A stretch of 64,000 nt of DNA from Skermanella rosea. GTDB lineage: Bacteria > Pseudomonadota > Alphaproteobacteria > Azospirillales > Azospirillaceae. A program made the position numbers and the translations under genes. The notes beneath the pieces are model-generated. The model saw nothing but the letters and a program-made list of their open reading frames with translations, had not been told where the DNA came from and did not search any database. The stretch covers positions 62,001 to 126,000 of the forward strand of contig NZ_CP086113.1 in the NCBI RefSeq assembly GCF_016806835.2, given 5' to 3'. Below are positions 1 through 64,000 of the stretch, piece by piece (the stretch's first letter is position 1; each line of letters starts with the position of its first letter).

Positions 1-122
1 AGATGGGCCAGCTTGCCGGCAACCACTTCATCACCCTGACCTCGGGACTGGAGAACCTGCCCGAGGTCGGCCGCCGCGCCCTGTGGCAGGGCGCCCGGAA
101 GATCCGGTTCGAGGCGGCGTAA
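1..122 (+). CDS. C-terminal end of an unidentified protein
   Basis: An open frame enters from the left edge and stops with TAA at 120-122. About 39 residues are visible, ending in ARKIRFEAA. The tail is too short for me to assign a family. A strong hairpin follows seven bases after the stop, so this looks like the last gene of its transcript and separate from the transporter operon at 444. The gene is cut by the window edge, not visibly broken. Confidence 0.5.
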   Translation, partial: MGQLAGNHFITLTSGLENLPEVGRRALWQGARKIRFEAA

Positions 123-128
123 AGGAAC

Positions 129-164
129 GCCCGGCTCCGCGGCGGAAAGGCCGCGGGGCCGGGC
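129..164 (+). terminator. GC-rich hairpin after the first gene
   Basis: The arms 129-143 and 150-164 pair over 15 positions (GCCCGGC, one T-G wobble, CCGCGGC) around a six-base GGAAAG loop. No T-run follows, so it is terminator-like but not a canonical intrinsic terminator. It separates the first gene from the sigma-54 promoter region downstream. The rest of 165-393 holds no gene that I can see and is AT-richer than its surroundings. Confidence 0.55.
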
Positions 165-393
165 TGGGGTCGATGCACATCAAGCGCCCAGTTTCCACAC
201 CATATGCCGCGATGTTGGACAGAAGCCGCAGCAACGGCCGGCCCCCGTCCCAATCCTCGAAAGCTCGCCGCGCGATCCGGCGAGTACATTGCAAGATAAA
301 TTCCTTAACTTACCTCATCGCAATTGATAATTTCGTGCCGGCCCGGAACCGGAGCGGATTTGCACCTCGATCAGATCTGTAAGTAACATACTC

Positions 394-409
394 TGGCATG
401 CGTTTTGCT
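394..409 (+). promoter_or_regulatory. sigma-54 (RpoN) -24/-12 promoter
   Basis: TGGCATGCGTTTTGCT matches the sigma-54 pattern TGGCAY-N5-TTGCW, with the invariant GG and GC separated by exactly 10 bases. The predicted transcript would start near 421, leaving a short leader before the ATG at 444. A TTGCACC half-site at 360-366 could be part of an enhancer-protein site, but no complete NtrC site is evident. RpoN control would fit a nitrogen-scavenging transporter with an amidase. Confidence 0.6.
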
Positions 410-443
410 ACTGATCGTCTATCACTCATCGTGAGGGACGATC

Positions 444-1217
444 ATGCAGGACAGAGAAACGCAACTGGAGCTGACCGGCATCGCGAAGTCTTTCCGGACC
501 CGGACGGGCACGGTACCGGTCGTCAACGACCTGACGTTCAAAATCCACGAGCGGGACTTCGTCAGCATCATCGGGCCGTCGGGCTGCGGCAAGACGACGA
601 TCTTCAACATGATCGCCGGCCTGCTGGAGCCGGATGCCGGCACCATGCGCTTCAGGGGCGAGGTGGTCACCGGCCTGCGCGGCCACATCGGCTACATGAT
701 GCAGAAGGACCTCCTGTTCCCCTGGCGCACCGTGCTCCAGAACGCCTTGCTGGGGCTGGAGATGCGCGACGTCGATCCGCGCGTCGCGACGGAGCGGGCG
801 CGCGAGTACCTGGCGGCCTTCGGCCTCGCCGGGTTCGAGAACGCCTATCCGAGCACCCTGTCCGGCGGGCAGCGGCAGCGCGTGGCGCTGATCCGGACGC
901 TGGTCATGGACCCCGACATCCTGCTGCTGGACGAGCCTTTCTCGGCGCTCGACTACCAGACCCGCCTCCACCTGGAGGGAGTGCTGGTCGATGCCGTGGA
1001 GAAGTCCGGCAAGACGGTCATCCTGATCACCCACGACGTGGACGAGGCCGTGGCGCTGTCGAAGCGCGTCGTCGTGCTGAGCGGTCGGCCGTCGCGGGTG
1101 AAGGCGGTCCACGACATCGAGATATCCTGCCACTCCCCCGTGGAATCGCGGAGCGACCCGCACTTTTCCCAATACTTCAACCTGCTGTGCAGCGAACTCG
1201 AAATCCAGACACGCTGA
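444..1217 (+). CDS. NitT/TauT-family ABC transporter ATP-binding protein
   Basis: This 257-residue ATPase would power uptake of a small anion or nitrogen/sulfur compound with the permease and binding protein that follow. Visible motifs are Walker A GPSGCGKTT (44-52), signature LSGGQRQR (139-146), Walker B DILLLDEPFSALD (158-170) and the switch histidine in LITHDVDEA (His197). It resembles SsuB/TauB/ThiZ in length and in the LLLDEPFSALD motif. A GAGGG Shine-Dalgarno lies eight bases before the ATG, and the gene sits about 22 bases after the start site predicted from the sigma-54 promoter. The substrate cannot be read from the ATPase. Confidence 0.9.
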   Translation: MQDRETQLELTGIAKSFRTRTGTVPVVNDLTFKIHERDFVSIIGPSGCGKTTIFNMIAGLLEPDAGTMRFRGEVVTGLRGHIGYMMQKDLLFPWRTVLQNALLGLEMRDVDPRVATERAREYLAAFGLAGFENAYPSTLSGGQRQRVALIRTLVMDPDILLLDEPFSALDYQTRLHLEGVLVDAVEKSGKTVILITHDVDEAVALSKRVVVLSGRPSRVKAVHDIEISCHSPVESRSDPHFSQYFNLLCSELEIQTR

Positions 1218-1242
1218 GGCCAGACATGCTGAGGATCGCATC

Positions 1243-2106
1243 ATGACAATGACCGCATCACGCATCCAGGCTTCGGCCAAAGCCCTGCCGGGCCGGGCTT
1301 GGTCGCGCTTTTCCCTGGGAGAGGCCGGCGGCGGGTTCGCCCGGGCGGGCATCCAGGTGCTGGCGGTGGCGGCCTTCTTCGCCGCCTGGGAGATCGGCGT
1401 CAGGACCGGCGCGATCTCCGGCTTCCTGGTCGGGCAGCCGTCCGGGATCTTCGCCAATTTCGGCCGCTTCATCGCCGACGGGTCGCTGTTCGTCGATGCC
1501 GGCTACACCGCGCTGGAGGCCATCGTCGGCTTCGCCATCGGGACGCTCCTGGGAACCACGCTCGGCCTGTCCCTGTGGTATTCGGAAAATGTCGCGCGCA
1601 TCGTCGAGCCCTTCGTGATCGCGCTCAACAGCGTGCCGAAGATCGCGCTGGCGCCGCTGATCATTCTGTGGTTCGGCACCGGCTATTCCGCAAAGATCGC
1701 CCTGGTCATCGCGATGACCGCGATCGTCGCGCTGATCACCGCCTATCAGGCGGCGCGGGATTCCGACAAGGACCTCCAGCGGCTGCTGGCCTCCATGGGC
1801 GCCGACAAGCACCGGATCTTCTACAAGGCGGTGATCCCGTCGTCGCTTCCGGCCGTCATCGCCACCTTCCGGATCAATATCGGTTTCGCGCTGGTCGGCG
1901 CGGTGGTTGGCGAGTTCATCTCCTCCCAGCACGGGCTGGGGCACCTCGTCTTCACCGCGTCCAACCTCTACGACCTCAACACGGTCTGGGTCGGGCTCTT
2001 CTCGCTGATGATCCTGGGCTTCGCCCTCTACCACCTCGTCAACTTCGTCGAACGGCGCGTCCTGCCCTGGAAGCAGGAGCAGACCTCCCGGCAGGTCGCG
2101 GCCTGA
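1243..2106 (+). CDS. NitT/TauT-family ABC transporter permease
   Basis: This 287-residue inner-membrane permease belongs to the SsuC/TauC type. About six hydrophobic segments are visible. The conserved cytoplasmic loop that docks the ATPase reads roughly ASMGADKHRIFYKAVIPSS, followed by the usual LPAVIATFRI helix. It starts 25 bases after the ATPase gene and is followed by the binding-protein gene, the standard order of this transporter class. The N-terminus has about 35 extra polar residues before the first membrane helix. Confidence 0.9.
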   Translation: MTMTASRIQASAKALPGRAWSRFSLGEAGGGFARAGIQVLAVAAFFAAWEIGVRTGAISGFLVGQPSGIFANFGRFIADGSLFVDAGYTALEAIVGFAIGTLLGTTLGLSLWYSENVARIVEPFVIALNSVPKIALAPLIILWFGTGYSAKIALVIAMTAIVALITAYQAARDSDKDLQRLLASMGADKHRIFYKAVIPSSLPAVIATFRINIGFALVGAVVGEFISSQHGLGHLVFTASNLYDLNTVWVGLFSLMILGFALYHLVNFVERRVLPWKQEQTSRQVAA

Positions 2107-2155
2107 CCTCCGGCCCCCGCCCCCTACCCGACCTTTCACGCATCCGGAGTTGGAC

Positions 2156-3121
2156 ATGAAGAAACTCGTCGCAGCCCTGGCATCCGCCGCCCTGCTGTCG
2201 TTCACCGCCCCGGCGCTGGCGCAGGGCGGCGCCAAGACGGACGTCACCATCTCGCAGGCGTTCCAGTCGCTCCTCTACCTGCCCCTCTATGTCGGCATGG
2301 AAAAAGGCTTCTTCGCCGAGGAAGGTCTGAACGTCACCAAGGAGACGGCAGGCTCCGGGCCTACCGCGCTCAATTCGGTGATCGCCGGCAGCGCTGATTT
2401 CTCGCTGCACGGGCCGGAATGGACCGCCATCGCCTTCGAGAAGGGCGCTCCGGTCAAGACCATAGCCAACGTGGTCAACGGCGCCGCCGTCTGGATCCTG
2501 GCCGACGCGGATTTCGACTACAAGGGTCCCGAGAGCTTCGCCGACCAGACCGTGGTCGCCGGAATGATGCCGACCACCAGCACGTCCCTGTTCCTCAAGC
2601 TCCTGAAGGAGAGCGGCGTCTCCCAGGAGTCCGTCCGCATGACCCAGGTCCAGATCGGCGCCGAGCCGGCGCCCTTCATCGGCGGCCAGGCGCCGTTGGC
2701 CGTGATGTACGAGCCGGGCGTCGACCAGGCGGTGGCCCAGGGCAAGAAGGTGGTCTATTCCTTCCCGAAGGAATACGGCGCCTATGCCTTCTCCACCATC
2801 ATGGCGCGCAGCAACGTCGATGCCGGCAAGGCCCAGGCTTTCGTCAACGGCCTTCAGAAGGCGCTGGCCATGATCCAGCAGGACCCGCAGGAGGCAGCAC
2901 GGATCGCCCAGGGCCAGTTCCCCAACCTCGATCAGAAGGTCGTCGCCGCGGCGGTCGAGCGGATGGTCGAGGAAGGCGTCTACGCCCCCAGCGTTGACAT
3001 CACCGAGGACGGGATGAGCACCAGCCTCGGCGTGCAGATCGCGCTGGGGAACCTGGGATCGCAGCCGGAGTTCGAGCAGTTCGTGGACAAGCGGTTCATC
3101 ACCAAGGCGCTTTCCCGATGA
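2156..3121 (+). CDS. NMT1/SsuA-like periplasmic substrate-binding protein
   Basis: A 321-residue exported binding protein for the preceding ABC importer. It opens with a clear Sec signal peptide (MKKLVAALASAALLSF, cleavage probably after ALA-Q). The mature part has the NMT1/THI5-like layout, with QSLLYLPLYVGMEKGFF near the start and the AGSADFSLHGPEW lobe afterwards. I chose ATG 2156 over the in-frame TTG six bases earlier because a GGAG motif lies seven to ten bases upstream of it. Family members bind alkanesulfonates, nitrate, thiamine precursors, pyrimidines or riboflavin, so the ligand here is open. Confidence 0.88.
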   Translation: MKKLVAALASAALLSFTAPALAQGGAKTDVTISQAFQSLLYLPLYVGMEKGFFAEEGLNVTKETAGSGPTALNSVIAGSADFSLHGPEWTAIAFEKGAPVKTIANVVNGAAVWILADADFDYKGPESFADQTVVAGMMPTTSTSLFLKLLKESGVSQESVRMTQVQIGAEPAPFIGGQAPLAVMYEPGVDQAVAQGKKVVYSFPKEYGAYAFSTIMARSNVDAGKAQAFVNGLQKALAMIQQDPQEAARIAQGQFPNLDQKVVAAAVERMVEEGVYAPSVDITEDGMSTSLGVQIALGNLGSQPEFEQFVDKRFITKALSR

Positions 3122-3155
3122 GCCTTCATGAAGCCATTCGCCCGGGAGCAGGACA

Positions 3156-4421
3156 GTGACGGCATTCCCATCCACCCTTCGGCGGATCGCGGGCGGCGGT
3201 GCCGGCGACGCGGTGTCCGCGGCGCTGGCGGAAGCGGCCCGCCTCGACGGCCGGCTCCACGCCTTCGCCCACCTGCCGGGCGAGGCTACGGCGCAGGCCG
3301 GCGGCCCGCTCGCCGGGGTGCCGGTCGCGGTCAAGGACATCATCGATACCGCGGACATGCCGACCGGCTACGGCTCGCGGATCGATCCCGATTTCCGGCC
3401 GGCGGCCGACGCCTGGATCGTCGAGCGGATCCGGCGCCTCGGCGGCACCGTGATCGGCAAGACGGTCACGACGGAGTTCGCCTGGCGCAACCCCGGCCCG
3501 ACCGTCAATCCGCACGACGAGTCCCGGACGCCGGGCGGCTCCTCCAGCGGGTCGGCGGCGGCGGTCGCGGCGGGCATCGTCCCGCTGGCGATCGGCACCC
3601 AGACCATCGGCTCGGTGATCCGGCCGGCCGCCTTCTGCGGCGTGGTTGGTTTCAAGCCGAGCTTCGGCGCGATCCCGAGGACCGGCGTCCATCCGCTGGC
3701 GTGGTCGCTCGACCATGTCGGGCTGTTCACCCCGTCGGTCGCGGACGCGGCCTACGCCCTCGGGCATTTCGCGGCGGCGGACCCGTCCGACCCCCACGGC
3801 ATGGTCCCGGACGGCCTGGGCGGCGACGCTTCCGCCCTGCCGGCGCCGCGTATCGCGGTGATCGATCCGCCGGCATGGGATCGGGTCGGTCCCGACCAGC
3901 GGGCCGCCCGCGACCGGGCGGCCGAAGCCCTGGCGGCGGCCGGCGCCATCGTCGAGACGGTCAAGCTGGACGGTGCGTACGGCAGGACCCTGGACGACAT
4001 CATGACCGTGCTGAGGGTGGAGGCCAGGCATATCTTCCGGGACCGCGTCGAGCGGTTTCCCGACCGGACCAGCCGTCATCTCCAGAACCTGGTCAACGAT
4101 GGGCGGGGCATCGACGCGGAAACCTATGTCGGGGCGCTGGGGCGGCAGAAGAGCCTGCGGCACGGCATGGCCTCCCATTTCGACGGGTTCGACGCCGTCC
4201 TGACCGTTCCCGCCACGGGCGAAGCCCCGAAGGGACTGGACGACACCGGCGACCCGGCGCTCTGCGCGCCCTGGACCTTCATCGGCGCCCCGGCGATCAC
4301 CCTGCCCTGCGTCAGGGGGCCGAACGGCATGCCGCTCGGCATCCAGCTGGTGGCGCCCTGGCGGCGGGATGCCCGCCTTCTGGCTGTCGCCGCCTTCGCC
4401 GAGCGCGCCCTGGCATCCTGA
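3156..4421 (+). CDS. Amidase-signature family hydrolase
   Basis: A 421-residue amidase-signature enzyme that should cleave an amide C-N bond. The Ser-cisSer-Lys triad is visible: Lys60 in PVAVKDIIDT, the cis-serine in PGGSSSGSAAA (about Ser130) and the nucleophile in GTQTIGSVIRPA (Ser153). GVVGFKPSFG follows as usual. It starts at GTG with a GGGAGCAGGA ribosome site just upstream and lies 34 bases after the binding-protein gene, so it is probably cotranscribed. No signal peptide is visible, so it would act in the cytoplasm on the imported compound, releasing ammonia or an amine. The exact substrate is unknown. Confidence 0.85.
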   Translation: MTAFPSTLRRIAGGGAGDAVSAALAEAARLDGRLHAFAHLPGEATAQAGGPLAGVPVAVKDIIDTADMPTGYGSRIDPDFRPAADAWIVERIRRLGGTVIGKTVTTEFAWRNPGPTVNPHDESRTPGGSSSGSAAAVAAGIVPLAIGTQTIGSVIRPAAFCGVVGFKPSFGAIPRTGVHPLAWSLDHVGLFTPSVADAAYALGHFAAADPSDPHGMVPDGLGGDASALPAPRIAVIDPPAWDRVGPDQRAARDRAAEALAAAGAIVETVKLDGAYGRTLDDIMTVLRVEARHIFRDRVERFPDRTSRHLQNLVNDGRGIDAETYVGALGRQKSLRHGMASHFDGFDAVLTVPATGEAPKGLDDTGDPALCAPWTFIGAPAITLPCVRGPNGMPLGIQLVAPWRRDARLLAVAAFAERALAS

Positions 4422-4536
4422 GGTCCGGCAGGTTTCCTGATCCAGGTTAATGCGGCCAGGGCGGCGGCGTGCCATCACCGGCCTGTGGGAGGGGACGCGC
4501 GGCGACGCCGTCCGTGACCTTCATGAGGGGCACCAG

Positions 4537-4872
4537 ATGGCCGGATCATCGTGGAAGGCCGCGTTACTGCTGGGCGCGGCGGCAGTCGTCTTCGCCACCG
4601 CCGGAAGCCAGGCGCGGAGCGGCGATCCCGCCGCCGGCGAGCGCCTGGCCGAACGGTGGTGCTCGTCCTGCCACGTCGTCTCGGGAGCCGGGACCGACGC
4701 GGTCCCGAGCCTGGAGGGGATCGCCAGGGGCATTCCCTCCGGCCAGGGAGAGCCGGCCACCGCCCGGGTGAGGCGGTGGCTGGCCGATCCGCACCCGCCG
4801 ATGCCGAACCTGTCCCTGTCGGATGCCGAGATCGCCGACGTCGTGGCCTATCTCGAAACCCTGGCGCGCTGA
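4537..4872 (+). CDS. Small class I c-type cytochrome
   Basis: A 111-residue exported monohaem cytochrome c. An N-terminal hydrophobic signal runs over residues 7-24. The haem motif CSSCH is at 42-46 and the likely sixth ligand is Met89 in HPPMPNLSLSD. The final helix DAEIADVVAYLETL is typical of the fold. I start it at ATG 4537, behind GAGGGG, instead of the in-frame ATG at 4450, whose extra 29 residues would precede the signal peptide. It lies 115 bases after the amidase. Periplasmic electron transfer is clear; the partner enzyme is not in the window. Confidence 0.8.
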   Translation: MAGSSWKAALLLGAAAVVFATAGSQARSGDPAAGERLAERWCSSCHVVSGAGTDAVPSLEGIARGIPSGQGEPATARVRRWLADPHPPMPNLSLSDAEIADVVAYLETLAR

Positions 4873-4973
4873 GCCGGCCGCAGCCGCTTCACGCCGGGCG
4901 GCACCGGTCGATTGAATTTCGACCGCGGAATCCAGATCAGGTGCACGGTCCCCGGGGCCGCAGGCCATGGCGT

Positions 4974-5120
4974 ACCCTGGAATGGGTGGACTGGTTCAAC
5001 ACCCGGCGCCTGCTCGACTACATCGGCAGTATTCCGCCCGCCGAAGCCGAAGCACGCTACTATACTCAAACCGGGGACGTCGCCAGGACTGCGTGGCTCA
5101 ACCAAATCGGCCTCCGATAA
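4974..5120 (+). pseudogene. IS3-family transposase C-terminal remnant
   Basis: The frame reads TLEWVDWFNTRRLL, then IGSIPPAEAEARYY, and ends with LNQIGLR and a stop. This is the hallmark C-terminus of the OrfB transposase of IS3-type elements. Only about 48 of roughly 280 residues remain. No catalytic DDE residues are present and no terminal inverted repeat was recognised, so it is a dead scrap. It sits directly beside the 3' end of vapC. Confidence 0.8.
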
Positions 5121-5132
5121 ACCCGGCGCGGG

Positions 5133-5522
5133 TCAAACCTCCCGGACTTCCGCGTGGCCCGCGGCCCGCGCCGCTTTCACGAATTTCCGGTCGAAGGTGG
5201 CGAAGCCCTCGCAGTGCGTGGATTTCCCGAGATGCAGCGCATCGGCGAAATCCATTCTCCGTTCCGCATGGTCGAGCGCTTCGGCAACCATTTCCGCATC
5301 CTCGACGGTGACCGTCGGCAGACCGCCGAAGGCCCGCAACGCCCGCGCGACTTCGGCGGGGCGATAACCATAGGCGCTGCGCAGCACCCATTCGACTTCG
5401 AGCATCACGGTCACGGCGGCGAAGACGCCCCCTCCGTCGACAAGCGCCCGGGCACGGGCGGATTGCTCCGGGTGGTCGCCGGTCAGGTACCGGACGATCA
5501 CATTGGTATCAATCGCGATCAT
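5133..5522 (-). CDS. vapC: VapC-family PIN-domain toxin
   Basis: A 129-residue PIN-domain ribonuclease, the toxin of a type II pair. The acidic residues that hold Mg are in place: Asp5 in MIAIDTNVIV, Glu42/Glu44 in VMLEVEWVLRSA, Asp91 and Asp94 in MDFADALHLG and Asp111 in FATFDRKF. The start ATG overlaps the end of the antitoxin gene by 14 bases, which argues against the longer in-frame start. The target RNA cannot be inferred. It ends next to an IS3 scrap, so this pair may have arrived with mobile DNA. Confidence 0.88.
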   Translation of the reverse strand: MIAIDTNVIVRYLTGDHPEQSARARALVDGGGVFAAVTVMLEVEWVLRSAYGYRPAEVARALRAFGGLPTVTVEDAEMVAEALDHAERRMDFADALHLGKSTHCEGFATFDRKFVKAARAAGHAEVREV

Positions 5523-5784
5523 GACGGCGGCGGGCCTCGGACAGCACACCGGCCTCCATGTCTTCCAGGGATTTCGGCTCGCCGTCGAAGGGCAGGATAC
5601 CGAACACCTCGTCGGGCCGCGTCGCCGCGAAAGCCGGGGCACGTTTCAGCAGGACGCCGTCCGGTGTTTCCTCGACGATCAGCCGGGTGCCCACATCCCA
5701 TTCCCGCCGCTGGCGGATGGCTTTCGGGAGGATGACTTGTCCTTTGGTCGAGACGGTCGTGATCAGCTTTTCAGCTTGCGCCAT
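5509..5784 (-). CDS. vapB: AbrB/SpoVT-type antitoxin
   Basis: A 91-residue antitoxin partner of the downstream PIN toxin. The N-terminal swapped-hairpin DNA-binding domain is recognisable from TTVSTKGQVILPKAIRQ. The C-terminal half, from about residue 50, would thread into and inhibit the toxin. It precedes and overlaps vapC by 14 bases, the usual arrangement for translational coupling. Autoregulation is likely, and a direct repeat lies just upstream of its start. Confidence 0.85.
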   Translation of the reverse strand: MAQAEKLITTVSTKGQVILPKAIRQRREWDVGTRLIVEETPDGVLLKRAPAFAATRPDEVFGILPFDGEPKSLEDMEAGVLSEARRRHDRD

Positions 5785-5801
5785 GGGCTCACACTCGAGA
5801 G

Positions 5802-5819
5802 GTAAGATGAAAGTAAGAT
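5802..5819 (-). promoter_or_regulatory. Direct repeat upstream of vapB, possible operator
   Basis: Two GTAAGAT copies (5802-5808 and 5813-5819 on the plus strand) are spaced 11 bases apart, 18 bases before the vapB start codon. One helical turn of spacing is what an antitoxin dimer could read. This is inference from position and repeat alone. Confidence 0.35.
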
Positions 5820-5926
5820 ATTCCTCGTGCCGTCGAGACTCAAGACCGCGCTGCCGTCGCGTCCCGGCCGAAAGGCGGTCGGCGCGGTTACCGGTACATC
5901 CTCGCCGATGCGTTCAAGGCCATGCC

Positions 5927-6688
5927 TCAACGCAGATAGTGGATATGGGGCCGCGCGGAGTGGGCGGTCAGCTCGATGCGCGCCTCGACCGAGAAGACGT
6001 TCCTCAGCAGGTCCTCGGTCAGCACGTCGGCCGGGTGTCCGGACGCGACGACCCTGCCCTGCCTCAGGACGGCCAGCCTGTCGCAGAACATGGCGGCGTG
6101 GTTGAGATCGTGAAGCGCGATGATGCTGGTGACCGGGAGACCGGATACGAGCCTGAGGAGGCCGATCTGGTGCTGGATGTCGAGGTGGTTGGTCGGCTCG
6201 TCCAGGATCAGCTCCTGGGGCGTCTGCGCAAGGGCCCTCGCGATGTGGGCGCGCTGCTTCTCGCCGCCCGACAGGCTTTGCCAGGAGTCGTTGCGTTTCT
6301 CCGTCATGCCGGCCTTCGCCAGCGCGTCCTCGACCGCCTCCTCGTCGGCCGATGACCAGCCCGAGAACATGGAACGGTGCGGGAACCGGCCGAGCTTCAC
6401 GACGTCGACGACCTTCAGGTTGGCGTTCGTCGTCGCGTGCTGCTCGACGAAGGCGACGCGCCGGGCGATCGACTGGCGCGAGATCGCCCGGACATCCTTC
6501 CGGTCGAGCATGACCCGACCGGAATGCGGCCGCTTCAGCCCGGCAAGCAGGCGCAGGAGGGAGGTCTTGCCGGACCCGTTCGGCCCGATCAGGCCGAGCA
6601 TCTCGCCCGGTTCGGCCTCCAGGGAGACCGCATCCAGCACGGTCTTGCCGCCGATCCTCCAGGTAAGCTGTTCGGCCTTGATGCTCAT
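5927..6688 (-). CDS. FecE/FepC-type iron-complex ABC transporter ATPase
   Basis: A 253-residue ATPase of the ferric siderophore/haem/cobalamin importer class. Walker A GPNGSGKTS is at 35-43, the signature LSGGE at 139-143, and Walker B with D-loop LILDEPTNHLD at 160-170. IIALHDLNHAAMFCDR carries the switch histidine. The TNHLD form and the HDLN motif are characteristic of FecE/BtuD relatives. Its ATG overlaps the permease stop by four bases (ATGA), so the two are translationally coupled. It is the last gene of a three-gene operon. Confidence 0.92.
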   Translation of the reverse strand: MSIKAEQLTWRIGGKTVLDAVSLEAEPGEMLGLIGPNGSGKTSLLRLLAGLKRPHSGRVMLDRKDVRAISRQSIARRVAFVEQHATTNANLKVVDVVKLGRFPHRSMFSGWSSADEEAVEDALAKAGMTEKRNDSWQSLSGGEKQRAHIARALAQTPQELILDEPTNHLDIQHQIGLLRLVSGLPVTSIIALHDLNHAAMFCDRLAVLRQGRVVASGHPADVLTEDLLRNVFSVEARIELTAHSARPHIHYLR

Positions 6689-7725
6689 GACGCGCGCTGG
6701 AACCGGTAGAGGATGAGCGAGAAGAAGGGCACGCCGACCAGGGCCGTGACGACGCCGACCGGCAGCGTCTGCTGCGGGATCAGGACCCGCGAAGCGATGT
6801 CCGCCAGCACCATGAAGATCGCTCCGGCGATCGCGCAGGCCGGCAGCAGCCGGATATGCGTGGGTCCCACGAAGAAACGCGCCGCATGCGGCACGACCAG
6901 GCCGACGAAACCGATCGAGCCGACCATGCTGACGATGGTGGCCGTCATCAGCGCGGTCAGGGCGAAGAGCGTGATCCGCGCGCGACCGACATCGACCCCG
7001 AGCGCCGACGCCGCCTCGTCGCCGAAGGCGAAGGCATCGAGGACCCGCGCGGCGGTCAGGCACGCCGCAAGTCCGAGGCCGACGACGATGGAGACCAGCA
7101 TGAACTCGGGCCAGCGCACGCCGCCGAAACTGCCGAGCAGCCAGAACATCACGTCGCGCGCCTGCTGCGCATTGCCCGAGGTCGTGACGATGTAGGACGT
7201 GGCGGCGTTGAAGAGCTGCGATGCGGCGACGCCGGCCAGGATCGTGCGGTCGGCGCCGCCGCGCGTGCCGTTCGACAGCAGCGCGACGAAGAGGAAGGCC
7301 GCGAAGGCTCCGGCGAAGGCGCCCGCCGACAGCGACAAGGCTCCGGACCCGATGCCGAGGATGACGATCGCGACGGCGCCGGAGGAGGCGCCGGCCGAAA
7401 TCCCGAGGACATAGGGTTCGGCGAGCGGATTGCGCAGGAGCGACTGCATGATCGCCCCCGACAGCGCCAGGCCGGCGCCGCAGAAGGCTGCGACCAGCGC
7501 CCGGCTGAGCCTGTAATCCCAGATCACGGTCTCGTGGATGCGGCTCAGTTCGACCGTCGTCCATCCCAGCCGGTTGGTCACGGCGGACCAGGTCGTGGAG
7601 AGGGGGATCGGCAGGTCGCCGATGCCCACGCTGATTCCGACGACGAGGGCGATGGCCAGCAGGGAGGCCAGGAACGTGCCTCCCAGGACGGTCAACCGGC
7701 CGACGATGCGCTGCGTTCCGGTCAC
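6685..7725 (-). CDS. FecCD-family ABC transporter permease
   Basis: A 346-residue permease with about ten membrane segments, the fold of BtuC/FecCD. Family motifs include YRLSRALVAAFCGAGLALSGAIMQSLLRNPLAEPYVLGIS and, near the end, GFVGLVVPHAAR (each shown only in part or loosely here). The start is GTG at 7725, giving a GTGA overlap with the binding-protein stop. It forms the homodimeric channel for the ATPase downstream. The substrate class is ferric siderophore, haem or cobalamin. Confidence 0.9.
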   Translation of the reverse strand: MTGTQRIVGRLTVLGGTFLASLLAIALVVGISVGIGDLPIPLSTTWSAVTNRLGWTTVELSRIHETVIWDYRLSRALVAAFCGAGLALSGAIMQSLLRNPLAEPYVLGISAGASSGAVAIVILGIGSGALSLSAGAFAGAFAAFLFVALLSNGTRGGADRTILAGVAASQLFNAATSYIVTTSGNAQQARDVMFWLLGSFGGVRWPEFMLVSIVVGLGLAACLTAARVLDAFAFGDEAASALGVDVGRARITLFALTALMTATIVSMVGSIGFVGLVVPHAARFFVGPTHIRLLPACAIAGAIFMVLADIASRVLIPQQTLPVGVVTALVGVPFFSLILYRFQRAS

Positions 7726-8747
7726 TTCACCAGACCGAGCGTCTTCAATTGCCCGGCCACCTGCTCGGCCCCATAGAGGGTGCGGACGGTCGGGTTCATC
7801 GCCTGGCCGTCCATGACGACCATCGCCTTGTTCTTCACCGCGGGCATCTGGCTGACGGCCGGATCGGTGGTCAGGAACTTGATCTTGGCTTCCGACTTGT
7901 CGAGCTCCCACCGGTTGCGGTCGAGGCTGGCGACGACGATGACATCGGGATTGGCGGCCATGATGCCCTCCCAGCCGAGCGTCGGCCATTCGGCCTCCGT
8001 CGTGATGGCGTTGGTGCCGCCGAGCAGATCGACGATGAAGCCGGACGCACCGTTCTTGCCGCCGAGAAAGGCGTCGGCGGCCGGCGACGGGCTCGAGAAC
8101 CAGAAGACGTAGGAAAGCTTCCGGTCGGCTTTCGGGACGACGGCGCGGAGCGCCATCTCGCGCGCCTTGAAATCGGCGATCAGCGCCTGGCCGCGGTCGG
8201 CGACGTCGAAGATCCGCGAGAGTTCGTCGATCTCCTTGTAGAGCAGGTCTATGCTCCAGAGTTGCGCGCGGCTGCCGTAAACGTCCTTGGCACCTTGGGT
8301 ATCGAGGCATGTGCTGGGCGACAGGTAGGTCGGGACGCCGACCTTGTCGAAGTCCCCGCGCTTGGCGACCTTGCTGTTCGGGCCGAGCAGGCTGGGCAGC
8401 GCCGCCGCGACGAAATCCGGGTCTTCGGCGAGGATGGATTCGAAGGTCGGGAACTCGACGGTCAGGAGCTTGACCTTCGCGTTGGCCTCGGCAAGCTGGG
8501 GCAGGACCGCGCTGGGCCAGAAGGCGGTTCCGACCATCCTGTCCTGAAGGCCGAGGAGCAAGAGGATCTCGGCGCTGTTCTGGCCGAGGCCGATCACCCG
8601 CGCCGGAGCCTTCCGGAAGGTGACCTGCGTCCCGCAGTTCTCGATGGTCAGCGGATAGCGCGTCGGCTCGGCCGAGGAGGGGGTCGCGCCAAGGCTGACC
8701 AGAGCAAACAGGCCGGATACGGTCAGGAGTGATTTCAAGAGGTTCAT
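7722..8747 (-). CDS. FecB/BtuF-type periplasmic binding protein
   Basis: A 341-residue class III binding protein, first gene of the importer operon. A Sec signal peptide covers residues 1-26 (cleavage near SSA-E). The mature start has the family pattern RYPLTIENCGTQVTF followed by PARVIGLGQNSAEILLLLGL. The two lobes are joined by a long helix around residue 190. Ligands in this family are ferric siderophores, haem or vitamin B12. A Fur-box-like site about 190 bases upstream favours iron. No TonB-dependent receptor is in the window. Confidence 0.88.
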   Translation of the reverse strand: MNLLKSLLTVSGLFALVSLGATPSSAEPTRYPLTIENCGTQVTFRKAPARVIGLGQNSAEILLLLGLQDRMVGTAFWPSAVLPQLAEANAKVKLLTVEFPTFESILAEDPDFVAAALPSLLGPNSKVAKRGDFDKVGVPTYLSPSTCLDTQGAKDVYGSRAQLWSIDLLYKEIDELSRIFDVADRGQALIADFKAREMALRAVVPKADRKLSYVFWFSSPSPAADAFLGGKNGASGFIVDLLGGTNAITTEAEWPTLGWEGIMAANPDVIVVASLDRNRWELDKSEAKIKFLTTDPAVSQMPAVKNKAMVVMDGQAMNPTVRTLYGAEQVAGQLKTLGLVK

Positions 8748-9204
8748 GGGAGCGTCCTAAGCCGGGTGGTCTTCTCGGTTGGTCGAGGATGGTCCGCTCG
8801 CTGCCGTGGGCCGACCGGTCGCGCCCGACGACGGCCCGATGTCCGAAGAAGCCGCGGAGCGTTCCAGGGGCATCCCCGGACCCTCGGCCCCGCCGTCACG
8901 AGGTGCCTTCGGGCGGTCCGCCTGCGCGCGCGCATCCAATAATGCGAATGCGTCTCAAGAACAAGGTGTTTCTATCCGCCGGCTTGCCGCGAGCCGTCCC
9001 GATGACGCGGGTCCGTCGGCTGGAGGACGTTTCCACCCCGGCACCGACGGCTTGTCGCGCGTGTTTCCCGTTTTCGGGCAGTGCCGCCGATCGCACGCTC
9101 CCGCACGGTCCGAACCCGGAAGACACCGTGCCTGTGCCGGTCGTCGCGGCGGCCCTGCCCGACCGGCAAGAAAGCTTCTTCGACACTTCACGGCAACGTC
9201 ATCC
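8748..9204. other. Intergenic region between the iron importer and the ptx wreck
   Basis: About 450 bases without a gene I can support. It must contain the promoter of the minus-strand importer and, towards 9204, that of the ptx remnant. The only notable pieces are an AT-rich Fur-like site at 8938-8958 and a CCGTCGG/CCGACGG inverted pair around 9015-9055. Conserved cobalamin riboswitch boxes are not present. Confidence 0.4.
8938..8958 (-). promoter_or_regulatory. Possible Fur box for the iron importer
   Basis: The plus strand reads CCAATAATGCGAATGCGTCTC at this AT-rich spot. It resembles proteobacterial Fur boxes of the AATGCGAATnATTCTCA kind but departs from them in the middle. It is placed about 190 bases before the binding-protein start codon. 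Support is moderate at best. Confidence 0.3.
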
Positions 9205-9248
9205 GCAATCGAACCGTGGTTTCCTGCTGGAAACCACGGTTCGATTGC
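9205..9248. repeat. Perfect 20-bp inverted repeat with TGCT loop
   Basis: The arms 9205-9224 and 9229-9248 are exact reverse complements over 20 bases (left arm begins GCAATCGAACCG), separated by TGCT. The right arm ends 12 bases before the GAGGAAG ribosome site of the ptxA remnant. It could be an operator, an attenuator or the scar of an excised element. No T-run follows it. Such perfection is striking beside a decayed operon. Confidence 0.8.
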
Positions 9249-9268
9249 AAAGGATGATCGAGGAAGCC

Positions 9269-10072
9269 ATGCTTCACATCACCGGGATGGGGGTGACCTA
9301 TCCGAACGGCGTGCAGGCGCTGAAGCCGATCACGCTCGCTTTCCGGCCCGGCGAGTTCGTCGTCCTGCTCGGCCGGTCGGGTGCCGGCAAGTCCACGCTC
9401 CTGCGCTGCCTGAACGGCCTGGTGGCACCGACCGAGGGAGAGGTCCGGGTCGACGGCCTCGGCCGGCTGTCCGAGCCCGGCGTGCTTCGGCGCCACCGCC
9501 GGCGGACCGGCATGGTGTTCCAGCACCACCACCTGATCGGCCGCCTTGCCGCGCTGTCCAACGTGCTGACCGGCCGGCTCGGCTATCATTCGCCGTGACG
9601 CACGCTGCTGCCGCTGCCGCGGGCGGACCGGCTGGTGGCGCTGGAATGCCTGGATCGCGTCGGGCTCAAGGACCGTGCCCTGACCCGGGTCGACGAGTTG
9701 AGCGGCGGACAGCGCCAGCGAGTCGGCGTCGCCCGGGCGCTGGCCCAGGAACCGGCGCTGATCCTCGCCGACGAGCCGGTGGCCAGCCTCGACAGCAAGC
9801 CGATCTTCGAAAGCATGGTCAACCGCGGGCTGGTGAGCCGCGACAAGGTGGCGGTGATCACCGAGTCCGCCCCGTTCCCGCAATATCCCTGGACCATGCG
9901 CTCGGACCTGGAACCTGGGCTGAAGCAGCGCATCCGGGCCGCCTTCCTGGACCTGAAGGACCCCGCCGTGTTGAAGCCCTTCAAGGCCGACGGCTTCGCG
10001 CCGATCGCCGATGGGGACTATGACGTCGTCCGCGAACTGGCGACGCTCCTCGGCCTCGACCTGACCCAGTAG
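9269..10072 (+). pseudogene. Fused remnant of ptxA (ATPase) and ptxB (binding protein)
   Basis: The first part is a phosphite/phosphonate ABC ATPase (PhnC/PtxA): Walker A GRSGAGKST, VFQHHHLIGRL and later [15 protein letters not shown] and [10 protein letters not shown]. An in-frame TGA at 9596-9598 falls where relatives have Trp (GYTPFWRT becomes GYHSP-stop-RT), and the same frame simply continues after it. After [10 protein letters not shown] (about 9788) the frame passes without a break into the C-terminal third of a PtxB-type binding protein, with [12 protein letters not shown] and [17 protein letters not shown]. So the end of ptxA and the front of ptxB were deleted in frame. It cannot make a working transporter. 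Confidence 0.85.
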
Positions 10073-10084
10073 CGGCAAGCCGCA

Positions 10085-10663
10085 GGGATGGGCGCGATCG
10101 GGCGTGCCATCGCCGGGCGGCTCGCCGGGTTCGGCGCCGACCTCGTCTTCTGGGACCGCCGGCCGGCCGACGCCGCGGCCGGGATTGCGCCGGGACTGCG
10201 CCGGCTGGACCGGGCCGACCTGTTCGCCACCTCCGACATCCTGGTGGTGGCGCTCCCGTTGACCGACGGGACGCTGCACCTGATCGACCGAGCCGCCCTG
10301 GCGACGGTCAAGCCCGGCGCCCTGCTGGTCAATCCGGCGCGCGGCAGCGTGGTAGACGAGGCGGCGGTCGCCGACGCGCTGGCCGCCGGGCACCTGGGCG
10401 GCTACGCCGCCGACGTGTTCGAGATGGAAGACTGGGCCCGCCCCGACCGCCCGCGCGGGGTCGACCCGCGGCTGCTCGCCGACCGCGACCGCACGCTGTT
10501 CACGCCCCACCCGGGATCGGCGGTCGGCCGGGTCCGCCTGGCCATCGAGCGCGAGGCCGCGGCGAACATCATCGACGTGCTGGAGGGCCGGGCGCCGCGC
10601 GGTGCCGTCAACCGGCCCGACGCGGCGGCCCTGGGTCTCCGGGCCGGGACGGCGGGATGCTGA
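10085..10663 (+). pseudogene. ptxD: Phosphite dehydrogenase remnant lacking its N-terminal half
   Basis: The frame begins exactly at the Rossmann glycine motif [13 protein letters not shown] and runs to the end of a D-2-hydroxyacid dehydrogenase. It carries the PtxD signature [15 protein letters not shown], then [10 protein letters not shown] and [11 protein letters not shown]. PtxD is about 336 residues; roughly the first 150, which include the substrate-side domain, are missing. The homology starts 13 bases after the ptxB stop, so ptxC and the front of ptxD were removed together. The catalytic His-Glu region survives in part, but the protein is not expected to fold as an enzyme. It overlaps the LysR gene by seven bases. 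Confidence 0.82.
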
Positions 10664-11520
10664 ACCTCTGGCACGTCGCCGCCTTCCTGGCGGTGGTCGA
10701 GACCGGCAGCTTCCACGAGGCGTCGCGGCGGCTCGGCGTCGCCCAGCCGACCGTGTCCCTGCATGTCAGGAGCCTGGAGGAGGCGCTGGGTGCGACGCTG
10801 ATCGTCCGCGGCCGGGCGCGCAGCATCCCCAGCATCGACGGCTGCCGGTTCCTGCCCTATGCCCGCAGCCTGATGGCGGTGGCCGAACGGGCGCGCCTCA
10901 CGATCGCCGGGCGGGATGTCGGCATCGGCGCCAGCAGCAACATCGGCATCTACCTGCTTCAGCCGCACCTGAAGCGCATCGCGGAGCTGGAGGGCGGCAG
11001 GGTCCGGTTCGAGCTCGGGATCGGCCCCAATCCCGACATCGTCGCCAAGCTGGAAGCGGGCGAGATCGACATCGCGGTCCTGGAATGGTGGGACGACCGC
11101 CCCGGGTTCGTGGCCCGGCGCTGGCGGCGCGAACGGCTGGTCATCATCGTGTCGCCGGACCATGCCTGGGCCGGCCGCGCCGGCGTCACGGTGGAGGAAC
11201 TGGCGACCCAGCCGCTGCTGGGCGGCGAGCCCGGCACCGGGACCGGCACGCTGCTGCGCCGGGCGCTGGGCGACGCGGCCGGGCTGCTGCGCGTGGACCG
11301 GGCGCTGGGCAGCACCGAGGCGGTCAAGCACGCGGTCAGGGCCGGGCTCGGCGTGTCGCTGGTGGCCGAGAGCTCGGTGGCCGAGGAGGTGCGGCACGGC
11401 ACGCTGGCGGCCGTCTGCCTGGACGGCGTCACGCTGGAGAAGGACCTCCAGGTCGTGCTGCCGGCGGCACTGCCGGACAGTTCGGCCCCCGCGCGCATCG
11501 CCGGCCTGCTGCTCGCCTGA
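10657..11520 (+). CDS. ptxE: LysR-family regulator, PtxE-like
   Basis: A 287-residue LysR-type regulator. The winged helix-turn-helix is at about residues 15-45 ([27 protein letters not shown]), shown here loosely, and a periplasmic-binding-like effector domain follows from about residue 90. In ptx loci the order is transporter genes, ptxD, then the LysR gene ptxE, and this gene overlaps the ptxD remnant by seven bases in just that position. It looks intact and has no frameshift, although everything it would have controlled is broken. The name rests on context. Confidence 0.75.
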
Positions 11521-12027
11521 AGGGGCGGCATCAGGCTCCGGGGCGATCCGGATCCGGCACCTCGACGAAGCGGATCGTGCCATTTCGGCACCCTGTCGAT
11601 TTGGTTCGAGAATGAGGTTGATGCAGCGGCTTTTCGAAAGCGTGTGGCGGCGATCAGAACCTGAACCTCGACCAGCACGCTTGGCCCACCATCCCTGCGC
11701 ATCGGCCATCGCAAGGCCGAACCATCCGCCACATGCTGGAGCACGAATCCGGAGCCTGACTTCCGCCGGATGCCGCAGGGCTCGGCGTCACCAGGATCCC
11801 GGGCGGCCATGGGACGGCAGCCGGTCAGGCCCTGGCCGCGTGGTTGCACGGTTTGATACCGAACTGCCGCTGCTGCATTCTTTTGCTGATCGCCGCGATC
11901 CGTTCGCCATCGCGCTGTTGGACTAGCCGCCGCCCTGTGTGACGAGCAGTCCCGGTCCTTCCTTGACTGGCCTGAAGCGTGACACGGATATCTGTCAATC
12001 ACCCTGTCTGGAGCTCACCTGCCCGCT
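11521..12027. other. Gene-free stretch
   Basis: About 500 bases between the LysR gene and the helicase. No frame has a convincing start, ribosome site and family. A short stretch near 11718-11759 reads RTIRHMLEHESGA-stop, faintly like the beta-lactamase-fold serine hydrolase motif IRHLLTHTSG, but it is too short to claim. The region is probably debris plus the helicase promoter. Confidence 0.4.
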
Positions 12028-13755
12028 ATGCCATTCCCATCTCTCGACCCCGCGTTGCTGGAAGCCCTGTCCGCGCGTGGCTATGCCGAGCCGACGGCGG
12101 TGCAGGCCGCAGTGCTGCAGCCGGAGGCCCTTGGGCGCGACCTGCTGGTCTCGGCCCAGACCGGTTCGGGCAAGACAGTCGCCTACGGCCTGGGCGCGGC
12201 CCCGGATCTCCTCGACCCGGACAGGGGCGACGGAAGATCCCGTCCGCCCCGCATGCTGGTGATTGCGCCGACACGGGAGCTGGCGTTGCAGGTCGGCGGC
12301 GAACTGGAATGGCTGTATGCCCGGCTCGGGTTCCGGATCGTCACCTGCGTCGGAGGCACCGACATGCGCCGGGAACGTCGCGCCCTGGCTGACGGCGCCG
12401 ACGTGGTGGTCGGAACACCGGGACGGCTGCGCGATCACCTGGAGCGGGACGGCCTGGATGCAACCGCTTTGCGGGTAGTGGTGCTCGACGAGGCCGACGA
12501 GATGCTGGACCTCGGCTTCCGCGAGGACCTCGAGGCTATTCTCGACGAGACGCCGCCGGAGCGCCGCACCCTGCTGTTCTCCGCCACCGTGCCGCGGGGC
12601 ATCGCAGCCCTGGCCAAGCGGTACCAGCGCAACGCGTTGCGGATCGAGGCGACCGCGGGCGGCGAGCCGCACGGCGACATCGAGTACCGTGCCATGCTCG
12701 CGGCACCGCTGGAAACCGAGCGCGCCCTGGTCAACGTGCTGCGTTATTTCGAGGCCCGAGGCACGCTGGTGTTCTGCGCTACCCGTGAGGCGGTGGCGCG
12801 GCTTCAGGGCAATCTGCTGGAGCGGGGCTTCTCGGCGGTGGCTTTGTCGGGGGAACTCGGCCAGGCGGAACGCACCCGGGCGCTGCAGTCGCTGCGCGAC
12901 GGCCGGGCGCGGGTCTGCGTGGCGACCGACGTGGCGGCGCGCGGCATCGACCTGCCGGACCTTGGCTTGGTGGTTCACGCCGACCTGCCGCGCGACCCGG
13001 CAACGCTGCTGCATCGAAGCGGGCGCACGGGTCGGGCCGGCCGCAAGGGAACCTGCGTCCTGCTCGTGCCGCACACGCGACGCCGGGCCGCCGAACGCCT
13101 CCTCAGGGAAGCTGGTGTGCAAGCCGCCTGGTCCGCCCCGCCGGCCGCCGAGGAGGTGCTGGCACGCGACCGCGAGCGGCTGGAGCGCGAAGCGATATCC
13201 CTCGCCGCCGAGGACGTGTCGGAAGACGATCTCGCCGTGGCCAGGACCCTGCTGGCGGAACGCGATCCCGAGCGCATCGCGGCCGCCCTGGTGCGCGCAT
13301 TACGCGCGCCGCTGCCCGCCGCCGAGGAGCTCTCGGCGGGCGCTGACGGCGGGGATCGGCGCGACCGGTCCGAGCGACCGCAAGACGGCGGGAGCAATGA
13401 AGATTATGCCCGGTTCCGGATCAACATCGGCCGGGCAGGCAATGCCGACCCGCGTTGGCTGCTGCCGTTCCTGTGCCGTCGGGGGCACGTGACCCGCAAA
13501 GAGATCGGCCGCATCCGCGTGTTCGACCGCGAAACCGAGTTCGAGGTGACCAGCAGCGCGGCCGCCCGGTTCATCGCGGCGATCCGGCGCAAGCCATCCG
13601 GGCCGGACGGGCGGGACGGCGACGACGGCGAGATCCGGATCGAGCCGGTGCGCGATGGAGGTCCGCGCCGCAACGCGAGCGCTCGCCAGCGCGATCGTGG
13701 CCCGATACCGCCGAAGCGCCCAAGCCGGGCTCCGGCACCGGCCCGGGGCGCGTGA
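12028..13755 (+). CDS. DEAD-box ATP-dependent RNA helicase with DbpA-like RNA-binding tail
   Basis: A 575-residue RNA helicase. Motifs in order: motif I AQTGSGKT (43-50), Ia PTREL (81-85), II DEAD (154-157), III SAT (185-187), and VI HRSGRTGRAG near 337. A linker of about 80 charged residues leads to a DbpA/DeaD-type RNA-binding domain, FRINIGRAGNADPRWLLPFL and RRGHVTRKEIG, and then a basic, disordered tail. It is likely to act in ribosome assembly or mRNA remodelling, especially in the cold. It stands alone and converges with the transketolase operon. Confidence 0.93.
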   Translation: MPFPSLDPALLEALSARGYAEPTAVQAAVLQPEALGRDLLVSAQTGSGKTVAYGLGAAPDLLDPDRGDGRSRPPRMLVIAPTRELALQVGGELEWLYARLGFRIVTCVGGTDMRRERRALADGADVVVGTPGRLRDHLERDGLDATALRVVVLDEADEMLDLGFREDLEAILDETPPERRTLLFSATVPRGIAALAKRYQRNALRIEATAGGEPHGDIEYRAMLAAPLETERALVNVLRYFEARGTLVFCATREAVARLQGNLLERGFSAVALSGELGQAERTRALQSLRDGRARVCVATDVAARGIDLPDLGLVVHADLPRDPATLLHRSGRTGRAGRKGTCVLLVPHTRRRAAERLLREAGVQAAWSAPPAAEEVLARDRERLEREAISLAAEDVSEDDLAVARTLLAERDPERIAAALVRALRAPLPAAEELSAGADGGDRRDRSERPQDGGSNEDYARFRINIGRAGNADPRWLLPFLCRRGHVTRKEIGRIRVFDRETEFEVTSSAAARFIAAIRRKPSGPDGRDGDDGEIRIEPVRDGGPRRNASARQRDRGPIPPKRPSRAPAPARGA

Positions 13756-13967
13756 CGCCTCGGACTGCTGGTACCCGGTCTGTTCGTGAACTGAGTGTCT
13801 GTTCAGCAATGAACGGCTGTGCAGCGACGATTTCGAAGTCCGGCCGTCTTGCCGCACCAGGACTGCTATCCGCCGGACACTGTATGAACGCCGAAAAGGT
13901 CGTGCGCCGAAGCCGGGTCGCCTTGCGGAAGCCGCGCAGGTGACCGGCCGGCCGCCACGGGCGCCCC

Positions 13968-15947
13968 CTACAGGCGCGCCCTGACCTCGGCCGCGACCCG
14001 CTCCGGCGTGATGCCGAAATGGTCGTAGAGGTCCGGCACCGAGCCGGAGGCGCCGAAGCCGTCCATGCCCACGAACCCGCCATCCTCGCCGACATAGCGG
14101 TCCCAGCCCTGGCGCACGGCCGCCTCGACGGCCACCCGCACCGTGCCGCGATCGATGACCCGGGCCCGATAGGCCGCGTCCTGCAGGTCGAACAGCTCCC
14201 AGCACGGCATCGAGACCACGGCCGTCGGAACGCCCTCGGCCTGGAGCGCCGCGCGGGCCTTCAGGGCGATGGATACCTCCGAGCCGGTCGCCAGGATCGT
14301 CGCCCGCCGGGCGCCGCCCTCGGCCTCGGCGAGGACATAGGCGCCCCGGCTCGACCGGTTCCCGTCCGATCCGTCGGTACGCACCGCTTCGAGCGGCTGA
14401 CGCGGGAACATCAGCGAGCAGGGACCCGTGCGATGGTTCATGGCGATCTCCCAGCACTCGACCGCCTCGACGGCGTCCGCGGGGCGCAGCACCAGCATGT
14501 TGGGCATCGCGCGGAACGAGGCGAGGAACTCGACCGGCTGGTGGGTCGGCCCGTTGGTGCCGACGCCGATCGAGTCGTGGCTGAAGACATACTTCACCGG
14601 CAGGCCCATCAACGCCGACATCCGCATCGGGGCGCGGTTGTAGTCCGAGAAGACCAGGTAGGTCACCCCGACCGGCACCACCCCGCCATGCGACGCCATG
14701 CCGTTCAGCATGGAGGCCATCACGTGCTCGCGCACGCCGTAATGGACGTAGCGGCCGCTCCGGTCGTCCGCGGTGAAGGCGGAAAGCCGCCGCTTGTGCA
14801 GGGTGGCGCCTTCGAGGTCGGGTGCCCCCGACACCAGTTCGGGGATCGCCTCGGCCAGGAGGTCGACGATGTCGCCCGAGATCTTGTAGCCGTGGTCGAC
14901 GTGCCGGGTCTCCGCGGCCCGCCGCTTGTAGGCCAGCAACGCCGTCTCCCAGCCTTCCGGCAGGCGCCCCTCGCGGAGACGGTCGAAGTCGCGGCGCTTT
15001 TGCGGGTCCAGGGCCGCGACCCGGCCCTGCCAGGCCTCGTACTCGGGCTCGCTCCGGCGCCCGGCTTCCCGCCAGGCCGACAGGATGGCGTCGGGAATCT
15101 CGAACGGCGCATGGGGCCACCCGAGATGCTGCCTCGCGGCATCGGTGTCCTCCTTGAAGACACGGCCGCCGTGGGCGGCCCGCTGTCCCTGGACCCGGGG
15201 TATTCCCCGCCCGATCGTGGTGTTGCAAGCGATCATCGACGGCCGGGGGTCCGCCTTGGCCCGGGCGATCGCGGAGGATACCGCCTCCGGATCATGCCCG
15301 TCGACCTCCTGGACATGCCAGTTGCTGGCGCGGAAGCGCGCGGCCATGTCGTCGGAGAGGGCGAGACCGATATCGCCGTCGTCGGTGATCCGGTTGTCGT
15401 CCCACAGGAAAGTCAGCTTGCCGAGCCGCAGGTGTCCGGCCAGCGAGACCACCTCCTGGCCGACGCCCTCGTGGAGGCAGCCGTCGCCGACCAGCGCGTA
15501 GGTATGGTGGTCCACGATGCCCGGGCCGAACCACCGGTTCAGGATGGCTTCGGCCAGGGCCATGCCGGCGGCGTTGGCGATGCCCTGGCCGAGCAGGCCG
15601 GTCGTGACCTCGATGCCCGCGGCCGGGTCGTATTCCGGGTGGCCGGCGCAGTGGGACCCGAGGACGCGGAAGCGCTTGATCTCGTCCAGGCCGATCTTCC
15701 CGTAGCCGGTCAGGTAGAGCAGCGAATAGAGGAGCATGGAGCCGTGGCCGTTCGACTGCACGAAGCGGTCGCGGTCGAACCAGAGCGGGTCGCGCGCATT
15801 GAACTTGAGATGGCGCGTGAAGAGCGCCGTGGTGATGTCGGCGGCCCCGAGCGGGGTGCCGGGATGGCCCTCGCCGGCACGCTCGATCGCGTCCATGGAC
15901 AGGAAGCGAATCGCGTTGGCCATCAGGCGGGGATCGACGCTGGTCAT
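13968..15947 (-). CDS. tkt: Transketolase, full length
   Basis: A 659-residue thiamine-diphosphate transketolase that moves two-carbon ketol units between sugar phosphates. The N-terminal domain has GHPGTPLGAAD and the TPP motif GDGCLHEGVGQEV. The middle domain has GRYVHYGVREHVMASMLNG, containing the catalytic Glu, and HDSIGVGTNGPTHQP. The C-terminal domain is complete. It is the last gene of the long minus-strand catabolic operon, 38 bases after a 2-hydroxyacid dehydrogenase. The same operon also encodes a split transketolase, so this copy may be substrate-specialised, not the housekeeping enzyme. Confidence 0.93.
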   Translation of the reverse strand: MTSVDPRLMANAIRFLSMDAIERAGEGHPGTPLGAADITTALFTRHLKFNARDPLWFDRDRFVQSNGHGSMLLYSLLYLTGYGKIGLDEIKRFRVLGSHCAGHPEYDPAAGIEVTTGLLGQGIANAAGMALAEAILNRWFGPGIVDHHTYALVGDGCLHEGVGQEVVSLAGHLRLGKLTFLWDDNRITDDGDIGLALSDDMAARFRASNWHVQEVDGHDPEAVSSAIARAKADPRPSMIACNTTIGRGIPRVQGQRAAHGGRVFKEDTDAARQHLGWPHAPFEIPDAILSAWREAGRRSEPEYEAWQGRVAALDPQKRRDFDRLREGRLPEGWETALLAYKRRAAETRHVDHGYKISGDIVDLLAEAIPELVSGAPDLEGATLHKRRLSAFTADDRSGRYVHYGVREHVMASMLNGMASHGGVVPVGVTYLVFSDYNRAPMRMSALMGLPVKYVFSHDSIGVGTNGPTHQPVEFLASFRAMPNMLVLRPADAVEAVECWEIAMNHRTGPCSLMFPRQPLEAVRTDGSDGNRSSRGAYVLAEAEGGARRATILATGSEVSIALKARAALQAEGVPTAVVSMPCWELFDLQDAAYRARVIDRGTVRVAVEAAVRQGWDRYVGEDGGFVGMDGFGASGSVPDLYDHFGITPERVAAEVRARL

Positions 15948-15985
15948 GGCGGCGGGTCCTTCTTGGCGGTTCGGTGACGGATTTC

Positions 15986-16945
15986 TCACGTGACCAGGTT
16001 CCGGGGCTGTCCGGCGACGAAGGCTTCGATGCAGGCGGTGACCTGGTCGGCGACCTCCTGCCGGGCTTCCCGGCTCGCCCATCCGACATGGGGCGTCAGG
16101 ATGAAGTCGGGCCGCTTCGCCAGCCGCATGAACGGATGGTCCGCCGGGGGAGGTTCGACCGAGACCGCGTCGACGGCGGCGCCGGCGATCTGGCCGCTCT
16201 CCAGCGCCTGCACCAGGTCCGCCTCGACGATCAGCCCCCCGCGCGCCGTATTCACGACGATGGGCCGGCGCCGCATCCGGGCGAACTCGGCCGCGCCCAG
16301 CAGATCCCTCGTCCGCGGAGTGAGCGGGCAATGGAGGGTCAGCACGTCGCTCCGCTCCAGGACCTCCTCGAACGGCGTGTAGAGCGGCCCCATGCCGGTG
16401 CTGCCCTTGTGCGCGGAGAACAGCACATGCATGCCGAAGGCCCGGCCGAGGGCTGCGACCGCCTGGCCGATCGCGCCTTCGCCGACGATGCCGAGCGTGG
16501 AGCCGTGGAGATCCCGGATCGGATGGTCGAGCAGGGTGAACTGGGCCGCGCGCTGCCACGCTCCGGACGCCACGGACTCCCGATACGCCATCAGGGACCG
16601 GCGGAGCGCGAGGATCAGGGAAAAGGTATGCTCCGGGACCGTATGGACCGCGTAGGCCTGCACGTTGGAGACCGGGATCCCGCGCCGGCGGCAGGCGGCC
16701 AGGTCGACATTGTCGGTACCGGTCGCCGCCACCGCGACGAACTTGAGGTTCGGGAGCTGATCCAGCACCGGCTCCCGCAGGGGGACCTTGTTGACGATCA
16801 GGATGCTCGCCTCGCGGGCGCGTTCGAGCACCTGGTCGGGAGTGGTCTTGCCGTGGACCTCCCAGCCATGGCTGAAGGAGGGGCGGCGCATCGTCACCTC
16901 GGGACCGAGGGTTTCATGATCAAGGAAGACGATAGTCTCGGACAT
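15986..16945 (-). CDS. D-2-hydroxyacid dehydrogenase, glycerate dehydrogenase-like
   Basis: A 319-residue NAD(P)-dependent dehydrogenase of the D-isomer family. The nucleotide-binding glycine motif is atypical: GIVGEGAIGQAVA, with Glu in the second variable position of GxGxxG. Catalytic elements are visible as VNTARGGLI (Arg), the Glu in DAVSVEPP and the His in ILTPHVGWAS. The closest relatives are glycerate dehydrogenases/hydroxypyruvate reductases. Next to two transketolases, reduction of hydroxypyruvate to D-glycerate is a reasonable guess. The gene is complete and cotranscribed with its neighbours. Confidence 0.85.
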   Translation of the reverse strand: MSETIVFLDHETLGPEVTMRRPSFSHGWEVHGKTTPDQVLERAREASILIVNKVPLREPVLDQLPNLKFVAVAATGTDNVDLAACRRRGIPVSNVQAYAVHTVPEHTFSLILALRRSLMAYRESVASGAWQRAAQFTLLDHPIRDLHGSTLGIVGEGAIGQAVAALGRAFGMHVLFSAHKGSTGMGPLYTPFEEVLERSDVLTLHCPLTPRTRDLLGAAEFARMRRRPIVVNTARGGLIVEADLVQALESGQIAGAAVDAVSVEPPPADHPFMRLAKRPDFILTPHVGWASREARQEVADQVTACIEAFVAGQPRNLVT

Positions 16946-17014
16946 GGTCTGGCCTTTCTGGGCTGCTGCGCGGCCGGCGGATGGGGCCGTGGGGTTTGCG
17001 GCGTCGGCGTGCCG

Positions 17015-17902
17015 CTACCGGGAACCGCCGGTTCCGTTCATCGCATGGTATGTGCGGATCACCTGGCTGTCGTCGGCACCGCCCTCGCCGCGCCCGGACG
17101 TGGCGAGGAACAGCTGGTGGGCGACGGCCGCCAGCGGCAGCGCCACCTTGGCGTCGCGGCCCGCCTCGAGCACGATCCCGAGGTCCTTGACGAAGATGTC
17201 GACGGCGCTCGTGATTTCCGGATCGGCCTCGAGCATGCGCGGACCGCGATCCTTCAGCATCCAGCTCGAAGCCGAGGATCCGCCCATGATCTCCAGCAGG
17301 ATGTTCAGGTCGACCCCCTTCCGGACGGCCAGCGCGAAGGCTTCGGCCACCACGGCGATGTGGACGCCGCAGAGCAGCTGGTTGACGGTCTTGACCGTCG
17401 CCCCCTGCCCCGGCTCCTCGCCGACGTGGTAGACCTTGTCCCCGAGCGCCTCGAGGATCGGCCTGACCTTCTCGAACACCGACCGGGGCGCCGCCGCCAT
17501 GATCGTGAGCGTCGCCCCCACGGCGCCGACGACGCCGCCCGAGACCGGGGAGTCGACGAAACTCCGTCCCGTCTCTTCGACGCGCCGGGCGAGGCCGGCC
17601 ACCTCGCCCGGCGGGCAGGTCGCCATCAGGACGACGATCCCGTCCGATGCCACCCCGCCCAGCGCGCCGTCCGCGAACAGCACCGTTTCGGCTTGAGCCG
17701 CGTTCACGACCATCAGGACAAGGGCGTCGGCACCCCGCGCCGCCTCCGCGGCCGTGCCGGCGCCGGTGCCACCGGCCCGCTCCAGGGCGGAGACGGACTC
17801 CGCCCGAAGGTCGAACCCTCGCACGACATAGCCCGCCCTCAGCAGGTTGGTGGCCATGGGCAGGCCCATGGATCCAAGGCCGATGAATCCTATGGTCGTC
17901 AT
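17015..17902 (-). CDS. 3-hydroxyisobutyrate dehydrogenase-family enzyme, LtnD-like
   Basis: A 295-residue beta-hydroxyacid dehydrogenase. The Rossmann start GFIGLGSMGLPMATNLL is followed by the second signature DSPVSGGVVGA and the catalytic lysine region QLLCGVHIAVVAEA, with Lys in ATVKTVNQ. The stretch LVVNAAQAETVLF is typical of L-threonate dehydrogenase LtnD and relatives that oxidise four-carbon sugar acids at C2. It lies 56 bases after the TRAP large subunit in the same operon. I infer a sugar-acid substrate; the precise one is unknown. Confidence 0.82.
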   Translation of the reverse strand: MTTIGFIGLGSMGLPMATNLLRAGYVVRGFDLRAESVSALERAGGTGAGTAAEAARGADALVLMVVNAAQAETVLFADGALGGVASDGIVVLMATCPPGEVAGLARRVEETGRSFVDSPVSGGVVGAVGATLTIMAAAPRSVFEKVRPILEALGDKVYHVGEEPGQGATVKTVNQLLCGVHIAVVAEAFALAVRKGVDLNILLEIMGGSSASSWMLKDRGPRMLEADPEITSAVDIFVKDLGIVLEAGRDAKVALPLAAVAHQLFLATSGRGEGGADDSQVIRTYHAMNGTGGSR

Positions 17903-17958
17903 GTCGAACCCTCCCGGTCGGTTTCTTGTCAGAGTTTCGGATACGGCGCCTCTCGGCG

Positions 17959-19218
17959 TCAGTACAGCGTGAAGGCCGGCACGTAGGACACCAGGCCCAG
18001 GACCACGAGGGCCACGAGGTAGAAGGGCCAGAGCTCCCGGACGATGGCGCCGATCGGCTCGCGCGCTATCGCGGCCGAGATGAACAGCGTCGTCCCGATC
18101 GGCGGCGTGAACAGACCGATGCTGAGATTGACCGCCATCATGATGCCGAGCTGGATGACGTCCATGCCGATCGCCGAGCCGACGGCGACGAAGGTCGGGC
18201 CCAGAAGCAGGATCGCGGCCGGAAGGTCCAGGAACATGCCGACCACGAGCATGATCACGTTCATGGCCAGGATGATCAGCCACCAATCCTGCAGGACGTT
18301 CTGGGCATACTGCGCCACGGCGTTGGGAATGGCCTCCGTGATCAGCACATAGCCGACCAGGTTGGACGCGGCGATGACCAGCATGACGACGCCCGTGGTG
18401 ACGACCGTCCCGACCAGGGCGCCGTAGACCCGCCCGATCGTCAGGTCGCGGTAGATCAGCAGGCTGACCAGCAGGGCGTATGCCACCGCGATCACGCTGA
18501 CCTCGGTCGGCGTCGCGATGCCGAAGCGCAGCAGGACCAGGATGAACACCGGCATCAGCAGCGCCGGCAGCGCCGTGAGGAAGGCGCCCAGGATGTCCCG
18601 TCCGGTGATCCGCTCGGTCAGCAGCGGGAATTTCCGGACACGTCCGCTGACGTAGCAGACCAGCATCATGCCGAAGGCCAGAAGCAGGCCCGGCAGGATG
18701 CCGGCCAGGAACAGCGAGGCGATCGACGCGTTGGAGACCGCGGCGAAGAGGATCAGCGGGATCGAGGGCGGGATCAGTCCCGCTATCACGGCGGAGGACG
18801 CGGTCGTGGCGGCGCCGAAGGCGGCCGGATAGCCTTCGCGCTTCTGCCAGGGGATCAGCATGGTTCCCAGGGCCGAAGCCTCGGCGACCGCCGAGCCCGA
18901 GACCCCGCCGAAGATGGTGGAGCCGACGACCGTGACCTGCGTCAGGCCGCCGGGGAAACGCCCGACCAGCGTGGCCGCGAAGCGGACCAGCTTCTGGCCG
19001 AGCGTCCCGCTCATCATGAGGGCGCCGGACAGGATGAAGAACGGGATGGCGAGCAGCGGGAAGCTCTGGGTCGGCTGGAACAGCTTCACGACGGCGATGA
19101 CGGTCGGCACGGCGCCGAGCGTCATGACGGCGGCGCCGGAGCTGATGACCAGGGCGTAGCCGACCGGGAACGCCAGCAGCAGCAGGACGGCGAAGACCGC
19201 GACCATAACCAGTGTCAT
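17959..19218 (-). CDS. dctM: TRAP transporter large permease subunit (DctM family)
   Basis: A 419-residue, roughly twelve-helix membrane protein that drives sodium-coupled solute uptake in TRAP systems. Family motifs are PFFILSGALMMSG near residue 55, GSTIFGGVSGSAVAEASALG and the C-terminal LFTPPIGTTLFISA. The start ATG overlaps the stop of the small subunit by four bases. Its partners are the DctQ protein just upstream and the DctP binding protein before that. Confidence 0.93.
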   Translation of the reverse strand: MTLVMVAVFAVLLLLAFPVGYALVISSGAAVMTLGAVPTVIAVVKLFQPTQSFPLLAIPFFILSGALMMSGTLGQKLVRFAATLVGRFPGGLTQVTVVGSTIFGGVSGSAVAEASALGTMLIPWQKREGYPAAFGAATTASSAVIAGLIPPSIPLILFAAVSNASIASLFLAGILPGLLLAFGMMLVCYVSGRVRKFPLLTERITGRDILGAFLTALPALLMPVFILVLLRFGIATPTEVSVIAVAYALLVSLLIYRDLTIGRVYGALVGTVVTTGVVMLVIAASNLVGYVLITEAIPNAVAQYAQNVLQDWWLIILAMNVIMLVVGMFLDLPAAILLLGPTFVAVGSAIGMDVIQLGIMMAVNLSIGLFTPPIGTTLFISAAIAREPIGAIVRELWPFYLVALVVLGLVSYVPAFTLY

Positions 19219-19775
19219 AGTTCTTCCTCCGCGACATGGGCCCGTACCGAGCGCGGATCCTCGACCAGGAGAAGCCGCCCGAAGGTGGTGACGGCGGTCA
19301 GGCCGACGCCGATGAACCCGACGATGAGCGAGAGATAGGCCCAGCGCGCGGAGATCCCCGTGACCGGGTAGACCTCGCTCCCGGTGATCTCGATGACGGC
19401 GAGGCCGATATAGGCCAGGTAGAAGAAGGTGGCCGCCACGACGACCTGCATGGCCAGCAGGAGCAGCCGGGCTCCGCGGCGCCCCAGCATGTCCAGGACC
19501 AGCGTGACGGAGATGTGCGCCCCGCGCTGCGCGGCCAGGACGATCCCGGCCATGACCAGCCAGGGGAAGAGGAGGTTCGGCATCTCCGACGGCCACCCCA
19601 GCCCCTGGGTCGTCAGGTAGCGGACGACGACCTCGGCCATGAGCGACAGGAACAGGGATACCAGTGCCCCGATGGCGATGACGGTGGCGGCGACGGCGAT
19701 GACCGTGTCCGCCCCCTGGATGATGGAGGCGGGCAAGCCCGCCCCCGTCATCTCCCGTTCATGGAGGACTTCCAT
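19215..19775 (-). CDS. dctQ: TRAP transporter small permease subunit (DctQ family)
   Basis: A 186-residue four-helix membrane protein with the DctQ pattern VVVRYLTTQGLGWPSEMPN in the first half. It joins the large subunit to form the TRAP membrane complex. I start it at ATG 19775, which overlaps the binding-protein stop by one base (TGATG), in preference to an in-frame start inside the upstream gene. It overlaps dctM by four bases, so all three genes are translationally coupled. Confidence 0.88.
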   Translation of the reverse strand: MEVLHEREMTGAGLPASIIQGADTVIAVAATVIAIGALVSLFLSLMAEVVVRYLTTQGLGWPSEMPNLLFPWLVMAGIVLAAQRGAHISVTLVLDMLGRRGARLLLLAMQVVVAATFFYLAYIGLAVIEITGSEVYPVTGISARWAYLSLIVGFIGVGLTAVTTFGRLLLVEDPRSVRAHVAEEEL

Positions 19776-20752
19776 CACTGCTTCGCCGCGGCGGCTTCTT
19801 TTTGGACCAGGGCCACCAGGTCCGGGAACTGCGCCTGCCATTTGTCGTAGACGGGCTTCGTCTTCGCGACGAAAGCGGCCGGGTCCACGGTGTTGAACTT
19901 GACGCCGGCCTTCTCCATCTCGCCGCGCAGTTCGGCGTCCGCCTTCCGCGACAGCTCCCGGTTCAGCTTGCCCGCCTCGGCCGCGGCGTCGAGCACCGCC
20001 TGCTGGTCGGCCTTGGGCAGGGTGCCGAAGACGACCGCGCTGGCGAACAGCGGCGTCGCCTCGTACTTGTGGGCGGTCAGGGAGATGAACTTCTGGACCT
20101 CGTGCAGCTTCGAGGACCAGATGTTCATCAGCGGGTTCTCCTGGCCGTCCACCACGCCCTGCTGGAGCGCTATGTACAGTTCGGAGAAGGCCATCGGCGT
20201 CGGATTGGCGCCGAGCGCCTTGAAGATGTCCACCGTCATGGGGTCGGGGGGCGTGCGGACCTTGACGCCGGCCAGATCCTCGGGCTTCTCGATCGGGCGC
20301 ACGTTGTTGCTGGTGTGCCGGATGCCGTTGTCCCAGAGGGCGAGCAGGACCAGCCCCTTCGCCTTGGCATCGGCGGCGAGCTGCTCGCCGACCGGCCCGT
20401 CCAGCACCTTCCAGGCCTGCGGAAGCTCCTGGAACAGGAAAGGCAGGCCCAGCACGGCGAACTGCGGGATCACGCCGGAGGTCGAACCCTGGGAGTTGGC
20501 GCTGAAGGCCAGGGTTCCCAGGCGCATGTTGGTCAGCGCCTCGACGTCGTCACCGTACTGGGCGCTGCCGCCGACCTCGATCTTGACGCGGCCCTCGGTC
20601 TTCTGGGCCACCAGTTCCGCGAATTTCAGGGATGCTTCCGCCTTGGGGTTGCCCGGCGCCGCGTTATGGGCGAGACGCAGGACCTGCTGTGCCCAGGCCG
20701 GGGCCGCCACGAGGGTGGCGCCGACTGCCAGCGCCGCAAGTAACCGTTTCAT
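19775..20752 (-). CDS. dctP: TRAP transporter substrate-binding protein (DctP family)
   Basis: A 325-residue exported binding protein. The signal peptide spans residues 1-21 (AWA-Q). DctP hallmarks follow: RLAHNAAPGNPKAEASLKFA, VPPDPMTVDIFKALGANPTPM-type text around residue 175 (conserved Arg in VKVRTPP) and ALQQGVVDGQENP. Members mostly bind carboxylates and sugar acids through that arginine, so an acidic sugar derivative is likely. A GGAGG ribosome site precedes the ATG. It sits 155 bases downstream of the split transketolase. Confidence 0.92.
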   Translation of the reverse strand: MKRLLAALAVGATLVAAPAWAQQVLRLAHNAAPGNPKAEASLKFAELVAQKTEGRVKIEVGGSAQYGDDVEALTNMRLGTLAFSANSQGSTSGVIPQFAVLGLPFLFQELPQAWKVLDGPVGEQLAADAKAKGLVLLALWDNGIRHTSNNVRPIEKPEDLAGVKVRTPPDPMTVDIFKALGANPTPMAFSELYIALQQGVVDGQENPLMNIWSSKLHEVQKFISLTAHKYEATPLFASAVVFGTLPKADQQAVLDAAAEAGKLNRELSRKADAELRGEMEKAGVKFNTVDPAAFVAKTKPVYDKWQAQFPDLVALVQKEAAAAKQ

Positions 20753-20907
20753 CGTTTCCTCCAGTTATTGGTCGTTGGGGTCGCGTTATGGGTCGTGGGG
20801 TCGCGCGGGAAATCGGATCGGGATCTGCCAGGCACCCCGCGCGCGATGCCTGCTCCGGCACCCTGATGCCGGTCGTCGGAACGGGTTCGCCGGTCGTGCG
20901 GCCCGGC

Positions 20908-21936
20908 CTAGAGCCAGCCCTTGATGCTGGCGGACACGGCCTCGGCCGAGATGCCGTAGCGGTCGTGCAGGGTGGGAAGCGCGCCGGCGAGCAGGAACTC
21001 GTCCGGCAGGCCGATGTGCCTGAACTTCGGCGCCACTCCGGAGCGGAGCAGCAGGCCGGCGACCGCCTCGCCCAGGCCGCCGATGACGGTATGGTTCTCG
21101 GCGACCACCACCATCCGGCCGGTACGGGCTGATTCCCGCAGGATCGTCTCCGCGTCCAGCGGCTTGATCGTCGGGACGTGCAGCACCGCCACGTCCACCT
21201 TGTCGGCCTCCAGCGACTTGGCGACTTCCAGGGCGCGCATGGTCATGATGCCGGAGGAGATGACGAGCACGTCGGTGCCGTCGCGCAGCATCTTCGCCTT
21301 GCCCAGTTCGAACCGGTAGCCGTACTCATCGAGCACCAGCGGCACGTGTCCGCGCAGCAGGCGCATGTAGACGGGACCCTGGTGAGCGACCATCGCGGGC
21401 ACCATCTGCTCGGTGTCGAGCGCGTCGCAGGGGTCGAGCACGGTCATGTTCGGCATGGCGCGGAACAGCGCCAGATCCTCGGCGGCCTGGTGGCTCGGCC
21501 CGTAGCCGGAGGTCAGGCCCGGCAGGGCGCAGGCCAGCTTGACGTTGAGGTTTTCCTCGGCGATGGTCTGGTGGATGAAGTCGTAGGCCCGGCGCGAGGC
21601 GAACACCGCGTAGGTGGTGGCGAAGGGCACGAAGCCCTCGTGCGCCATGCCGGCCGCGGCACCCATCAGAAGCTGCTCGGCCATGCCCATCTGGTAGTAG
21701 CGGTCGGGGTGGGCCTTCGCGAAGACGTGCAGGTCGGTGTACTTGCCCAGGTCGGCGGTCATGCCGACGATCTCCGGCCGGCTTTCGGCCAGCTCGGCCA
21801 GGGCGTGGCCGAACGGTGCCGGCTTCGTGCGCTGGCCCTCGGCGGCGATCGAGGCGATCATCGCCGAGGTCTTCAGGCGCGGCTTGGGACTCGCGCCCTC
21901 GTTGGTGTCGACGTTGGTATTGGTGGTGCTGGTCAT
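20908..21936 (-). CDS. Split transketolase, C-terminal subunit
   Basis: A 342-residue protein holding the pyrimidine-binding and C-terminal domains of transketolase. The catalytic Glu lies in YYQMGMAEQLLMGAAAGMA, and GPSHQAAEDLALFRAMPNM is also conserved. An additional 30-residue polar N-terminus carries a run of Thr/Asn. The ATG overlaps the stop of the N-terminal subunit by four bases. Together the two subunits make one active site. Two-gene transketolases are used in several specialised sugar pathways as well as in central metabolism. Confidence 0.9.
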   Translation of the reverse strand: MTSTTNTNVDTNEGASPKPRLKTSAMIASIAAEGQRTKPAPFGHALAELAESRPEIVGMTADLGKYTDLHVFAKAHPDRYYQMGMAEQLLMGAAAGMAHEGFVPFATTYAVFASRRAYDFIHQTIAEENLNVKLACALPGLTSGYGPSHQAAEDLALFRAMPNMTVLDPCDALDTEQMVPAMVAHQGPVYMRLLRGHVPLVLDEYGYRFELGKAKMLRDGTDVLVISSGIMTMRALEVAKSLEADKVDVAVLHVPTIKPLDAETILRESARTGRMVVVAENHTVIGGLGEAVAGLLLRSGVAPKFRHIGLPDEFLLAGALPTLHDRYGISAEAVSASIKGWL

Positions 21937-22778
21937 GCCGTCCTCCCGGCCTCGAGGGCTTCGAGGGCCATCTGCCATTCGTGCTCATCCACGCGGATGA
22001 AGTGGTTCTTCTCGCGGGCTTCCAGGAACGGGACGCCCCGGCCCATGCGGGTGTCGCAGACGATCATGCGGGGCTTCGGCTCGGCATGGTCGCGGGCTGC
22101 GTCGAACGCCGCGCGGACGGCCTCTATGTCGTTGCCGTCCACCCGCTGGACGAACCAGCCGAAGGCCTGCAGCTTGTCGACCAGCGGCTCGAAGGCCATG
22201 ACCTGGGTCGAGGGGCCGTCGGCCTGCTGGTTGTTGACGTCGATGATCCCGATCAGGTTGTCGAGCTTCCAGTGGGCCGCCGACATGATCGCTTCCCAGA
22301 CCGATCCCTCGTCCAGCTCGCCGTCGGAGAACAGGGTATAGACGCGGGACGGCGAGCCCTTGCGCTTCAATCCCAGGCACATGCCGACGCCGATCGACAG
22401 CCCCAACCCCAGCGAGCCGCCGGACATCTCCATGCCGGGCGTGTAGGCGGCCATGCCGGACATGGGCAGGCGGCTGCCGTCGCTGCCGTAGGTCTCCAGC
22501 TCCTCCTCCGGCACGATGCCGGCCTCTATCAGCGCCGCGTAGAGGGCGATGGCGTAGTGTCCGTTCGACAGCAGGAAGCGGTCGCGCCCTTCCCATTCCG
22601 GATCTTCCGGGCGGTAACGCATGGCGTGGAAGTACGCCGTGGCCAGCACGTCGGCGATGTCGAGCGCCTGGCCGATATAGCCCTGGCCCTGGACCTCGCC
22701 CATCAGCAGCGCGTTGCGGCGGATGCGGTAGGCGCGCTCGGCCAGGTCGACATTGTGTCCCAGCGGATTGGTCTGCAT
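21933..22778 (-). CDS. Split transketolase, N-terminal (TPP-binding) subunit
   Basis: A 281-residue protein with the diphosphate-binding domain of transketolase: GHNVDLAERAYRIRRNAL at the start, DRFLLSNGHYAIALYAAL, and the TPP segment TLFSDGELDEGSVWEA with VNNQQADG. An SD-like GGAG lies eight bases before the ATG. It overlaps the C-terminal subunit by four bases. The operon therefore encodes two separate transketolases, this split one and the full-length one at 13968-15947. Confidence 0.9.
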   Translation of the reverse strand: MQTNPLGHNVDLAERAYRIRRNALLMGEVQGQGYIGQALDIADVLATAYFHAMRYRPEDPEWEGRDRFLLSNGHYAIALYAALIEAGIVPEEELETYGSDGSRLPMSGMAAYTPGMEMSGGSLGLGLSIGVGMCLGLKRKGSPSRVYTLFSDGELDEGSVWEAIMSAAHWKLDNLIGIIDVNNQQADGPSTQVMAFEPLVDKLQAFGWFVQRVDGNDIEAVRAAFDAARDHAEPKPRMIVCDTRMGRGVPFLEAREKNHFIRVDEHEWQMALEALEAGRTA

Positions 22779-22879
22779 GTTTTTCTCCAGCGTCCTCGGT
22801 GTCACGGCGCGGTCGGGCTCGTGACGCGTGGGTGGCGGCACTCGGACCGAAGGGCGGCCGTGCGGGACGGCCACTCCCG

Positions 22880-23629
22880 TCAGTGGATCAGCATGCCGCC
22901 GTTGACGTCGATGGTGGCGCCGGTGATGTACGAGGACAGGTCGGACGCCAGGAACAGGCAGGCCCGCGCCACGTCTTCCGCGTCGCCGAGGCGGTTGAGC
23001 GGTATGCCCTTGAGGATCTCGGCCTTCAACTCGCCGGTGAGCTTGCCGCCGGTGATATCGGTCTGGATCAGACCGGGCGTCACCGAGTTCACGCGGACAT
23101 TGTCCGGTCCCAGTTCGCGGGCCATCGCCTTGGCGAGCCCGAGGGCCCCGGCCTTGGCGGCGCTGTAGTGAGGTCCGCCGAAGATGCCGCCGCCGCGCTG
23201 GGCCGACACAGACGACATGCAGACGATGGAGCCAGAGCGTTGCCTGCGCATGTGCGGGACCGCCGCCTGGCTCATGTAGAGGGTGCCCCGCAGATTGACG
23301 TCGAGCACCGCGTCGTAGTTCTCGGGAGCGATGTCCATGAACTTCAGCGGCTGCGTGATGCCGGCGTTGTTGATCAGCACGTCGACCCGGCCGAACTCGC
23401 CGACCACGCGCTCGATGGCGGCTGCGCAGGCTTCCCTGTCGGTCACGTCGCAGGCGATGCCCCGGTGGGCTTCGCCCAGTTCCGACGCGGCCGCCGCGGC
23501 CTGCTCCTGGTTCAAGTCGAGAATGATCGAGCGTCCGCCATGCAGGGCGAACAGTTTGGCGGTTGCCCGGCCGATACCCCGCGCCGAAGCCGCGCCGGTG
23601 ACGACGCAAACCTTGTTTGCGAGAAGCAT
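22880..23629 (-). CDS. Short-chain dehydrogenase/reductase
   Basis: A 249-residue classical SDR. The cofactor motif is TGAASARGIGRA, NNAG is present in VLINNAGIT, and the catalytic Ser, Tyr and Lys are in CMSSVSAQ and GPHYSAAKAG. The Asp in SIILDLNQ suggests NAD(H). It is the first gene of the long minus-strand operon, with a GAGGTGAGGG ribosome site, and is divergent from a LysR gene. It probably carries out the first oxidation of the imported polyol or sugar acid before the transketolase steps. Confidence 0.9.
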   Translation of the reverse strand: MLLANKVCVVTGAASARGIGRATAKLFALHGGRSIILDLNQEQAAAAASELGEAHRGIACDVTDREACAAAIERVVGEFGRVDVLINNAGITQPLKFMDIAPENYDAVLDVNLRGTLYMSQAAVPHMRRQRSGSIVCMSSVSAQRGGGIFGGPHYSAAKAGALGLAKAMARELGPDNVRVNSVTPGLIQTDITGGKLTGELKAEILKGIPLNRLGDAEDVARACLFLASDLSSYITGATIDVNGGMLIH

Positions 23630-23826
23630 TCCCTCACCTCTTTTAGATTGTTCTACAGGGCGATCAAGTCGAACTACGACTCGCACCAATCCACACCATG
23701 ATCTTGATGCGCCGTCTGCTGTAGTTGCCCAGTGTCGCTGTGGTGAGCTGAATCTAATTGGTTGAGGTAATGTGCTCAAATGAATAAAATGGGCTATTGT
23801 TGAATTCAGTTCATGTGAATACGGCA

Positions 23827-24768
23827 ATGCAAAACAGGCTGTCGATCAAGTCGATTCAAGCGTTTGAGGCTGCCGCGAGGCTCGGTTCGTTCGCTGCCGC
23901 AGCAGATGAACTGGCCGTTACGCCTTCGGCGGTAAGCCATCAGATAAAGCTCCTGGAGGAGCAGCTCGGGGTCCCGCTTTTCCATCGGGTCCATCGCGCG
24001 GTGGTCCTGACCGAGGCCGGGCAGCACCTCGCGACGGAGGTCATCGCCGCATTCTCCCGCATCGATGCCGCCACCCGCACCGTCGCGGTCGCCGGGACGG
24101 GCGCCGTCCTGACCGTCCATTCCACGCCGAGCTTCGCCTCGCAGTGGCTGATGAGAAGACTGGCCCGGTTCGGCGAAACGCATCCCGGCATCGATATCCG
24201 CCTGAACGCCTCCATGCTGCCCGTTACCCTGAACCAGGGTACGGTGGACGTCGACATCCGCTATAATCCCGGCACCGCCGCCGCCGGCGCCGTCATGGTC
24301 CCCTTTCCGGACGACACGATCGTGCCGCTGTGCTCGCCCTCCCTGGCGAACGGGATCAAACCGATCCGGCGCCCGGCCGACCTTGCCAACCATACCCTGA
24401 TCCATTCCGAGATCACGATCCTGAGCTGGCGCGACTGGGGCCGGCGCCATCGCAGGGTGAGGCTCGACATGGAGCGGGGCCCCCGGTTCGACCGCTCCTT
24501 CATGGCCATCACCGCCGCCGTCGACGGGCTCGGAGTCTGCCTGGACAGCCTGCTGCTTGCCGAGCAGGAGATCCGGAGCGGAAAACTGATCGTCCCCTTC
24601 CCGGGCGACTGCATGAAGGCCCAAGGCCACGGCTTCGTGACGCTGCGCACGAAGACGGACCTGCCGAAAATCCGAAGCTTCAGGGAATGGCTCTTCGCCG
24701 AACTGGGCAGGACACTGGACTGGGCGGAGCGCTTCGTCGAGAACGGGATGTCGAATCCCGTGCCCTGA
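23827..24768 (+). CDS. LysR-family regulator, GcvA-like, divergent from the transketolase operon
   Basis: A 313-residue LysR regulator. The DNA-binding helix-turn-helix is near residues 15-45 (LGSFAAAADELAVTPSAVSHQ), quoted in part. The effector domain has the GcvA-group form, HSTPSFASQWLMRRL. It is divergent from the SDR gene across about 200 bases, the standard position for the operon's own activator. ATG 23827 is preferred; in-frame TTG and GTG codons lie up to 30 bases upstream and no strong Shine-Dalgarno decides between them. Confidence 0.85.
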   Translation: MQNRLSIKSIQAFEAAARLGSFAAAADELAVTPSAVSHQIKLLEEQLGVPLFHRVHRAVVLTEAGQHLATEVIAAFSRIDAATRTVAVAGTGAVLTVHSTPSFASQWLMRRLARFGETHPGIDIRLNASMLPVTLNQGTVDVDIRYNPGTAAAGAVMVPFPDDTIVPLCSPSLANGIKPIRRPADLANHTLIHSEITILSWRDWGRRHRRVRLDMERGPRFDRSFMAITAAVDGLGVCLDSLLLAEQEIRSGKLIVPFPGDCMKAQGHGFVTLRTKTDLPKIRSFREWLFAELGRTLDWAERFVENGMSNPVP

Positions 24769-24915
24769 CCATCGCGGGCGGGCGGCAGCAAACGCGGCCC
24801 CGTGGCTGCTCCCGGCGCCGAAGGGCCGGTCATCGGCAAGCTTCCTCGGGACTGTTTTCCGAACTGCGGGAACGGTGATGCGCAATCCACCTTGCCAGTC
24901 CGGATGATTGCTTTA

Positions 24916-24929
24916 TGATAACGTTACCA
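24916..24929 (+). promoter_or_regulatory. LacI-type operator upstream of the PhyH-family gene
   Basis: TGATAACGTTACCA differs at one position from the perfect palindrome TGGTAACGTTACCA with the central CG typical of LacI/GalR operators. It lies about 77 bases before the ATG at 25006. Close relatives occur at 29118-29131 and 31490-31503, both in front of genes next to the LacI gene at 29152. Confidence 0.65.
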
Positions 24930-25005
24930 AAAAATGGTCTCATCGAACTGCGACATCATCAAGGCGGCGCGGGGATGCCGCGCCGGTTTTCGGCAGGGAG
25001 GAACG

Positions 25006-25890
25006 ATGATTTCGGAAACGGATATCCGCTCCTACGCGGAGAACGGCTTCCTCGTGGTCCAGAACGTGCTGTCCGCGCAGGAGGTCGCGGCCCTGCGCGC
25101 GGTGACGGACGAGTTCATCGCCCGCTCGCGCGAGGTCAGCAGTCACGACGCCGTCTATGACCTGGAACCGGGCCATAGCGCGGCCGAGCCGCGGGTGCGC
25201 CGGATCAAGACACCGCACCTGCAGCATGAGGTCTATGACGGCATCGCCCGTCATCCCCGCATCCTCGAGATCCTGCGGAAGCTGGTCAGCCCGGCGATCC
25301 GCTTCGACACGTCCAAGCTCAACGTAAAGGCGGCGAACTACGGTGCCGCGGTCGAATGGCACCAGGACTGGGCCTTCTATCCCCATACCAACGACGATCT
25401 CGCCGCGGTCGGCGTCATGATGGACGACTGCGAGGTGGAGAACGGACCGCTCCTGTGCATTCCCGGAAGCCACCGCGGGCCGGTGCTCGACCATCATTCG
25501 GACGGCGAGTTCTGCGGCGCCATCGATCCGTCGGAGTCGGACATCGATTTCGGCGCGGCGGTCCCGCTGACCGGCCCGGCGGGAAGCGTCAGCATCCACC
25601 ATGTCCGGACGATCCACGGCTCGGCCACGAACGTCTCGTCCAAGCCGCGCCGCCTGCTGCTCTTCCAGTACCGCGCCGCCGACGCCTGGCCGCTGGTCGG
25701 CTCCCAGCAGCCGTCCTGGCAGGAGTGGCAGGCGTTGATGCTGTGCGGCGACGACCCCTCGGTGACCCCGCGGTCGACCGCCGTGCCGGTCCGCCTGCCG
25801 CTGCCGCCATCGCGTCATCAGGGCTCCATCTACGAAAATCAGCGGACCTTGAAGAACGCCTATTTCACCAGGTCCAAGGCGGCCGTCTGA
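25006..25890 (+). CDS. Phytanoyl-CoA dioxygenase (PhyH) family Fe(II)/2-oxoglutarate oxygenase
   Basis: A 294-residue non-haem iron oxygenase. The metal triad is visible as His119 and Asp121 in EWHQDWAFYP and His204 in VRTIHGSATN; Arg215/216 in SSKPRRLLL is suitable for 2-oxoglutarate. Such enzymes hydroxylate or otherwise oxidise small acids. I start at ATG 25006, behind GGGAGG. A LacI-type operator upstream ties it to the sugar-acid genes beyond the convergent TRAP operon. The substrate is not known, and oxidation of a modified sugar acid is only an inference. Confidence 0.85.
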   Translation: MISETDIRSYAENGFLVVQNVLSAQEVAALRAVTDEFIARSREVSSHDAVYDLEPGHSAAEPRVRRIKTPHLQHEVYDGIARHPRILEILRKLVSPAIRFDTSKLNVKAANYGAAVEWHQDWAFYPHTNDDLAAVGVMMDDCEVENGPLLCIPGSHRGPVLDHHSDGEFCGAIDPSESDIDFGAAVPLTGPAGSVSIHHVRTIHGSATNVSSKPRRLLLFQYRAADAWPLVGSQQPSWQEWQALMLCGDDPSVTPRSTAVPVRLPLPPSRHQGSIYENQRTLKNAYFTRSKAAV

Positions 25891-25963
25891 CCGGCGGCGG
25901 TTCATCCTCAACCCCTCCCGGCGATCGGGTGACAGGCGGTTAAGCTTCAGCGCCGGGGATTCG

Positions 25964-25993
25964 GAGCTGCCGGGCCGGGGGGCCCGGCAGCTC
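25964..25993. terminator. Bidirectional hairpin terminator
   Basis: The arms GAGCTGCCGGGCC (25964-25976) and GGCCCGGCAGCTC (25981-25993) pair perfectly over 13 bases around GGGG. It lies between the convergent ends of the PhyH gene (25890) and the TRAP large subunit (25998) and would serve both. Confidence 0.75.
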
Positions 25994-25997
25994 TGCC

Positions 25998-27311
25998 TCA
26001 CCCCATCAGGCTCGGAAGCAGCGTCGCGATGCCGGGAAACAGCATGACGAGCATCAGCGCCGCGATCTGGAGCAGGATGAAGGGCAGCAGGCTGCTGAAG
26101 ATCGTGTGCAACTCGATCTCCGGCGGCGCGACGCTCTTCAGGTAGAAGGCCGCCGGGCCGAAGGGCGGGGTCAGGTACGACACCTGCATGTTCATGCAGA
26201 ACAGCACGCCGAACCACACCGGATCGTAGCCCAGCGCCTTGATCACCGGCACGAAGATCGGCATGGTCAGCAGGCAGATGCCGATCCAGTCCATGACGAA
26301 GCCCAGCACCAGCAGGATTCCCATCATCACCAGCAGGATGCCGAACGGCGGGAGCGGAAGGTCTCCGATCGTCTGGCGCAGGTAGGTCGTGCCGCCCATG
26401 ATGTTATAGATGCCGATGAAGGCGTTGGCGCCCAGGGTGAGCCAGATGATCACGCCGACCGTGATCATCGTCCGCATGGCCGACTCCCGAAGCATCCTGA
26501 AGTTCAGCTCGCCCCGGGCCGCCGCGGCGATAATGGCGCCCAACGCCCCCACGCCCGCGGACTCGGTAACCGAGGCGATGCCGCCATAGATGCTGCCCAG
26601 CACCCAGATCACCACCAGGATCGGCAGGATCAGGCCTTTCAGCAACTTCATCTTCTGCCCGAACGGGATATCCAGCTCCTCGCGCGGCGGGCGCGGGGCC
26701 AGCGCCGGGTTCAGGATGCAGCGGATCATGACATAGGCGATGTAGAACGCCGCGAGCAGCAGTCCGGGCAGCGCCGAGGCGAGGAACAGTTCGCTGATCG
26801 ACACGCCGGCCGTCAGCCCGTAGACGATCAGGACGACCGACGGGGGTATCATGGTGCCGAGCGACCCCCCGGCGCAGATGATCCCGATGGCGAGCTTCCT
26901 GTCGTAGCCCAGACGCATCATCTGGGGCAACGCGATCAGGCCCAGCAGGACGATCTCCCCGCCGATGATTCCGGTCATCGCCGCCATGACCACCGCGACC
27001 AGGGTCGTCTGCACCGCGACTCCGCCCGGCAGGTTGCCGGCGAACAGGCGCATGGCGTCGTACAGGTCCCTGGCCACTCCCGACCGCTCCAGGATGCAGG
27101 CCATCAGGACGAACAGGGGGATCGCGACGAAGACGTATTCGTTGACGAAGCCATAGACGCGGCTCGCGACGAGCGGCAGCCCGGCGGGACCCAGCCAGGC
27201 CAGCGTGCAACCGATGGCGAGGCTCATCGTGATCCATGCCAGCGGCACGCCGGCGATCATCAGGCCGACCATGATGGCGACGATGAGAAGGGAAATGGTT
27301 GCGATATCCAC
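25998..27311 (-). CDS. dctM: TRAP transporter large permease subunit (DctM family), second system
   Basis: A 437-residue multi-helix TRAP permease. Motifs include VFVAIPLFVLMACILERSG, MTGIIGGEIVLLGLIALPQM and the C-terminal VSYLTPPFGPAAFYLK. It starts at GTG, overlapping the TAG of the small subunit by one base. The insertion ALAPRPPREELDIPFGQKMK between helices is characteristic of the larger FcbT3-like branch that transports carboxylates and sugar acids. It ends at a strong convergent terminator. Confidence 0.92.
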   Translation of the reverse strand: MDIATISLLIVAIMVGLMIAGVPLAWITMSLAIGCTLAWLGPAGLPLVASRVYGFVNEYVFVAIPLFVLMACILERSGVARDLYDAMRLFAGNLPGGVAVQTTLVAVVMAAMTGIIGGEIVLLGLIALPQMMRLGYDRKLAIGIICAGGSLGTMIPPSVVLIVYGLTAGVSISELFLASALPGLLLAAFYIAYVMIRCILNPALAPRPPREELDIPFGQKMKLLKGLILPILVVIWVLGSIYGGIASVTESAGVGALGAIIAAAARGELNFRMLRESAMRTMITVGVIIWLTLGANAFIGIYNIMGGTTYLRQTIGDLPLPPFGILLVMMGILLVLGFVMDWIGICLLTMPIFVPVIKALGYDPVWFGVLFCMNMQVSYLTPPFGPAAFYLKSVAPPEIELHTIFSSLLPFILLQIAALMLVMLFPGIATLLPSLMG

Positions 27312-27832
27312 TATGGCCCGCCTTCGCCGGGGGTCCCCTTGCCGGCCGGCGCCGCCGCGCCGCTCCCTGTGAGTTCCCGGGCCACGAGGATCAGCAGCTG
27401 AAGCAGCACGAGGATCGCCGCCACGGTGATCAGGGGCTTGATGATGGCCGGCGTCGGGGCATCCCAGGCACCGCCGGTGCGCTCGCCGATGGTGACGGCG
27501 CGCAGGCCGGACTTCCACGACGCCGCGACCAGGCCGGCCATGGCGAAGATGCCGACCAGATGGCCGAAGAGCTTCATCGCCCGTTTGACGCGCAACGGGG
27601 CGACGTCCTGGAGACTGGTCACCGCGATGTGCGCCTCGGCCTTGGTGACGGCGCCGCCGGACAGCAGGTACCCGACGGCGCACAGCAGGATGGTGAGGTC
27701 GAAGGACCAGGATGTCGGGGAATTGAGGATGTACCGCATCAGCACCTCGTAGGCGATGACCGGTACCGAAAGCATGTAGAACCACGCCACGGCCCCACCG
27801 AGGAGGTCGTTCAGCCGTTCGATCCAGCGCAT
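27311..27832 (-). CDS. dctQ: TRAP transporter small permease subunit (DctQ family), second system
   Basis: A 173-residue four-helix DctQ protein, with YEVLMRYILNSPTSWSFDLT as the family motif. It lies between the binding-protein gene (52 bases upstream) and the large subunit, overlapping the latter by one base. The C-terminal 20 residues are Gly/Pro-rich and probably disordered. Confidence 0.85.
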   Translation of the reverse strand: MRWIERLNDLLGGAVAWFYMLSVPVIAYEVLMRYILNSPTSWSFDLTILLCAVGYLLSGGAVTKAEAHIAVTSLQDVAPLRVKRAMKLFGHLVGIFAMAGLVAASWKSGLRAVTIGERTGGAWDAPTPAIIKPLITVAAILVLLQLLILVARELTGSGAAAPAGKGTPGEGGP

Positions 27833-27884
27833 GGAGATCTCCCTGGAAGGGGAGCCCGGCCTTGAGGCTGGGCGTTCGGTACGG

Positions 27885-28928
27885 TCAGTCCTGGAGCAGG
27901 CCGATCCCCTTCATGAACTTCACCTGCGCCGCATAGGCCTTCTCCGCCAGCGGATCGCCCTGTGCGTAGTCGCGCCACGCCTCGACCGCGATCGCGCGGA
28001 ACTTGTCCCGCTCCGCCTGCGGCCAGTCCACCACGTCGATCCCCGCCGCGAGGTCGCGGGCGACGAGTTGGCGGTCGTTGATGTCGTTGCGCATGCGCAG
28101 GTCGTCGATCATCGCCCGGTACCAGACGTCGAGGATCGTCTTGTGCGAGGCGCTGAGCGCGTCGTAGGCGGCCTTGTTGACCGTGAAATGGATCAGCGGC
28201 ATGGAGTGGATACCGGGATAGACCGGGTGCTGGGCGATCTTGTTGAAGCCCAGGCTGTCGTTCATCGTGTAGGTCGAGAAGTCGGCCGCGTCGACCACGC
28301 CCTTGTCGATGCCGGAGAAGGTCTCCGCCGCCGGCAGCACGACGACCGACGCGCCCGCCCGCTTGAAGACTTCCGACGCCAGACCTTCGGGTGCGCGGAC
28401 CTTCTTTCCCTTGAAATCCTCGACGCTCCGGATCGGCACCTTGGCCACGAAGGCCTCGCGGGCGATCGGGCTGCATCCGATCACCTGGACAGTGCCGTCG
28501 GTGAACTTGTCGTAGGCTTCCTGAAGCAGTTCGCGGCCGCCGCCGTGATAGCAGAACATGCTGATCTGCTCGGGGCGGTCATACCCGGCGATCAGGTCGC
28601 CGAGGATGGAGAACGCCTTGTTGCGTCCGGTGAAGTAGGTGGTGGCGGTGATGTCGCCCTGCAGGATGCCCTGTCCGATGGCGTCCATGGTCTCGTTGTA
28701 GGGGACGACCGATCCGACGGGCGTCAGCTCGATCGTCAGCTTGCCGTCGGTCATCTCCGCCAGCCGGGGCAGCCAGTATTTCTCGATATCCGTATAGAAG
28801 GACTCGCCGGCGGTCATCGACGTTTGGACACGCCAGGTCTCGGCCTGGGCGGAGATCATCGTGGCCGCCAGGGCCATGACGGACGCCAGACCCGCGACGG
28901 CAAGCATGGAACACCTTGTTCTCGGCAT
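27885..28928 (-). CDS. dctP: TRAP transporter substrate-binding protein (DctP family), second system
   Basis: A 347-residue exported binding protein. The signal peptide runs to about residue 29 (ISAQA-E). The mature protein begins ETWRVQTSMTAGESFYTDI, and the ligand arginine is in GKKVRAPEGLASEVFKRAG. A second hallmark is GIDKGVVDAADF. I chose the ATG at 28928 because GGAGGGG lies just upstream. A LacI-type operator at 29118-29131 is upstream. Acidic sugar substrates are likely from the neighbouring dehydratases. Confidence 0.9.
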   Translation of the reverse strand: MPRTRCSMLAVAGLASVMALAATMISAQAETWRVQTSMTAGESFYTDIEKYWLPRLAEMTDGKLTIELTPVGSVVPYNETMDAIGQGILQGDITATTYFTGRNKAFSILGDLIAGYDRPEQISMFCYHGGGRELLQEAYDKFTDGTVQVIGCSPIAREAFVAKVPIRSVEDFKGKKVRAPEGLASEVFKRAGASVVVLPAAETFSGIDKGVVDAADFSTYTMNDSLGFNKIAQHPVYPGIHSMPLIHFTVNKAAYDALSASHKTILDVWYRAMIDDLRMRNDINDRQLVARDLAAGIDVVDWPQAERDKFRAIAVEAWRDYAQGDPLAEKAYAAQVKFMKGIGLLQD

Positions 28929-29117
28929 TTTCCCCTCCCGTTATTTCTTGTCCGTGATTTGTTGCTTGCCGGCTTTGGCCGGCGCAGTTCCTCCCGCTGC
29001 TTTCCCTGCCCGACCGGATCGGGCCAGACCGATCGGGCCTATCTGATCGGGCCTATCTGGCGGCCCGGGTCAGGGACGACCGTGCCGTCCCGCCCGTTTC
29101 ATCCTCAAAGATAACAA

Positions 29118-29131
29118 TGGTAACGTCAACA
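29118..29131 (-). promoter_or_regulatory. LacI-type operator upstream of the second TRAP operon
   Basis: TGGTAACGTCAACA matches the palindrome TGGTAACGTTACCA at 12 of 14 positions. It lies in the 223-base gap between the LacI gene and the TRAP binding-protein gene, about 190 bases before the latter's start. An additional AGATAAC sits immediately to its left. Confidence 0.55.
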
Positions 29132-29151
29132 ATGAATATGTTGGAATGGTG

Positions 29152-30180
29152 TCAGCGGGAACCGCGCGGAGCCGGCCCGCAGGAGCTTCGGAGGACCACC
29201 TGCGAGGGGAGGATCACCTGCTGCGGGGCCGCGGCCTGGGCGGTGAGCCGGCGCAGCATCAGGTCGGCGGCCAGCTGGCCGATTTCGTTGAAGTCGCGGA
29301 CGATGCACGTGATCTCGGGGGTACAGACCAGGGCCATGTCGTCGGTATCGATGCCGATGACGGACAGTTCGGCCGGAATGGCCCGGCCCAGGGCGCGCGA
29401 TGCCAGGATCACGCCGCGCAGCAGGCGGTTGCCGTCGGCGATTATGGCGGTCGGCGGGGTCGGCCCCTCGAGCAGCGTCAGGGCCGGGACGCTGCCGGCG
29501 GCGGTCGCCGCCGAAACCTGCACGACCGTCGCGTTGGACTCCGCGATCCCGGCCTCGGCCGCGGCGGTCCTGAAGGCGGTGGACCGCTCGGTCACCGGCC
29601 GGATGCGCAGCTCGGGCACCAGGAGGGCAATGCGTCGATGGCCGAGCTGGATCAGATAGCGCACGACTTCGCGCATCGCCGTGGCATGGTCGCAGATCAC
29701 GGAATCGACCTCGGCGTTCAGCGGCAATGTCCGGTCGAGCACCACCACGGGCGTCTTGAAGCGGCGCAGGGTGGTCAGCAACTCCGGGTCCGCCTCGTCG
29801 GATACGTACAGGACGACGCCGTCCACCTGCCTGGTCTGAAGCGACGCCAGCGCCTTCGCCTCGCGCACCGGGTTGAGCGCGCTGCTGGCCAAGAGCATGC
29901 CGAAGCCGGCTTCCGCCAGCCGCCGTTCGGCGGCCTGGGCAACGGCGGCGTTCGGATAGTTGGTCAGGTCGGGCACCAGGAAACCGATCGTGCCGGTCAG
30001 GTTGGTCCGCATCGCCCGCGCCGCGAGGTTGGGCAGGTATCCCAGGGTGCGCATCGCTTCCTCCACGCGCAGGCGGGTGTCGGGATGGACCAGCCCGGAA
30101 CCGTTCGCCACCCGGGACACAGTGATGTTGGAGACGCCGGCCGCCTTGGCCACGTCCTTCAAAGTCGGGCGGTTCTGCAT
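29152..30180 (-). CDS. LacI-family transcriptional regulator of the sugar-acid genes
   Basis: A 342-residue LacI/GalR repressor. The N-terminal helix-turn-helix and hinge read TLKDVAKAAGVSNITVSRVA and, further on, LGYLPNLAARAM. The sugar-binding-like core follows, with GFLVPDLTNY and a closing effector lobe. I start at ATG 30180, 95 bases from the divergent enolase-family gene. Three palindromes of the type this family reads lie near the PhyH gene, the TRAP operon and the second dehydratase gene, which makes it their likely regulator. Confidence 0.88.
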   Translation of the reverse strand: MQNRPTLKDVAKAAGVSNITVSRVANGSGLVHPDTRLRVEEAMRTLGYLPNLAARAMRTNLTGTIGFLVPDLTNYPNAAVAQAAERRLAEAGFGMLLASSALNPVREAKALASLQTRQVDGVVLYVSDEADPELLTTLRRFKTPVVVLDRTLPLNAEVDSVICDHATAMREVVRYLIQLGHRRIALLVPELRIRPVTERSTAFRTAAAEAGIAESNATVVQVSAATAAGSVPALTLLEGPTPPTAIIADGNRLLRGVILASRALGRAIPAELSVIGIDTDDMALVCTPEITCIVRDFNEIGQLAADLMLRRLTAQAAAPQQVILPSQVVLRSSCGPAPRGSR

Positions 30181-30275
30181 CCGGAAAAAGTCGCTTCTCG
30201 ATGGTGGGCAACCGGCAGGAAACGTTCGAAGCCGATCCTGCGGATAGCCGGCATTCAACAGCAAGGGTAAAGGCG

Positions 30276-31457
30276 ATGCAAATCGAAGCGGTGGATTTCT
30301 TCTATGTCAAGATGCCCGACGTGACGACGGAGGGCGACGGCAGCCAGGACGCGCTGCTCGTCAGGGTCGCGGCCGGAGGTTATGTCGGATGGGGCGAATG
30401 CGAAGCGGCGCCGCTGGTCTCCATCGCCAGCCTCGTCTGCCCGCGCAGCCACGGCGCCTGCCAGCCGGTCATCGCCTCCGTCCTGGGTCAGGCGTTCGAC
30501 ACGGCCGCCGACATCGCCCGCATCGCCCGGCTGGTGAAGCGCAACAGCCTGGACCTGCTGCAGACCGACCACACGCTGTCGGGGATCGAGATCGCCCTGT
30601 GGGACCTGCTCGGCAAGCGCCGCCAGGAGCCGGTCTGGCGTCTCCTGGGGTACGACCGCGCCTATGCCAAGAAGCCCTATGCTTCCGTGCTGTTCGGCGA
30701 CACGCCGGAGGAAACCCTGGAGAAGGCCCGCGGCATCCGGGCCCGGAACTTCAAGGCCGCCAAGTTCGGTTGGGGTCCCTATGGTACCGGATCGGTCGAC
30801 GCGGACCGCGACCAGGTCCACGCCGCGCGGGAGGGGCTGGGTCCGGACGGCATCCTGCTGATCGATGCCGGAACGGTTTGGGAGGACGACGTCCAGGCCG
30901 CCGCTGCCAGGCTTCCGGCACTCGCCGAAGCGGGGGCGACGTGGCTGGAGGAACCCTTCGTCTCCGGCGCGATCGAGGCCTATGCGGCGCTTGCCCGGCA
31001 GTCGCCGGTCCGTCTCGCCGGCGGCGAGGGGTGCCATGACGTTCACATGGCCCGCCACATGATCGATGGCGCCGGCCTCGGCTTCGTCCAGATCGACACA
31101 GGACGTATCGGCGGCATCGGCCCGGCCTTCGAGGTCGCGCGTCACGCCGCGGCCAGGGGCGTGACCTTCGTGAATCACACCTTCACGTCCAACCTCGCGC
31201 TCAGCGCGTCGCTCCAGCCGTTCGCGGGACTGGCCGGCCATGAGATCTGCGAGTACCCGATCGAAACCAAGCCGGTCGCGCGCGACCTGACCGTGGAACG
31301 GCTGGTTCCCGATGCGGACGGGATGATCAGGCTGCCCGACCGGCCCGGCCTGGGCATGACGATCGACTTCGAGACCGTGCGCCGCTATCTGGTCGAGGTG
31401 CGCATCGAGGTGGACGGCGCGACGCTCTACGAGACGCCGCCGGTGCCGGCGGGCTGA
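30276..31457 (+). CDS. Enolase-superfamily (mandelate racemase/MLE group) sugar-acid dehydratase-like enzyme
   Basis: A 393-residue enolase-superfamily protein that should abstract a proton alpha to a carboxylate. The N-terminal capping domain covers residues 1-125. In the barrel, candidate metal ligands are the Asp in LLIDAGTVWED, the Glu in TWLEEPF and the Glu in LAGGEGC; FKAAKFGWGPYG carries a likely acid/base lysine. FVNHTFTSN near residue 300 provides a histidine. It differs clearly from its neighbour at 31572, so two distinct reactions are likely. An AAGGGTAAAGG leader precedes the ATG. Substrate unknown. Confidence 0.82.
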   Translation: MQIEAVDFFYVKMPDVTTEGDGSQDALLVRVAAGGYVGWGECEAAPLVSIASLVCPRSHGACQPVIASVLGQAFDTAADIARIARLVKRNSLDLLQTDHTLSGIEIALWDLLGKRRQEPVWRLLGYDRAYAKKPYASVLFGDTPEETLEKARGIRARNFKAAKFGWGPYGTGSVDADRDQVHAAREGLGPDGILLIDAGTVWEDDVQAAAARLPALAEAGATWLEEPFVSGAIEAYAALARQSPVRLAGGEGCHDVHMARHMIDGAGLGFVQIDTGRIGGIGPAFEVARHAAARGVTFVNHTFTSNLALSASLQPFAGLAGHEICEYPIETKPVARDLTVERLVPDADGMIRLPDRPGLGMTIDFETVRRYLVEVRIEVDGATLYETPPVPAG

Positions 31458-31489
31458 TCCGCCGGGCGCTTGCCGTCCGGCCGAGCTTA

Positions 31490-31503
31490 TGGTTACGTTA
31501 TCA
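31490..31503 (+). promoter_or_regulatory. LacI-type operator upstream of the galactonate-dehydratase-like gene
   Basis: TGGTTACGTTATCA matches TGGTAACGTTACCA at 12 of 14 positions. Read on the other strand it differs from the site at 24916 by one base. It lies about 69 bases before the ATG at 31572 and suggests that the downstream two genes have their own LacI-controlled promoter. Confidence 0.6.
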
Positions 31504-31571
31504 TCAAGAATATCATACCGGACGGCGCAGCCTCCCGGAGGCTGCGATCGGGACCGGGGCGGGAGGACCAG

Positions 31572-32744
31572 ATGAAGATCATCGACGTGACCACGACCGT
31601 GGTGAACGCGGAGATGCGGAACTGGGTGTTCGTGAAGATCGCCACCGACCAGGGCCTGCACGGCTGGGGCGAGGCGACCCTGGAGTGGAAGACCCGGGCC
31701 GTGGTCGGCGCCATCGAGGACCTGAAGCCCATTCTGCTGGGCCGCGATCCCCGCGATATCCGGCAGAATGTCCGAGCGCTGGTCAAGCACGGCTTCTGGA
31801 AGGTCGGCGCCATCGGCATGACCGCGATCAGCGGCCTGGAACATGCTATGTGGGACATCTTCGGCAAGTCGGCCGGGCTGCCGGTCTGGCGCCTGCTGGG
31901 CGGCAGGGTGCGCGACCGGGTGCGCATATACACCCATCTCGGTCTGGGCGACATGCGCGCCGTCTATGGCGCGCTGGAAGCGGACCGGCTCGCTGAATCT
32001 GCCGCCAGCCTCGTCGCGCTGGGCTATACGGCGTTCAAGGTCGTGCTCTCGCCCTATACCCACCATACCGCCACGGGCGAGGGGCTTCGGCTGGTCGAAA
32101 CGACCATGGCGGCCTTGCGCAGGACGGTCGGCGACGATGTCGAGATCATGCTCGACTTCCATGGCCGACCGGCGTCGGCGAAGGCGGCGCTGCAATATGT
32201 GCGGGCGGTCGAGCCGTTCCGGCCGATGTTCGTCGAGGAGCCGATCCAGCCGGGCGACGTCCAGTCCCTGGCCGAGATCAGGCGGGCCGCCGCCTGTCCG
32301 ATCGCGACCGGAGAGCGCCTGATCGGCCATGACGAGTTCGAGCCTGTCATCGCCGCCCGGGCGGTCGATATCGTCCAGCCCGACCTGAACCATTGCGGCG
32401 GCCTGCTCGAAGCGCAGGCCATAGCCGCCGCCGCATCGGTCGCCGGTATCGGCGTGGCGCCGCACAATCCCAACGGCCCGATCGCCGCCGCAGCGGCCCT
32501 GCATTTCGCCGTCGCCACGCCCAACCACGTGATCCAGGAAGTCATGGACAAGTCCGTTCCCTGGTACGACGAGGTGCTGGTGCGGACTCCCGTACGGCGC
32601 GAGGGCGCCTGGTGGCTTGTGCCGGACGCCCCGGGCTTGGGCATCGAGGTCGACGAGGAGGCGGCAGCCCGCCATCCCTTCGAGCAGGAAGTCTTCGCAT
32701 CCCTGGAGGCCGTGATGGACGACGGCACCATCGTCGACTGGTGA
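31572..32744 (+). CDS. Enolase-superfamily D-galactonate/gluconate dehydratase-like enzyme
   Basis: A 390-residue protein resembling DgoD. Visible elements are the N-terminal FVKIATDQGLHGWGEATLE, the metal Asp in EIMLDFHGR, Glu in MFVEEPIQ, Glu in IATGERLIG, and the general acid/base His in GVAPHNPNGPIA. This set fits dehydration of a sugar acid to its 2-keto-3-deoxy derivative. ATG 31572 follows GGGAGG. The DHDPS-family aldolase begins 52 bases later, a natural partner to cleave the keto-deoxy acid. Confidence 0.85.
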   Translation: MKIIDVTTTVVNAEMRNWVFVKIATDQGLHGWGEATLEWKTRAVVGAIEDLKPILLGRDPRDIRQNVRALVKHGFWKVGAIGMTAISGLEHAMWDIFGKSAGLPVWRLLGGRVRDRVRIYTHLGLGDMRAVYGALEADRLAESAASLVALGYTAFKVVLSPYTHHTATGEGLRLVETTMAALRRTVGDDVEIMLDFHGRPASAKAALQYVRAVEPFRPMFVEEPIQPGDVQSLAEIRRAAACPIATGERLIGHDEFEPVIAARAVDIVQPDLNHCGGLLEAQAIAAAASVAGIGVAPHNPNGPIAAAAALHFAVATPNHVIQEVMDKSVPWYDEVLVRTPVRREGAWWLVPDAPGLGIEVDEEAAARHPFEQEVFASLEAVMDDGTIVDW

Positions 32745-32796
32745 TCCGCCGCCGCATCTTTGCGCCGATCGCCAGTCCGTCGCCAGAGGAGTCGCC

Positions 32797-33711
32797 ATGT
32801 CCGCCAGCCCAGGGGCCGGTCCCAGTACGCTCGCCGGCATCCACCCGATCCTGTATGCCTTCTTCAACGCCGACGGCACGCTCGACCGGGGAGCGATGCG
32901 CCGTCAGGTCGACGCCCTGATCGCGATGGGCGCGCACGGCATCGCCGTGCTGGGACTGGCGACGGAGGTCCGCAGCCTGACGCCCGCCGAACGCCGCATG
33001 CTGATGGACTGGACCGCCGAGGATGTCGGCGGCCGGGTTCCCCTGGCGGTGACCATCTTCGAGCCCACGGCCGAGGCTCAGATCGCGGCGGCGCGCCATG
33101 CCCGCTCGGTCGGGGCGGACTGGCTGATCCTCCAGCCGCCGCCGGGTGGCGGCACGCCCGAGGACGACCTGGTCGATTTCTTCAGCACGGTCGGATCGGC
33201 CGTCGAACTGCCGTTCGCCATCCAGAACGCGCCCGAATATCTGGGGGTCGGGCTGACCGCGCCGGGGCTGCGGACTTTGGCGTCGAGATGCCCGCAGTTC
33301 CGCCTGCTGAAGGGCGAAGCGTCGGCCGTCGCCATCGCCGCCCTGATCGGGGACACCGGGGATCGGCTCACCGTCTTCAACGGCCGGGGCGGGTTGGAGA
33401 TCGTCGACAATCTCGCGGCCGGCTGTGCCGGCATCATCCCGGCCCCGGACGTCGCCGATCGCCTGATCGGGATCCATGCCGCCTTCGCGGCCGGCGACGA
33501 GCACGGAGCGAGGGAACGCTATGCCGAGATCCTTCCGCTGATCGTCTTCGTCATGCAATCGATCGACAGCCTGCTGACCTACGGCAAGCTGCTTGCCGCC
33601 CGGCGGCTCGGCCTGCACGACCCGGTCCAGCGGAACCCGGCGTTGAAGCCGACCGCCTTCGGCCTGGCCTGCCTGGATCGCTGGGCCGGCCGGTTCGGGC
33701 GGTTCGGGTAA
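32797..33711 (+). CDS. DHDPS/NAL-family aldolase-like enzyme
   Basis: A 304-residue TIM-barrel protein of the dihydrodipicolinate synthase/N-acetylneuraminate lyase superfamily. The Schiff-base lysine is Lys172 in FRLLKGEAS. The usual tyrosine of the YNxP motif is absent: the corresponding segment reads PFAIQNAPEYLG, with Gln in its place. HGIAVLGLATEVRSLT replaces the usual GTTGE substrate loop. After a sugar-acid dehydratase, cleavage or dehydration of a 2-keto-3-deoxy acid is likely, but the Tyr loss makes the precise reaction uncertain. Confidence 0.82.
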   Translation: MSASPGAGPSTLAGIHPILYAFFNADGTLDRGAMRRQVDALIAMGAHGIAVLGLATEVRSLTPAERRMLMDWTAEDVGGRVPLAVTIFEPTAEAQIAAARHARSVGADWLILQPPPGGGTPEDDLVDFFSTVGSAVELPFAIQNAPEYLGVGLTAPGLRTLASRCPQFRLLKGEASAVAIAALIGDTGDRLTVFNGRGGLEIVDNLAAGCAGIIPAPDVADRLIGIHAAFAAGDEHGARERYAEILPLIVFVMQSIDSLLTYGKLLAARRLGLHDPVQRNPALKPTAFGLACLDRWAGRFGRFG

Positions 33712-33834
33712 GAGCGCTTAAGAGGGGAGTTGAGGTGAAGGCAAGCCAAATTCGAGCGACGGGCGGGCATGAGGATCGAGGCTGATCCGTCGTTGTTCTG
33801 GTAAGGAGTGTGGCGAATTCCAGGAGAACGCGCG

Positions 33835-33915
33835 GCGGCGGGCAAACCCTGCCTTGCCGATCCAGCGCCGGACCGTTTCGCACGCAACATCCAGCCTCGC
33901 TCGGCCAGCGGAATT
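33835..33915 (-). pseudogene. IS6-family transposase scrap
   Basis: Read on the minus strand, LAERG in one frame joins LDVACETVRRWIGKAGFA in the next, matching the IS6 transposase stretch LLAERGLDVSYETVRRWVLKFG with one base deleted between the two parts. Only about 25 codons remain. The surrounding 33712-33980 shows no gene. Confidence 0.5.
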
Positions 33916-33980
33916 CCACTGATTCCGAGGTTTGGATCGGGCGTCACGGTAATTCCGCCGTATGCAGTCTTTACTTTTGA

Positions 33981-34007
33981 GTCACGTGACCGTCATCAGT
34001 ATGTCAC
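33981..34007 (+). promoter_or_regulatory. PHO box (PhoB-binding site) of the phn operon
   Basis: GTCA(C/T) half-sites begin at 33981, 33992 and 34003, an exact 11-base period. The core CCGTCAT-N4-ATGTCAC (33990-34007) matches the alphaproteobacterial PHO box CTGTCAT-N4-CTGTCAT with three changes. It lies about 90 bases before phnG. Control by phosphate starvation through PhoB is expected for C-P lyase genes. Confidence 0.65.
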
Positions 34008-34038
34008 TCGCAGACGTCAATATGCATCACACCGGAAT

Positions 34039-34062
34039 AATTGTCTAGATGAATAGACAATT
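34039..34062. promoter_or_regulatory. Perfect palindrome before phnG, possible repressor operator
   Basis: AATTGTCTA and TAGACAATT pair perfectly over nine bases around GATGAA, ending 32 bases before the phnG start codon. The position overlaps the expected promoter or leader. A GntR-type regulator (PhnF) commonly controls phn operons and binds short palindromes of this kind, but no phnF gene is in this window, so the assignment is inference. Confidence 0.5.
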
Positions 34063-34094
34063 TGTTCAAAGCCAGCCGTTTCCGAGAGTGATGC

Positions 34095-34601
34095 ATGGGT
34101 CAGAGCGGGATATCAGAACGAACCGATGGGCTTGGTTCCGAAGGGCCGGTTCCCGCGGAAACCGTCGGCCGGCAGCGTGCCATCACCGCGTTCGCGAGCG
34201 CTTCGGGAGCTTGGCTCGACAACGCTCTGACGAAGCTCGGCGACGCGATCCCGGAGGCCCTGCCCGTGCGTGGTCCGGAAGTCGGGCTGATCATGCTGCG
34301 CGGGCGCATCGGCGGCGGCGGATCTCCCTTCAACCTTGGCGAGGCCACGGTCACCAGGGCCAGCGTGCGGCTGTCCAGCGGCGAAGTCGGGCACGCCATC
34401 GTGCTGGGCCGGGACACGGCCAAGGCCAGCCTTGCGGCACACCTGGACGCCCTTTGGCAGCGGGATGACTGGCGCGGCCGGATCGAGGCAAACGTCGTGG
34501 AACCCGCCATCGCGGCGGAAGCCGCCGCCGACCGGGTGCTCGCGGAAGAGACTGCGGCTACCCGCGTGGACTTCTTCACCATGGCCCGGGGCGAGGACTG
34601 A
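34095..34601 (+). CDS. phnG: C-P lyase subunit PhnG
   Basis: A 168-residue PhnG, part of the PhnGHIJ core complex that transfers the phosphonate onto ribose of ATP. Conserved text includes VRGPEVGLIMLRGRIGGGG and FNLGEATVTRASVRL, followed by GHAIVLGRDTAKA. The N-terminus is about 20 residues longer than usual if translation begins at ATG 34095. It is the first gene of a ten-gene operon and overlaps phnH by one base (TGATG). Confidence 0.92.
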   Translation: MGQSGISERTDGLGSEGPVPAETVGRQRAITAFASASGAWLDNALTKLGDAIPEALPVRGPEVGLIMLRGRIGGGGSPFNLGEATVTRASVRLSSGEVGHAIVLGRDTAKASLAAHLDALWQRDDWRGRIEANVVEPAIAAEAAADRVLAEETAATRVDFFTMARGED

Positions 34602-35236
34602 TGGCGGAGCGATTTCCCGATGCCCCGTCATCCGGAGCGGCCGATACGGCTGTCCAGGGCGGGTTCCACGATCCGGTGTTCGGTTCCCAGGCGGTCTTCG
34701 CCGCCGTCATGAACGCTTTCGCCAATCCCGGCACGATCGCCGTCCTCGACTCCCGGATGGGTGCGCCGGCCGCGCTGGCACCGGCGGCAGCCGCCGTCGT
34801 CGCCGCGCTGGCCGATGGCGACACGCCGGTCTATCTGGACGAGCGCCTGCGCGAGGCGCCCGGTCTGGCCGGCTGGATCGCATTCCATACCGGCGCGCGT
34901 CTGACCCGCGACGCGGAGGCCTGCGCTTTCGCGATCCTCGGCGGCGGTCCCTGCCCGTCCGTGCCGGACGGTTTCGCCATCGGCACGGCGGAACATCCAG
35001 ACCGGTCCGCGACCCTGCTCGTCACGGTTTCGGCATTGGACGGCGGGGCTCCCCTGCCTCTGTCCGGTCCCGGCATCGACGGTGAGCGGCGGATAGCGCC
35101 CCGGGGGCTGCCCGACGGTTTCGCCGCCGCCTGGGCGCGCAACAACGCGCTTTTCCCGCGCGGCGTCGATGTGCTGCTGGTCTGCGGCGGCGCCGCGACG
35201 GCACTGCCGCGCACCACCCGCATCCGGAGCATCTGA
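34601..35236 (+). CDS. phnH: C-P lyase subunit PhnH
   Basis: A 211-residue PhnH, the PLP-transferase-fold subunit of the C-P lyase core. Typical segments are GGFHDPVFGSQAVFAAVMNAFANPG at the start (quoted in outline), a TPVYLDERL strand, and the ending PRGVDVLLVCGGAATALPRTTRI. The start overlaps the phnG stop, and phnI follows one base after its stop codon. Confidence 0.92.
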   Translation: MAERFPDAPSSGAADTAVQGGFHDPVFGSQAVFAAVMNAFANPGTIAVLDSRMGAPAALAPAAAAVVAALADGDTPVYLDERLREAPGLAGWIAFHTGARLTRDAEACAFAILGGGPCPSVPDGFAIGTAEHPDRSATLLVTVSALDGGAPLPLSGPGIDGERRIAPRGLPDGFAAAWARNNALFPRGVDVLLVCGGAATALPRTTRIRSI

Positions 35237-35237
35237 C

Positions 35238-36341
35238 ATGTATGTGGCCGTCAAGGGCGGCGAGGCCGCCATCGGGAAGGCCCATCGGCTCCTGGCCGAC
35301 CGCCGCCGGGGCGACAGGGATGTGCCGGCACTCGGTCTCGACCAGATCAAGGGCCAGCTGTCGCTGGCCGTGGACCGGGTGATGGCCGAAGGCTCGCTGT
35401 ACGATCCCGATCTAGCCGCGATGGCCCTCAGGCAGGCGCGCGGCGACATGATCGAGGCGATCTTCCTGCTGCGCGCCTACCGCAACACCCTGCCCCGGTT
35501 CGCGGCGTCGCTGCCGGCCGATACCTCCGCGATCCGGGTCGAGCGGCGCGTCTCCGCGATATACAAGGACCTGCCAGGCGGCCAGCTTCTGGGACCGACC
35601 TTCGACTATACCCACCGGCTGATCGACCCGGCCATGGCCGGCGATGAACCGGTCGAGCCGCCGGAACGCCGCACCGATCGCCTATCGAGCGAGCCATGCC
35701 CGAGGGTGAGCGACATCCTCGACGGCGAGGGGCTGGTCGAGCGGGACGACAGCGCCCCCGACGGCGAAGCCGAACCTTCCGACCTGACCCGCGACGCCGT
35801 CGCCTTCCCGCTGGGCCGGGACCTGCGGCTCCAGGCCTTGGCGCGCGGCGACGAGGGGTTCCTGCTGGCTTTGGCCTATTCGACCCAGCGCGGCTACGGG
35901 CGCACCCATCCCTTCGTCGGCGAGGTCCGCATCGGGCTGGTGGACATCGAGGTCGAGGTACCGGAGCTTGGATTTCCCGTCCGGATCGGGCGGGTCCGCC
36001 TGACCGAATGCCAGATGATCAACCAGTTCAAGGGCTCCAGGACGGAACCGCCGCAGTTCACCCGTGGCTACGGCCTTGTCCTCGGCCAGTCGGAGCGCAA
36101 GGCCATGGCGATGGCGCTGGTCGACCGGTCGCTGCGCGCCGACGAGTTCGGCGAGGAACGCACGGCCCCGGCCCAGGACGAGGAATTCGTGGTCGCCCAC
36201 TGCGACAATATCCAGGCGACCGGCTTCGTCGAGCACCTGAAGCTGCCCCACTACGTCGATTTCCAGGCGGAGCTGGAGCTGGTGCGCCGGATGCGCGCCG
36301 AAGCCGAAGCCGGAGAATCCGGGCGGGAGGCGGCGGAATGA
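35238..36341 (+). CDS. phnI: C-P lyase subunit PhnI
   Basis: A 367-residue PhnI, the nucleosidase-like core subunit that displaces adenine from ATP with the phosphonate. The start MYVAVKGGEAAIGKAHRLL is the family hallmark, with LRAYRNTLPRFA and the C-terminal DFQAELELVRRMR. Length is as expected. It overlaps phnJ by four bases. Confidence 0.94.
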   Translation: MYVAVKGGEAAIGKAHRLLADRRRGDRDVPALGLDQIKGQLSLAVDRVMAEGSLYDPDLAAMALRQARGDMIEAIFLLRAYRNTLPRFAASLPADTSAIRVERRVSAIYKDLPGGQLLGPTFDYTHRLIDPAMAGDEPVEPPERRTDRLSSEPCPRVSDILDGEGLVERDDSAPDGEAEPSDLTRDAVAFPLGRDLRLQALARGDEGFLLALAYSTQRGYGRTHPFVGEVRIGLVDIEVEVPELGFPVRIGRVRLTECQMINQFKGSRTEPPQFTRGYGLVLGQSERKAMAMALVDRSLRADEFGEERTAPAQDEEFVVAHCDNIQATGFVEHLKLPHYVDFQAELELVRRMRAEAEAGESGREAAE

Positions 36342-37228
36342 CCGGGCCCGTGCTTCCCGCCTACAACTTCGCCTATCTGGACGAGCAGACCAAGCGAATG
36401 ATCCGTCGCGCGATCCTGAAGGCCATCGCGATCCCCGGATACCAGGTCCCGTTCGCCTCTCGCGAGATGCCGATGCCCTATGGCTGGGGCACCGGCGGGG
36501 TCCAGGTCACGGCGGCGATCCTGGGACCGGACGACGTCCTGAAGGTGATCGACCAAGGGGCAGACGACACCACCAACGCCGTGTCGATCCGCGCGTTCTT
36601 CGCCCGCACCGCCGGCATCCGGACGACCACCCGCACGGCCGAGGCGACGATCATCCAGACCCGCCACCGGGTCCCGGAAACGCCGTTGCGGACGGGCCAG
36701 ACCATCGTCTTCCAGGTTCCGATCCCGGAGCCGCTGCGCTTCCTGGAACCGCGCGAGACGGAGACGCGGGTGATGCACGCGCTTGAGGAATACGGACTGG
36801 TCCACGTCAAGCTGTACGAGGACATCGCGACCCACGGCCATATCTCGACCGCCTACGCCTATCCGGTCAAGGTCGAGGGTCGCTACGTGATGGACCCGTC
36901 GCCGATCCCCAAGTTCGACAATCCCAAGCTCGACCGGTCGCCGGCGCTCCAGCTCTTCGGGGCCGGGCGGGAACAGCGCATCTATGCCCTGCCGCCCCAC
37001 ACCAGCGTCGTCAGCCTGGATTTCGAGGATCACCCGTTCCGGGTCGAGAGCTTCGACTTCCCCTGTGCCCTGTGCGGCGGCTCCGGCGTCTACCTGGACG
37101 AGATCGTGACCGACGACCGGGGCGGACGGATGTTCGTCTGCTCCGACACCGACCACTGCGAAGCCCGCCGGGCCGGCGGACATGCCGGAACCGGACTGCC
37201 TGTGACTTCGGCCGGGGAGACGCCGTGA
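36338..37228 (+). CDS. phnJ: C-P lyase radical-SAM subunit PhnJ
   Basis: A 296-residue PhnJ, which breaks the carbon-phosphorus bond by radical S-adenosylmethionine chemistry. The start YNFAYLDEQTKRMIRRAILK and the core GWGTGGVQVTAAILG are diagnostic. The four conserved cysteines are Cys243, Cys246, Cys268 and Cys274 in FPCALCGGSG and VCSDTDHCE. These include the three iron-sulfur ligands and the catalytic cysteine. It overlaps phnI by four bases and phnK by one. Confidence 0.95.
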   Translation: MTGPVLPAYNFAYLDEQTKRMIRRAILKAIAIPGYQVPFASREMPMPYGWGTGGVQVTAAILGPDDVLKVIDQGADDTTNAVSIRAFFARTAGIRTTTRTAEATIIQTRHRVPETPLRTGQTIVFQVPIPEPLRFLEPRETETRVMHALEEYGLVHVKLYEDIATHGHISTAYAYPVKVEGRYVMDPSPIPKFDNPKLDRSPALQLFGAGREQRIYALPPHTSVVSLDFEDHPFRVESFDFPCALCGGSGVYLDEIVTDDRGGRMFVCSDTDHCEARRAGGHAGTGLPVTSAGETP

Positions 37229-38001
37229 TGGAAGGCCCTATCCTGGAGGTGCGGCGCCTGACCAAGGACCATGGCGGTGGCCGGGGCTGCCGGGACGTCT
37301 CGTTCGACCTCTGGCCCGGCGAGGTGCTGGCGGTCGTCGGCGAGTCCGGGTCAGGCAAGACGACGCTGCTGAACTGCGTTTCGGCCAGGATTGAGCGTTC
37401 TTCCGGGTCGGTCCGCTACCGGCTGCGCGACGGCGCGTTGCGGGACCTCGCCGAGTTGACCGAGGCGGAGCGCCGCTTCCTTATGCGGACCGACTGGGGC
37501 TTCGTCCACCAGAACCCGGCGGACGGCCTGCGCATGCGCGTGTCGGCCGGCGCGAACGTCGGCGAGCGGCTGATGGCGGTCGGCCAGCGGCATTACGGCG
37601 CCATCCGCGATACCGCCGGGGACTGGCTGGAGCGGGTGGAGATCGAGGCCGGGCGAATCGACGACCGTCCCACCGGCTTCTCCGGCGGCATGCGCCAGCG
37701 CCTCCAGATCGCCCGCAACCTGGTGACCCACCCGCGCCTGATGTTCATGGACGAGCCGACCGGCGGCCTCGACGTCTCGGTCCAGGCGCGGGTGCTCGAC
37801 CTGCTGCGCCGGCTGGTGTCCGACATGGGCCTCGCCGTCGTGATCGTCACCCATGACCTGGCGGTCGCCCGGCTGCTGTCGCAGCGGATGATCGTGATGA
37901 AGGACGGACGGGTGATCGAGCACGGCCTGACCGACCGGGTGCTGGACGATCCGCACCACGCCTATACCCAGCTTCTCGTCGCCTCGATCCCGGAGTCATG
38001 A
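37228..38001 (+). CDS. phnK: C-P lyase ABC protein PhnK
   Basis: A 257-residue ABC-type ATPase that docks on the C-P lyase core. Walker A GESGSGKTT is at 38-46, GFSGGMRQRLQIARNL forms the signature, and MFMDEPTGGLDVSVQ is Walker B. It resembles oligopeptide-transporter ATPases, as PhnK does. The sequence FVHQNPADGLRM is typical. It overlaps both neighbours, so it is translationally coupled within the operon. Confidence 0.93.
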   Translation: MEGPILEVRRLTKDHGGGRGCRDVSFDLWPGEVLAVVGESGSGKTTLLNCVSARIERSSGSVRYRLRDGALRDLAELTEAERRFLMRTDWGFVHQNPADGLRMRVSAGANVGERLMAVGQRHYGAIRDTAGDWLERVEIEAGRIDDRPTGFSGGMRQRLQIARNLVTHPRLMFMDEPTGGLDVSVQARVLDLLRRLVSDMGLAVVIVTHDLAVARLLSQRMIVMKDGRVIEHGLTDRVLDDPHHAYTQLLVASIPES

Positions 38002-38750
38002 CCATGCCGTTCGAATCCTTCGGCGACAGCGGCCGGGCGCGGCCGGTCGTCCTGCGGGTGACCGGTGTCGCCAAGTCGTTCACCATGCATCTGCGCGGCG
38101 GCCTCTGCCTTCCCGTGGTCCGGGGCGTCTCGTTCGACCTGGCCGCCGGCGAATGCGCCGTGCTGGGCGGGCCGTCGGGCGTCGGCAAGTCCTCGATCCT
38201 GCGCATGGTCTACGGCAACTACGCGGTGGATGCCGGCGAGATCCTGGTCCGGTCGAGCCGCAGCGGCGGCTTCGTCGATCTCGCGGCGGGCGATGCGCGC
38301 ACGGTCCTGGGCCTGCGGCTTAACGAGATCGGCTATGTCAGCCAGTTCCTGCGGGCGGTGCCGCGCGTTTCAGCCCTCGACGTGGTGGCCGAGCCCCTGA
38401 CGTCGCGCGGCGTGCCGCCGGACGAGGCCCGCCTGCGGGCGGCCGAGTTGCTGGGCCGGCTCAACCTGCCGCCGGCCCTGTGCGACCTGCCGCCGGCCAC
38501 ATTTTCCGGCGGCGAGAAGCAGCGGGTCAACATTGCCCGGGGCTTCATCACCGATCACCCGATCCTGCTGCTGGACGAGCCGACGGCGTCGCTGGACGAC
38601 GCGAACCGCGCCGTCGTCACCGCCATGATCCGCGAGAAGCAGGCGGCGGGAACGGCGATCCTCGGCATCTTCCACGACGAGGCGGTCCGCGCCCAAGTCG
38701 CCACCCGCGTCATCGACGTATCCCGCTTTTCCGCCCGGAGGGCAGCATGA
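37998..38750 (+). CDS. phnL: C-P lyase ABC protein PhnL
   Basis: A 250-residue ABC-type ATPase paired with PhnK. Walker A GPSGVGKSS is at 58-66, FSGGEKQRVNIARGF forms the signature, and LLLDEPTASLD is Walker B. LRLNEIGYVSQFLRAVPRV is a PhnL hallmark. It is needed for phosphonate use in cells but is not a membrane importer subunit. ATGA overlaps join it to phnK and phnC. Confidence 0.93.
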   Translation: MTMPFESFGDSGRARPVVLRVTGVAKSFTMHLRGGLCLPVVRGVSFDLAAGECAVLGGPSGVGKSSILRMVYGNYAVDAGEILVRSSRSGGFVDLAAGDARTVLGLRLNEIGYVSQFLRAVPRVSALDVVAEPLTSRGVPPDEARLRAAELLGRLNLPPALCDLPPATFSGGEKQRVNIARGFITDHPILLLDEPTASLDDANRAVVTAMIREKQAAGTAILGIFHDEAVRAQVATRVIDVSRFSARRAA

Positions 38751-39673
38751 CGACCTGGACGAACAGTTTCGACAGCGCCGGAGACGCGGCAGGCTCCCAT
38801 GGATACCAGCGATCCGGGCATGCCGCCCGATCCCAACAGCCGGGCGAGGGCGTTCCGGCCGCCGTCACCGTGCGCGGCCTGTCGAAGAGCTACGGCAGGA
38901 CCAGGGCTCTCCGCGACGTCGCCGTGACGATCCGGCCCGGCGAGATGGTGGCGCTGATCGGCGCGTCCGGTTCCGGCAAGAGCACGCTGATCCGGCACAT
39001 CGCCGGGCTGGAGATCGCCGATCCCGGACAGGGCCGCATCGAGGTGTTCGGCGGCCTTGTCCAGCACGACGGCAGGTTCGGGCCGCAGGCCCGCGCGATC
39101 CGCCGCGACGTCGCCGTGATCTTCCAGCAATTCAACCTGGTCGGCCGGCTGTCGGTGATGACCAACGTGATGATCGGTCATCTCGGCCGCGTCCCCGGCT
39201 GGCGCGGCACCCTGGGCCTGTTCACCCGGCCCGAGCGCGACGCGGCGCGCGGGGCGCTTGCCCGCGTCGGCATCCCTCAGGTTTGCCATCAGCGCGCCTC
39301 GACCCTGTCGGGCGGTCAGCAGCAGCGCGCGGCGATCGCCCGCACGCTGGTCCAACGATCGAAGATCCTGATCGCGGACGAGCCGATATCGGCGCTCGAT
39401 CCGGCGTCGGCCCGGCGCGTGATGAACATCCTGGCGCAGATCAACCGCGAGGACGGGATCAGCATCCTCGTGTCGCTCCACCAGGTCGAGTACGCGCGCC
39501 GCTACTGTCCCCGGACGATCGCCATGCGCGACGGCAGGATCGTCTATGACGGCCCGTCCACCGCACTGACCAACGCCTTCCTGTCCGACCTCTACGGGGA
39601 ATCCTCGGAAGAGCTGGTCCTGTTCGACGACCCGGCGGACGCCATGCCGCCCGGCAAGACCGCCTTGGCCTGA
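38747..39673 (+). CDS. phnC: Phosphonate ABC transporter ATPase PhnC
   Basis: A 308-residue ATPase of the phosphonate importer. Walker A GASGSGKST is at 72-80, followed by VIFQQFNLVGRLSVMTNV, the signature LSGGQQQRAAIARTL and IADEPISALD. The first 40 residues are a low-complexity extension absent from most PhnC proteins. In contrast to the ptxA remnant at 9269, the Trp of GYxPxWRG is intact here (RVPGWRGTLG). It overlaps phnL by four bases and supplies the importer with phnD and phnE. Confidence 0.93.
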   Translation: MTTWTNSFDSAGDAAGSHGYQRSGHAARSQQPGEGVPAAVTVRGLSKSYGRTRALRDVAVTIRPGEMVALIGASGSGKSTLIRHIAGLEIADPGQGRIEVFGGLVQHDGRFGPQARAIRRDVAVIFQQFNLVGRLSVMTNVMIGHLGRVPGWRGTLGLFTRPERDAARGALARVGIPQVCHQRASTLSGGQQQRAAIARTLVQRSKILIADEPISALDPASARRVMNILAQINREDGISILVSLHQVEYARRYCPRTIAMRDGRIVYDGPSTALTNAFLSDLYGESSEELVLFDDPADAMPPGKTALA

Positions 39674-39739
39674 TCCCCGATCCCTCATCCCCGACCACGG
39701 ACTCGATTACCCAAATTCACCGGAAACCGGAGAACAACG

Positions 39740-40765
39740 ATGAGCATCAACCACCGCGGCATCAGGGCGCTCCCGCTCGCGGCCTTTCTCGCAACCACCG
39801 TAGCTGCCGCCGCCGTCACGACCGGTGCGGCACGGGCTGCGGAAGCAATCAACTTCGGCATCATCTCGACCGAATCCCAATCCAACCTGCGCAAGGCTTG
39901 GGAACCGCTGCTGGCCGACATGACCAAGCGGACGGGACTGGAGGTCAAGCCGTTCTTCGCGTCCGACTATGCGGGCGTGATCGAAGGCATGCGCTTCGGC
40001 AAGGTCCAGGTGGCGTGGTACGGCAACAAGTCGGCGATGGAGGCGGTCGACCGGGCCGACGGCGAGGTCTTCGCGCAGTCGGTCGACGTCTCCGGCAATC
40101 CCGGCTACTGGTCGATTGTCGTGACGCCGAAGAACTCCGCGCTCGACAGCCTCGACGATCTGCTCACATGCGACAAGTCGCTCAATTTCGGGATCGGCGA
40201 TCCCAACTCGACTTCGGGCTATCTGGTGCCGATGACCTTCATCTTCGCCGCGAAGAAGATCGATCCCAAGCAGTGCTTCCAGCGCGTCGTCAACGCCAAC
40301 CACGAAACGAACCTGATGGCCGCGGCCAACGGACAGGTCGATGCCTCCGTGGCCAATACCGAGTCCCTGGCCGCGATCGAGAAGAACAATCCGGCCGCCT
40401 TCCAGAAGATCAAGGTGATCTGGAAGTCGCCGCTGATTCCCGCCGACCCGCTGGTCTGGCGCAAGGACCTGAGCGCCGACGCCAAGGAGAAGATCAAGAC
40501 GTTCTTCCTGACCTATGGAACCGACAAATCGACGGGCGATGTCGCGGCCGAGAAGAAGGTGCTTCAGGACCTGGCCTGGGCGCCGTTCCGCGCCTCGACC
40601 GACGATCAGCTCCTGCCGATCCGCGTCATGGAGCTGACCCGCCGGATCGCCCAGGTCGAGGCCGACCAGGGTATGGCGGCCGACGCCAGGGCGGCGGAGC
40701 TGTCCAGGCTGAACGCGGAGAAGGCCGGTTACGAGAGCCGGATGGCCGCAGGGCAGCAGGGCTGA
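39740..40765 (+). CDS. phnD: Phosphonate-binding protein PhnD
   Basis: A 341-residue periplasmic binding protein. The signal peptide covers about residues 1-33 (ARA-A). The mature protein has NFGIISTESQSNLRKAWEP and SDYAGVIEGMRFGKVQVAWYG, then NPGYWSIVV and GDPNSTSGYLVP, all PhnD hallmarks that form the phosphonate pocket. It starts 66 bases after phnC, behind a GGAGAAC site. The C-terminus carries a charged helix of about 35 residues. Confidence 0.93.
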   Translation: MSINHRGIRALPLAAFLATTVAAAAVTTGAARAAEAINFGIISTESQSNLRKAWEPLLADMTKRTGLEVKPFFASDYAGVIEGMRFGKVQVAWYGNKSAMEAVDRADGEVFAQSVDVSGNPGYWSIVVTPKNSALDSLDDLLTCDKSLNFGIGDPNSTSGYLVPMTFIFAAKKIDPKQCFQRVVNANHETNLMAAANGQVDASVANTESLAAIEKNNPAAFQKIKVIWKSPLIPADPLVWRKDLSADAKEKIKTFFLTYGTDKSTGDVAAEKKVLQDLAWAPFRASTDDQLLPIRVMELTRRIAQVEADQGMAADARAAELSRLNAEKAGYESRMAAGQQG

Positions 40766-40810
40766 CGGACAAGCCCGGCGCATCCGGAGCAGGACGTGAA
40801 AGAGGTTACC

Positions 40811-41629
40811 ATGAGCAACGCCGCTCGAGACGAAGACCGCGCCGGCATGCCCGACGCCGTCCGCCGCGACTGGAGCCGGGCGGTATCCGGCCCGCTGCTG
40901 TGGCTCGCCCTTGCGGGGATCCTGCTCTGGAGCTGGGCGCCGGCGGAGATGGGGCGGTGGACCTACCTGTTCACCGATGCCGGGAACATGGCGGAATACG
41001 CATCCGGCTTCGCCCGCCCCGATTTCTCGGAATGGCGCTACTACGTCGAGGAGATGGTGATAACCATCCAGATCGCGGTCTGGGGCACCTTCCTGGCGAT
41101 CGTGTTCGCCATCCCCTTCGGCATCCTGTCGGCCCACAACATGAGCCGCTGGTACGTCCTGCAACCGGTCCGCCGGCTGATGGACCTGTTCCGCGCCATC
41201 CACGAGATCGTCTTCGCAGTGCTGTTCGTCGTGGCGGTCGGGCTGGGGCCGTTCGCCGGCGTGATGGCGCTGTTCGTCCACACCACGGGCGTCCTGGCGA
41301 AGCTGTTCTCCGAAGCGGTCGAGGCGGTCGACCCGCGCCCGGTGGAGGCTATCCGGACGACGGGGGCCTCGAAGCTTCAGGAAATCGTCTACGGCGTGAT
41401 CCCCCAGGTTCTCCCTTTGTGGATCTCGTTCTCGCTCTACCGCTTCGAGTCCAACGTCCGCTCGGCCACGGTGCTCGGCATCATCGGCGCCGGCGGCATC
41501 GGACAGGTGATGTTCGAGACCATCCGAGGCTTCTACTATCCCCAGGCGGCGGCGATCCTGGCCATCGTGATCGTCACGGTGTCGGTGACCGACATCCTGT
41601 CGCAGCAGATCCGCAAGCTGGTGATCTGA
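40811..41629 (+). CDS. phnE: Phosphonate ABC transporter permease PhnE
   Basis: A 272-residue inner-membrane permease with about six helices. The family text [25 protein letters not shown] and the ATPase-docking loop [20 protein letters not shown] are clear (shown in part). ATG 40811 follows AGAGGT and is preferred to the in-frame GTG at 40796. Only one phnE is present, so the channel is presumably a homodimer. Confidence 0.92.
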
Positions 41630-41684
41630 CCACAATCCCCCCTCCCGGAAAGCAGCCGGTGAAGACACCGGCGAACGAGGCGAC

Positions 41685-42851
41685 ATGTCCCACGGACAGC
41701 CAGAAGAACAGATTTTCCGGAACGCCCGGATCGTCCTGCGCGACGAGGTCGTGACCGGTTCGGTGCGTCTGCGCCGCGGCTGGATCGAGGAGATATGCCC
41801 AGGTCCCATCGCCACCGGCCATCATCGGGCCGGCGAGGACCTGGAAGGCGATTTCCTGATCCCCGGCCTGGTCGAACTGCACACCGACCATATCGAGGGA
41901 CACTTCCTGCCGCGCCCGAGGGTGCGCTGGAACATGACCGCCGCCGTGCAGGCCCATGACAACCAGATCGCGGCATCCGGCATAACCACCGTGTTCGACG
42001 CGCTCCGCGTCGGCGAGGACGAGAATGCCGATTTCGCCCCGGCCGACGTCGGCGATCTGGCCCAGACGATTTCCGACTGCGTGGCGGAAGGACGCCTGCG
42101 CGCCGATCATTTCCTCCATATCCGCTGCGAGGTGTCCTCTCCCGACGTGGTCGACGGTTTCGAGCGGATCGGCGACAATCCGCTGATCCGGCTCGCGTCG
42201 CTGATGGATCATGCGCCAGGCCAGCGGCAATTCGTCGATCCCACCGCCTACAAGACCTATTATCAGCGCAAGATGAAGCTCAGCGACGCCGAATTCGCCG
42301 AGTTCTCGCGCCGGCGGCTGGCGGAATCCGAGGAGAATGCCGATCGGAACCGGATCGTCCTGGCGGCGCGCTGCCACGCGGCCGGCATCAGCGTCGCGTC
42401 GCACGACGACGCGACCGCCGACCATGTCGCCGAGGCCGTCCGGCTTGGCATCTCCCTAGCCGAGTTTCCGACCACGGTCGAGGCCGCCCGGCTCAGCCAT
42501 GCCGCCGGGCTCAAGGTCCTGATGGGAGCGCCCAACATCGTCCGGGGAGGATCGCATTCCGGCAATATCGGCGCCGCCGGGCTGCTCTCCGCCGGCGTCC
42601 TCGACATCCTGTCGTCGGATTACGTGCCCTTCGGCCTGCTGCAGGCGGCATTCCAACTCGCCGATGAGGGACTGGCCGATTTGCCCCGCGCGATCCGTCT
42701 GGTCTCGACCAACCCCGCCGAGGCCACAAGGCTGGCGGACCGGGGCGAGATCGCCACGGGACGCCGGGGCGACCTCGTGAGGGTCGCGGCCGTTCCGGCC
42801 AAACCGCCGATCGTCCGGTGCGTCTGGCGGGCGGGAAACCGCGTCGCCTGA
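41685..42851 (+). CDS. phnM: Ribose 1-methylphosphonate 5-triphosphate diphosphatase PhnM
   Basis: A 388-residue amidohydrolase-fold enzyme that trims pyrophosphate from the ribose-phosphonate intermediate before PhnJ acts. Metal-binding HTDHIEGHF starts at His66. MTAAVQAHDNQIAASGITTV, VSSPDVVDGF and SHDDATADHVAEA are diagnostic of PhnM, as is the final SSDYVPFGLLQAAF. It starts 55 bases after phnE and is the last gene of the operon on this strand. It converges with a nitroreductase gene 74 bases away. Confidence 0.93.
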   Translation: MSHGQPEEQIFRNARIVLRDEVVTGSVRLRRGWIEEICPGPIATGHHRAGEDLEGDFLIPGLVELHTDHIEGHFLPRPRVRWNMTAAVQAHDNQIAASGITTVFDALRVGEDENADFAPADVGDLAQTISDCVAEGRLRADHFLHIRCEVSSPDVVDGFERIGDNPLIRLASLMDHAPGQRQFVDPTAYKTYYQRKMKLSDAEFAEFSRRRLAESEENADRNRIVLAARCHAAGISVASHDDATADHVAEAVRLGISLAEFPTTVEAARLSHAAGLKVLMGAPNIVRGGSHSGNIGAAGLLSAGVLDILSSDYVPFGLLQAAFQLADEGLADLPRAIRLVSTNPAEATRLADRGEIATGRRGDLVRVAAVPAKPPIVRCVWRAGNRVA

Positions 42852-42925
42852 CGGACGGCCCGATCGGACGGTTTCTACCCGCTCCGCGGCACGGCCGATC
42901 GCCCTCCCGGGATCCAGGTGAAATG

Positions 42926-43639
42926 TCAGCGGTCGTGGAATCTGGTGAAAGCGGCGACCGGCTCACGCTCCGCGGCCAACCGATTGGTCGGCTCGTCGGG
43001 ATCGGCGACACCAAGCGCCATGCCGCACAGCACGAGTTCGGTGTCGGGGATCCCGAGCTGGCGGCGGAGCACGGCGGGATAGTTGGCGAGTGCCGCCTGT
43101 GGGCACGTGTCGAGCCCATGCCCGCGCGCCGCTATCATGATGTTCTGCAGGAACGTCCCGAAGTCGAGCCAACTCCCCTGGCCGAGGTCCCGGTCGATGG
43201 TGAAGATCATCCCGACCGGTGCGCCGAAGAAGGCGTAATTTCGGCCGCGCTGGCGTGCCGACCCCTCGCGGTCGCCCCTGGCCACCCCGGCGAGGGCGAA
43301 CAGGTTCCAGCCGAGCGCGCGGCGCCTGTCCAGATAGGGTGCCCGCCAGTCGCGCGGGTAATAGTCGTATTCCCGAGCCTCCGGAGCTCCGCTCTCATGG
43401 AGGCCGATCAGTTCCGCCTTCAGGCGCTCCAGTGCCGGTCCCGACAGCACATGCACCTTCCAGGGCTGCATGTTGCTGCCGCTCGGCGCGCGGCTGGCCA
43501 CTTCCAGGAGCCGTTCGACCGTCTCGCGGCCGACCGGCGTCGGCAGGAAGCCGCGCACGCTGCGCCGGGTGACGATCGCTGTCTCGACCGCCGTCCGCAT
43601 GATCTCCGGATCGATATCCCGCATATTCCGTACCGTCAT
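42926..43639 (-). CDS. Nitroreductase-family flavoprotein
   Basis: A 237-residue FMN-dependent nitroreductase. Recognisable elements are TRRSVRGFLPTPV near residue 25, SRAPSGSNMQPWKVHVL, and the C-terminal VLCGMALGVADP followed by the closing Arg/Glu residues. Its layout resembles the BluB/NfnB-like group that reduces nitro compounds or quinones with NAD(P)H. ATG 43639 is a reasonable start although its Shine-Dalgarno is weak; an in-frame ATG at 43624 is an alternative. No operon partner is obvious. Confidence 0.8.
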   Translation of the reverse strand: MTVRNMRDIDPEIMRTAVETAIVTRRSVRGFLPTPVGRETVERLLEVASRAPSGSNMQPWKVHVLSGPALERLKAELIGLHESGAPEAREYDYYPRDWRAPYLDRRRALGWNLFALAGVARGDREGSARQRGRNYAFFGAPVGMIFTIDRDLGQGSWLDFGTFLQNIMIAARGHGLDTCPQAALANYPAVLRRQLGIPDTELVLCGMALGVADPDEPTNRLAAEREPVAAFTRFHDR

Positions 43640-43831
43640 TGCGAAGAGTCCCCCGAGGGATGCCACCAGAACCAGCATCAGGAAGCTCGCCGCATACCCT
43701 GGGAAAGCGTCGTGGGCAAGCGACAGGGAGAGGAGCCGGCGACGACGCCCAGGAAAGCGAAGGACATGACCCCGCCCGTCGTCGTACCGATCGGGGCGGC
43801 GCAGACGCTGGTGGGGAACCAGGGCAGCGAG

Positions 43832-44806
43832 TCATAGGGTTGTGCCCGGAGCCCCGTCGCGAGTCCGACAGCAATCGGGTGAGCGGAGATGCGCGGCGGC
43901 GGATCCTGCCCCCGGGCACTGCCTTCCAAGGAACACTCCGCTTGGCAGAGCCCGGTCGGAATTTCGGATGTCGGCGGGGTTGCCCATGGCGAAAGTCGGA
44001 TCGCGCGCCTCCCCCGCAGGTTCGGAACGGCGTGCCGGGCCGGCGATCAGGTACTCGCTCAAGCGGTCAGCGAGATAGGCATGACCGGTCCGGCCGCCGA
44101 GTGTGGCGAAGGGCAACGCCGCGACGGAAGCTATGCCGTCCGCGGTGCGCTCGCCTCGCGACGGTAGCTCCGCGATCCAGCGCGCGCCCCGACCGAGGTT
44201 TCCCATCGCTCCTGCGGACAGAACCGCGAGGACGACCGCCGCAGCCGCGGTCATGACCATGGACCGCTGGGTCGGCAGGCGCTGCCATGGTGAGCGGGGC
44301 CGGTTCCCGACCGTGCCCGCCGCGACGACCTCGTAGACGTCGATCCCCACGGACATGTTCTTCGCCACCTTGCGTCCGAGAGACCGGAAAGCCCAGTTGG
44401 CCGACGGCTCCGCGCTGCGGCGGACGGCATCGCTGACATAGATCGATCCCGGTCTCGCCATCGATTCCAGCCGCGCCGCGACGTTGACGCTGTTGCCATA
44501 GGTATCGTCATTCTCTTCGATGACGTCGCCGACATTGACGCCGATGCGCAGATCGAAACGGCAGGACGCCAAGGCAAGTTGGATCTGCTCGGCCGCTTCC
44601 AGGGCTTCGTGGGCGCTGGCGAAGGAGGCAAGGAAACCGTCGCCGGTCTGCTTGAAGATGCGGCCCTGGTTCCGCGCGACCGCCGGGTCGACGATATCGT
44701 CGAACAGCGAGCGGAGATCCCGATATGTCGCGGTCTCGTCCCTGGCCATCATACGACTGAAACCGACGACATCTCCCGCCAGGATCGCTGCGAGCTTGCG
44801 CCTCAT
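43832..44806 (-). CDS. Class III adenylate/guanylate cyclase with eroded C-terminus
   Basis: A 324-residue protein. Residues 1-165 form a class III nucleotide cyclase domain: metal-binding Asp12 in LAGDVVGFSRMM and Asp56 in FKQTGDGFLASF, and YGNSVNVAARLESMA. A single membrane helix lies near residues 182-200. The remainder begins like the usual second domain (ASVAALPFATLGG, AYLADRLSEYLIA) but becomes Cys/Gly-rich and stops far short of the 550-650 residues common in this architecture, which ends in tetratricopeptide repeats. The cyclase domain may still work; the tail looks decayed. Confidence 0.78.
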   Translation of the reverse strand: MRRKLAAILAGDVVGFSRMMARDETATYRDLRSLFDDIVDPAVARNQGRIFKQTGDGFLASFASAHEALEAAEQIQLALASCRFDLRIGVNVGDVIEENDDTYGNSVNVAARLESMARPGSIYVSDAVRRSAEPSANWAFRSLGRKVAKNMSVGIDVYEVVAAGTVGNRPRSPWQRLPTQRSMVMTAAAAVVLAVLSAGAMGNLGRGARWIAELPSRGERTADGIASVAALPFATLGGRTGHAYLADRLSEYLIAGPARRSEPAGEARDPTFAMGNPADIRNSDRALPSGVFLGRQCPGAGSAAAHLRSPDCCRTRDGAPGTTL

Positions 44807-45264
44807 GTTCGGAACTCCGGCCGTTCTTCCTCAAGGCTGCCGGACAATGCCGGCACGGTCGCATCGATGGGTCGACGCCGGCGGACCGCCGGGCAGCGCG
44901 CACGGAGGGCTGCGGCCGATGCACGCCCTGACGGCGCGACCGCCCGGCCATTCCGATCGGAGTCGGGGCGCGCCGGAAGGAAGGCGGGCGTCCCTGGCAT
45001 GCTGTGGGGATCCATCGGGATCGGCTCCGGACAAAGTTGGCTTGGGAAGTCGGCTCAACCCGCCGCTCATGGCGGCATGGCGTCACCGGGCATTGCGTTG
45101 CACGGACCCCGGGCTGCCCCGGGTTTCGCCGCGTGCCCCCCGGTGCTCGGAGCCGGGACCGAGGGCCTCGGCGGGAGCGGCGGAGAATCTCCTGGGACAT
45201 GTCATGCTGGCTGGTTCCCGGTTGCGTGCTGAGAAACGGAAGCGCCCGAACCCCTGGGACGGTC
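44807..45264. other. Gene-free stretch between the cyclase and repeat copy A
   Basis: About 460 bases without a frame I can support by family, start and ribosome site. The sequence is very GC-rich and has several long but featureless overlapping frames. It should contain the promoter of the minus-strand cyclase. A short segment near 44841-44870 vaguely resembles the GACAATCCCGGCAC core of the two repeat copies. Confidence 0.4.
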
Positions 45265-45440
45265 TGCTTCGGGAAGCGGGAGGGTGTCTGGCGCCATCAC
45301 CTCCGCCGCGTCCAGGATCACCCTAACCACCGCCTGTCGCACTCCTGTGCCGGGACTGTCCGCCCTTGTACCGAATTGTATCAGCGCTGCGGCCAAAGCC
45401 CCGGTTTACAGGGCTCCTGGAATATCTTGATACAATTCCG
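45265..45440 (-). repeat. Diverged 176-bp element, copy A (inverted-repeat tips)
   Basis: On the minus strand this stretch aligns with 52888-53065 on the plus strand, with nearly no gaps. Both start with TTGTATCA, have 44-45 bases, then TGATACAA, and continue into GACARTCCCGGCACAGG, TGCGACAGGC and GGTTAGG. Here the tips GAATTGTATCA (45373-45383) and TGATACAATTC (45428-45438) are perfect 11-base inverted repeats. The part beyond the tips encodes related short peptides in both copies (ADSPGTGVRQAVVRVILDAA here). It lies directly upstream of the response-regulator gene. It could be a mobile miniature element or a shared promoter module. Confidence 0.65.
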
Positions 45441-45501
45441 TCCAGGCATCTCGCGGCGGACGCAGTATAAGGATGACTGTGTTCAGCGTTCGGGACCGAT
45501 C

Positions 45502-46227
45502 ATGGACTCCGTGCCCCACATCGCCGTCGTCGACGACCATCGCGACATTCGCGATCTTGTCGGAAAATACCTTCAGCAGCAGGGCTACCGCGTCAGCACG
45601 GTGGAGCATGGCGCGGCGTTGCGCCGCCTCCTGGAGCGGAAGGCACCGGATCTCATCGTCCTCGACATCATGATGCCGGGCGAAGACGGGCTCACCCTCT
45701 GCCGCGAGCTGCGGGCCGGCCCCGGCGGGGGGGTCCCCATCATCTTCCTGACCGCCCGGACGGACGAGACCGATCGTGTGATCGGCCTGGAACTCGGGGC
45801 GGACGACTACCTGGTCAAGCCGTTCTCCTCGCGCGAGCTCCTGGCGCGCATCAAGGCGGTGCTGCGCCGCGCCAACAGCCTGCCGCACCAGCGGACCGCC
45901 CGCAGGGCCGGGATGGTGCGCTTCGATCGCTGGGTCCTCGACCTCGGCCGGCGGGAGCTCCAGGGCGAGGACGGGGTGGGCGTGCCGCTGTCGACGGCGG
46001 AGTTCCGGCTGCTCAAGGTGTTCGTCGAGCATCCCGGCATGGTTCTCAGCCGCGACCAGCTCCTCGACCTCACCGTCGGGCGCGAGGCCGATCCCTTCGA
46101 CCGCTCCATCGACAACCAGGTCAGCCGCCTGCGCCGCAAGGTGGAAGCCGACCCGAAGTCCCCGACCATCATCCAGACCCATTGGGGCGGCGGCTACAGC
46201 TTCATGCCGGAGGTCTTCTCCTCGTGA
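45502..46227 (+). CDS. OmpR-family response regulator
   Basis: A 241-residue two-component regulator. The receiver has Asp11/Asp12 and phosphoacceptor Asp55 in LIVLDIMMPGEDG, Thr84 in FLTARTDE and Lys106 in DDYLVKPFS. A winged-helix DNA-binding domain follows from about residue 135, with LSTAEFRLLKVFVEHPGMVL and VSRLRRKVE. The partner histidine kinase overlaps its stop by four bases. The inverted repeats of copy A lie 64 bases upstream of the start and could be its own binding sites. Confidence 0.93.
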   Translation: MDSVPHIAVVDDHRDIRDLVGKYLQQQGYRVSTVEHGAALRRLLERKAPDLIVLDIMMPGEDGLTLCRELRAGPGGGVPIIFLTARTDETDRVIGLELGADDYLVKPFSSRELLARIKAVLRRANSLPHQRTARRAGMVRFDRWVLDLGRRELQGEDGVGVPLSTAEFRLLKVFVEHPGMVLSRDQLLDLTVGREADPFDRSIDNQVSRLRRKVEADPKSPTIIQTHWGGGYSFMPEVFSS

Positions 46228-47654
46228 CGCGCCTTCTCACCTGGTGGCGCAAGCGCCTGTCCGTCCAGCTTCTCGCCTCCATGCTGGTCGCGCTCTTCGC
46301 CTCCCAAACGGTCGGGATGTGCATTTCCTGGGATCAGTTCCTCACGGACCTGCGCGCAGCCGCGCGCACCGAACTCAGCAGCCGCGCGGCGGCCGTGGCC
46401 CGGCTGGTCGAAACCCTGCCGCCGGCGCTTCAATCCGATATCGCCCGCGTCAACAGCACGGACTACACCCGCTTCTGGATATCCGAGGACCCGGCGCCCG
46501 CCCCCGGACCGTGGGTGGGCGAGGCGTTCGAGCGTTTCAAGGTGCCTCTGCGGACGCTCCTGAACGGATCGGGCCAAGCCATGCCGGCGGGCAGCCCGGC
46601 CGCGAGAACGCCGCTGCCCGAGGACGCGACCGCCGCGCATCTCCTGAAGGGTATGGCCTGGACGGCGCCGCCCGCGGATCGGGCGGATCTGCCGGCGCGG
46701 GCGCTCTATCTCGACTATGCCGAACGCAACGGCGCCGGGGTGATCGTCCCGCTCAACGACGGCCGGGTTCTCAACGTCGCCTTCTACAAGCATTTCATGC
46801 CGTCGATCTGGGACACCCACCTCCCGGTGTCGCTCGCGTTGACGGCGGTCCTCGTCTCCCTCGTGGGCGTCCTGACCGTGCGGCGCATCGTGCAGCCCCT
46901 GCGCCAACTCACCAAGGCCGCGGAGATGCTCGGGCGCGGCGAGGCGGTGACGCCGCTGCGCGAATGCGGCCCGGACGACATCCGCCGTACGGCGGAGGGG
47001 TTCAACCGCATGCAGGAGCGCCTGCACCGCTTCGTGGAGGACCGGACGCGCATGCTGGCGGCGATCGGCCACGACCTGAGGACGCCTTTGACCACGCTGC
47101 GCCTGCGCGCCGAGCTGGTGGAGGATCCCGACCTTCAGGAGCGGATGCTCGACACTATCGACGAGATGCAGGCGATGACCGAGGCGACGCTGTCGCTCGC
47201 GCGCCAGGAGACCAATGCCGAGCCGACCCGCACGATAGACCTCTCGGCCCTGGTCGAGAGCGTCTGCGACGACCTGGCCGAGATCGGGCAGTCCGTCGTC
47301 TTCGTCGGAGGCGGACGGGTGAACTACCGCTGCCGGCCGGACGGCCTCCGGCGCACCATCCGCAACCTGATCGAGAATGCCGTGCGCTACGCGGGCCGGG
47401 CCGAGGTGCGGCTGATCACCACGCGCTCGACGGTCGAGATCGTCGTCGAGGACGACGGGCCGGGCATTCCCCTCGACAACATGGAGGAGGTCTTCGCGCC
47501 CTTCTTCCGCCTGGAGGCTTCGCGCTCGCGCGAGACGGGCGGCGTCGGTCTCGGCCTCTCGATCGCCCGCGCCATCGCCCGCCAGCATGGCGGCGACGTG
47601 GTCCTGTCGCTGCGCCATCCCGGTCTGAAAGCCGCCGTCGTCCTGCCGGCCTGA
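46224..47654 (+). CDS. EnvZ-type sensor histidine kinase
   Basis: A 476-residue membrane sensor kinase. Membrane segments are at about 13-34 and 200-219, with a periplasmic sensing domain of about 165 residues between. A HAMP domain follows (RRIVQPLRQLTKAAEMLGRG). The phosphorylated histidine is His283 in AAIGHDLRTPLTTLR. The ATPase domain has NLIENAVRYA (N box), DDGPGIP (G1) and GVGLGLSIA (G2). It starts at GTG in a GTGA overlap with the regulator. Its signal is not evident. Confidence 0.92.
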   Translation: MTRLLTWWRKRLSVQLLASMLVALFASQTVGMCISWDQFLTDLRAAARTELSSRAAAVARLVETLPPALQSDIARVNSTDYTRFWISEDPAPAPGPWVGEAFERFKVPLRTLLNGSGQAMPAGSPAARTPLPEDATAAHLLKGMAWTAPPADRADLPARALYLDYAERNGAGVIVPLNDGRVLNVAFYKHFMPSIWDTHLPVSLALTAVLVSLVGVLTVRRIVQPLRQLTKAAEMLGRGEAVTPLRECGPDDIRRTAEGFNRMQERLHRFVEDRTRMLAAIGHDLRTPLTTLRLRAELVEDPDLQERMLDTIDEMQAMTEATLSLARQETNAEPTRTIDLSALVESVCDDLAEIGQSVVFVGGGRVNYRCRPDGLRRTIRNLIENAVRYAGRAEVRLITTRSTVEIVVEDDGPGIPLDNMEEVFAPFFRLEASRSRETGGVGLGLSIARAIARQHGGDVVLSLRHPGLKAAVVLPA

Positions 47655-47708
47655 GCACGGCGGGGGATGGTGGCGGCCCCGGCGGGAAACGCGGGGCCTC
47701 GTCGTGGC

Positions 47709-47731
47709 GGCCCCATGCCCGCTGTGGGGCC
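47709..47731. terminator. Hairpin between convergent genes
   Basis: GGCCCCA (47709-47715) and TGGGGCC (47725-47731) pair perfectly around a nine-base loop, 54 bases after the kinase stop and 64 bases from the end of the convergent lipocalin-like gene. There is no T-run, so support is moderate. Confidence 0.4.
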
Positions 47732-47795
47732 CGTCAGGTCAGCGGAGGCTAGCGCGCGCGGCGCCGCGCCCCAATAAGCGATTCGGGCTGCAACT

Positions 47796-48296
47796 TTACC
47801 TGACGCGCTCCCACTCGATGACGATTCTCAAACCGCCCGGTCTGGTGAACGTCTCCCGCATCCTGTCTCCGTCCACGGTCAACCGAAGCTGCTCGGTGGT
47901 GCGCGCACTGCCGATCCAATTGGGAAAGGTCGATCCCTCCACGGTATTTCCGCTGAACTCCCCGTTCTCGTCGACGGTGTAGGTTCCGTAGAAGCCGATC
48001 GCGCCGGCCATCGCCGCCGCGTTCTCTTCGGCCGTGCCCCCGCCGCGGGCATCGGAGCCGAACCGCGGTATGCGCGGATCGTGAAGAACGGCGATGTAAT
48101 GCATGTCCGGCGCAAACACGAGCATGCCCTGCGGCTTCGGGCCGTAGGGCAGGATGTTGTCGGTCTCCGGATTGGCTACTGCGCTCACGACCCTCCAACT
48201 CCCCAGGATCTTGTTCTCCGCTGCCGTCGCGGCGGACGCGAACAAGACGGCCAGAGCACTGGCGACGAGCAGGCTCCGTCGTAGACCCTGAATCAT
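47796..48296 (-). CDS. Exported lipocalin-like domain protein
   Basis: A 166-residue protein with a signal peptide (residues 1-25, ending TAA-E). The mature part begins KILGSWRVVSAVANPETDN and has YGPKPQGMLVFAPDMHYIAVL, the pattern of the lipocalin_5-type domain: a small beta-barrel of uncertain ligand. GAGGAGA precedes the ATG. It lies after a strong terminator that closes the molybdenum hydroxylase operon, so it probably has its own promoter. The function is not known. Confidence 0.75.
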   Translation of the reverse strand: MIQGLRRSLLVASALAVLFASAATAAENKILGSWRVVSAVANPETDNILPYGPKPQGMLVFAPDMHYIAVLHDPRIPRFGSDARGGGTAEENAAAMAGAIGFYGTYTVDENGEFSGNTVEGSTFPNWIGSARTTEQLRLTVDGDRMRETFTRPGGLRIVIEWERVR

Positions 48297-48343
48297 TCGG
48301 TTCTCCTCAATCGAGAATGTCGGCCATCGGGAAAATCGCCGAT

Positions 48344-48382
48344 CCGGCGCCGGCCGGGGCGGACCGCCCCGGCCGGCGCCGG
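48344..48382 (-). terminator. Very strong 17-bp GC hairpin
   Basis: The arms 48344-48360 (CCGGCGCCGGCCGGGGC) and 48366-48382 are exact complements around GGACC. On the minus strand a short T-run (GATTTT) follows shortly after. It closes the hydroxylase operon 18 bases beyond its stop. Confidence 0.7.
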
Positions 48383-48400
48383 AGTTCATGGCCGTGCCGT

Positions 48401-50620
48401 TCAGGCTTCGAGAGCCGCCAGTACGCGGTCCGGCAGGAACGGAAAATGCCGAAGCCTCACGCCACCGGTCAGCCGGGCTATCGCATTGGCGATCGCCGGG
48501 CCGGTGGGCGGAAGGCCGGCCTGGCCGATACCGCCGACCGGGCTTCCTGGCGTGGGCACCACGGCGACCTCGATCTCGGGCGCCTCGGACATGCGGATCA
48601 CCCGGTAGGTGTCGAAGTTCGACTCCTCCACCTCGCCATCGACGACGTTGATCTGCTCGAACAGCGCATGGCCGGTCCCGTTCGTTATGCCGACGATCAT
48701 CATGGCCTCGATATGGAGCGGTTGGATCGCCATGCCAGGATCGATCGCGCACCAGACCTTGTGCACCCGGATCCGTCCGGTTTCCCGGTCGAGCGACACC
48801 TCGGCGACCTGAGCGCAATGCGAGCCGAAAGCGTCGGAGTAGGCCAGGCCGATTCCCCGGCCTTCGCGCTCCCGAGTCCAGTCCGCCATCCGGGCGACGG
48901 TCTCGATCACCGCGCACGCACGGGGCTGGTCTCTCAGGAGCTCCAGCCTGAGCGCGACGGGGTCGATGCCCCTGGCGGCTGCGATCTCGTCGACGACGCA
49001 TTCGATCGCGAACCTCGTGTAGCCCACCCCGACCGCGAACCAGAACCCGATGTCCAGTCCGCTTTCCTGACGCAGATACTCGACGTGATGAGCCGGCACC
49101 GCGTAATTGAAATGAGCGCCTTCGGTCACGACCTCGTCGTGACCGCCCTTGCCATCGAACAGTTCCGGCATGGTGCGGGCGAACACGGAGTCAGCCACGA
49201 TGCGGTGCCGCCAGCCGAGGATGTGCCCGTCGGCGTCGAGCCCGACCTGTATGTGCTGGGCCTCCAGCGGCCGGAACTTGTCGTGCCGCATGTCGTCCTC
49301 GCGGCTCCAGATGACCTTGACCGGCCGTCCCTCCGCGGCCCTCGCCAGCGAGACCGCATCGACGATGAAGTCTCTCTCGGCCTTGCGTCCGAACCCGCCG
49401 CCGAGCAGGGTCGTGTGCACCCTGACCTTGTCGGGCATGGTGCCGATCACCTCGGCCGCGAAGCCCTGCGTGCCCGTCGGTCCCTGGGTCGGCGCCCAGA
49501 TCTCCACCCTGTCGCCGATGACGAGCGCCGTGGCGTTCATCGGCTCCATGGTCGCGTGGGAGACATGGTCGCTCATATAGTCCACCTCGATCACCGTCGC
49601 GGCCCCCGAGATGGCGGCCTGCGCGTCGCCGGCAACATGCGCGGGAACGCCTCGGCGTCCGAGATCGCGGCCGATGGCGCGATACGCCTCGAGCAGGTGC
49701 CGGCTGGTGTAGTCGCGGACCCGGGACCCGGTGCTCCACGCAACTTGAAGCAACTCCTTCGCGCGTCTGGTCGCCTCGACCGTCTCGCCGATGATGCCGA
49801 CCCCATAGGACAGCGGGACGATATGGGTCACGCCCGGCACCGCCCTGGCTTCGGTATCGTCGATGGCGGTGGGCCGTTCGCCCTGGACCGGCGCCCGCAG
49901 CACCGCTCCGTAGAGCATGTCCGGAAGCTGGACGTCGATACCGAACACGGCGGTTCCATCGATCTTCGAGGGCACGTCGACGCGCCGGATCGTGCGCTTC
50001 CCGATATAACGCCACCTGTCGCTCGGCTTCAGATCCGCCTCGCTCACCTGAGGGAGCGGTTCCGGCAGCGGTCCGTTCGCGGCGATCTCACCGTAGTCGA
50101 GCGCGCGGCCTGAGACGGGATGCACGACCCTGCCGGGTTCGGTCGAGAGCTCGCCCACCGGCACGCGCAGCATGCCGGCCGCGGCCGCCAGCAGGACCAT
50201 GCGGGTCTGGGCGCCGGTCAGTCGAAGCAGCGCGTGATACCCGCGCGTGGACTCGCTGCCACCGGTGAGCTGGATCCCGTAGAAGCCCGGATTGCCATAG
50301 GTCTCCGCGTCGGAGGGAGCCTGGACGATGCGCACCCGGTCCCAATCGGCGTCCATTTCCTCGGCGACGAGCAGCGGCAGCGTGGTCATGATGCCCTGGC
50401 CCATCTCGACGGCCGGCGAGATGATGGTGATCGTTCCGTCATCCGCGATCGTCACCCAGGCATTCGGGCGGAAGCCGCCCTCGGCGGCGCGGGCGGCCGT
50501 AGCGCCGACGGCAGGCAGCGGCAGGCTGCCGAACGCGACCGCGATCCCGAGGCCGCCGGCCGTGACGAGGAAGCTGCGCCGCGACACTGCGCGGGTCCGA
50601 GGCTGAAAAGTCGTGGCCAT
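48401..50620 (-). CDS. Molybdenum hydroxylase large subunit (isoquinoline 1-oxidoreductase beta type)
   Basis: A 739-residue xanthine-dehydrogenase-superfamily subunit that would bind the molybdopterin cytosine dinucleotide cofactor and oxidise an aldehyde or N-heterocycle. A twin-arginine signal SRRSFLVTAGGLG starts at residue 13, so it is exported folded. VEMGQGIMTTLPLLVAEEM, GGSESTRG, the LLGGGFGRKAE loop and the C-terminal GGIGQAGLPPTGPAIANAI are typical of the IorB branch. The 2Fe-2S subunit precedes it by three bases. No cytochrome c subunit, often the electron acceptor, is adjacent. Confidence 0.9.
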   Translation of the reverse strand: MATTFQPRTRAVSRRSFLVTAGGLGIAVAFGSLPLPAVGATAARAAEGGFRPNAWVTIADDGTITIISPAVEMGQGIMTTLPLLVAEEMDADWDRVRIVQAPSDAETYGNPGFYGIQLTGGSESTRGYHALLRLTGAQTRMVLLAAAAGMLRVPVGELSTEPGRVVHPVSGRALDYGEIAANGPLPEPLPQVSEADLKPSDRWRYIGKRTIRRVDVPSKIDGTAVFGIDVQLPDMLYGAVLRAPVQGERPTAIDDTEARAVPGVTHIVPLSYGVGIIGETVEATRRAKELLQVAWSTGSRVRDYTSRHLLEAYRAIGRDLGRRGVPAHVAGDAQAAISGAATVIEVDYMSDHVSHATMEPMNATALVIGDRVEIWAPTQGPTGTQGFAAEVIGTMPDKVRVHTTLLGGGFGRKAERDFIVDAVSLARAAEGRPVKVIWSREDDMRHDKFRPLEAQHIQVGLDADGHILGWRHRIVADSVFARTMPELFDGKGGHDEVVTEGAHFNYAVPAHHVEYLRQESGLDIGFWFAVGVGYTRFAIECVVDEIAAARGIDPVALRLELLRDQPRACAVIETVARMADWTREREGRGIGLAYSDAFGSHCAQVAEVSLDRETGRIRVHKVWCAIDPGMAIQPLHIEAMMIVGITNGTGHALFEQINVVDGEVEESNFDTYRVIRMSEAPEIEVAVVPTPGSPVGGIGQAGLPPTGPAIANAIARLTGGVRLRHFPFLPDRVLAALEA

Positions 50621-50623
50621 GGC

Positions 50624-51076
50624 TCATCCCTCCCGCGACGCGCGCTCGACGGCGGCGATGATGCGGACATAGGTCCCGCAGCGGCAGATATTGCCGTCCA
50701 TGTGCTCGATGATCTGCTCGCGGGTGGGGACGGGAGTGCGTTCGAGGAGTGCGGCAGCCTGCATGATCTGCCCGGACTGACAATAGCCGCACTGCGGCAC
50801 CTGCTCCGCGACCCAGGCCTTCTGCAGCGGATGGCCGGCATCGGGCGAGAGGCCCTCGATGGTCGTGACCTCGCGTCCCTCGACATCCTCAAGCCATGTG
50901 ACGCAGGAGCGGACGGGCTCCCCATCGACATGGACGGTGCAGGCACCGCACTGCGCGATGCCGCAGCCGTACTTCGTGCCGGTGAGCTTGAGATGTTCGC
51001 GGATGACCCACAGCAGCGGGGTTTCGGGGCCGGCGGCGATATCCACCGCGCGCCCATTGATGATGAACGCCGTCAT
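50624..51076 (-). CDS. Molybdenum hydroxylase 2Fe-2S subunit
   Basis: A 150-residue iron-sulfur subunit. The plant-ferredoxin-type cluster uses Cys38, Cys43, Cys46 and Cys58 (YGCGIAQCGACTVHV). The second cluster uses Cys96, Cys99, Cys131 and Cys133 (QCGYCQSGQIM and NICRCGTY). It passes electrons from the large subunit. ATG 51076 follows GGAGAAAC. There is no signal peptide; it probably rides out with its Tat-dependent partner. The gene is divergent from an AraC regulator. Confidence 0.9.
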   Translation of the reverse strand: MTAFIINGRAVDIAAGPETPLLWVIREHLKLTGTKYGCGIAQCGACTVHVDGEPVRSCVTWLEDVEGREVTTIEGLSPDAGHPLQKAWVAEQVPQCGYCQSGQIMQAAALLERTPVPTREQIIEHMDGNICRCGTYVRIIAAVERASREG

Positions 51077-51160
51077 GAACGTTTCTCCTCTGCCTGATGG
51101 CTTGCGCGATGGTCGATGTCGCGGGGCGCGGCCGGAACGGAGGCTTGCCATGCGGCCGTT

Positions 51161-51185
51161 GCCCCGGCGCCGACAAGGCCGGGGC
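51161..51185. repeat. Hairpin in the divergent promoter region
   Basis: GCCCCGGC (51161-51168) and GCCGGGGC (51178-51185) pair perfectly around nine bases. It lies between the divergent hydroxylase and AraC genes, where a terminator is not needed, so a regulatory role or chance is possible. Confidence 0.35.
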
Positions 51186-51297
51186 GAGCGGCTGACCATC
51201 GGAACCCGATGCCGGGCGCCGCTACGATAGGCAGTCGCGGAAATACGGTCTATGCTACAGGGTCCGAAATATCTTCGCGATCGTCCGGAGGAGCTCC

Positions 51298-52347
51298 ATG
51301 GATCCGCTGTCGGATGTATTGTCGCTGCTGAAGCCGCGAAGCTACGTGTCGTCGGGGTTCGATGCGGGAGGCGACTGGTCGATCCAGTTTTCCAACCAGC
51401 AGAATCGCATGAAGTGCTACGCCGTCGTGTCGGGCGAATGCTGGTTGTCCGTCGATGGCGTCGCCGAGCCGGTGAAGCTGAGATCGGGGGAGTGTTTCGT
51501 GCTGCCGAGCGGGCGGAATTTCCGCCTTGCCAGCGATACTGCCCTGACGCCTGTCGACTCCGGCAAGTTCTTTCCGCCGGCCCGCCCGGGCGGCGTCGTG
51601 ACGGTCAAGGGCGGCGGCGATTTCTACCTCGTCGGCAGCCGCTTCGCCGTCAGCGGCAGGAACTCGGGCAGCCTCCTCAGGATGCTGCCGCCCGTCGTGC
51701 GGATCCGCAGGGGGTCGGAGCAGGCGGCGCTGCGCTGGTCGGTCGAGCGGATGCGGGAGGAGCTGCGCGAGCAGCGGCCGGGCAGTTCGCTCATTGCGCA
51801 GCACCTCGCGCACATGATGCTGGTCCAGGCCCTGCGGCTGCATCTCGACGACGGGCCCGCCGGCGGCGTCGGATGGTTCTTCGCCCTCGCGGACAAGCAG
51901 CTCGGCGCCGCGATTTCCGCCATCCACGCCGACCCCGGGTATCGCTGGACACTGAGGGAACTCGCCGAGCGTGCCGGCATGTCCCGCTCGATCTTCGCCC
52001 TGAGGTTCAAGGAAGCGGTTGGGGAGACGGCAATGGACTATCTGGCGCGCTGGCGCATGCTGCTCGCCGGTGACAGGTTCGAGAACACCGCCGACCCCGT
52101 GTCCGTCGTTGCCCTGTCGCTCGGCTACGAGTCCGAAAGCGCCTTCAGTACAGCCTTCAAGAGGGTCATGGGCTGCACGCCCAGGCAGTATGGCCGCGAC
52201 GCGTCCCTGCCGCGCGATCCGCCCGACGGCACCGGTCCCGCCCAAGCCGATCGGCAGGGTCCGGCGCCGCCCCGTGTCCGCGGCGAGCGCGGGTCCGTTC
52301 ATTCGCCGATGATGCGCGCCTCCCGCACAGAACCGAAGTCGCCGTGA
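51298..52347 (+). CDS. AraC-family regulator with N-terminal cupin
   Basis: A 349-residue regulator. Residues 1-190 resemble the cupin_6 sensing domain (YVSSGFDAGGDWSIQF, LRSGECFVLPSG). The double helix-turn-helix is near 220-310: LRELAERAGMSRSIFALRFK and VVALSLGYESESAFSTAFKR. About 45 residues of Pro/Arg-rich tail follow. It is divergent from one molybdenum hydroxylase operon and 900 bases from the second, and could control either. Its 3' end overlaps the convergent GFA-family gene by 49 bases. Confidence 0.9.
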   Translation: MDPLSDVLSLLKPRSYVSSGFDAGGDWSIQFSNQQNRMKCYAVVSGECWLSVDGVAEPVKLRSGECFVLPSGRNFRLASDTALTPVDSGKFFPPARPGGVVTVKGGGDFYLVGSRFAVSGRNSGSLLRMLPPVVRIRRGSEQAALRWSVERMREELREQRPGSSLIAQHLAHMMLVQALRLHLDDGPAGGVGWFFALADKQLGAAISAIHADPGYRWTLRELAERAGMSRSIFALRFKEAVGETAMDYLARWRMLLAGDRFENTADPVSVVALSLGYESESAFSTAFKRVMGCTPRQYGRDASLPRDPPDGTGPAQADRQGPAPPRVRGERGSVHSPMMRASRTEPKSP

Positions 52348-52736
52348 CCGGGCCAGGCTCGCCCGCCGGAATAGCGCAACTCGCTTCCGGCAAGATCGCT
52401 CTCGTCCGCGAGCCTCATGTTGACGCCCATCATGGCGGTTCCGAACTTTTCGACGGCGCCTTCGGTCAGCGTGAAATGCGTCGTCGATCCGCACCTGGGG
52501 CAGAATCGGACTTCATTGCCCGGCTCCGCCTTGTCCTCCCGGATGTAACTGCTCGCCGCTCCCTCGACCCGGACCTGGGATGGATGGAAATAGGCCCAGC
52601 GAACGCCCGCTTTGCTGCAAAGGGTACAGTTGCACTCGTTGATGTAGTCCGGTCGCCTGTCGAACTCGATGCGGACCTGGCCGCAGTGGCAGGAGAGCTT
52701 CAGTATGAAGGGTCCTCCTCGAAACTGGTGGAACAT
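52299..52736 (-). CDS. GFA/CENP-V-type zinc protein
   Basis: A small zinc-fold protein with LSCHCGQVRIEF, CNCTLCSKAGVRWAYF and FCPRCGSTTHF, the cysteine pattern of the glutathione-dependent formaldehyde-activating (GFA) family. The actual role is often unproven. The start is unclear. ATG 52736 adds an atypical peptide, whereas a strong GAGGAGG at 52714-52720 points to initiation at ATA 52706 or CTG 52703, right before KLSCHCG. The gene is convergent with and overlaps the AraC gene. Confidence 0.75.
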   Translation of the reverse strand: MFHQFRGGPFILKLSCHCGQVRIEFDRRPDYINECNCTLCSKAGVRWAYFHPSQVRVEGAASSYIREDKAEPGNEVRFCPRCGSTTHFTLTEGAVEKFGTAMMGVNMRLADESDLAGSELRYSGGRAWPGHGDFGSVREARIIGE

Positions 52737-52887
52737 GCGGGCGGCATGCACGGACGGGCGGATCGCTTCGTCGCTCCGGTCGGCCGACGTCCGGTACGGC
52801 CCGGCATCGAGGTCCTGAAGCCCCTGATCGACCTCGGATGCCGACCACGACGTCGCCGGGCCGAGTCCGCCGGAAGCCGCCCGGACG

Positions 52888-53065
52888 AATTTGTATCAGA
52901 ATAAGCCAAGGTTCTCGTCGGCTGGGGCTTCGACCGTCGCGGCTGATACAAACCGTTACAATGGCCGACAATCCCGGCACAGGGCTGCGACAGGCAGCGG
53001 TTAGGTTGATCCTCGAAGCGGCCGGGACGACGGAACGGGACATCCTCCCGGTCTCGCAAGCCAGC
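52888..53065 (+). repeat. Diverged 178-bp element, copy B (inverted-repeat tips)
   Basis: This is the counterpart of 45265-45440 in the opposite orientation, roughly 80 percent identical by eye in the best 57 bases. TTTGTATCAG (52890-52899) and CTGATACAAA (52943-52952) are perfect ten-base inverted repeats. After them comes GTTACAATGG, and an open frame from 52961 reads [22 protein letters not shown]. That frame stays open to 53263, overlapping the next gene by four bases, but has no Shine-Dalgarno and looks non-globular after residue 40. The rest of 52737-53259 holds no gene I recognise. Confidence 0.65.
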
Positions 53066-53259
53066 GTCCGCGACGATCTCGGCACCGGCACCCCCTCGGA
53101 CGGCATTTCGGCCAGGAATGCCTATCGATTCCTCGAAAGGCGCACGAACGATCCCCGGGAGTACGGGATGGATCGGAAAGGCCTGTCACGCTCATCGAAC
53201 GCCGGACCCAACGAACCCCGTGCTCCGCGGGAAGATCCGGCACAGCCAATGGAGACTGC

Positions 53260-53724
53260 ATGATAACCCTCACCGTCAACGGCTCGGTCATCGACCTCGC
53301 GGCGCCTGACGACAAGCCCCTCCTGTGGGCGCTGCGCGAGGACTTGGGCATCCTCGGCGCCAAGTACGGCTGCGGCGTCGCCCAATGCGGCGCCTGCCGC
53401 GTCCTCGTGGACGGTCGATCGTCGCCCTCCTGCGCGATTTCCCTCGGCGAGGTCGCGGGCGCGTCCGTGATCACGGCGGAAGGCCTCGCCGGCGCGGACG
53501 GCGCGCTGTCCGTCGTGCAGCGGGCCTGGATCGACGAACAGGTGCCCCAGTGCGGCTTCTGCCAGCCGGGCTTCCTAGTCGCCGCGACGGCCCTCCTGGC
53601 ACGCGTACCCAGCCCCACCGACGCCGACATCGACGAGGCGATCACCAACATCTGCCGCTGCGGCACCTATCCGCGCATCCGCCGCGCGATCCATCGCGCC
53701 TCCGCCATGCTGGCCGAGGGGTAA
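53260..53724 (+). CDS. Second molybdenum hydroxylase 2Fe-2S subunit
   Basis: A 154-residue iron-sulfur subunit. Cys38, Cys43, Cys46 and Cys58 ([15 protein letters not shown]) and Cys98, Cys101, Cys132 and Cys134 ([17 protein letters not shown]) bind the two clusters. It is clearly a paralogue of the protein at 50624 but with different surface residues. GGAG lies six bases before the ATG. The large subunit follows after 11 bases. Confidence 0.9.
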
Positions 53725-53735
53725 GGGAAAAAGCC

Positions 53736-56051
53736 ATGCCCCGCCACCTGTCACGACGCACCTTCCTCATCACCGGTGCCGTCATCGCCGGCACGGCCGC
53801 CACCGCCGCCGTCGCCGGCGTCGGCTATCTGTCCACGATCGATGTGGACGGATCCGCCGGTTACATCGACGGCGACCGCGCCGTCCTCAACGCATTCGTC
53901 GTGATCCACCCGGATGGCCGGGTGGTTGTCAACGTGCCGCGCACCGAGATGGGTCAGGGCATCCACACCGGGCTCGCCATGCTCGTCGCCGAGGAGTTGG
54001 ACCTGCCGTTCGACGGGCGCATCACCGTCGAGCATCCAATCGAGGATCTCGCGGCGTACGCCAACTGGGCGCTGCCCCTCGGAACCCGTCCGGAGGAAGC
54101 GAGCGGGCCCGCCGTCTGGATCGGCCGGCGGATCCTCGGCGCCCTGCGTGCGAACGCGACCGGCGGTTCGTCGTCGATGTACGGCCTGTGGACGCCGATG
54201 CGTGCCGCGGGCGCCGCGTCGAGGCACATGCTGGTCACGGTGGCAGCCGCGCGGCTCGGCGTGCCGGCGGCCGAGCTTGCGACCCGGGATGGCGCCGTCG
54301 TTCACGCGGGCTCGGGACTGGCGATCCCCTATGCCGATCTCGCGCTCGACGCGGCCGCCGTTTCCCCGCCCCGGATCCCGGCGCTCAAGTCCGAAGCGGA
54401 CTGGCGGCTGATCGGCACGTCCCAGCCTCGCCTGGACCTGCCGGCGAAAGTCCGGGGAGCCCCGGTGTTCGGCGCCGATGTGGTGCTGCCGGACATGCTG
54501 CACGCGTCGATCCGCCAGGCGCCGGTGTTCGGAAGCAGTGTCGTCCGGGTCGCCAACATGGCGGAAGTCCGCACGCAGCCGGGTGTTGTCGACGTCGTCG
54601 TGATCGATGGCGAGAGCGTGGCGGTGATCGCCCGATCCTGGTGGCAGGCCGAACAGGCTGCCGGCCGGCTCGATGTTGAATGGACCGGGACGGACGCGGA
54701 CGATGTCTCCAGCGCCGGTCTGTCGGAACGGATGCAGGCGCTGCTCGACGGCGGCGATGCCTACGAGAACCTTGCGGAAGGTCCCGGCTTTCCTGACGGC
54801 TCGCCGATCATCCTCGAAGCGGCCTACGAGGCGCCGCTCGTCGCCCACGCCTGCATGGAGCCGATGAACGCGACCGTCCTCGTCCGAAGCGATGGAACGG
54901 CTGAAGCATGGGTTCCGGCGCAATCTCCGATAGCTCTACGCTGGGGTGTCTCGAGGGGCGCGGGCCGGGCCGGCGTCGATCTGTCGTCCGTCACCTGCCA
55001 TATCCTGACGAACGGGGGCGGCTTCGGTCGCCGGACCGAACTGGACGTTTCGCTGCAGGCGGCGTATCTGGCGGCGCTCTTCCCGGACCGGCCCGTGAAA
55101 CTGATGTGGTCGCGCGAAGAGGATATCGGCCGTGGCGTCTTCCGCAGCCATGCCGCCGGGCGCCTGCGTGCCGCCCTGGGACCGGACGGCCTGCCGGTCG
55201 CCTATGAGGCGGTCGTTGCGGCACAGTCCCTCCTCCAGTCCTTCCGGAGCCGCTTGATGCCCATCGGCGACGGCGGCAGCCCCGACGGCGACTTCACAAC
55301 CGTCCAAGGGTTGGACAAGCCCTATTACGGCATCGCGGCGCGGCGCGTGGCTTCCCATCACGTTCCTTCTCACCTCCCGATCGGCCACTGGCGTTCCAAC
55401 GGATACTCTTTCAACACCTTCTTCGCCGAATCCTTCATCGACGAATGCGCGCATCTGGCCGGGGCGGATCCCGTGGATTACCGCCGCGCCCTGCTTCGCG
55501 ACAGCCCCCGCCATCTCGCCGTGCTCGAGCGCGTCGCTGCGTTGGCCCGCTGGGGCGAACCGCTGCCCCGGGGCCGGGGGCGCGGGATCGCCATCGAGGA
55601 AGCGTTCAGGAGCATCGTGGCCCAGGTCGTCGAGGTCACCGTGGCCACGGACGGCGAGATCACTGTCGATCGGGTCTTCTGCGCAATCGACGTCGGCATC
55701 GCGGTGAATCCGGACGCGGTGATCGCGCAGATGGAGGGCAGCATCTTCTACGGACTCACCACCGCCTTGATGAGCGCGATCACGATCGAGAACGGCGCGG
55801 TGGTGGAATCGAATTTCCACGACTTTCCCATGCACCGCCTGCACAACGCACCGGACGTCGCCGTCGAGATCATGGACAGCGGCGAGCTCCCTGGCGGTGC
55901 GGGAGAGCCGGGCGTCGTCCCGGTCGCTCCCGCCCTTGCCAACGCGATCTTCGACGCCACCGGCCGGCGTCTGCGCTCGCTGCCGCTTGCGGCCACCGAA
56001 ACCGTCGATGAGGGGCGTACCCGCACGGTTCTGCCGGGGAGCCGGGCATGA
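53736..56051 (+). CDS. Second molybdenum hydroxylase large subunit
   Basis: A 771-residue IorB-type molybdopterin subunit with a Tat signal, SRRTFLITGAVIAG, starting at residue 6. Family motifs are VPRTEMGQGIHTGLAMLVAEEL (in part), ATGGSSSMYG, NGGGFGRRTELDVS and the C-terminal GGAGEPGVVPVAPALANAI, which carries the catalytic Glu region. It differs substantially from the 739-residue paralogue on the other strand. The substrate is probably an aldehyde or heterocycle oxidised in the periplasm. It overlaps the following methyltransferase by four bases. Confidence 0.9.
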   Translation: MPRHLSRRTFLITGAVIAGTAATAAVAGVGYLSTIDVDGSAGYIDGDRAVLNAFVVIHPDGRVVVNVPRTEMGQGIHTGLAMLVAEELDLPFDGRITVEHPIEDLAAYANWALPLGTRPEEASGPAVWIGRRILGALRANATGGSSSMYGLWTPMRAAGAASRHMLVTVAAARLGVPAAELATRDGAVVHAGSGLAIPYADLALDAAAVSPPRIPALKSEADWRLIGTSQPRLDLPAKVRGAPVFGADVVLPDMLHASIRQAPVFGSSVVRVANMAEVRTQPGVVDVVVIDGESVAVIARSWWQAEQAAGRLDVEWTGTDADDVSSAGLSERMQALLDGGDAYENLAEGPGFPDGSPIILEAAYEAPLVAHACMEPMNATVLVRSDGTAEAWVPAQSPIALRWGVSRGAGRAGVDLSSVTCHILTNGGGFGRRTELDVSLQAAYLAALFPDRPVKLMWSREEDIGRGVFRSHAAGRLRAALGPDGLPVAYEAVVAAQSLLQSFRSRLMPIGDGGSPDGDFTTVQGLDKPYYGIAARRVASHHVPSHLPIGHWRSNGYSFNTFFAESFIDECAHLAGADPVDYRRALLRDSPRHLAVLERVAALARWGEPLPRGRGRGIAIEEAFRSIVAQVVEVTVATDGEITVDRVFCAIDVGIAVNPDAVIAQMEGSIFYGLTTALMSAITIENGAVVESNFHDFPMHRLHNAPDVAVEIMDSGELPGGAGEPGVVPVAPALANAIFDATGRRLRSLPLAATETVDEGRTRTVLPGSRA

Positions 56052-56716
56052 CGTTCCCGAAACTTCCCGGTCCGGTTCCCGGTGGGCGAGGCGGCGGCGC
56101 AACCACTTGGCAAGTCCAATGGTCTGACCGCGTGCGCTTCATTCGTTCCTGGATCACGGAGCCGTTGCGCGTCGCCGCCGTGGTGCCGTCGAGCGCATCG
56201 CTCGCCCGACTCATCACGTCGGAAATCGGAGCCGCGCAGTCGCCGGTCCTGGAACTCGGCCCCGGGACCGGCGTCTTCACCAAGGCGCTGCTCGACCGCG
56301 GACTTGACCAGGCCGATCTGACGCTGGTCGAATATGGGGCCGAGTTCGTGACGGTTCTGCGCCAGCGGTTCCCGCAGGCGAGAGTTCTGCACCAGGACGC
56401 CTCCAGGCTTTCGGCCCTCGACCTGTTTCCTGACGCGGCGGCCGGAGCGGTCGTGAGCGGCCTCGGCCTCCTCTCGATGCCGCCCCGGACCGTCATCGCC
56501 ATACTCACGGGCGCGTTCGCCTGCCTGCGGCCACGCGGGGCCTTCTACCAGTTCACCTATGGTCCGCGCTGCCCGGTCGCCCGGCCTATCCTCGACCGGC
56601 TCGGGCTGAAGGCGCAGCGCATCGGCGGCACCGTCAGCAATCTGCCGCCGGCGTCCGTCTACCGCATCAGCCGGCGCGGACCGCATCGGCCGGGATGGCG
56701 AAACCTGTCGCCATGA
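56048..56716 (+). CDS. PmtA-like SAM-dependent methyltransferase
   Basis: A 222-residue class I methyltransferase. The SAM-binding motif is PVLELGPGTGVFTKALLDRG, preceded by the helix FIRSWITEPLRVAAVVPSS that is typical of phospholipid N-methyltransferases of the PmtA type. LTLVEYGAEFV and GAVVSGLGLLSMP complete the fold. An ATGA overlap ties it to the hydroxylase operon, which is unexpected for a lipid enzyme. Phosphatidylethanolamine methylation is plausible but not proven. Confidence 0.8.
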   Translation: MTFPKLPGPVPGGRGGGATTWQVQWSDRVRFIRSWITEPLRVAAVVPSSASLARLITSEIGAAQSPVLELGPGTGVFTKALLDRGLDQADLTLVEYGAEFVTVLRQRFPQARVLHQDASRLSALDLFPDAAAGAVVSGLGLLSMPPRTVIAILTGAFACLRPRGAFYQFTYGPRCPVARPILDRLGLKAQRIGGTVSNLPPASVYRISRRGPHRPGWRNLSP

Positions 56717-56843
56717 CCGGCCCGCCGGCGCCGTGGTCCGCGGCGCCCGGGCCGCGCGACCCGTGTCCGGGCGAACCGACCGCGGGCCATCCGCCAAGCC
56801 GGGCATTCCTGCCGGCTGGCCAGACCAGGGAACCGACAAGGGG

Positions 56844-57770
56844 ATGCGAAGAATGATGAAATGGACCGCAGACGACATGCCCGCCCAGAACGGGCGCTCG
56901 GTCGTCGTCACTGGGACCGGCGGCCTGGGCTACGAATGCGCCCGGCTATTGGCGCGCGCCGGGGCGGACGTCATCCTGGCCGGCAGAAACCCGGCCAAGG
57001 GCGGCGAGGCGGTGGAGCGGATCCGAGCAGCCGACCGCGATGCCGCTATCGGCTTCGAAAGGTTCGACCTGGCGAACCTGGCCTCGGTCACCGCCTTCGG
57101 CGAAAGGATGCGGGCGACCCGCACACACCTCGACCTGCTGATCAACAATGCCGGCATCATGGTACCGCCGACACGGCAGGAAACGGCTGACGGGTTCGAG
57201 CTCCAGCTCGGCACCAACCATCTCGGGCACTTCGCCCTGACCGCGCAGCTCCTTCCCTTGCTGCGGCATGGGAAACGCTCCCGTGTCGTCACGTTGAGCA
57301 GTATCGCCGCCCGGAGCGGGACGATCGACTTCGACGACCTGAATGCCAGACGGTCCTACAAGCCGATGTCCGTCTATAGTCAGTCGAAGCTTGCCTGCCT
57401 CGTTTTCGCCTTCGAACTGCAACGGCGCAGCGAGGCCAATGCCTGGGGCATCGAGAGCGTCGCCGCGCATCCGGGTATAGCGCGAACCGACCTTCTCTAC
57501 AATTCCACGGGCCGGTGGGACATCAGCCGCCTGGTTCGATCGGTCCTCCCGTTCCTGTTTCAGCCGCCGGCACGGGGAGCCCTGCCGGTCCTCTACGCCG
57601 CGACATCGCCGGATGCCAAGCCGGGTGGGTATTACGGCCCCGACAGATTGGGCGAGACGCGCGGGTACCCCGCTCCATCCAGGGTCCCGCCCCGGGCTGT
57701 GGACAAGGCGGTGGCCGCCCGGCTCTGGGAGGTATCCGAGGCGCTGACCGGCGTGACCTTCGGTGTATAG
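56844..57770 (+). CDS. Short-chain dehydrogenase, retinol-dehydrogenase-like
   Basis: A 308-residue SDR. The cofactor motif is VVTGTGGLGYECARLLA, LINNAGIM follows, and the catalytic Ser and YxxxK are in VTLSSIAARSG and SVYSQSKLACL. It resembles the longer WWOX/retinol dehydrogenase-like group with a C-terminal extension. Starts at 56844 or 56853 are both possible. It follows the methyltransferase by 127 bases and may be cotranscribed. The substrate is unknown. Confidence 0.85.
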   Translation: MRRMMKWTADDMPAQNGRSVVVTGTGGLGYECARLLARAGADVILAGRNPAKGGEAVERIRAADRDAAIGFERFDLANLASVTAFGERMRATRTHLDLLINNAGIMVPPTRQETADGFELQLGTNHLGHFALTAQLLPLLRHGKRSRVVTLSSIAARSGTIDFDDLNARRSYKPMSVYSQSKLACLVFAFELQRRSEANAWGIESVAAHPGIARTDLLYNSTGRWDISRLVRSVLPFLFQPPARGALPVLYAATSPDAKPGGYYGPDRLGETRGYPAPSRVPPRAVDKAVAARLWEVSEALTGVTFGV

Positions 57771-57895
57771 GGCTCCAGACAGTAATCGATTCCATGGCCG
57801 TGTTAGAGCAAGAGCCGGTCTTCATCGGTTTGGGTATGACACCTCCAGCGGCAGCGGCAGCGGCGAGCGCGTTGCTGATGTCGTCGCCAGAGTGA

Positions 57896-59344
57896 CCAGG
57901 CGATAGCCGCGGTAGGACCGGGGCTTGGCGGGCCGGCGAGCCGCTCGCCTGGCACCGCCCGAACCGGGCCACGCTGAGCAACCTCTTCCACAACCCGATC
58001 TACGCCGGGGCCTATTCCTACGGCCGACGGCCGACCGATCCGCGCCGCCAGAAGGCCGGGCGGCCCGGGACCGGCCGCCGGGTCGCCGCCCCGGGCGACT
58101 GGGCGGTGCTGCTCAAGGACCGCTTCCCCGCCTACATCACTTGGGAGCACTATGAGGCCAACCTTCGCCAACTCGAGGCCAACATGGCGCAGGCCACGGG
58201 GGTGAGCCGCGGCGGGACCGCGCTGCTGTCGGGACTGGTGGTCTGCGGCCGCTGCGGCCAGCGGATGACCACCCAGTACAGGAGCAACGGCCACGCCGCG
58301 CGCTACGTCTGCAACCGGGCGGCATCCAGCTACGCCGCGCCGCTGTGCCAATCCCTGGTCGCGGCGACCGTGGACGAGGCGGTCACGGCCCTGGTGCTGC
58401 AGGCGCTGGAGCCGGCCGCCCTCGAGGTCAGCCTGCGCGCCGCCGAGGACCTCGCCGCCGAACGCGCCGCGGTGCAGCGGCACTGGGCGCAGCGGCTCGA
58501 GCGGGCGCGCTACGAGGTGAAGCGGGCGTTCCGGCAATACGACGCGGTCGAGCCCGAGAACCGTCTGGTCGCCCGCACGCTGGAACGGCACTGGGAGGCG
58601 GCGCTGGCGGCCGAGGCCGACCTGCGGGCCGAGTACGAGCGCTTCCTCGCGCACCAGCCCGCCGTCCTCAGCGGCGAAGAGCAGGCGGAGATCCGCCGCC
58701 TGGCCGCGGATCTGCCGGCGCTCTGGCACGCCCCGACGACGACCATGGCGGACCGGCAGGCCGTCGTCCGCCAGATCCTCGACCGGGTGGTGGTCGGCGT
58801 GGAGGGCCACAGCGAGACCGTCACGCTGGAGTGCCGGTGGGCCGGCGGCCACAGCACCCGCACCACGCTGGCCCGGCCGGTCGCCCGCCTGGAACAGCTG
58901 AGCACCTACCCGGCGTTGCTGGAGCGGGTCGCCGCCCTGCATGCCGACGGCCGGACGGCGCCGGCGATCGCCGACACGCTCAACGCGGAGGGCTGGGTCC
59001 CGCCCAAACGCCGCGGTCCCTTCTCGGCGGCAACTGTCCGGGGCCTGCTCTACCGGCAGGGGCTGAAGCGGTGGCCCAACGAGCGGGCCCGGCGCACCAT
59101 GACGGCATCCCCGCACGATTGGACGCTGGAGGCCCTGGCCCGTCACCTGGACATCCCGAAGCCGACGCTCTACGCATGGCTTCGCAAGGGCGTGATCACC
59201 GGCCGGCTGGTCACCGGGGAGGGCAAGTCAGTCTGGATGATCCAGGCCGACGACGCCGAACTGGCCCGGCTACGGACCTTGCACGCGACGCCACGCATGT
59301 GGAACCCGGGCTCGCCCGACCCTGTCGAGGACGGCCCGATGTAA
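57896..59344 (+). pseudogene. Large serine recombinase lacking its catalytic domain
   Basis: The open frame begins after a stop at about 57893 and shows only the DNA-binding part of a large serine recombinase: NRATLSNLFHNPIYAGAYSYG, the zinc ribbon with VVCGRCGQRMTTQY and YVCNRA, a coiled segment with RAFRQYDAVEPENRLVA, and a C-terminal helix-turn-helix WTLEALARHLDIPKPTLYAWL. The N-terminal resolvase domain with its nucleophilic Ser is missing. It is therefore inactive on its own, although the remaining 480 codons are intact. Confidence 0.8.
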
Positions 59345-59355
59345 TTACGGAGGCA

Positions 59356-59793
59356 TCATGTCTGGTCGATCTCAATGGTCCACCGCGTTCCCGCGACATT
59401 CACCAGGGTGCTGATCGGCGTGTTCTCGGGGGCGAAGGTCAGGTAATACGTGAGCTTGTCCGGTTCGGTGAGGGAACGACGGACCAGCAGGCCACGGTTC
59501 CATCCAGGCTGAAGAGAGGAATACTCCCCGTAGGCCCAGTCGTACAGGCGTGCTCCCTTGGTGCCATCGCCGGCGCTCAGCCGCTGACAGTCCCCGGTCC
59601 CGAAGCGCGTCGCGGCGCGTTCCTCGACAGTATCGAAGCCGGACGGAGCACGCGGTTTGCCGGTCACCGCCAGGACGTAGCCGATCGGCTGGCGCTCCAG
59701 CCGCAGCCGCAGCGCGTAGCCGCCCCCATACACGCTGTCGGCCGTCACCCACGCGCACGGGACACCCGCCGCGATGGTCAGCGGTGAGGCCAT
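59356..59793 (-). pseudogene. IS701-type transposase fragment
   Basis: The minus strand encodes WVTADSVYGGGYALRLRLE, GYVLAVTGKPRAP and, at its end, VAGTRWTIEI, characteristic of the IS701 DDE transposase. Both ends are missing. It abuts the recombinase remnant (12 bases) and overlaps the start of an IS5 fragment region, a pile-up of nested insertions. Confidence 0.7.
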
Positions 59794-59839
59794 CTCGGCC
59801 TGGAGGGCAGCGCCGCGGAAAATGCCGGTCGGTCAGGCG

Positions 59840-60016
59840 CGCCACTCGCGGACAGCGATCGAGACAGCCTTGATGGTCAGGCTGGTGTTTCACCAGTCGC
59901 TGTGCCAGACCGAGGGGCTGCTCGGATCGCTGCTGGACCTTCTGGGCATCGACCTCCCGGTTCCCGATCACACGACGATCAGCCGGCGGGCGGCATGCCT
60001 GACGCCGGCGCGGCGG
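59840..60016 (+). pseudogene. IS5-family transposase fragment
   Basis: The frame reads RHSRTAIETALMVRLVFHQS, TEGLLGSLLDLLGIDLP and PDHTTISRRA, the N-terminal core of IS5/IS903-type transposases. About 60 codons remain without start or stop. It ends just before the 3' end of the tetR gene. Confidence 0.7.
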
Positions 60017-60037
60017 ACTGCCCTGCCGGATCCGCGG

Positions 60038-60670
60038 TCACCCCGCCGCGTGCAATCCGCCCCGGATCAGAGCCGCGAAAGTCTCGACGGCTTCCGCCTC
60101 CCCGCAACGGCCGCGTACCACCGCGGCCGACATCGCTTCGCCCGCGCCGACCAGACCGACGCAGAGACGCTCCAGATCGGGTGCCGGCAAGCTGCTGTGC
60201 GGCCGCAACACCGCCACGAACATCCGGACGCAGTTTTCGACCAGCTCCTGGAACACCGTCGCCTTGTCCTCGCTTCCCGCCAGCGCCGCCCCCACCGCGT
60301 GAAACTCTCCCTTCGTATCGGCGGCACATTTTATGTAGGCGTCCGCGAGGACCTCGCTGGTTTCCCGCAGGTCGCGCCGGTTGTCGGCCATCGCCTCCCG
60401 GAAAGCGTCGACCCGCTCGGTGTCGATCCACCTGTAGAGCTCGATCAACAGGCCCGACCGCGTTCCGAAGTGATCGTAGGCGACGGGCTTGGAAACGCTG
60501 GCACGCGCGGCCAGGTGCCCGAGCGTCAAGCGGTCCGCCCCCTCTTCGCGGATGATCAGGAGCGCCGTGTCGAGCAGCTGGCGCCGCCGCTCCTCCTTGC
60601 AGAGCCGCCGCGACGCCGTCCGGGGGGACGGACCGTGCGCAGTGCCCTTCACGTCATCGACCTCTTGCAT
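60038..60670 (-). CDS. TetR-family repressor
   Basis: A 210-residue TetR regulator. The helix-turn-helix LTLGHLAARASVSKPVAYDHF is near residues 48-68. The all-helical ligand domain has AADTKGEFHAVGAALAGSEDK. It is divergent from the reductase gene at 60741. Two identical-format sites (CTAC-N5-GTAG) lie in the 70-base gap, so it very probably represses both genes. The inducer is unknown. Confidence 0.88.
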   Translation of the reverse strand: MQEVDDVKGTAHGPSPRTASRRLCKEERRRQLLDTALLIIREEGADRLTLGHLAARASVSKPVAYDHFGTRSGLLIELYRWIDTERVDAFREAMADNRRDLRETSEVLADAYIKCAADTKGEFHAVGAALAGSEDKATVFQELVENCVRMFVAVLRPHSSLPAPDLERLCVGLVGAGEAMSAAVVRGRCGEAEAVETFAALIRGGLHAAG

Positions 60671-60673
60671 AAC

Positions 60674-60711
60674 CTACCATCAGTAGCTAGTCTGATTCCT
60701 ACGATTGGTAG
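60674..60711. promoter_or_regulatory. Twin TetR operators
   Basis: CTACCATCAGTAG (60674-60686) and CTACGATTGGTAG (60699-60711) both have the form CTAC-N5-GTAG, 25 bases centre to centre. In addition ATAACCTACCA (60669-60679) and TGGTAGGTTAT (60706-60716) are perfect 11-base inverted repeats framing the pair. They lie in the gap between the divergent tetR and reductase genes. Confidence 0.65.
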
Positions 60712-60740
60712 GTTATACCGTGACGCAAGGAGGCATAGCA

Positions 60741-61748
60741 ATGTCATCGCATCCCATTCTGCTCGTCGGCGGTTCCGGAATCGTCGGCCACTGGACCGCA
60801 CGCTTCCTGCGCGCCGCCCATGCCGACGTGCCGCTGCTGATCGGCGGCCGGGATCTTGCCAAGGCTCGGGAGGCCGCCGCCCGGCTTGGCAACGCGGAAG
60901 GGGTGGCGCTCGATCCCTCCGCCGACGATCTCGGCCTGGGCGACCGTCCGGTCGGTGCCGTCGCCGTCCTGTTCACCGACGAGAGGGTCGCCGGGCTGCG
61001 CTTCGCCCAGGCACGCGGCGTGCCGCACGTCAGCATCTCTCCCGGAATCGCCGAGATCGCGCCCGAGGTCGCGGCCTACATCCATAAGCCCGATGCCGCG
61101 CCGGTCGTGCTCGGCACCGAATGGCTGGTCGGCGCCACGACCGTCCCGACGCTCGAATTCGCCAAGGCGTTCGGCCGCGTCCATGACATCGCCATCGGCG
61201 CGCTGCTCGACGAGGAGGACGCCTTCGGCCCGGCGGCGGAAGCCGACCTGGAGCGTCAGACCAGGACCATGCCCGCAGCGCTTGCCCGTCGCGACGGCGC
61301 CTATGTCTGGCGCGTCGGCGACGACGCCAAGGGCAGCTTCCGCGCGGTGGACGGCACCGTGATGGAAGCGTCCGCCCTGTCCCCCAACGACGTCCTCGGC
61401 CTCGCGAACGCGACCGGTGCGCCGAACGTGCGGTTCGATCTCGCGGTCGGAGTGAGCTCCTCCCGCCGGCGCGGCGAACCGATGTCGACGGAGATCGTGA
61501 TCGGGCTGGCCGGCGAGGACCATGCCGGCCGGCCGCTGCGCACCCGTCATGCCGTCGTTCACCCGCAAGGGCAGATGCCGCTGACGGGGCTGGGCGTCGC
61601 CATGGTCCTCGAACGGCTCGCCGGGGTCGATGGCAGGCCGTCACCCCCGCCGGGGCTCTATTTCCCGCACCAGCTGCTCGAACCCGCCGCCTATCTCGCC
61701 CGCCTCGACGGGATCGGCGCGCGCATTCTCGAACTGGAGGTGCCGTGA
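60741..61748 (+). CDS. Saccharopine-dehydrogenase-like NAD(P)-binding protein
   Basis: A 335-residue protein with an N-terminal Rossmann fold, LLVGGSGIVGHWTARFL, in the layout of saccharopine dehydrogenase/trans-acting enoyl reductase relatives. GTEWLVGATTVPTLEFAKAFG lies in the middle. No strict catalytic motif is recognisable. AAGGAGG is placed nine bases before the ATG. TetR control suggests induction by a small lipophilic compound. The reaction is unknown. Confidence 0.75.
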   Translation: MSSHPILLVGGSGIVGHWTARFLRAAHADVPLLIGGRDLAKAREAAARLGNAEGVALDPSADDLGLGDRPVGAVAVLFTDERVAGLRFAQARGVPHVSISPGIAEIAPEVAAYIHKPDAAPVVLGTEWLVGATTVPTLEFAKAFGRVHDIAIGALLDEEDAFGPAAEADLERQTRTMPAALARRDGAYVWRVGDDAKGSFRAVDGTVMEASALSPNDVLGLANATGAPNVRFDLAVGVSSSRRRGEPMSTEIVIGLAGEDHAGRPLRTRHAVVHPQGQMPLTGLGVAMVLERLAGVDGRPSPPPGLYFPHQLLEPAAYLARLDGIGARILELEVP

Positions 61749-62048
61749 TGCGCCAGGGTGCCGGTGCATGCGCCGGCGCCGTGAACGACACCCGGCCGAC
61801 CGCAGACACCCGGAACGACCGGGCGGACGGCATATTCCTCGAAACCTCGGTCCGTACCGGCGATTTTGCGGCGACAGCCGGACCCATCCGGGTCATGCCT
61901 GTCCTTCACGGGCATCTTCGGGGTCATGAATGCCACTCCGGGGCGATGGCGGGGACCAGGAGCACGGCCATCGAGGCTATCGTCCGCACCGCCGTCGTCT
62001 CGGCCACGACGCCGGACAAGCCCACGGTCCGGGCGCCGTTCCGGACAG
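61749..62048. other. Gene-free stretch between convergent genes
   Basis: Three hundred bases between the reductase stop and the end of tctA. No frame has a supported start or family, and no strong terminator hairpin was found. Short inverted pieces such as GGACCC/GGGTCC occur but are weak. Confidence 0.4.
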
Positions 62049-63539
62049 TCAGGAAAGTCTCTTCCTGACGGCGAACCCGACCGCGATGGCAAGCATGACC
62101 GCCGTGACCCCGTAGAGAGCCAGGGAAATCGGGCTCTGGAACAGGATCCCGACATCGCCGTCGCTGATGCTGAGCGCCCGTCGGAAACTGTTCTCCATAT
62201 CGGCACCCAGCAGGAGGCCGAGAACGATCGGCACCAGGGAAATGTCGAGCTTGCGCAGCGCGAAGCCCAGGAGGCCGAAGCCGATCATGACCATCAGGTC
62301 GAAACTGCTGTGGCTGATCGAGTACACGCCGACGAAGCTGACCATCACGACGAGCGGCATGAGCACCCATGTCGGCAGCAGGAGCATCCGGGTGAACATC
62401 CCGACCATGGGCAGATTGAGCGCGAGAAGCACGACGTTGGCCACGTACAGCGCGGCGATCAGGCCCCACACGATATCGGGCTGACGCTCGAACAGCAGCG
62501 GGCCGGGCGTGATGTTGAGCGAGATCAGCAGGGCCAGCATGACCGCCGTGGTGCCGCTACCGGGAACCCCCAGCGTCAGCATCGGGATCAGCGCGCCGCC
62601 GGCCGCCGCGTTGTTGCCGGCCTCCGGTGCGGCGACCCCCCGGGGGTCTCCCTTGCCGAACGTACCGTTCTTGTCCGAGACGCGTTTCTCGGCGATGTAG
62701 GAGAGGAAGGCGCCCAGCGAAGCCCCGGCCCCGGGCAGGACGCCGGCTACGAAGCCGATCAGCGAGCCGCGCATCATCGCACCCAGGCTGATCCGGATAT
62801 CGTTCAGCCTGGGGAGCACGCGTCCCACCCGGGGCATTTCGGCGGTGGGTTCGTGGGAGGTTTCCAGGAAGATCAGGACCTCGCTGATGGCGAACAGGCC
62901 GACGATCGCGACGATCGGGTCGAAGCCGTCGTAGAGTTCGAACTGGCCGAGCGTGAATCGCTGGACACCGCTGGCAGGGTCGAGGCCCACGGTCGCCAGG
63001 AGCAGCCCAAGGAAAGCGGCGATCAGCGTCTTGGCCGGGTTGGCGCCGGTTATGCCGCCGATCGTCGCGAACGCCATCACGTAGAGCGCGAAGTACTCGG
63101 TGGGCCCGAAATGGATGGCGGCGCCGGCAAGCAGCGGCGAGAACAGCGTCAGCCCGATCGTCGCCAGCGTGGCACCGACGAACGAGGCGACGGCCGATAT
63201 GGCAAGAGCCTCGGAGGCCCTCCCGGACTTGGCCATGGGATAGCCGTCCAGGGTCGTCATGATCGCCGGTTCATCGCCCGGGATGTTGAGCATGATGCTC
63301 GATATGCGGCCGCCGTACATGCACCCGTAGTAGACGCACGACAGCAGTATCATCGACGAGGCCGGGTTGAGCTGCAGCGAGAAGGCCAGCGGGATCAGGA
63401 TGGCGACGCCGTTGACCGGACCGATACCCGGCAGGGCTCCGATGATGGTCCCGATGAAGCAGCCGAATATGGCCAGGCCGAGGTTGCCCGGGGTCAGCGC
63501 TACCGCGAACCCGTCGAGCAGAGACGTCATGATGTCCAT
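62049..63539 (-). CDS. tctA: Tripartite tricarboxylate transporter large permease TctA
   Basis: A 496-residue membrane protein with about eleven helices. Hallmarks are FIGTIIGALPGIGPVNGVAILIPL near the start (in part), YGGRISSIMLNIPGDEPAIMT, and later GAGASLGAFLSYIAEKR and the repeat-like LTLGVPGSGTTAVML. It imports a carboxylate with the TctB and TctC partners encoded just upstream. It begins four bases after the tctB stop. Confidence 0.94.
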   Translation of the reverse strand: MDIMTSLLDGFAVALTPGNLGLAIFGCFIGTIIGALPGIGPVNGVAILIPLAFSLQLNPASSMILLSCVYYGCMYGGRISSIMLNIPGDEPAIMTTLDGYPMAKSGRASEALAISAVASFVGATLATIGLTLFSPLLAGAAIHFGPTEYFALYVMAFATIGGITGANPAKTLIAAFLGLLLATVGLDPASGVQRFTLGQFELYDGFDPIVAIVGLFAISEVLIFLETSHEPTAEMPRVGRVLPRLNDIRISLGAMMRGSLIGFVAGVLPGAGASLGAFLSYIAEKRVSDKNGTFGKGDPRGVAAPEAGNNAAAGGALIPMLTLGVPGSGTTAVMLALLISLNITPGPLLFERQPDIVWGLIAALYVANVVLLALNLPMVGMFTRMLLLPTWVLMPLVVMVSFVGVYSISHSSFDLMVMIGFGLLGFALRKLDISLVPIVLGLLLGADMENSFRRALSISDGDVGILFQSPISLALYGVTAVMLAIAVGFAVRKRLS

Positions 63540-63543
63540 GGGG

Positions 63544-63975
63544 TTATCCGACGGTTTGGGGCCATAGCGGCAGCGGCAGGTCGAGGACCTGGTCGAACAG
63601 CACGAACAGCACGAGGGACAGGGCGGTACCGGTCGCGAGGGCCGGCAGCCAGCGCGCCCCGAGCAGCCGCGCCAGGAAGGTCACGCCGAGCAGGGTGGCC
63701 ACCGGGAAGCCCAGCGTCTCCAGCAGCAGGGCGTATCCTCCCAGGACCGCGACCGCCAGAGCCTGGCGAAGCAAGGGCCGTCCTCCGGCCCATCGCGGGT
63801 TCGGATCCGGCCGCAGGATCAGGAACAGGCTCAGTATTCCGAGCGGCACCGCGAGCAGGCGCGGGAAGGCCGCGGGGCCGACCGGGTCCGAGAATCCGGC
63901 CTCGAAGCTCCCCGCGGTCACGAAGGCCCACGCCGCCAGTGCCGCGAACAGCAGTCCGGCGATGCGGTCGCTCAC
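63544..63975 (-). CDS. tctB: Tripartite tricarboxylate transporter small permease TctB
   Basis: A 143-residue four-helix membrane protein with the TctB opening DRIAGLLFAALAAWAF and the motif DPVGPAAFPRLLAVPLG. It starts at GTG, giving a GTGA overlap with the end of tctC. The three genes are in the order tctC-tctB-tctA on the minus strand. Confidence 0.88.
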   Translation of the reverse strand: MSDRIAGLLFAALAAWAFVTAGSFEAGFSDPVGPAAFPRLLAVPLGILSLFLILRPDPNPRWAGGRPLLRQALAVAVLGGYALLLETLGFPVATLLGVTFLARLLGARWLPALATGTALSLVLFVLFDQVLDLPLPLWPQTVG

Positions 63976-64000
63976 CTGATGATCCCGATCGCCTTGGAAA
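63972..64000 (-). CDS. tctC: End of a tctC-type binding-protein gene
   Basis: The last codons read SKAIGIIR and stop, overlapping the GTG of tctB by four bases. The position directly before tctB and the ending fit the Bug/TctC substrate-binding protein. Only nine codons are inside the window, so the call rests on context. Confidence 0.6.

Follow-up and report, generated by a model that had tools for sequence, protein, structure and literature searches.

Remains of a ptxABCDE phosphite-oxidation operon, very probably inactivated recently, in a Skermanella genome, and the intact operon at the corresponding position in Skermanella mucosa

The ptxABCDE operon of Pseudomonas stutzeri WM88 is the type case of phosphite oxidation by ptx genes. 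It is named in PMC10433651 and PMC5700983. The closest counterpart of the locus described here is an intact ptxABCDE operon on plasmid pSM-1 of Skermanella mucosa KEMB 2255-438 (NZ_CP086107.1, 376082-380560), whose five open genes are annotated as phnC, phnD, phnE, an NAD(P)-dependent oxidoreductase, and a LysR regulator. Our locus lies within the window, i.e., the whole 64,000-nucleotide stretch analyzed, which corresponds to positions 62001-126000 of contig 3 (529,001 bp) of a Skermanella genome of 7.76 Mb in 7 contigs. It resembles the WM88-type operon in that, among solved structures, its PtxB and PtxD pieces are closest to PtxB and phosphite dehydrogenase, but it keeps no complete importer or dehydrogenase. 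The following features make up the locus:

9269-9792, (+) strand: 5′ part of ptxA, 174 codons plus 2 bases, with an in-frame TGA inside (from the comparison with S. mucosa)
Between 9792 and 9793: junction of deletion 1, with 899 bp missing (NZ_CP086107.1 376621-377519)
9793-10072, (+) strand: 3′ part of ptxB, codons 194-285 plus the stop (from the comparison with S. mucosa and PDB matches)
Between 10084 and 10085: junction of deletion 2, with 1313 bp missing (NZ_CP086107.1 377812-379124)
10085-10663, (+) strand: 3′ part of ptxD, codons 153-342, with the native stop lost and two extra codons
10657-11520, (+) strand: ptxE, a LysR-type regulator, open, 287 aa, with both LysR domains

Searches with the individual pieces gave a consistent picture. 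Specifically, the 14 best PDB sequences for the PtxD piece (10088-10660) were all phosphite/phosphonate dehydrogenases (E 1.7e-56 to 3.1e-50), and the next match was a "dehydrogenase," 2d0i, at E 7.5e-23. The PtxB piece matched 5jvb (phosphonate-binding protein), 5lv1 (PtxB), and 5o2j (PtxB) at E 8e-28 to 5e-25, compared with 0.013 for HtxB. The top NCBIfam model for the ptxA pieces was PhnC (TIGR02315), and the regulator carries HTH_1 and LysR_substrate domains. These matches agree with an earlier sequence-only reading, which had recognized a ptxA-type ATPase, the end of ptxB, half of ptxD, and a LysR gene; the pieces stand on the (+) strand, in ptx order, at the positions it gave, and no better matches to unrelated proteins emerged for the PtxB and PtxD pieces.

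The comparison with S. mucosa places the pieces at the site of the intact operon. Iron-chelate importer genes directly adjoin ptx in S. mucosa, and the window has the same neighbor. Wherever stretches are shared, DNA identity is 96-98% and gene order is common: the importer (5926-8797) is 97.5% identical and ungapped, the stretch with the ptxA piece (8915-9792) 96.6% with two gaps, the ptxB piece (9793-10084) 98.3% and ungapped, and the ptxD-ptxE stretch (10085-11581) 96.1% and ungapped. Past ptxE, from 11581 onward, the replicons are rearranged relative to each other. Judging by these alignments, the window locus and the S. mucosa operon are the same locus at the same site; an intact operon at a different site in a relative, which would have spoken for a separate gene set, was not what S. 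mucosa offered. By descent, the locus is ptxABCDE: homologous pieces stand in operon order at the site of the sister's intact operon, with a LysR-type ptxE downstream. What sets the two apart is that the S. mucosa operon is intact, whereas in the window 899 and 1313 bp are missing and ptxA is interrupted by a stop.

With ptxA codons numbered from the ATG at 9269 (the annotated S. mucosa start lies 5 codons earlier), deletion 1 takes ptxA from inside codon 175 to its end together with ptxB up to codon 193, joining the two genes in frame. Deletion 2 starts 12 nt past the ptxB stop, spans all of ptxC, and ends at ptxD codon 152. The sequence-only reading had described a ptxABCDE relic decayed by two deletions, without the end of ptxA, the front of ptxB, all of ptxC, and the front of ptxD, and had proposed mapping the ends against a sister genome; the junctions listed above, mapped against S. 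mucosa, bear out both the description and the two deletions. It had overlooked three further lesions. First, an in-frame TGA stands at 9596-9598 in ptxA, where S. mucosa has Trp110 (among 76 aligned relatives, this position is Leu in 52, Trp in 18, and a stop in none). Second, the native stop codon of ptxD is lost, and the frame extends by two codons. Third, PtxD carries Leu295Pro, adjoining the histidine of the TPH motif, which we take to be catalytic. At position 295, the 81 aligned PtxD relatives have Ile in 61 cases, Leu in 19, Thr in 1, and Pro in none, and none has Gly at position 163, where the window shows Glu163Gly, although many of the 81 are close kin and the residue counts are not independent. 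A lysine that presumably also has a role in PtxD falls in the missing front part.

As a result, a whole PtxA ATPase is absent (owing to the TGA and the deleted 3′ part), PtxB is reduced to codons 194-285, no ptxC match was found within the window, and PtxD retains only codons 153-342 with Leu295Pro. With the ATPase, binding protein, permease, and dehydrogenase all incomplete or missing, phosphite import and PtxD-type oxidation are not expected. A search for a second ptxD elsewhere in the genome found none, the next best match being 41% identical.

Taken together, the window locus is very probably a recently inactivated assimilatory phosphite-oxidation operon, ptxABCDE. In the ancestor shared with S. 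mucosa, PtxABC would have imported phosphite as an ABC transporter, PtxD would have oxidized it as an NAD-dependent dehydrogenase, and PtxE would have served as a LysR regulator. The window lineage would then have lost the central part of the operon through two deletions of ~1 kb and acquired a nonsense mutation that cut ptxA; we infer the loss of function as well as any order of these events. The loss may have been tolerated because the habitat holds little phosphite or because C-P lyase and PhnCDE provided a back-up. This is ordinary gene loss in a known system, in the form of an unusually well-resolved pseudo-operon. A literature search returned nothing linking Skermanella with phosphite and, at the level of titles and the beginnings of abstracts (phosphite, ptxD, pseudogene), nothing on ptx decay. 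What the locus offers is a base-resolved loss of a phosphite-oxidation operon, with an intact operon at the corresponding place in the sister and a further reduced-phosphorus system retained. The latter system is as follows:

34095-42851, (+) strand: C-P lyase and phosphonate importer genes phnGHIJKL-CDE-M, all open

This set starts 22.6 kb past ptxE, in line with the sequence-only statement that a complete C-P lyase operon is kept 23 kb away. Its presence raises an alternative outcome, namely that the ptx locus is a relic and phosphite would still be used through C-P lyase with the PhnCDE importer, ptx having become redundant. All of phnG, H, I, J, K, L, C, D, E, and M are present and open, and P. 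stutzeri and E. coli are reported to grow on phosphite via the C-P lyase operon, albeit more slowly than via ptxABCD (PMC11933879), so loss of ptx need not end phosphite use. On the other hand, PhnJ occurs in two of five Skermanella genomes, the window genome and S. mucosa, and the latter holds the C-P lyase set together with intact ptx; the presence of C-P lyase alone thus does not explain the loss, and redundancy has not led to loss in S. mucosa. We consider such rerouting quite possible, if somewhat on the doubtful side. It concerns the consequence of the decay and is compatible with recent inactivation of the operon. The earlier view of a lineage that formerly used phosphite and is now giving it up is partly borne out, in that the loss is seen in one genome; a trend across the lineage goes beyond that single genome, since the sister kept the operon and C-P lyase may allow slower use. 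With an intact sister and a retained C-P lyase, whether phosphite use was lost or rerouted is directly testable.

Next, we considered how ptxD is distributed among relatives. Among 82 Azospirillaceae genomes searched (an order-level search gave the same number), only three had a PtxD match with E <1e-51, at 61-100% identity: S. mucosa (whole), the window genome (residues 151-342), and G056, a member of another genus (residues 121-331, 61% identical to S. mucosa). In the other 79 genomes, the best match had an E-value of 9e-51 or weaker, with 32-42% identity among the matches listed; these include the other three Skermanella genomes, none of which had a PtxD-like match (best 35-36% identity). 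One of these three Skermanella genomes, G078, has the iron importer at 88%, and the 18 kb around it gave a single match to a ptx protein, namely a 32% match to ptxA located on the ATPase of the importer itself. Two of the three family PtxD loci are therefore truncated, by different deletions across ptxC-ptxD. On G056 contig 17 (L014/L127), a draft contig of 3.9 kb, ptxA and ptxB are followed by ~67 ptxC codons that run into ptxD in another frame, the deletion extending from about ptxC codon 67 to ptxD codon 121-130. The locus thus resembles the window in having a deletion that runs from ptxC into ptxD, but its deletion ends differ, its ptxA and ptxB are undeleted, and its PtxD is only 61% identical to that of S. 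mucosa, for which reasons we read it as an independent event. Repeated ptxC-ptxD loss within one family appears worth a look, on two cases. That such loss is recurrent in Azospirillaceae and favored by selection, e.g., through a cost when another reduced-phosphorus route is present, seems unlikely. For annotation, the two loci carry a warning: taking matches to ptxB, ptxD, or ptxE as phosphite use would mis-score both the window strain and G056.

Outside the family, 191 places encode a relative; the best 80 of these, together with G056, gave 81 loci for examination, several of which are cut by contig ends. No ptxA, ptxB, or ptxC match was found within 5 kb of ptxD in three of them (L023, L027, and L069), and L091 has only a ptxA-like match within that distance. 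Asterisks appear in the alignments of 30 of 81 ptxD, 2 of 76 ptxA, and 1 of 77 ptxB sequences; with the last 25 alignment columns set aside, only L094 was flagged for a stop, in ptxC. At this locus (3515-4830, in a deltaproteobacterial MAG), a ptxB fragment runs into a stop-containing end of ptxC, and the ptxD that follows is whole.

The region around ptx served as a control. Matching stretches of S. mucosa contain 68 annotated genes, 54 of which were tested; the other 14 fall in unaligned sequence or are truncated by stretch ends. In the window, 46 of the 54 are stop-free and complete at either end to within 4 residues. The remaining eight are ptxA, ptxB, ptxC, ptxD, an MFS gene, and AbrB, short hypothetical, and VOC genes, the last three located at the margins of matching blocks or beyond them. 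Decay is thus concentrated at ptx, and general decay of the region is ruled out. The MFS transporter gene, 50 kb away, has lost most of its length to a third clean deletion relative to S. mucosa (1057 bp, between 61935 and 61936), so deletion is not unique to ptx. Just before phnG, a 9-kb block (24830-33711) with TRAP transporter, LacI, enolase-superfamily, and dihydrodipicolinate-synthase-like genes separates two stretches that are contiguous in S. mucosa; there, the block is found ~29 kb away. The two replicons are mosaics of shuffled blocks.

The divergence of the pieces bears on the age of the decay. Their dN/dS values against S. mucosa (ptxA 0.20, ptxB 0.21, and ptxD 0.19) are like that of the working fecB gene (0.19), suggesting that most of the divergence predates the decay and that the decay is recent. 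Low values of this kind carry no sign of long drift and would fit only a recent inactivation. In comparison, the dN/dS of ptxE (0.47) is the second-highest among the 46 genes (median 0.11), largely because it has the smallest dS of the set; its dN ranks eighth, and its changes comprise 9 silent and 11 replacement substitutions. Among these 11, the window carries the relatives' usual residue at two (A14V and T134A) and S. mucosa at two others (T60I and H68Y). At most, ptxE shows a weak hint of drift, and we do not count it as drifting. Full polarizing of the substitutions is precluded by the distance of the ptx relatives other than S. mucosa, which are ~60% identical or less in PtxD. Separately, the ptxD piece (10085-10654) has a dS of 0.131 versus 0.038-0.045 in ptxA, ptxB, and ptxE, i.e., ~3 times the silent divergence. 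A mutation cluster beside the deletion 2 junction was dismissed as too weak (≤11 substitutions per 100 bases; permutation p 0.043 over 10085-11520).

Could the deletions be artifacts of assembly, with the living strain still carrying a whole operon? Both ptx junctions are clean and without shared bases, none of the five Skermanella genomes has a Ku match, and a third clean deletion of similar size occurs in the same window, all of which lends this idea some weight. However, three of the lesions (the nonsense change in ptxA, the missing ptxD stop, and Leu295Pro) are of a different kind, being substitutions; the nearby genes are open and full length in 46 of 54 cases; and the contig measures 529 kb in a 7-contig assembly. 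We therefore consider assembly error very improbable. As for how the deletions arose, recombination between short repeats was rejected given the lack of shared bases at either ptx junction, and Ku-dependent end joining given the lack of a Ku match in all five genomes. A last reading is that a new functional gene has arisen, either from the ptxA-ptxB fusion or from what remains of ptxD. Deletion 1 leaves an open 145-aa frame from the GTG at 9635, an in-frame ATG stands at 10088 in the PtxD piece, and the dN/dS of the pieces is low. This reading nevertheless has next to no chance of being right: the fused frame begins only after the ATPase's nucleotide-binding front half and continues into the end of a periplasmic binding protein; codons 1-152 are missing from the PtxD piece, which also carries Leu295Pro; and the low dN/dS probably reflects mostly the time before decay.

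A scan of 8700-12050 detected no promoter-like sites and one terminator-like site, where 1.1 would be expected. One further feature lies just upstream of the ptxA piece:

9205-9248, no strand assigned: perfect inverted repeat of 20 bp with a 4-nt loop

It occurs at a single place in the genome and in none of the four other Skermanella genomes (≤2 mismatches), and it was accordingly rejected as a dispersed element. In S. mucosa, the right arm is the same and the left arm imperfect, and the stretches around the repeat, folded as DNA, reach −31.4 kcal/mol in the window versus −13.9 kcal/mol in S. mucosa. The repeat looks like a quasi-palindrome that may have been perfected by template switching in the window lineage.
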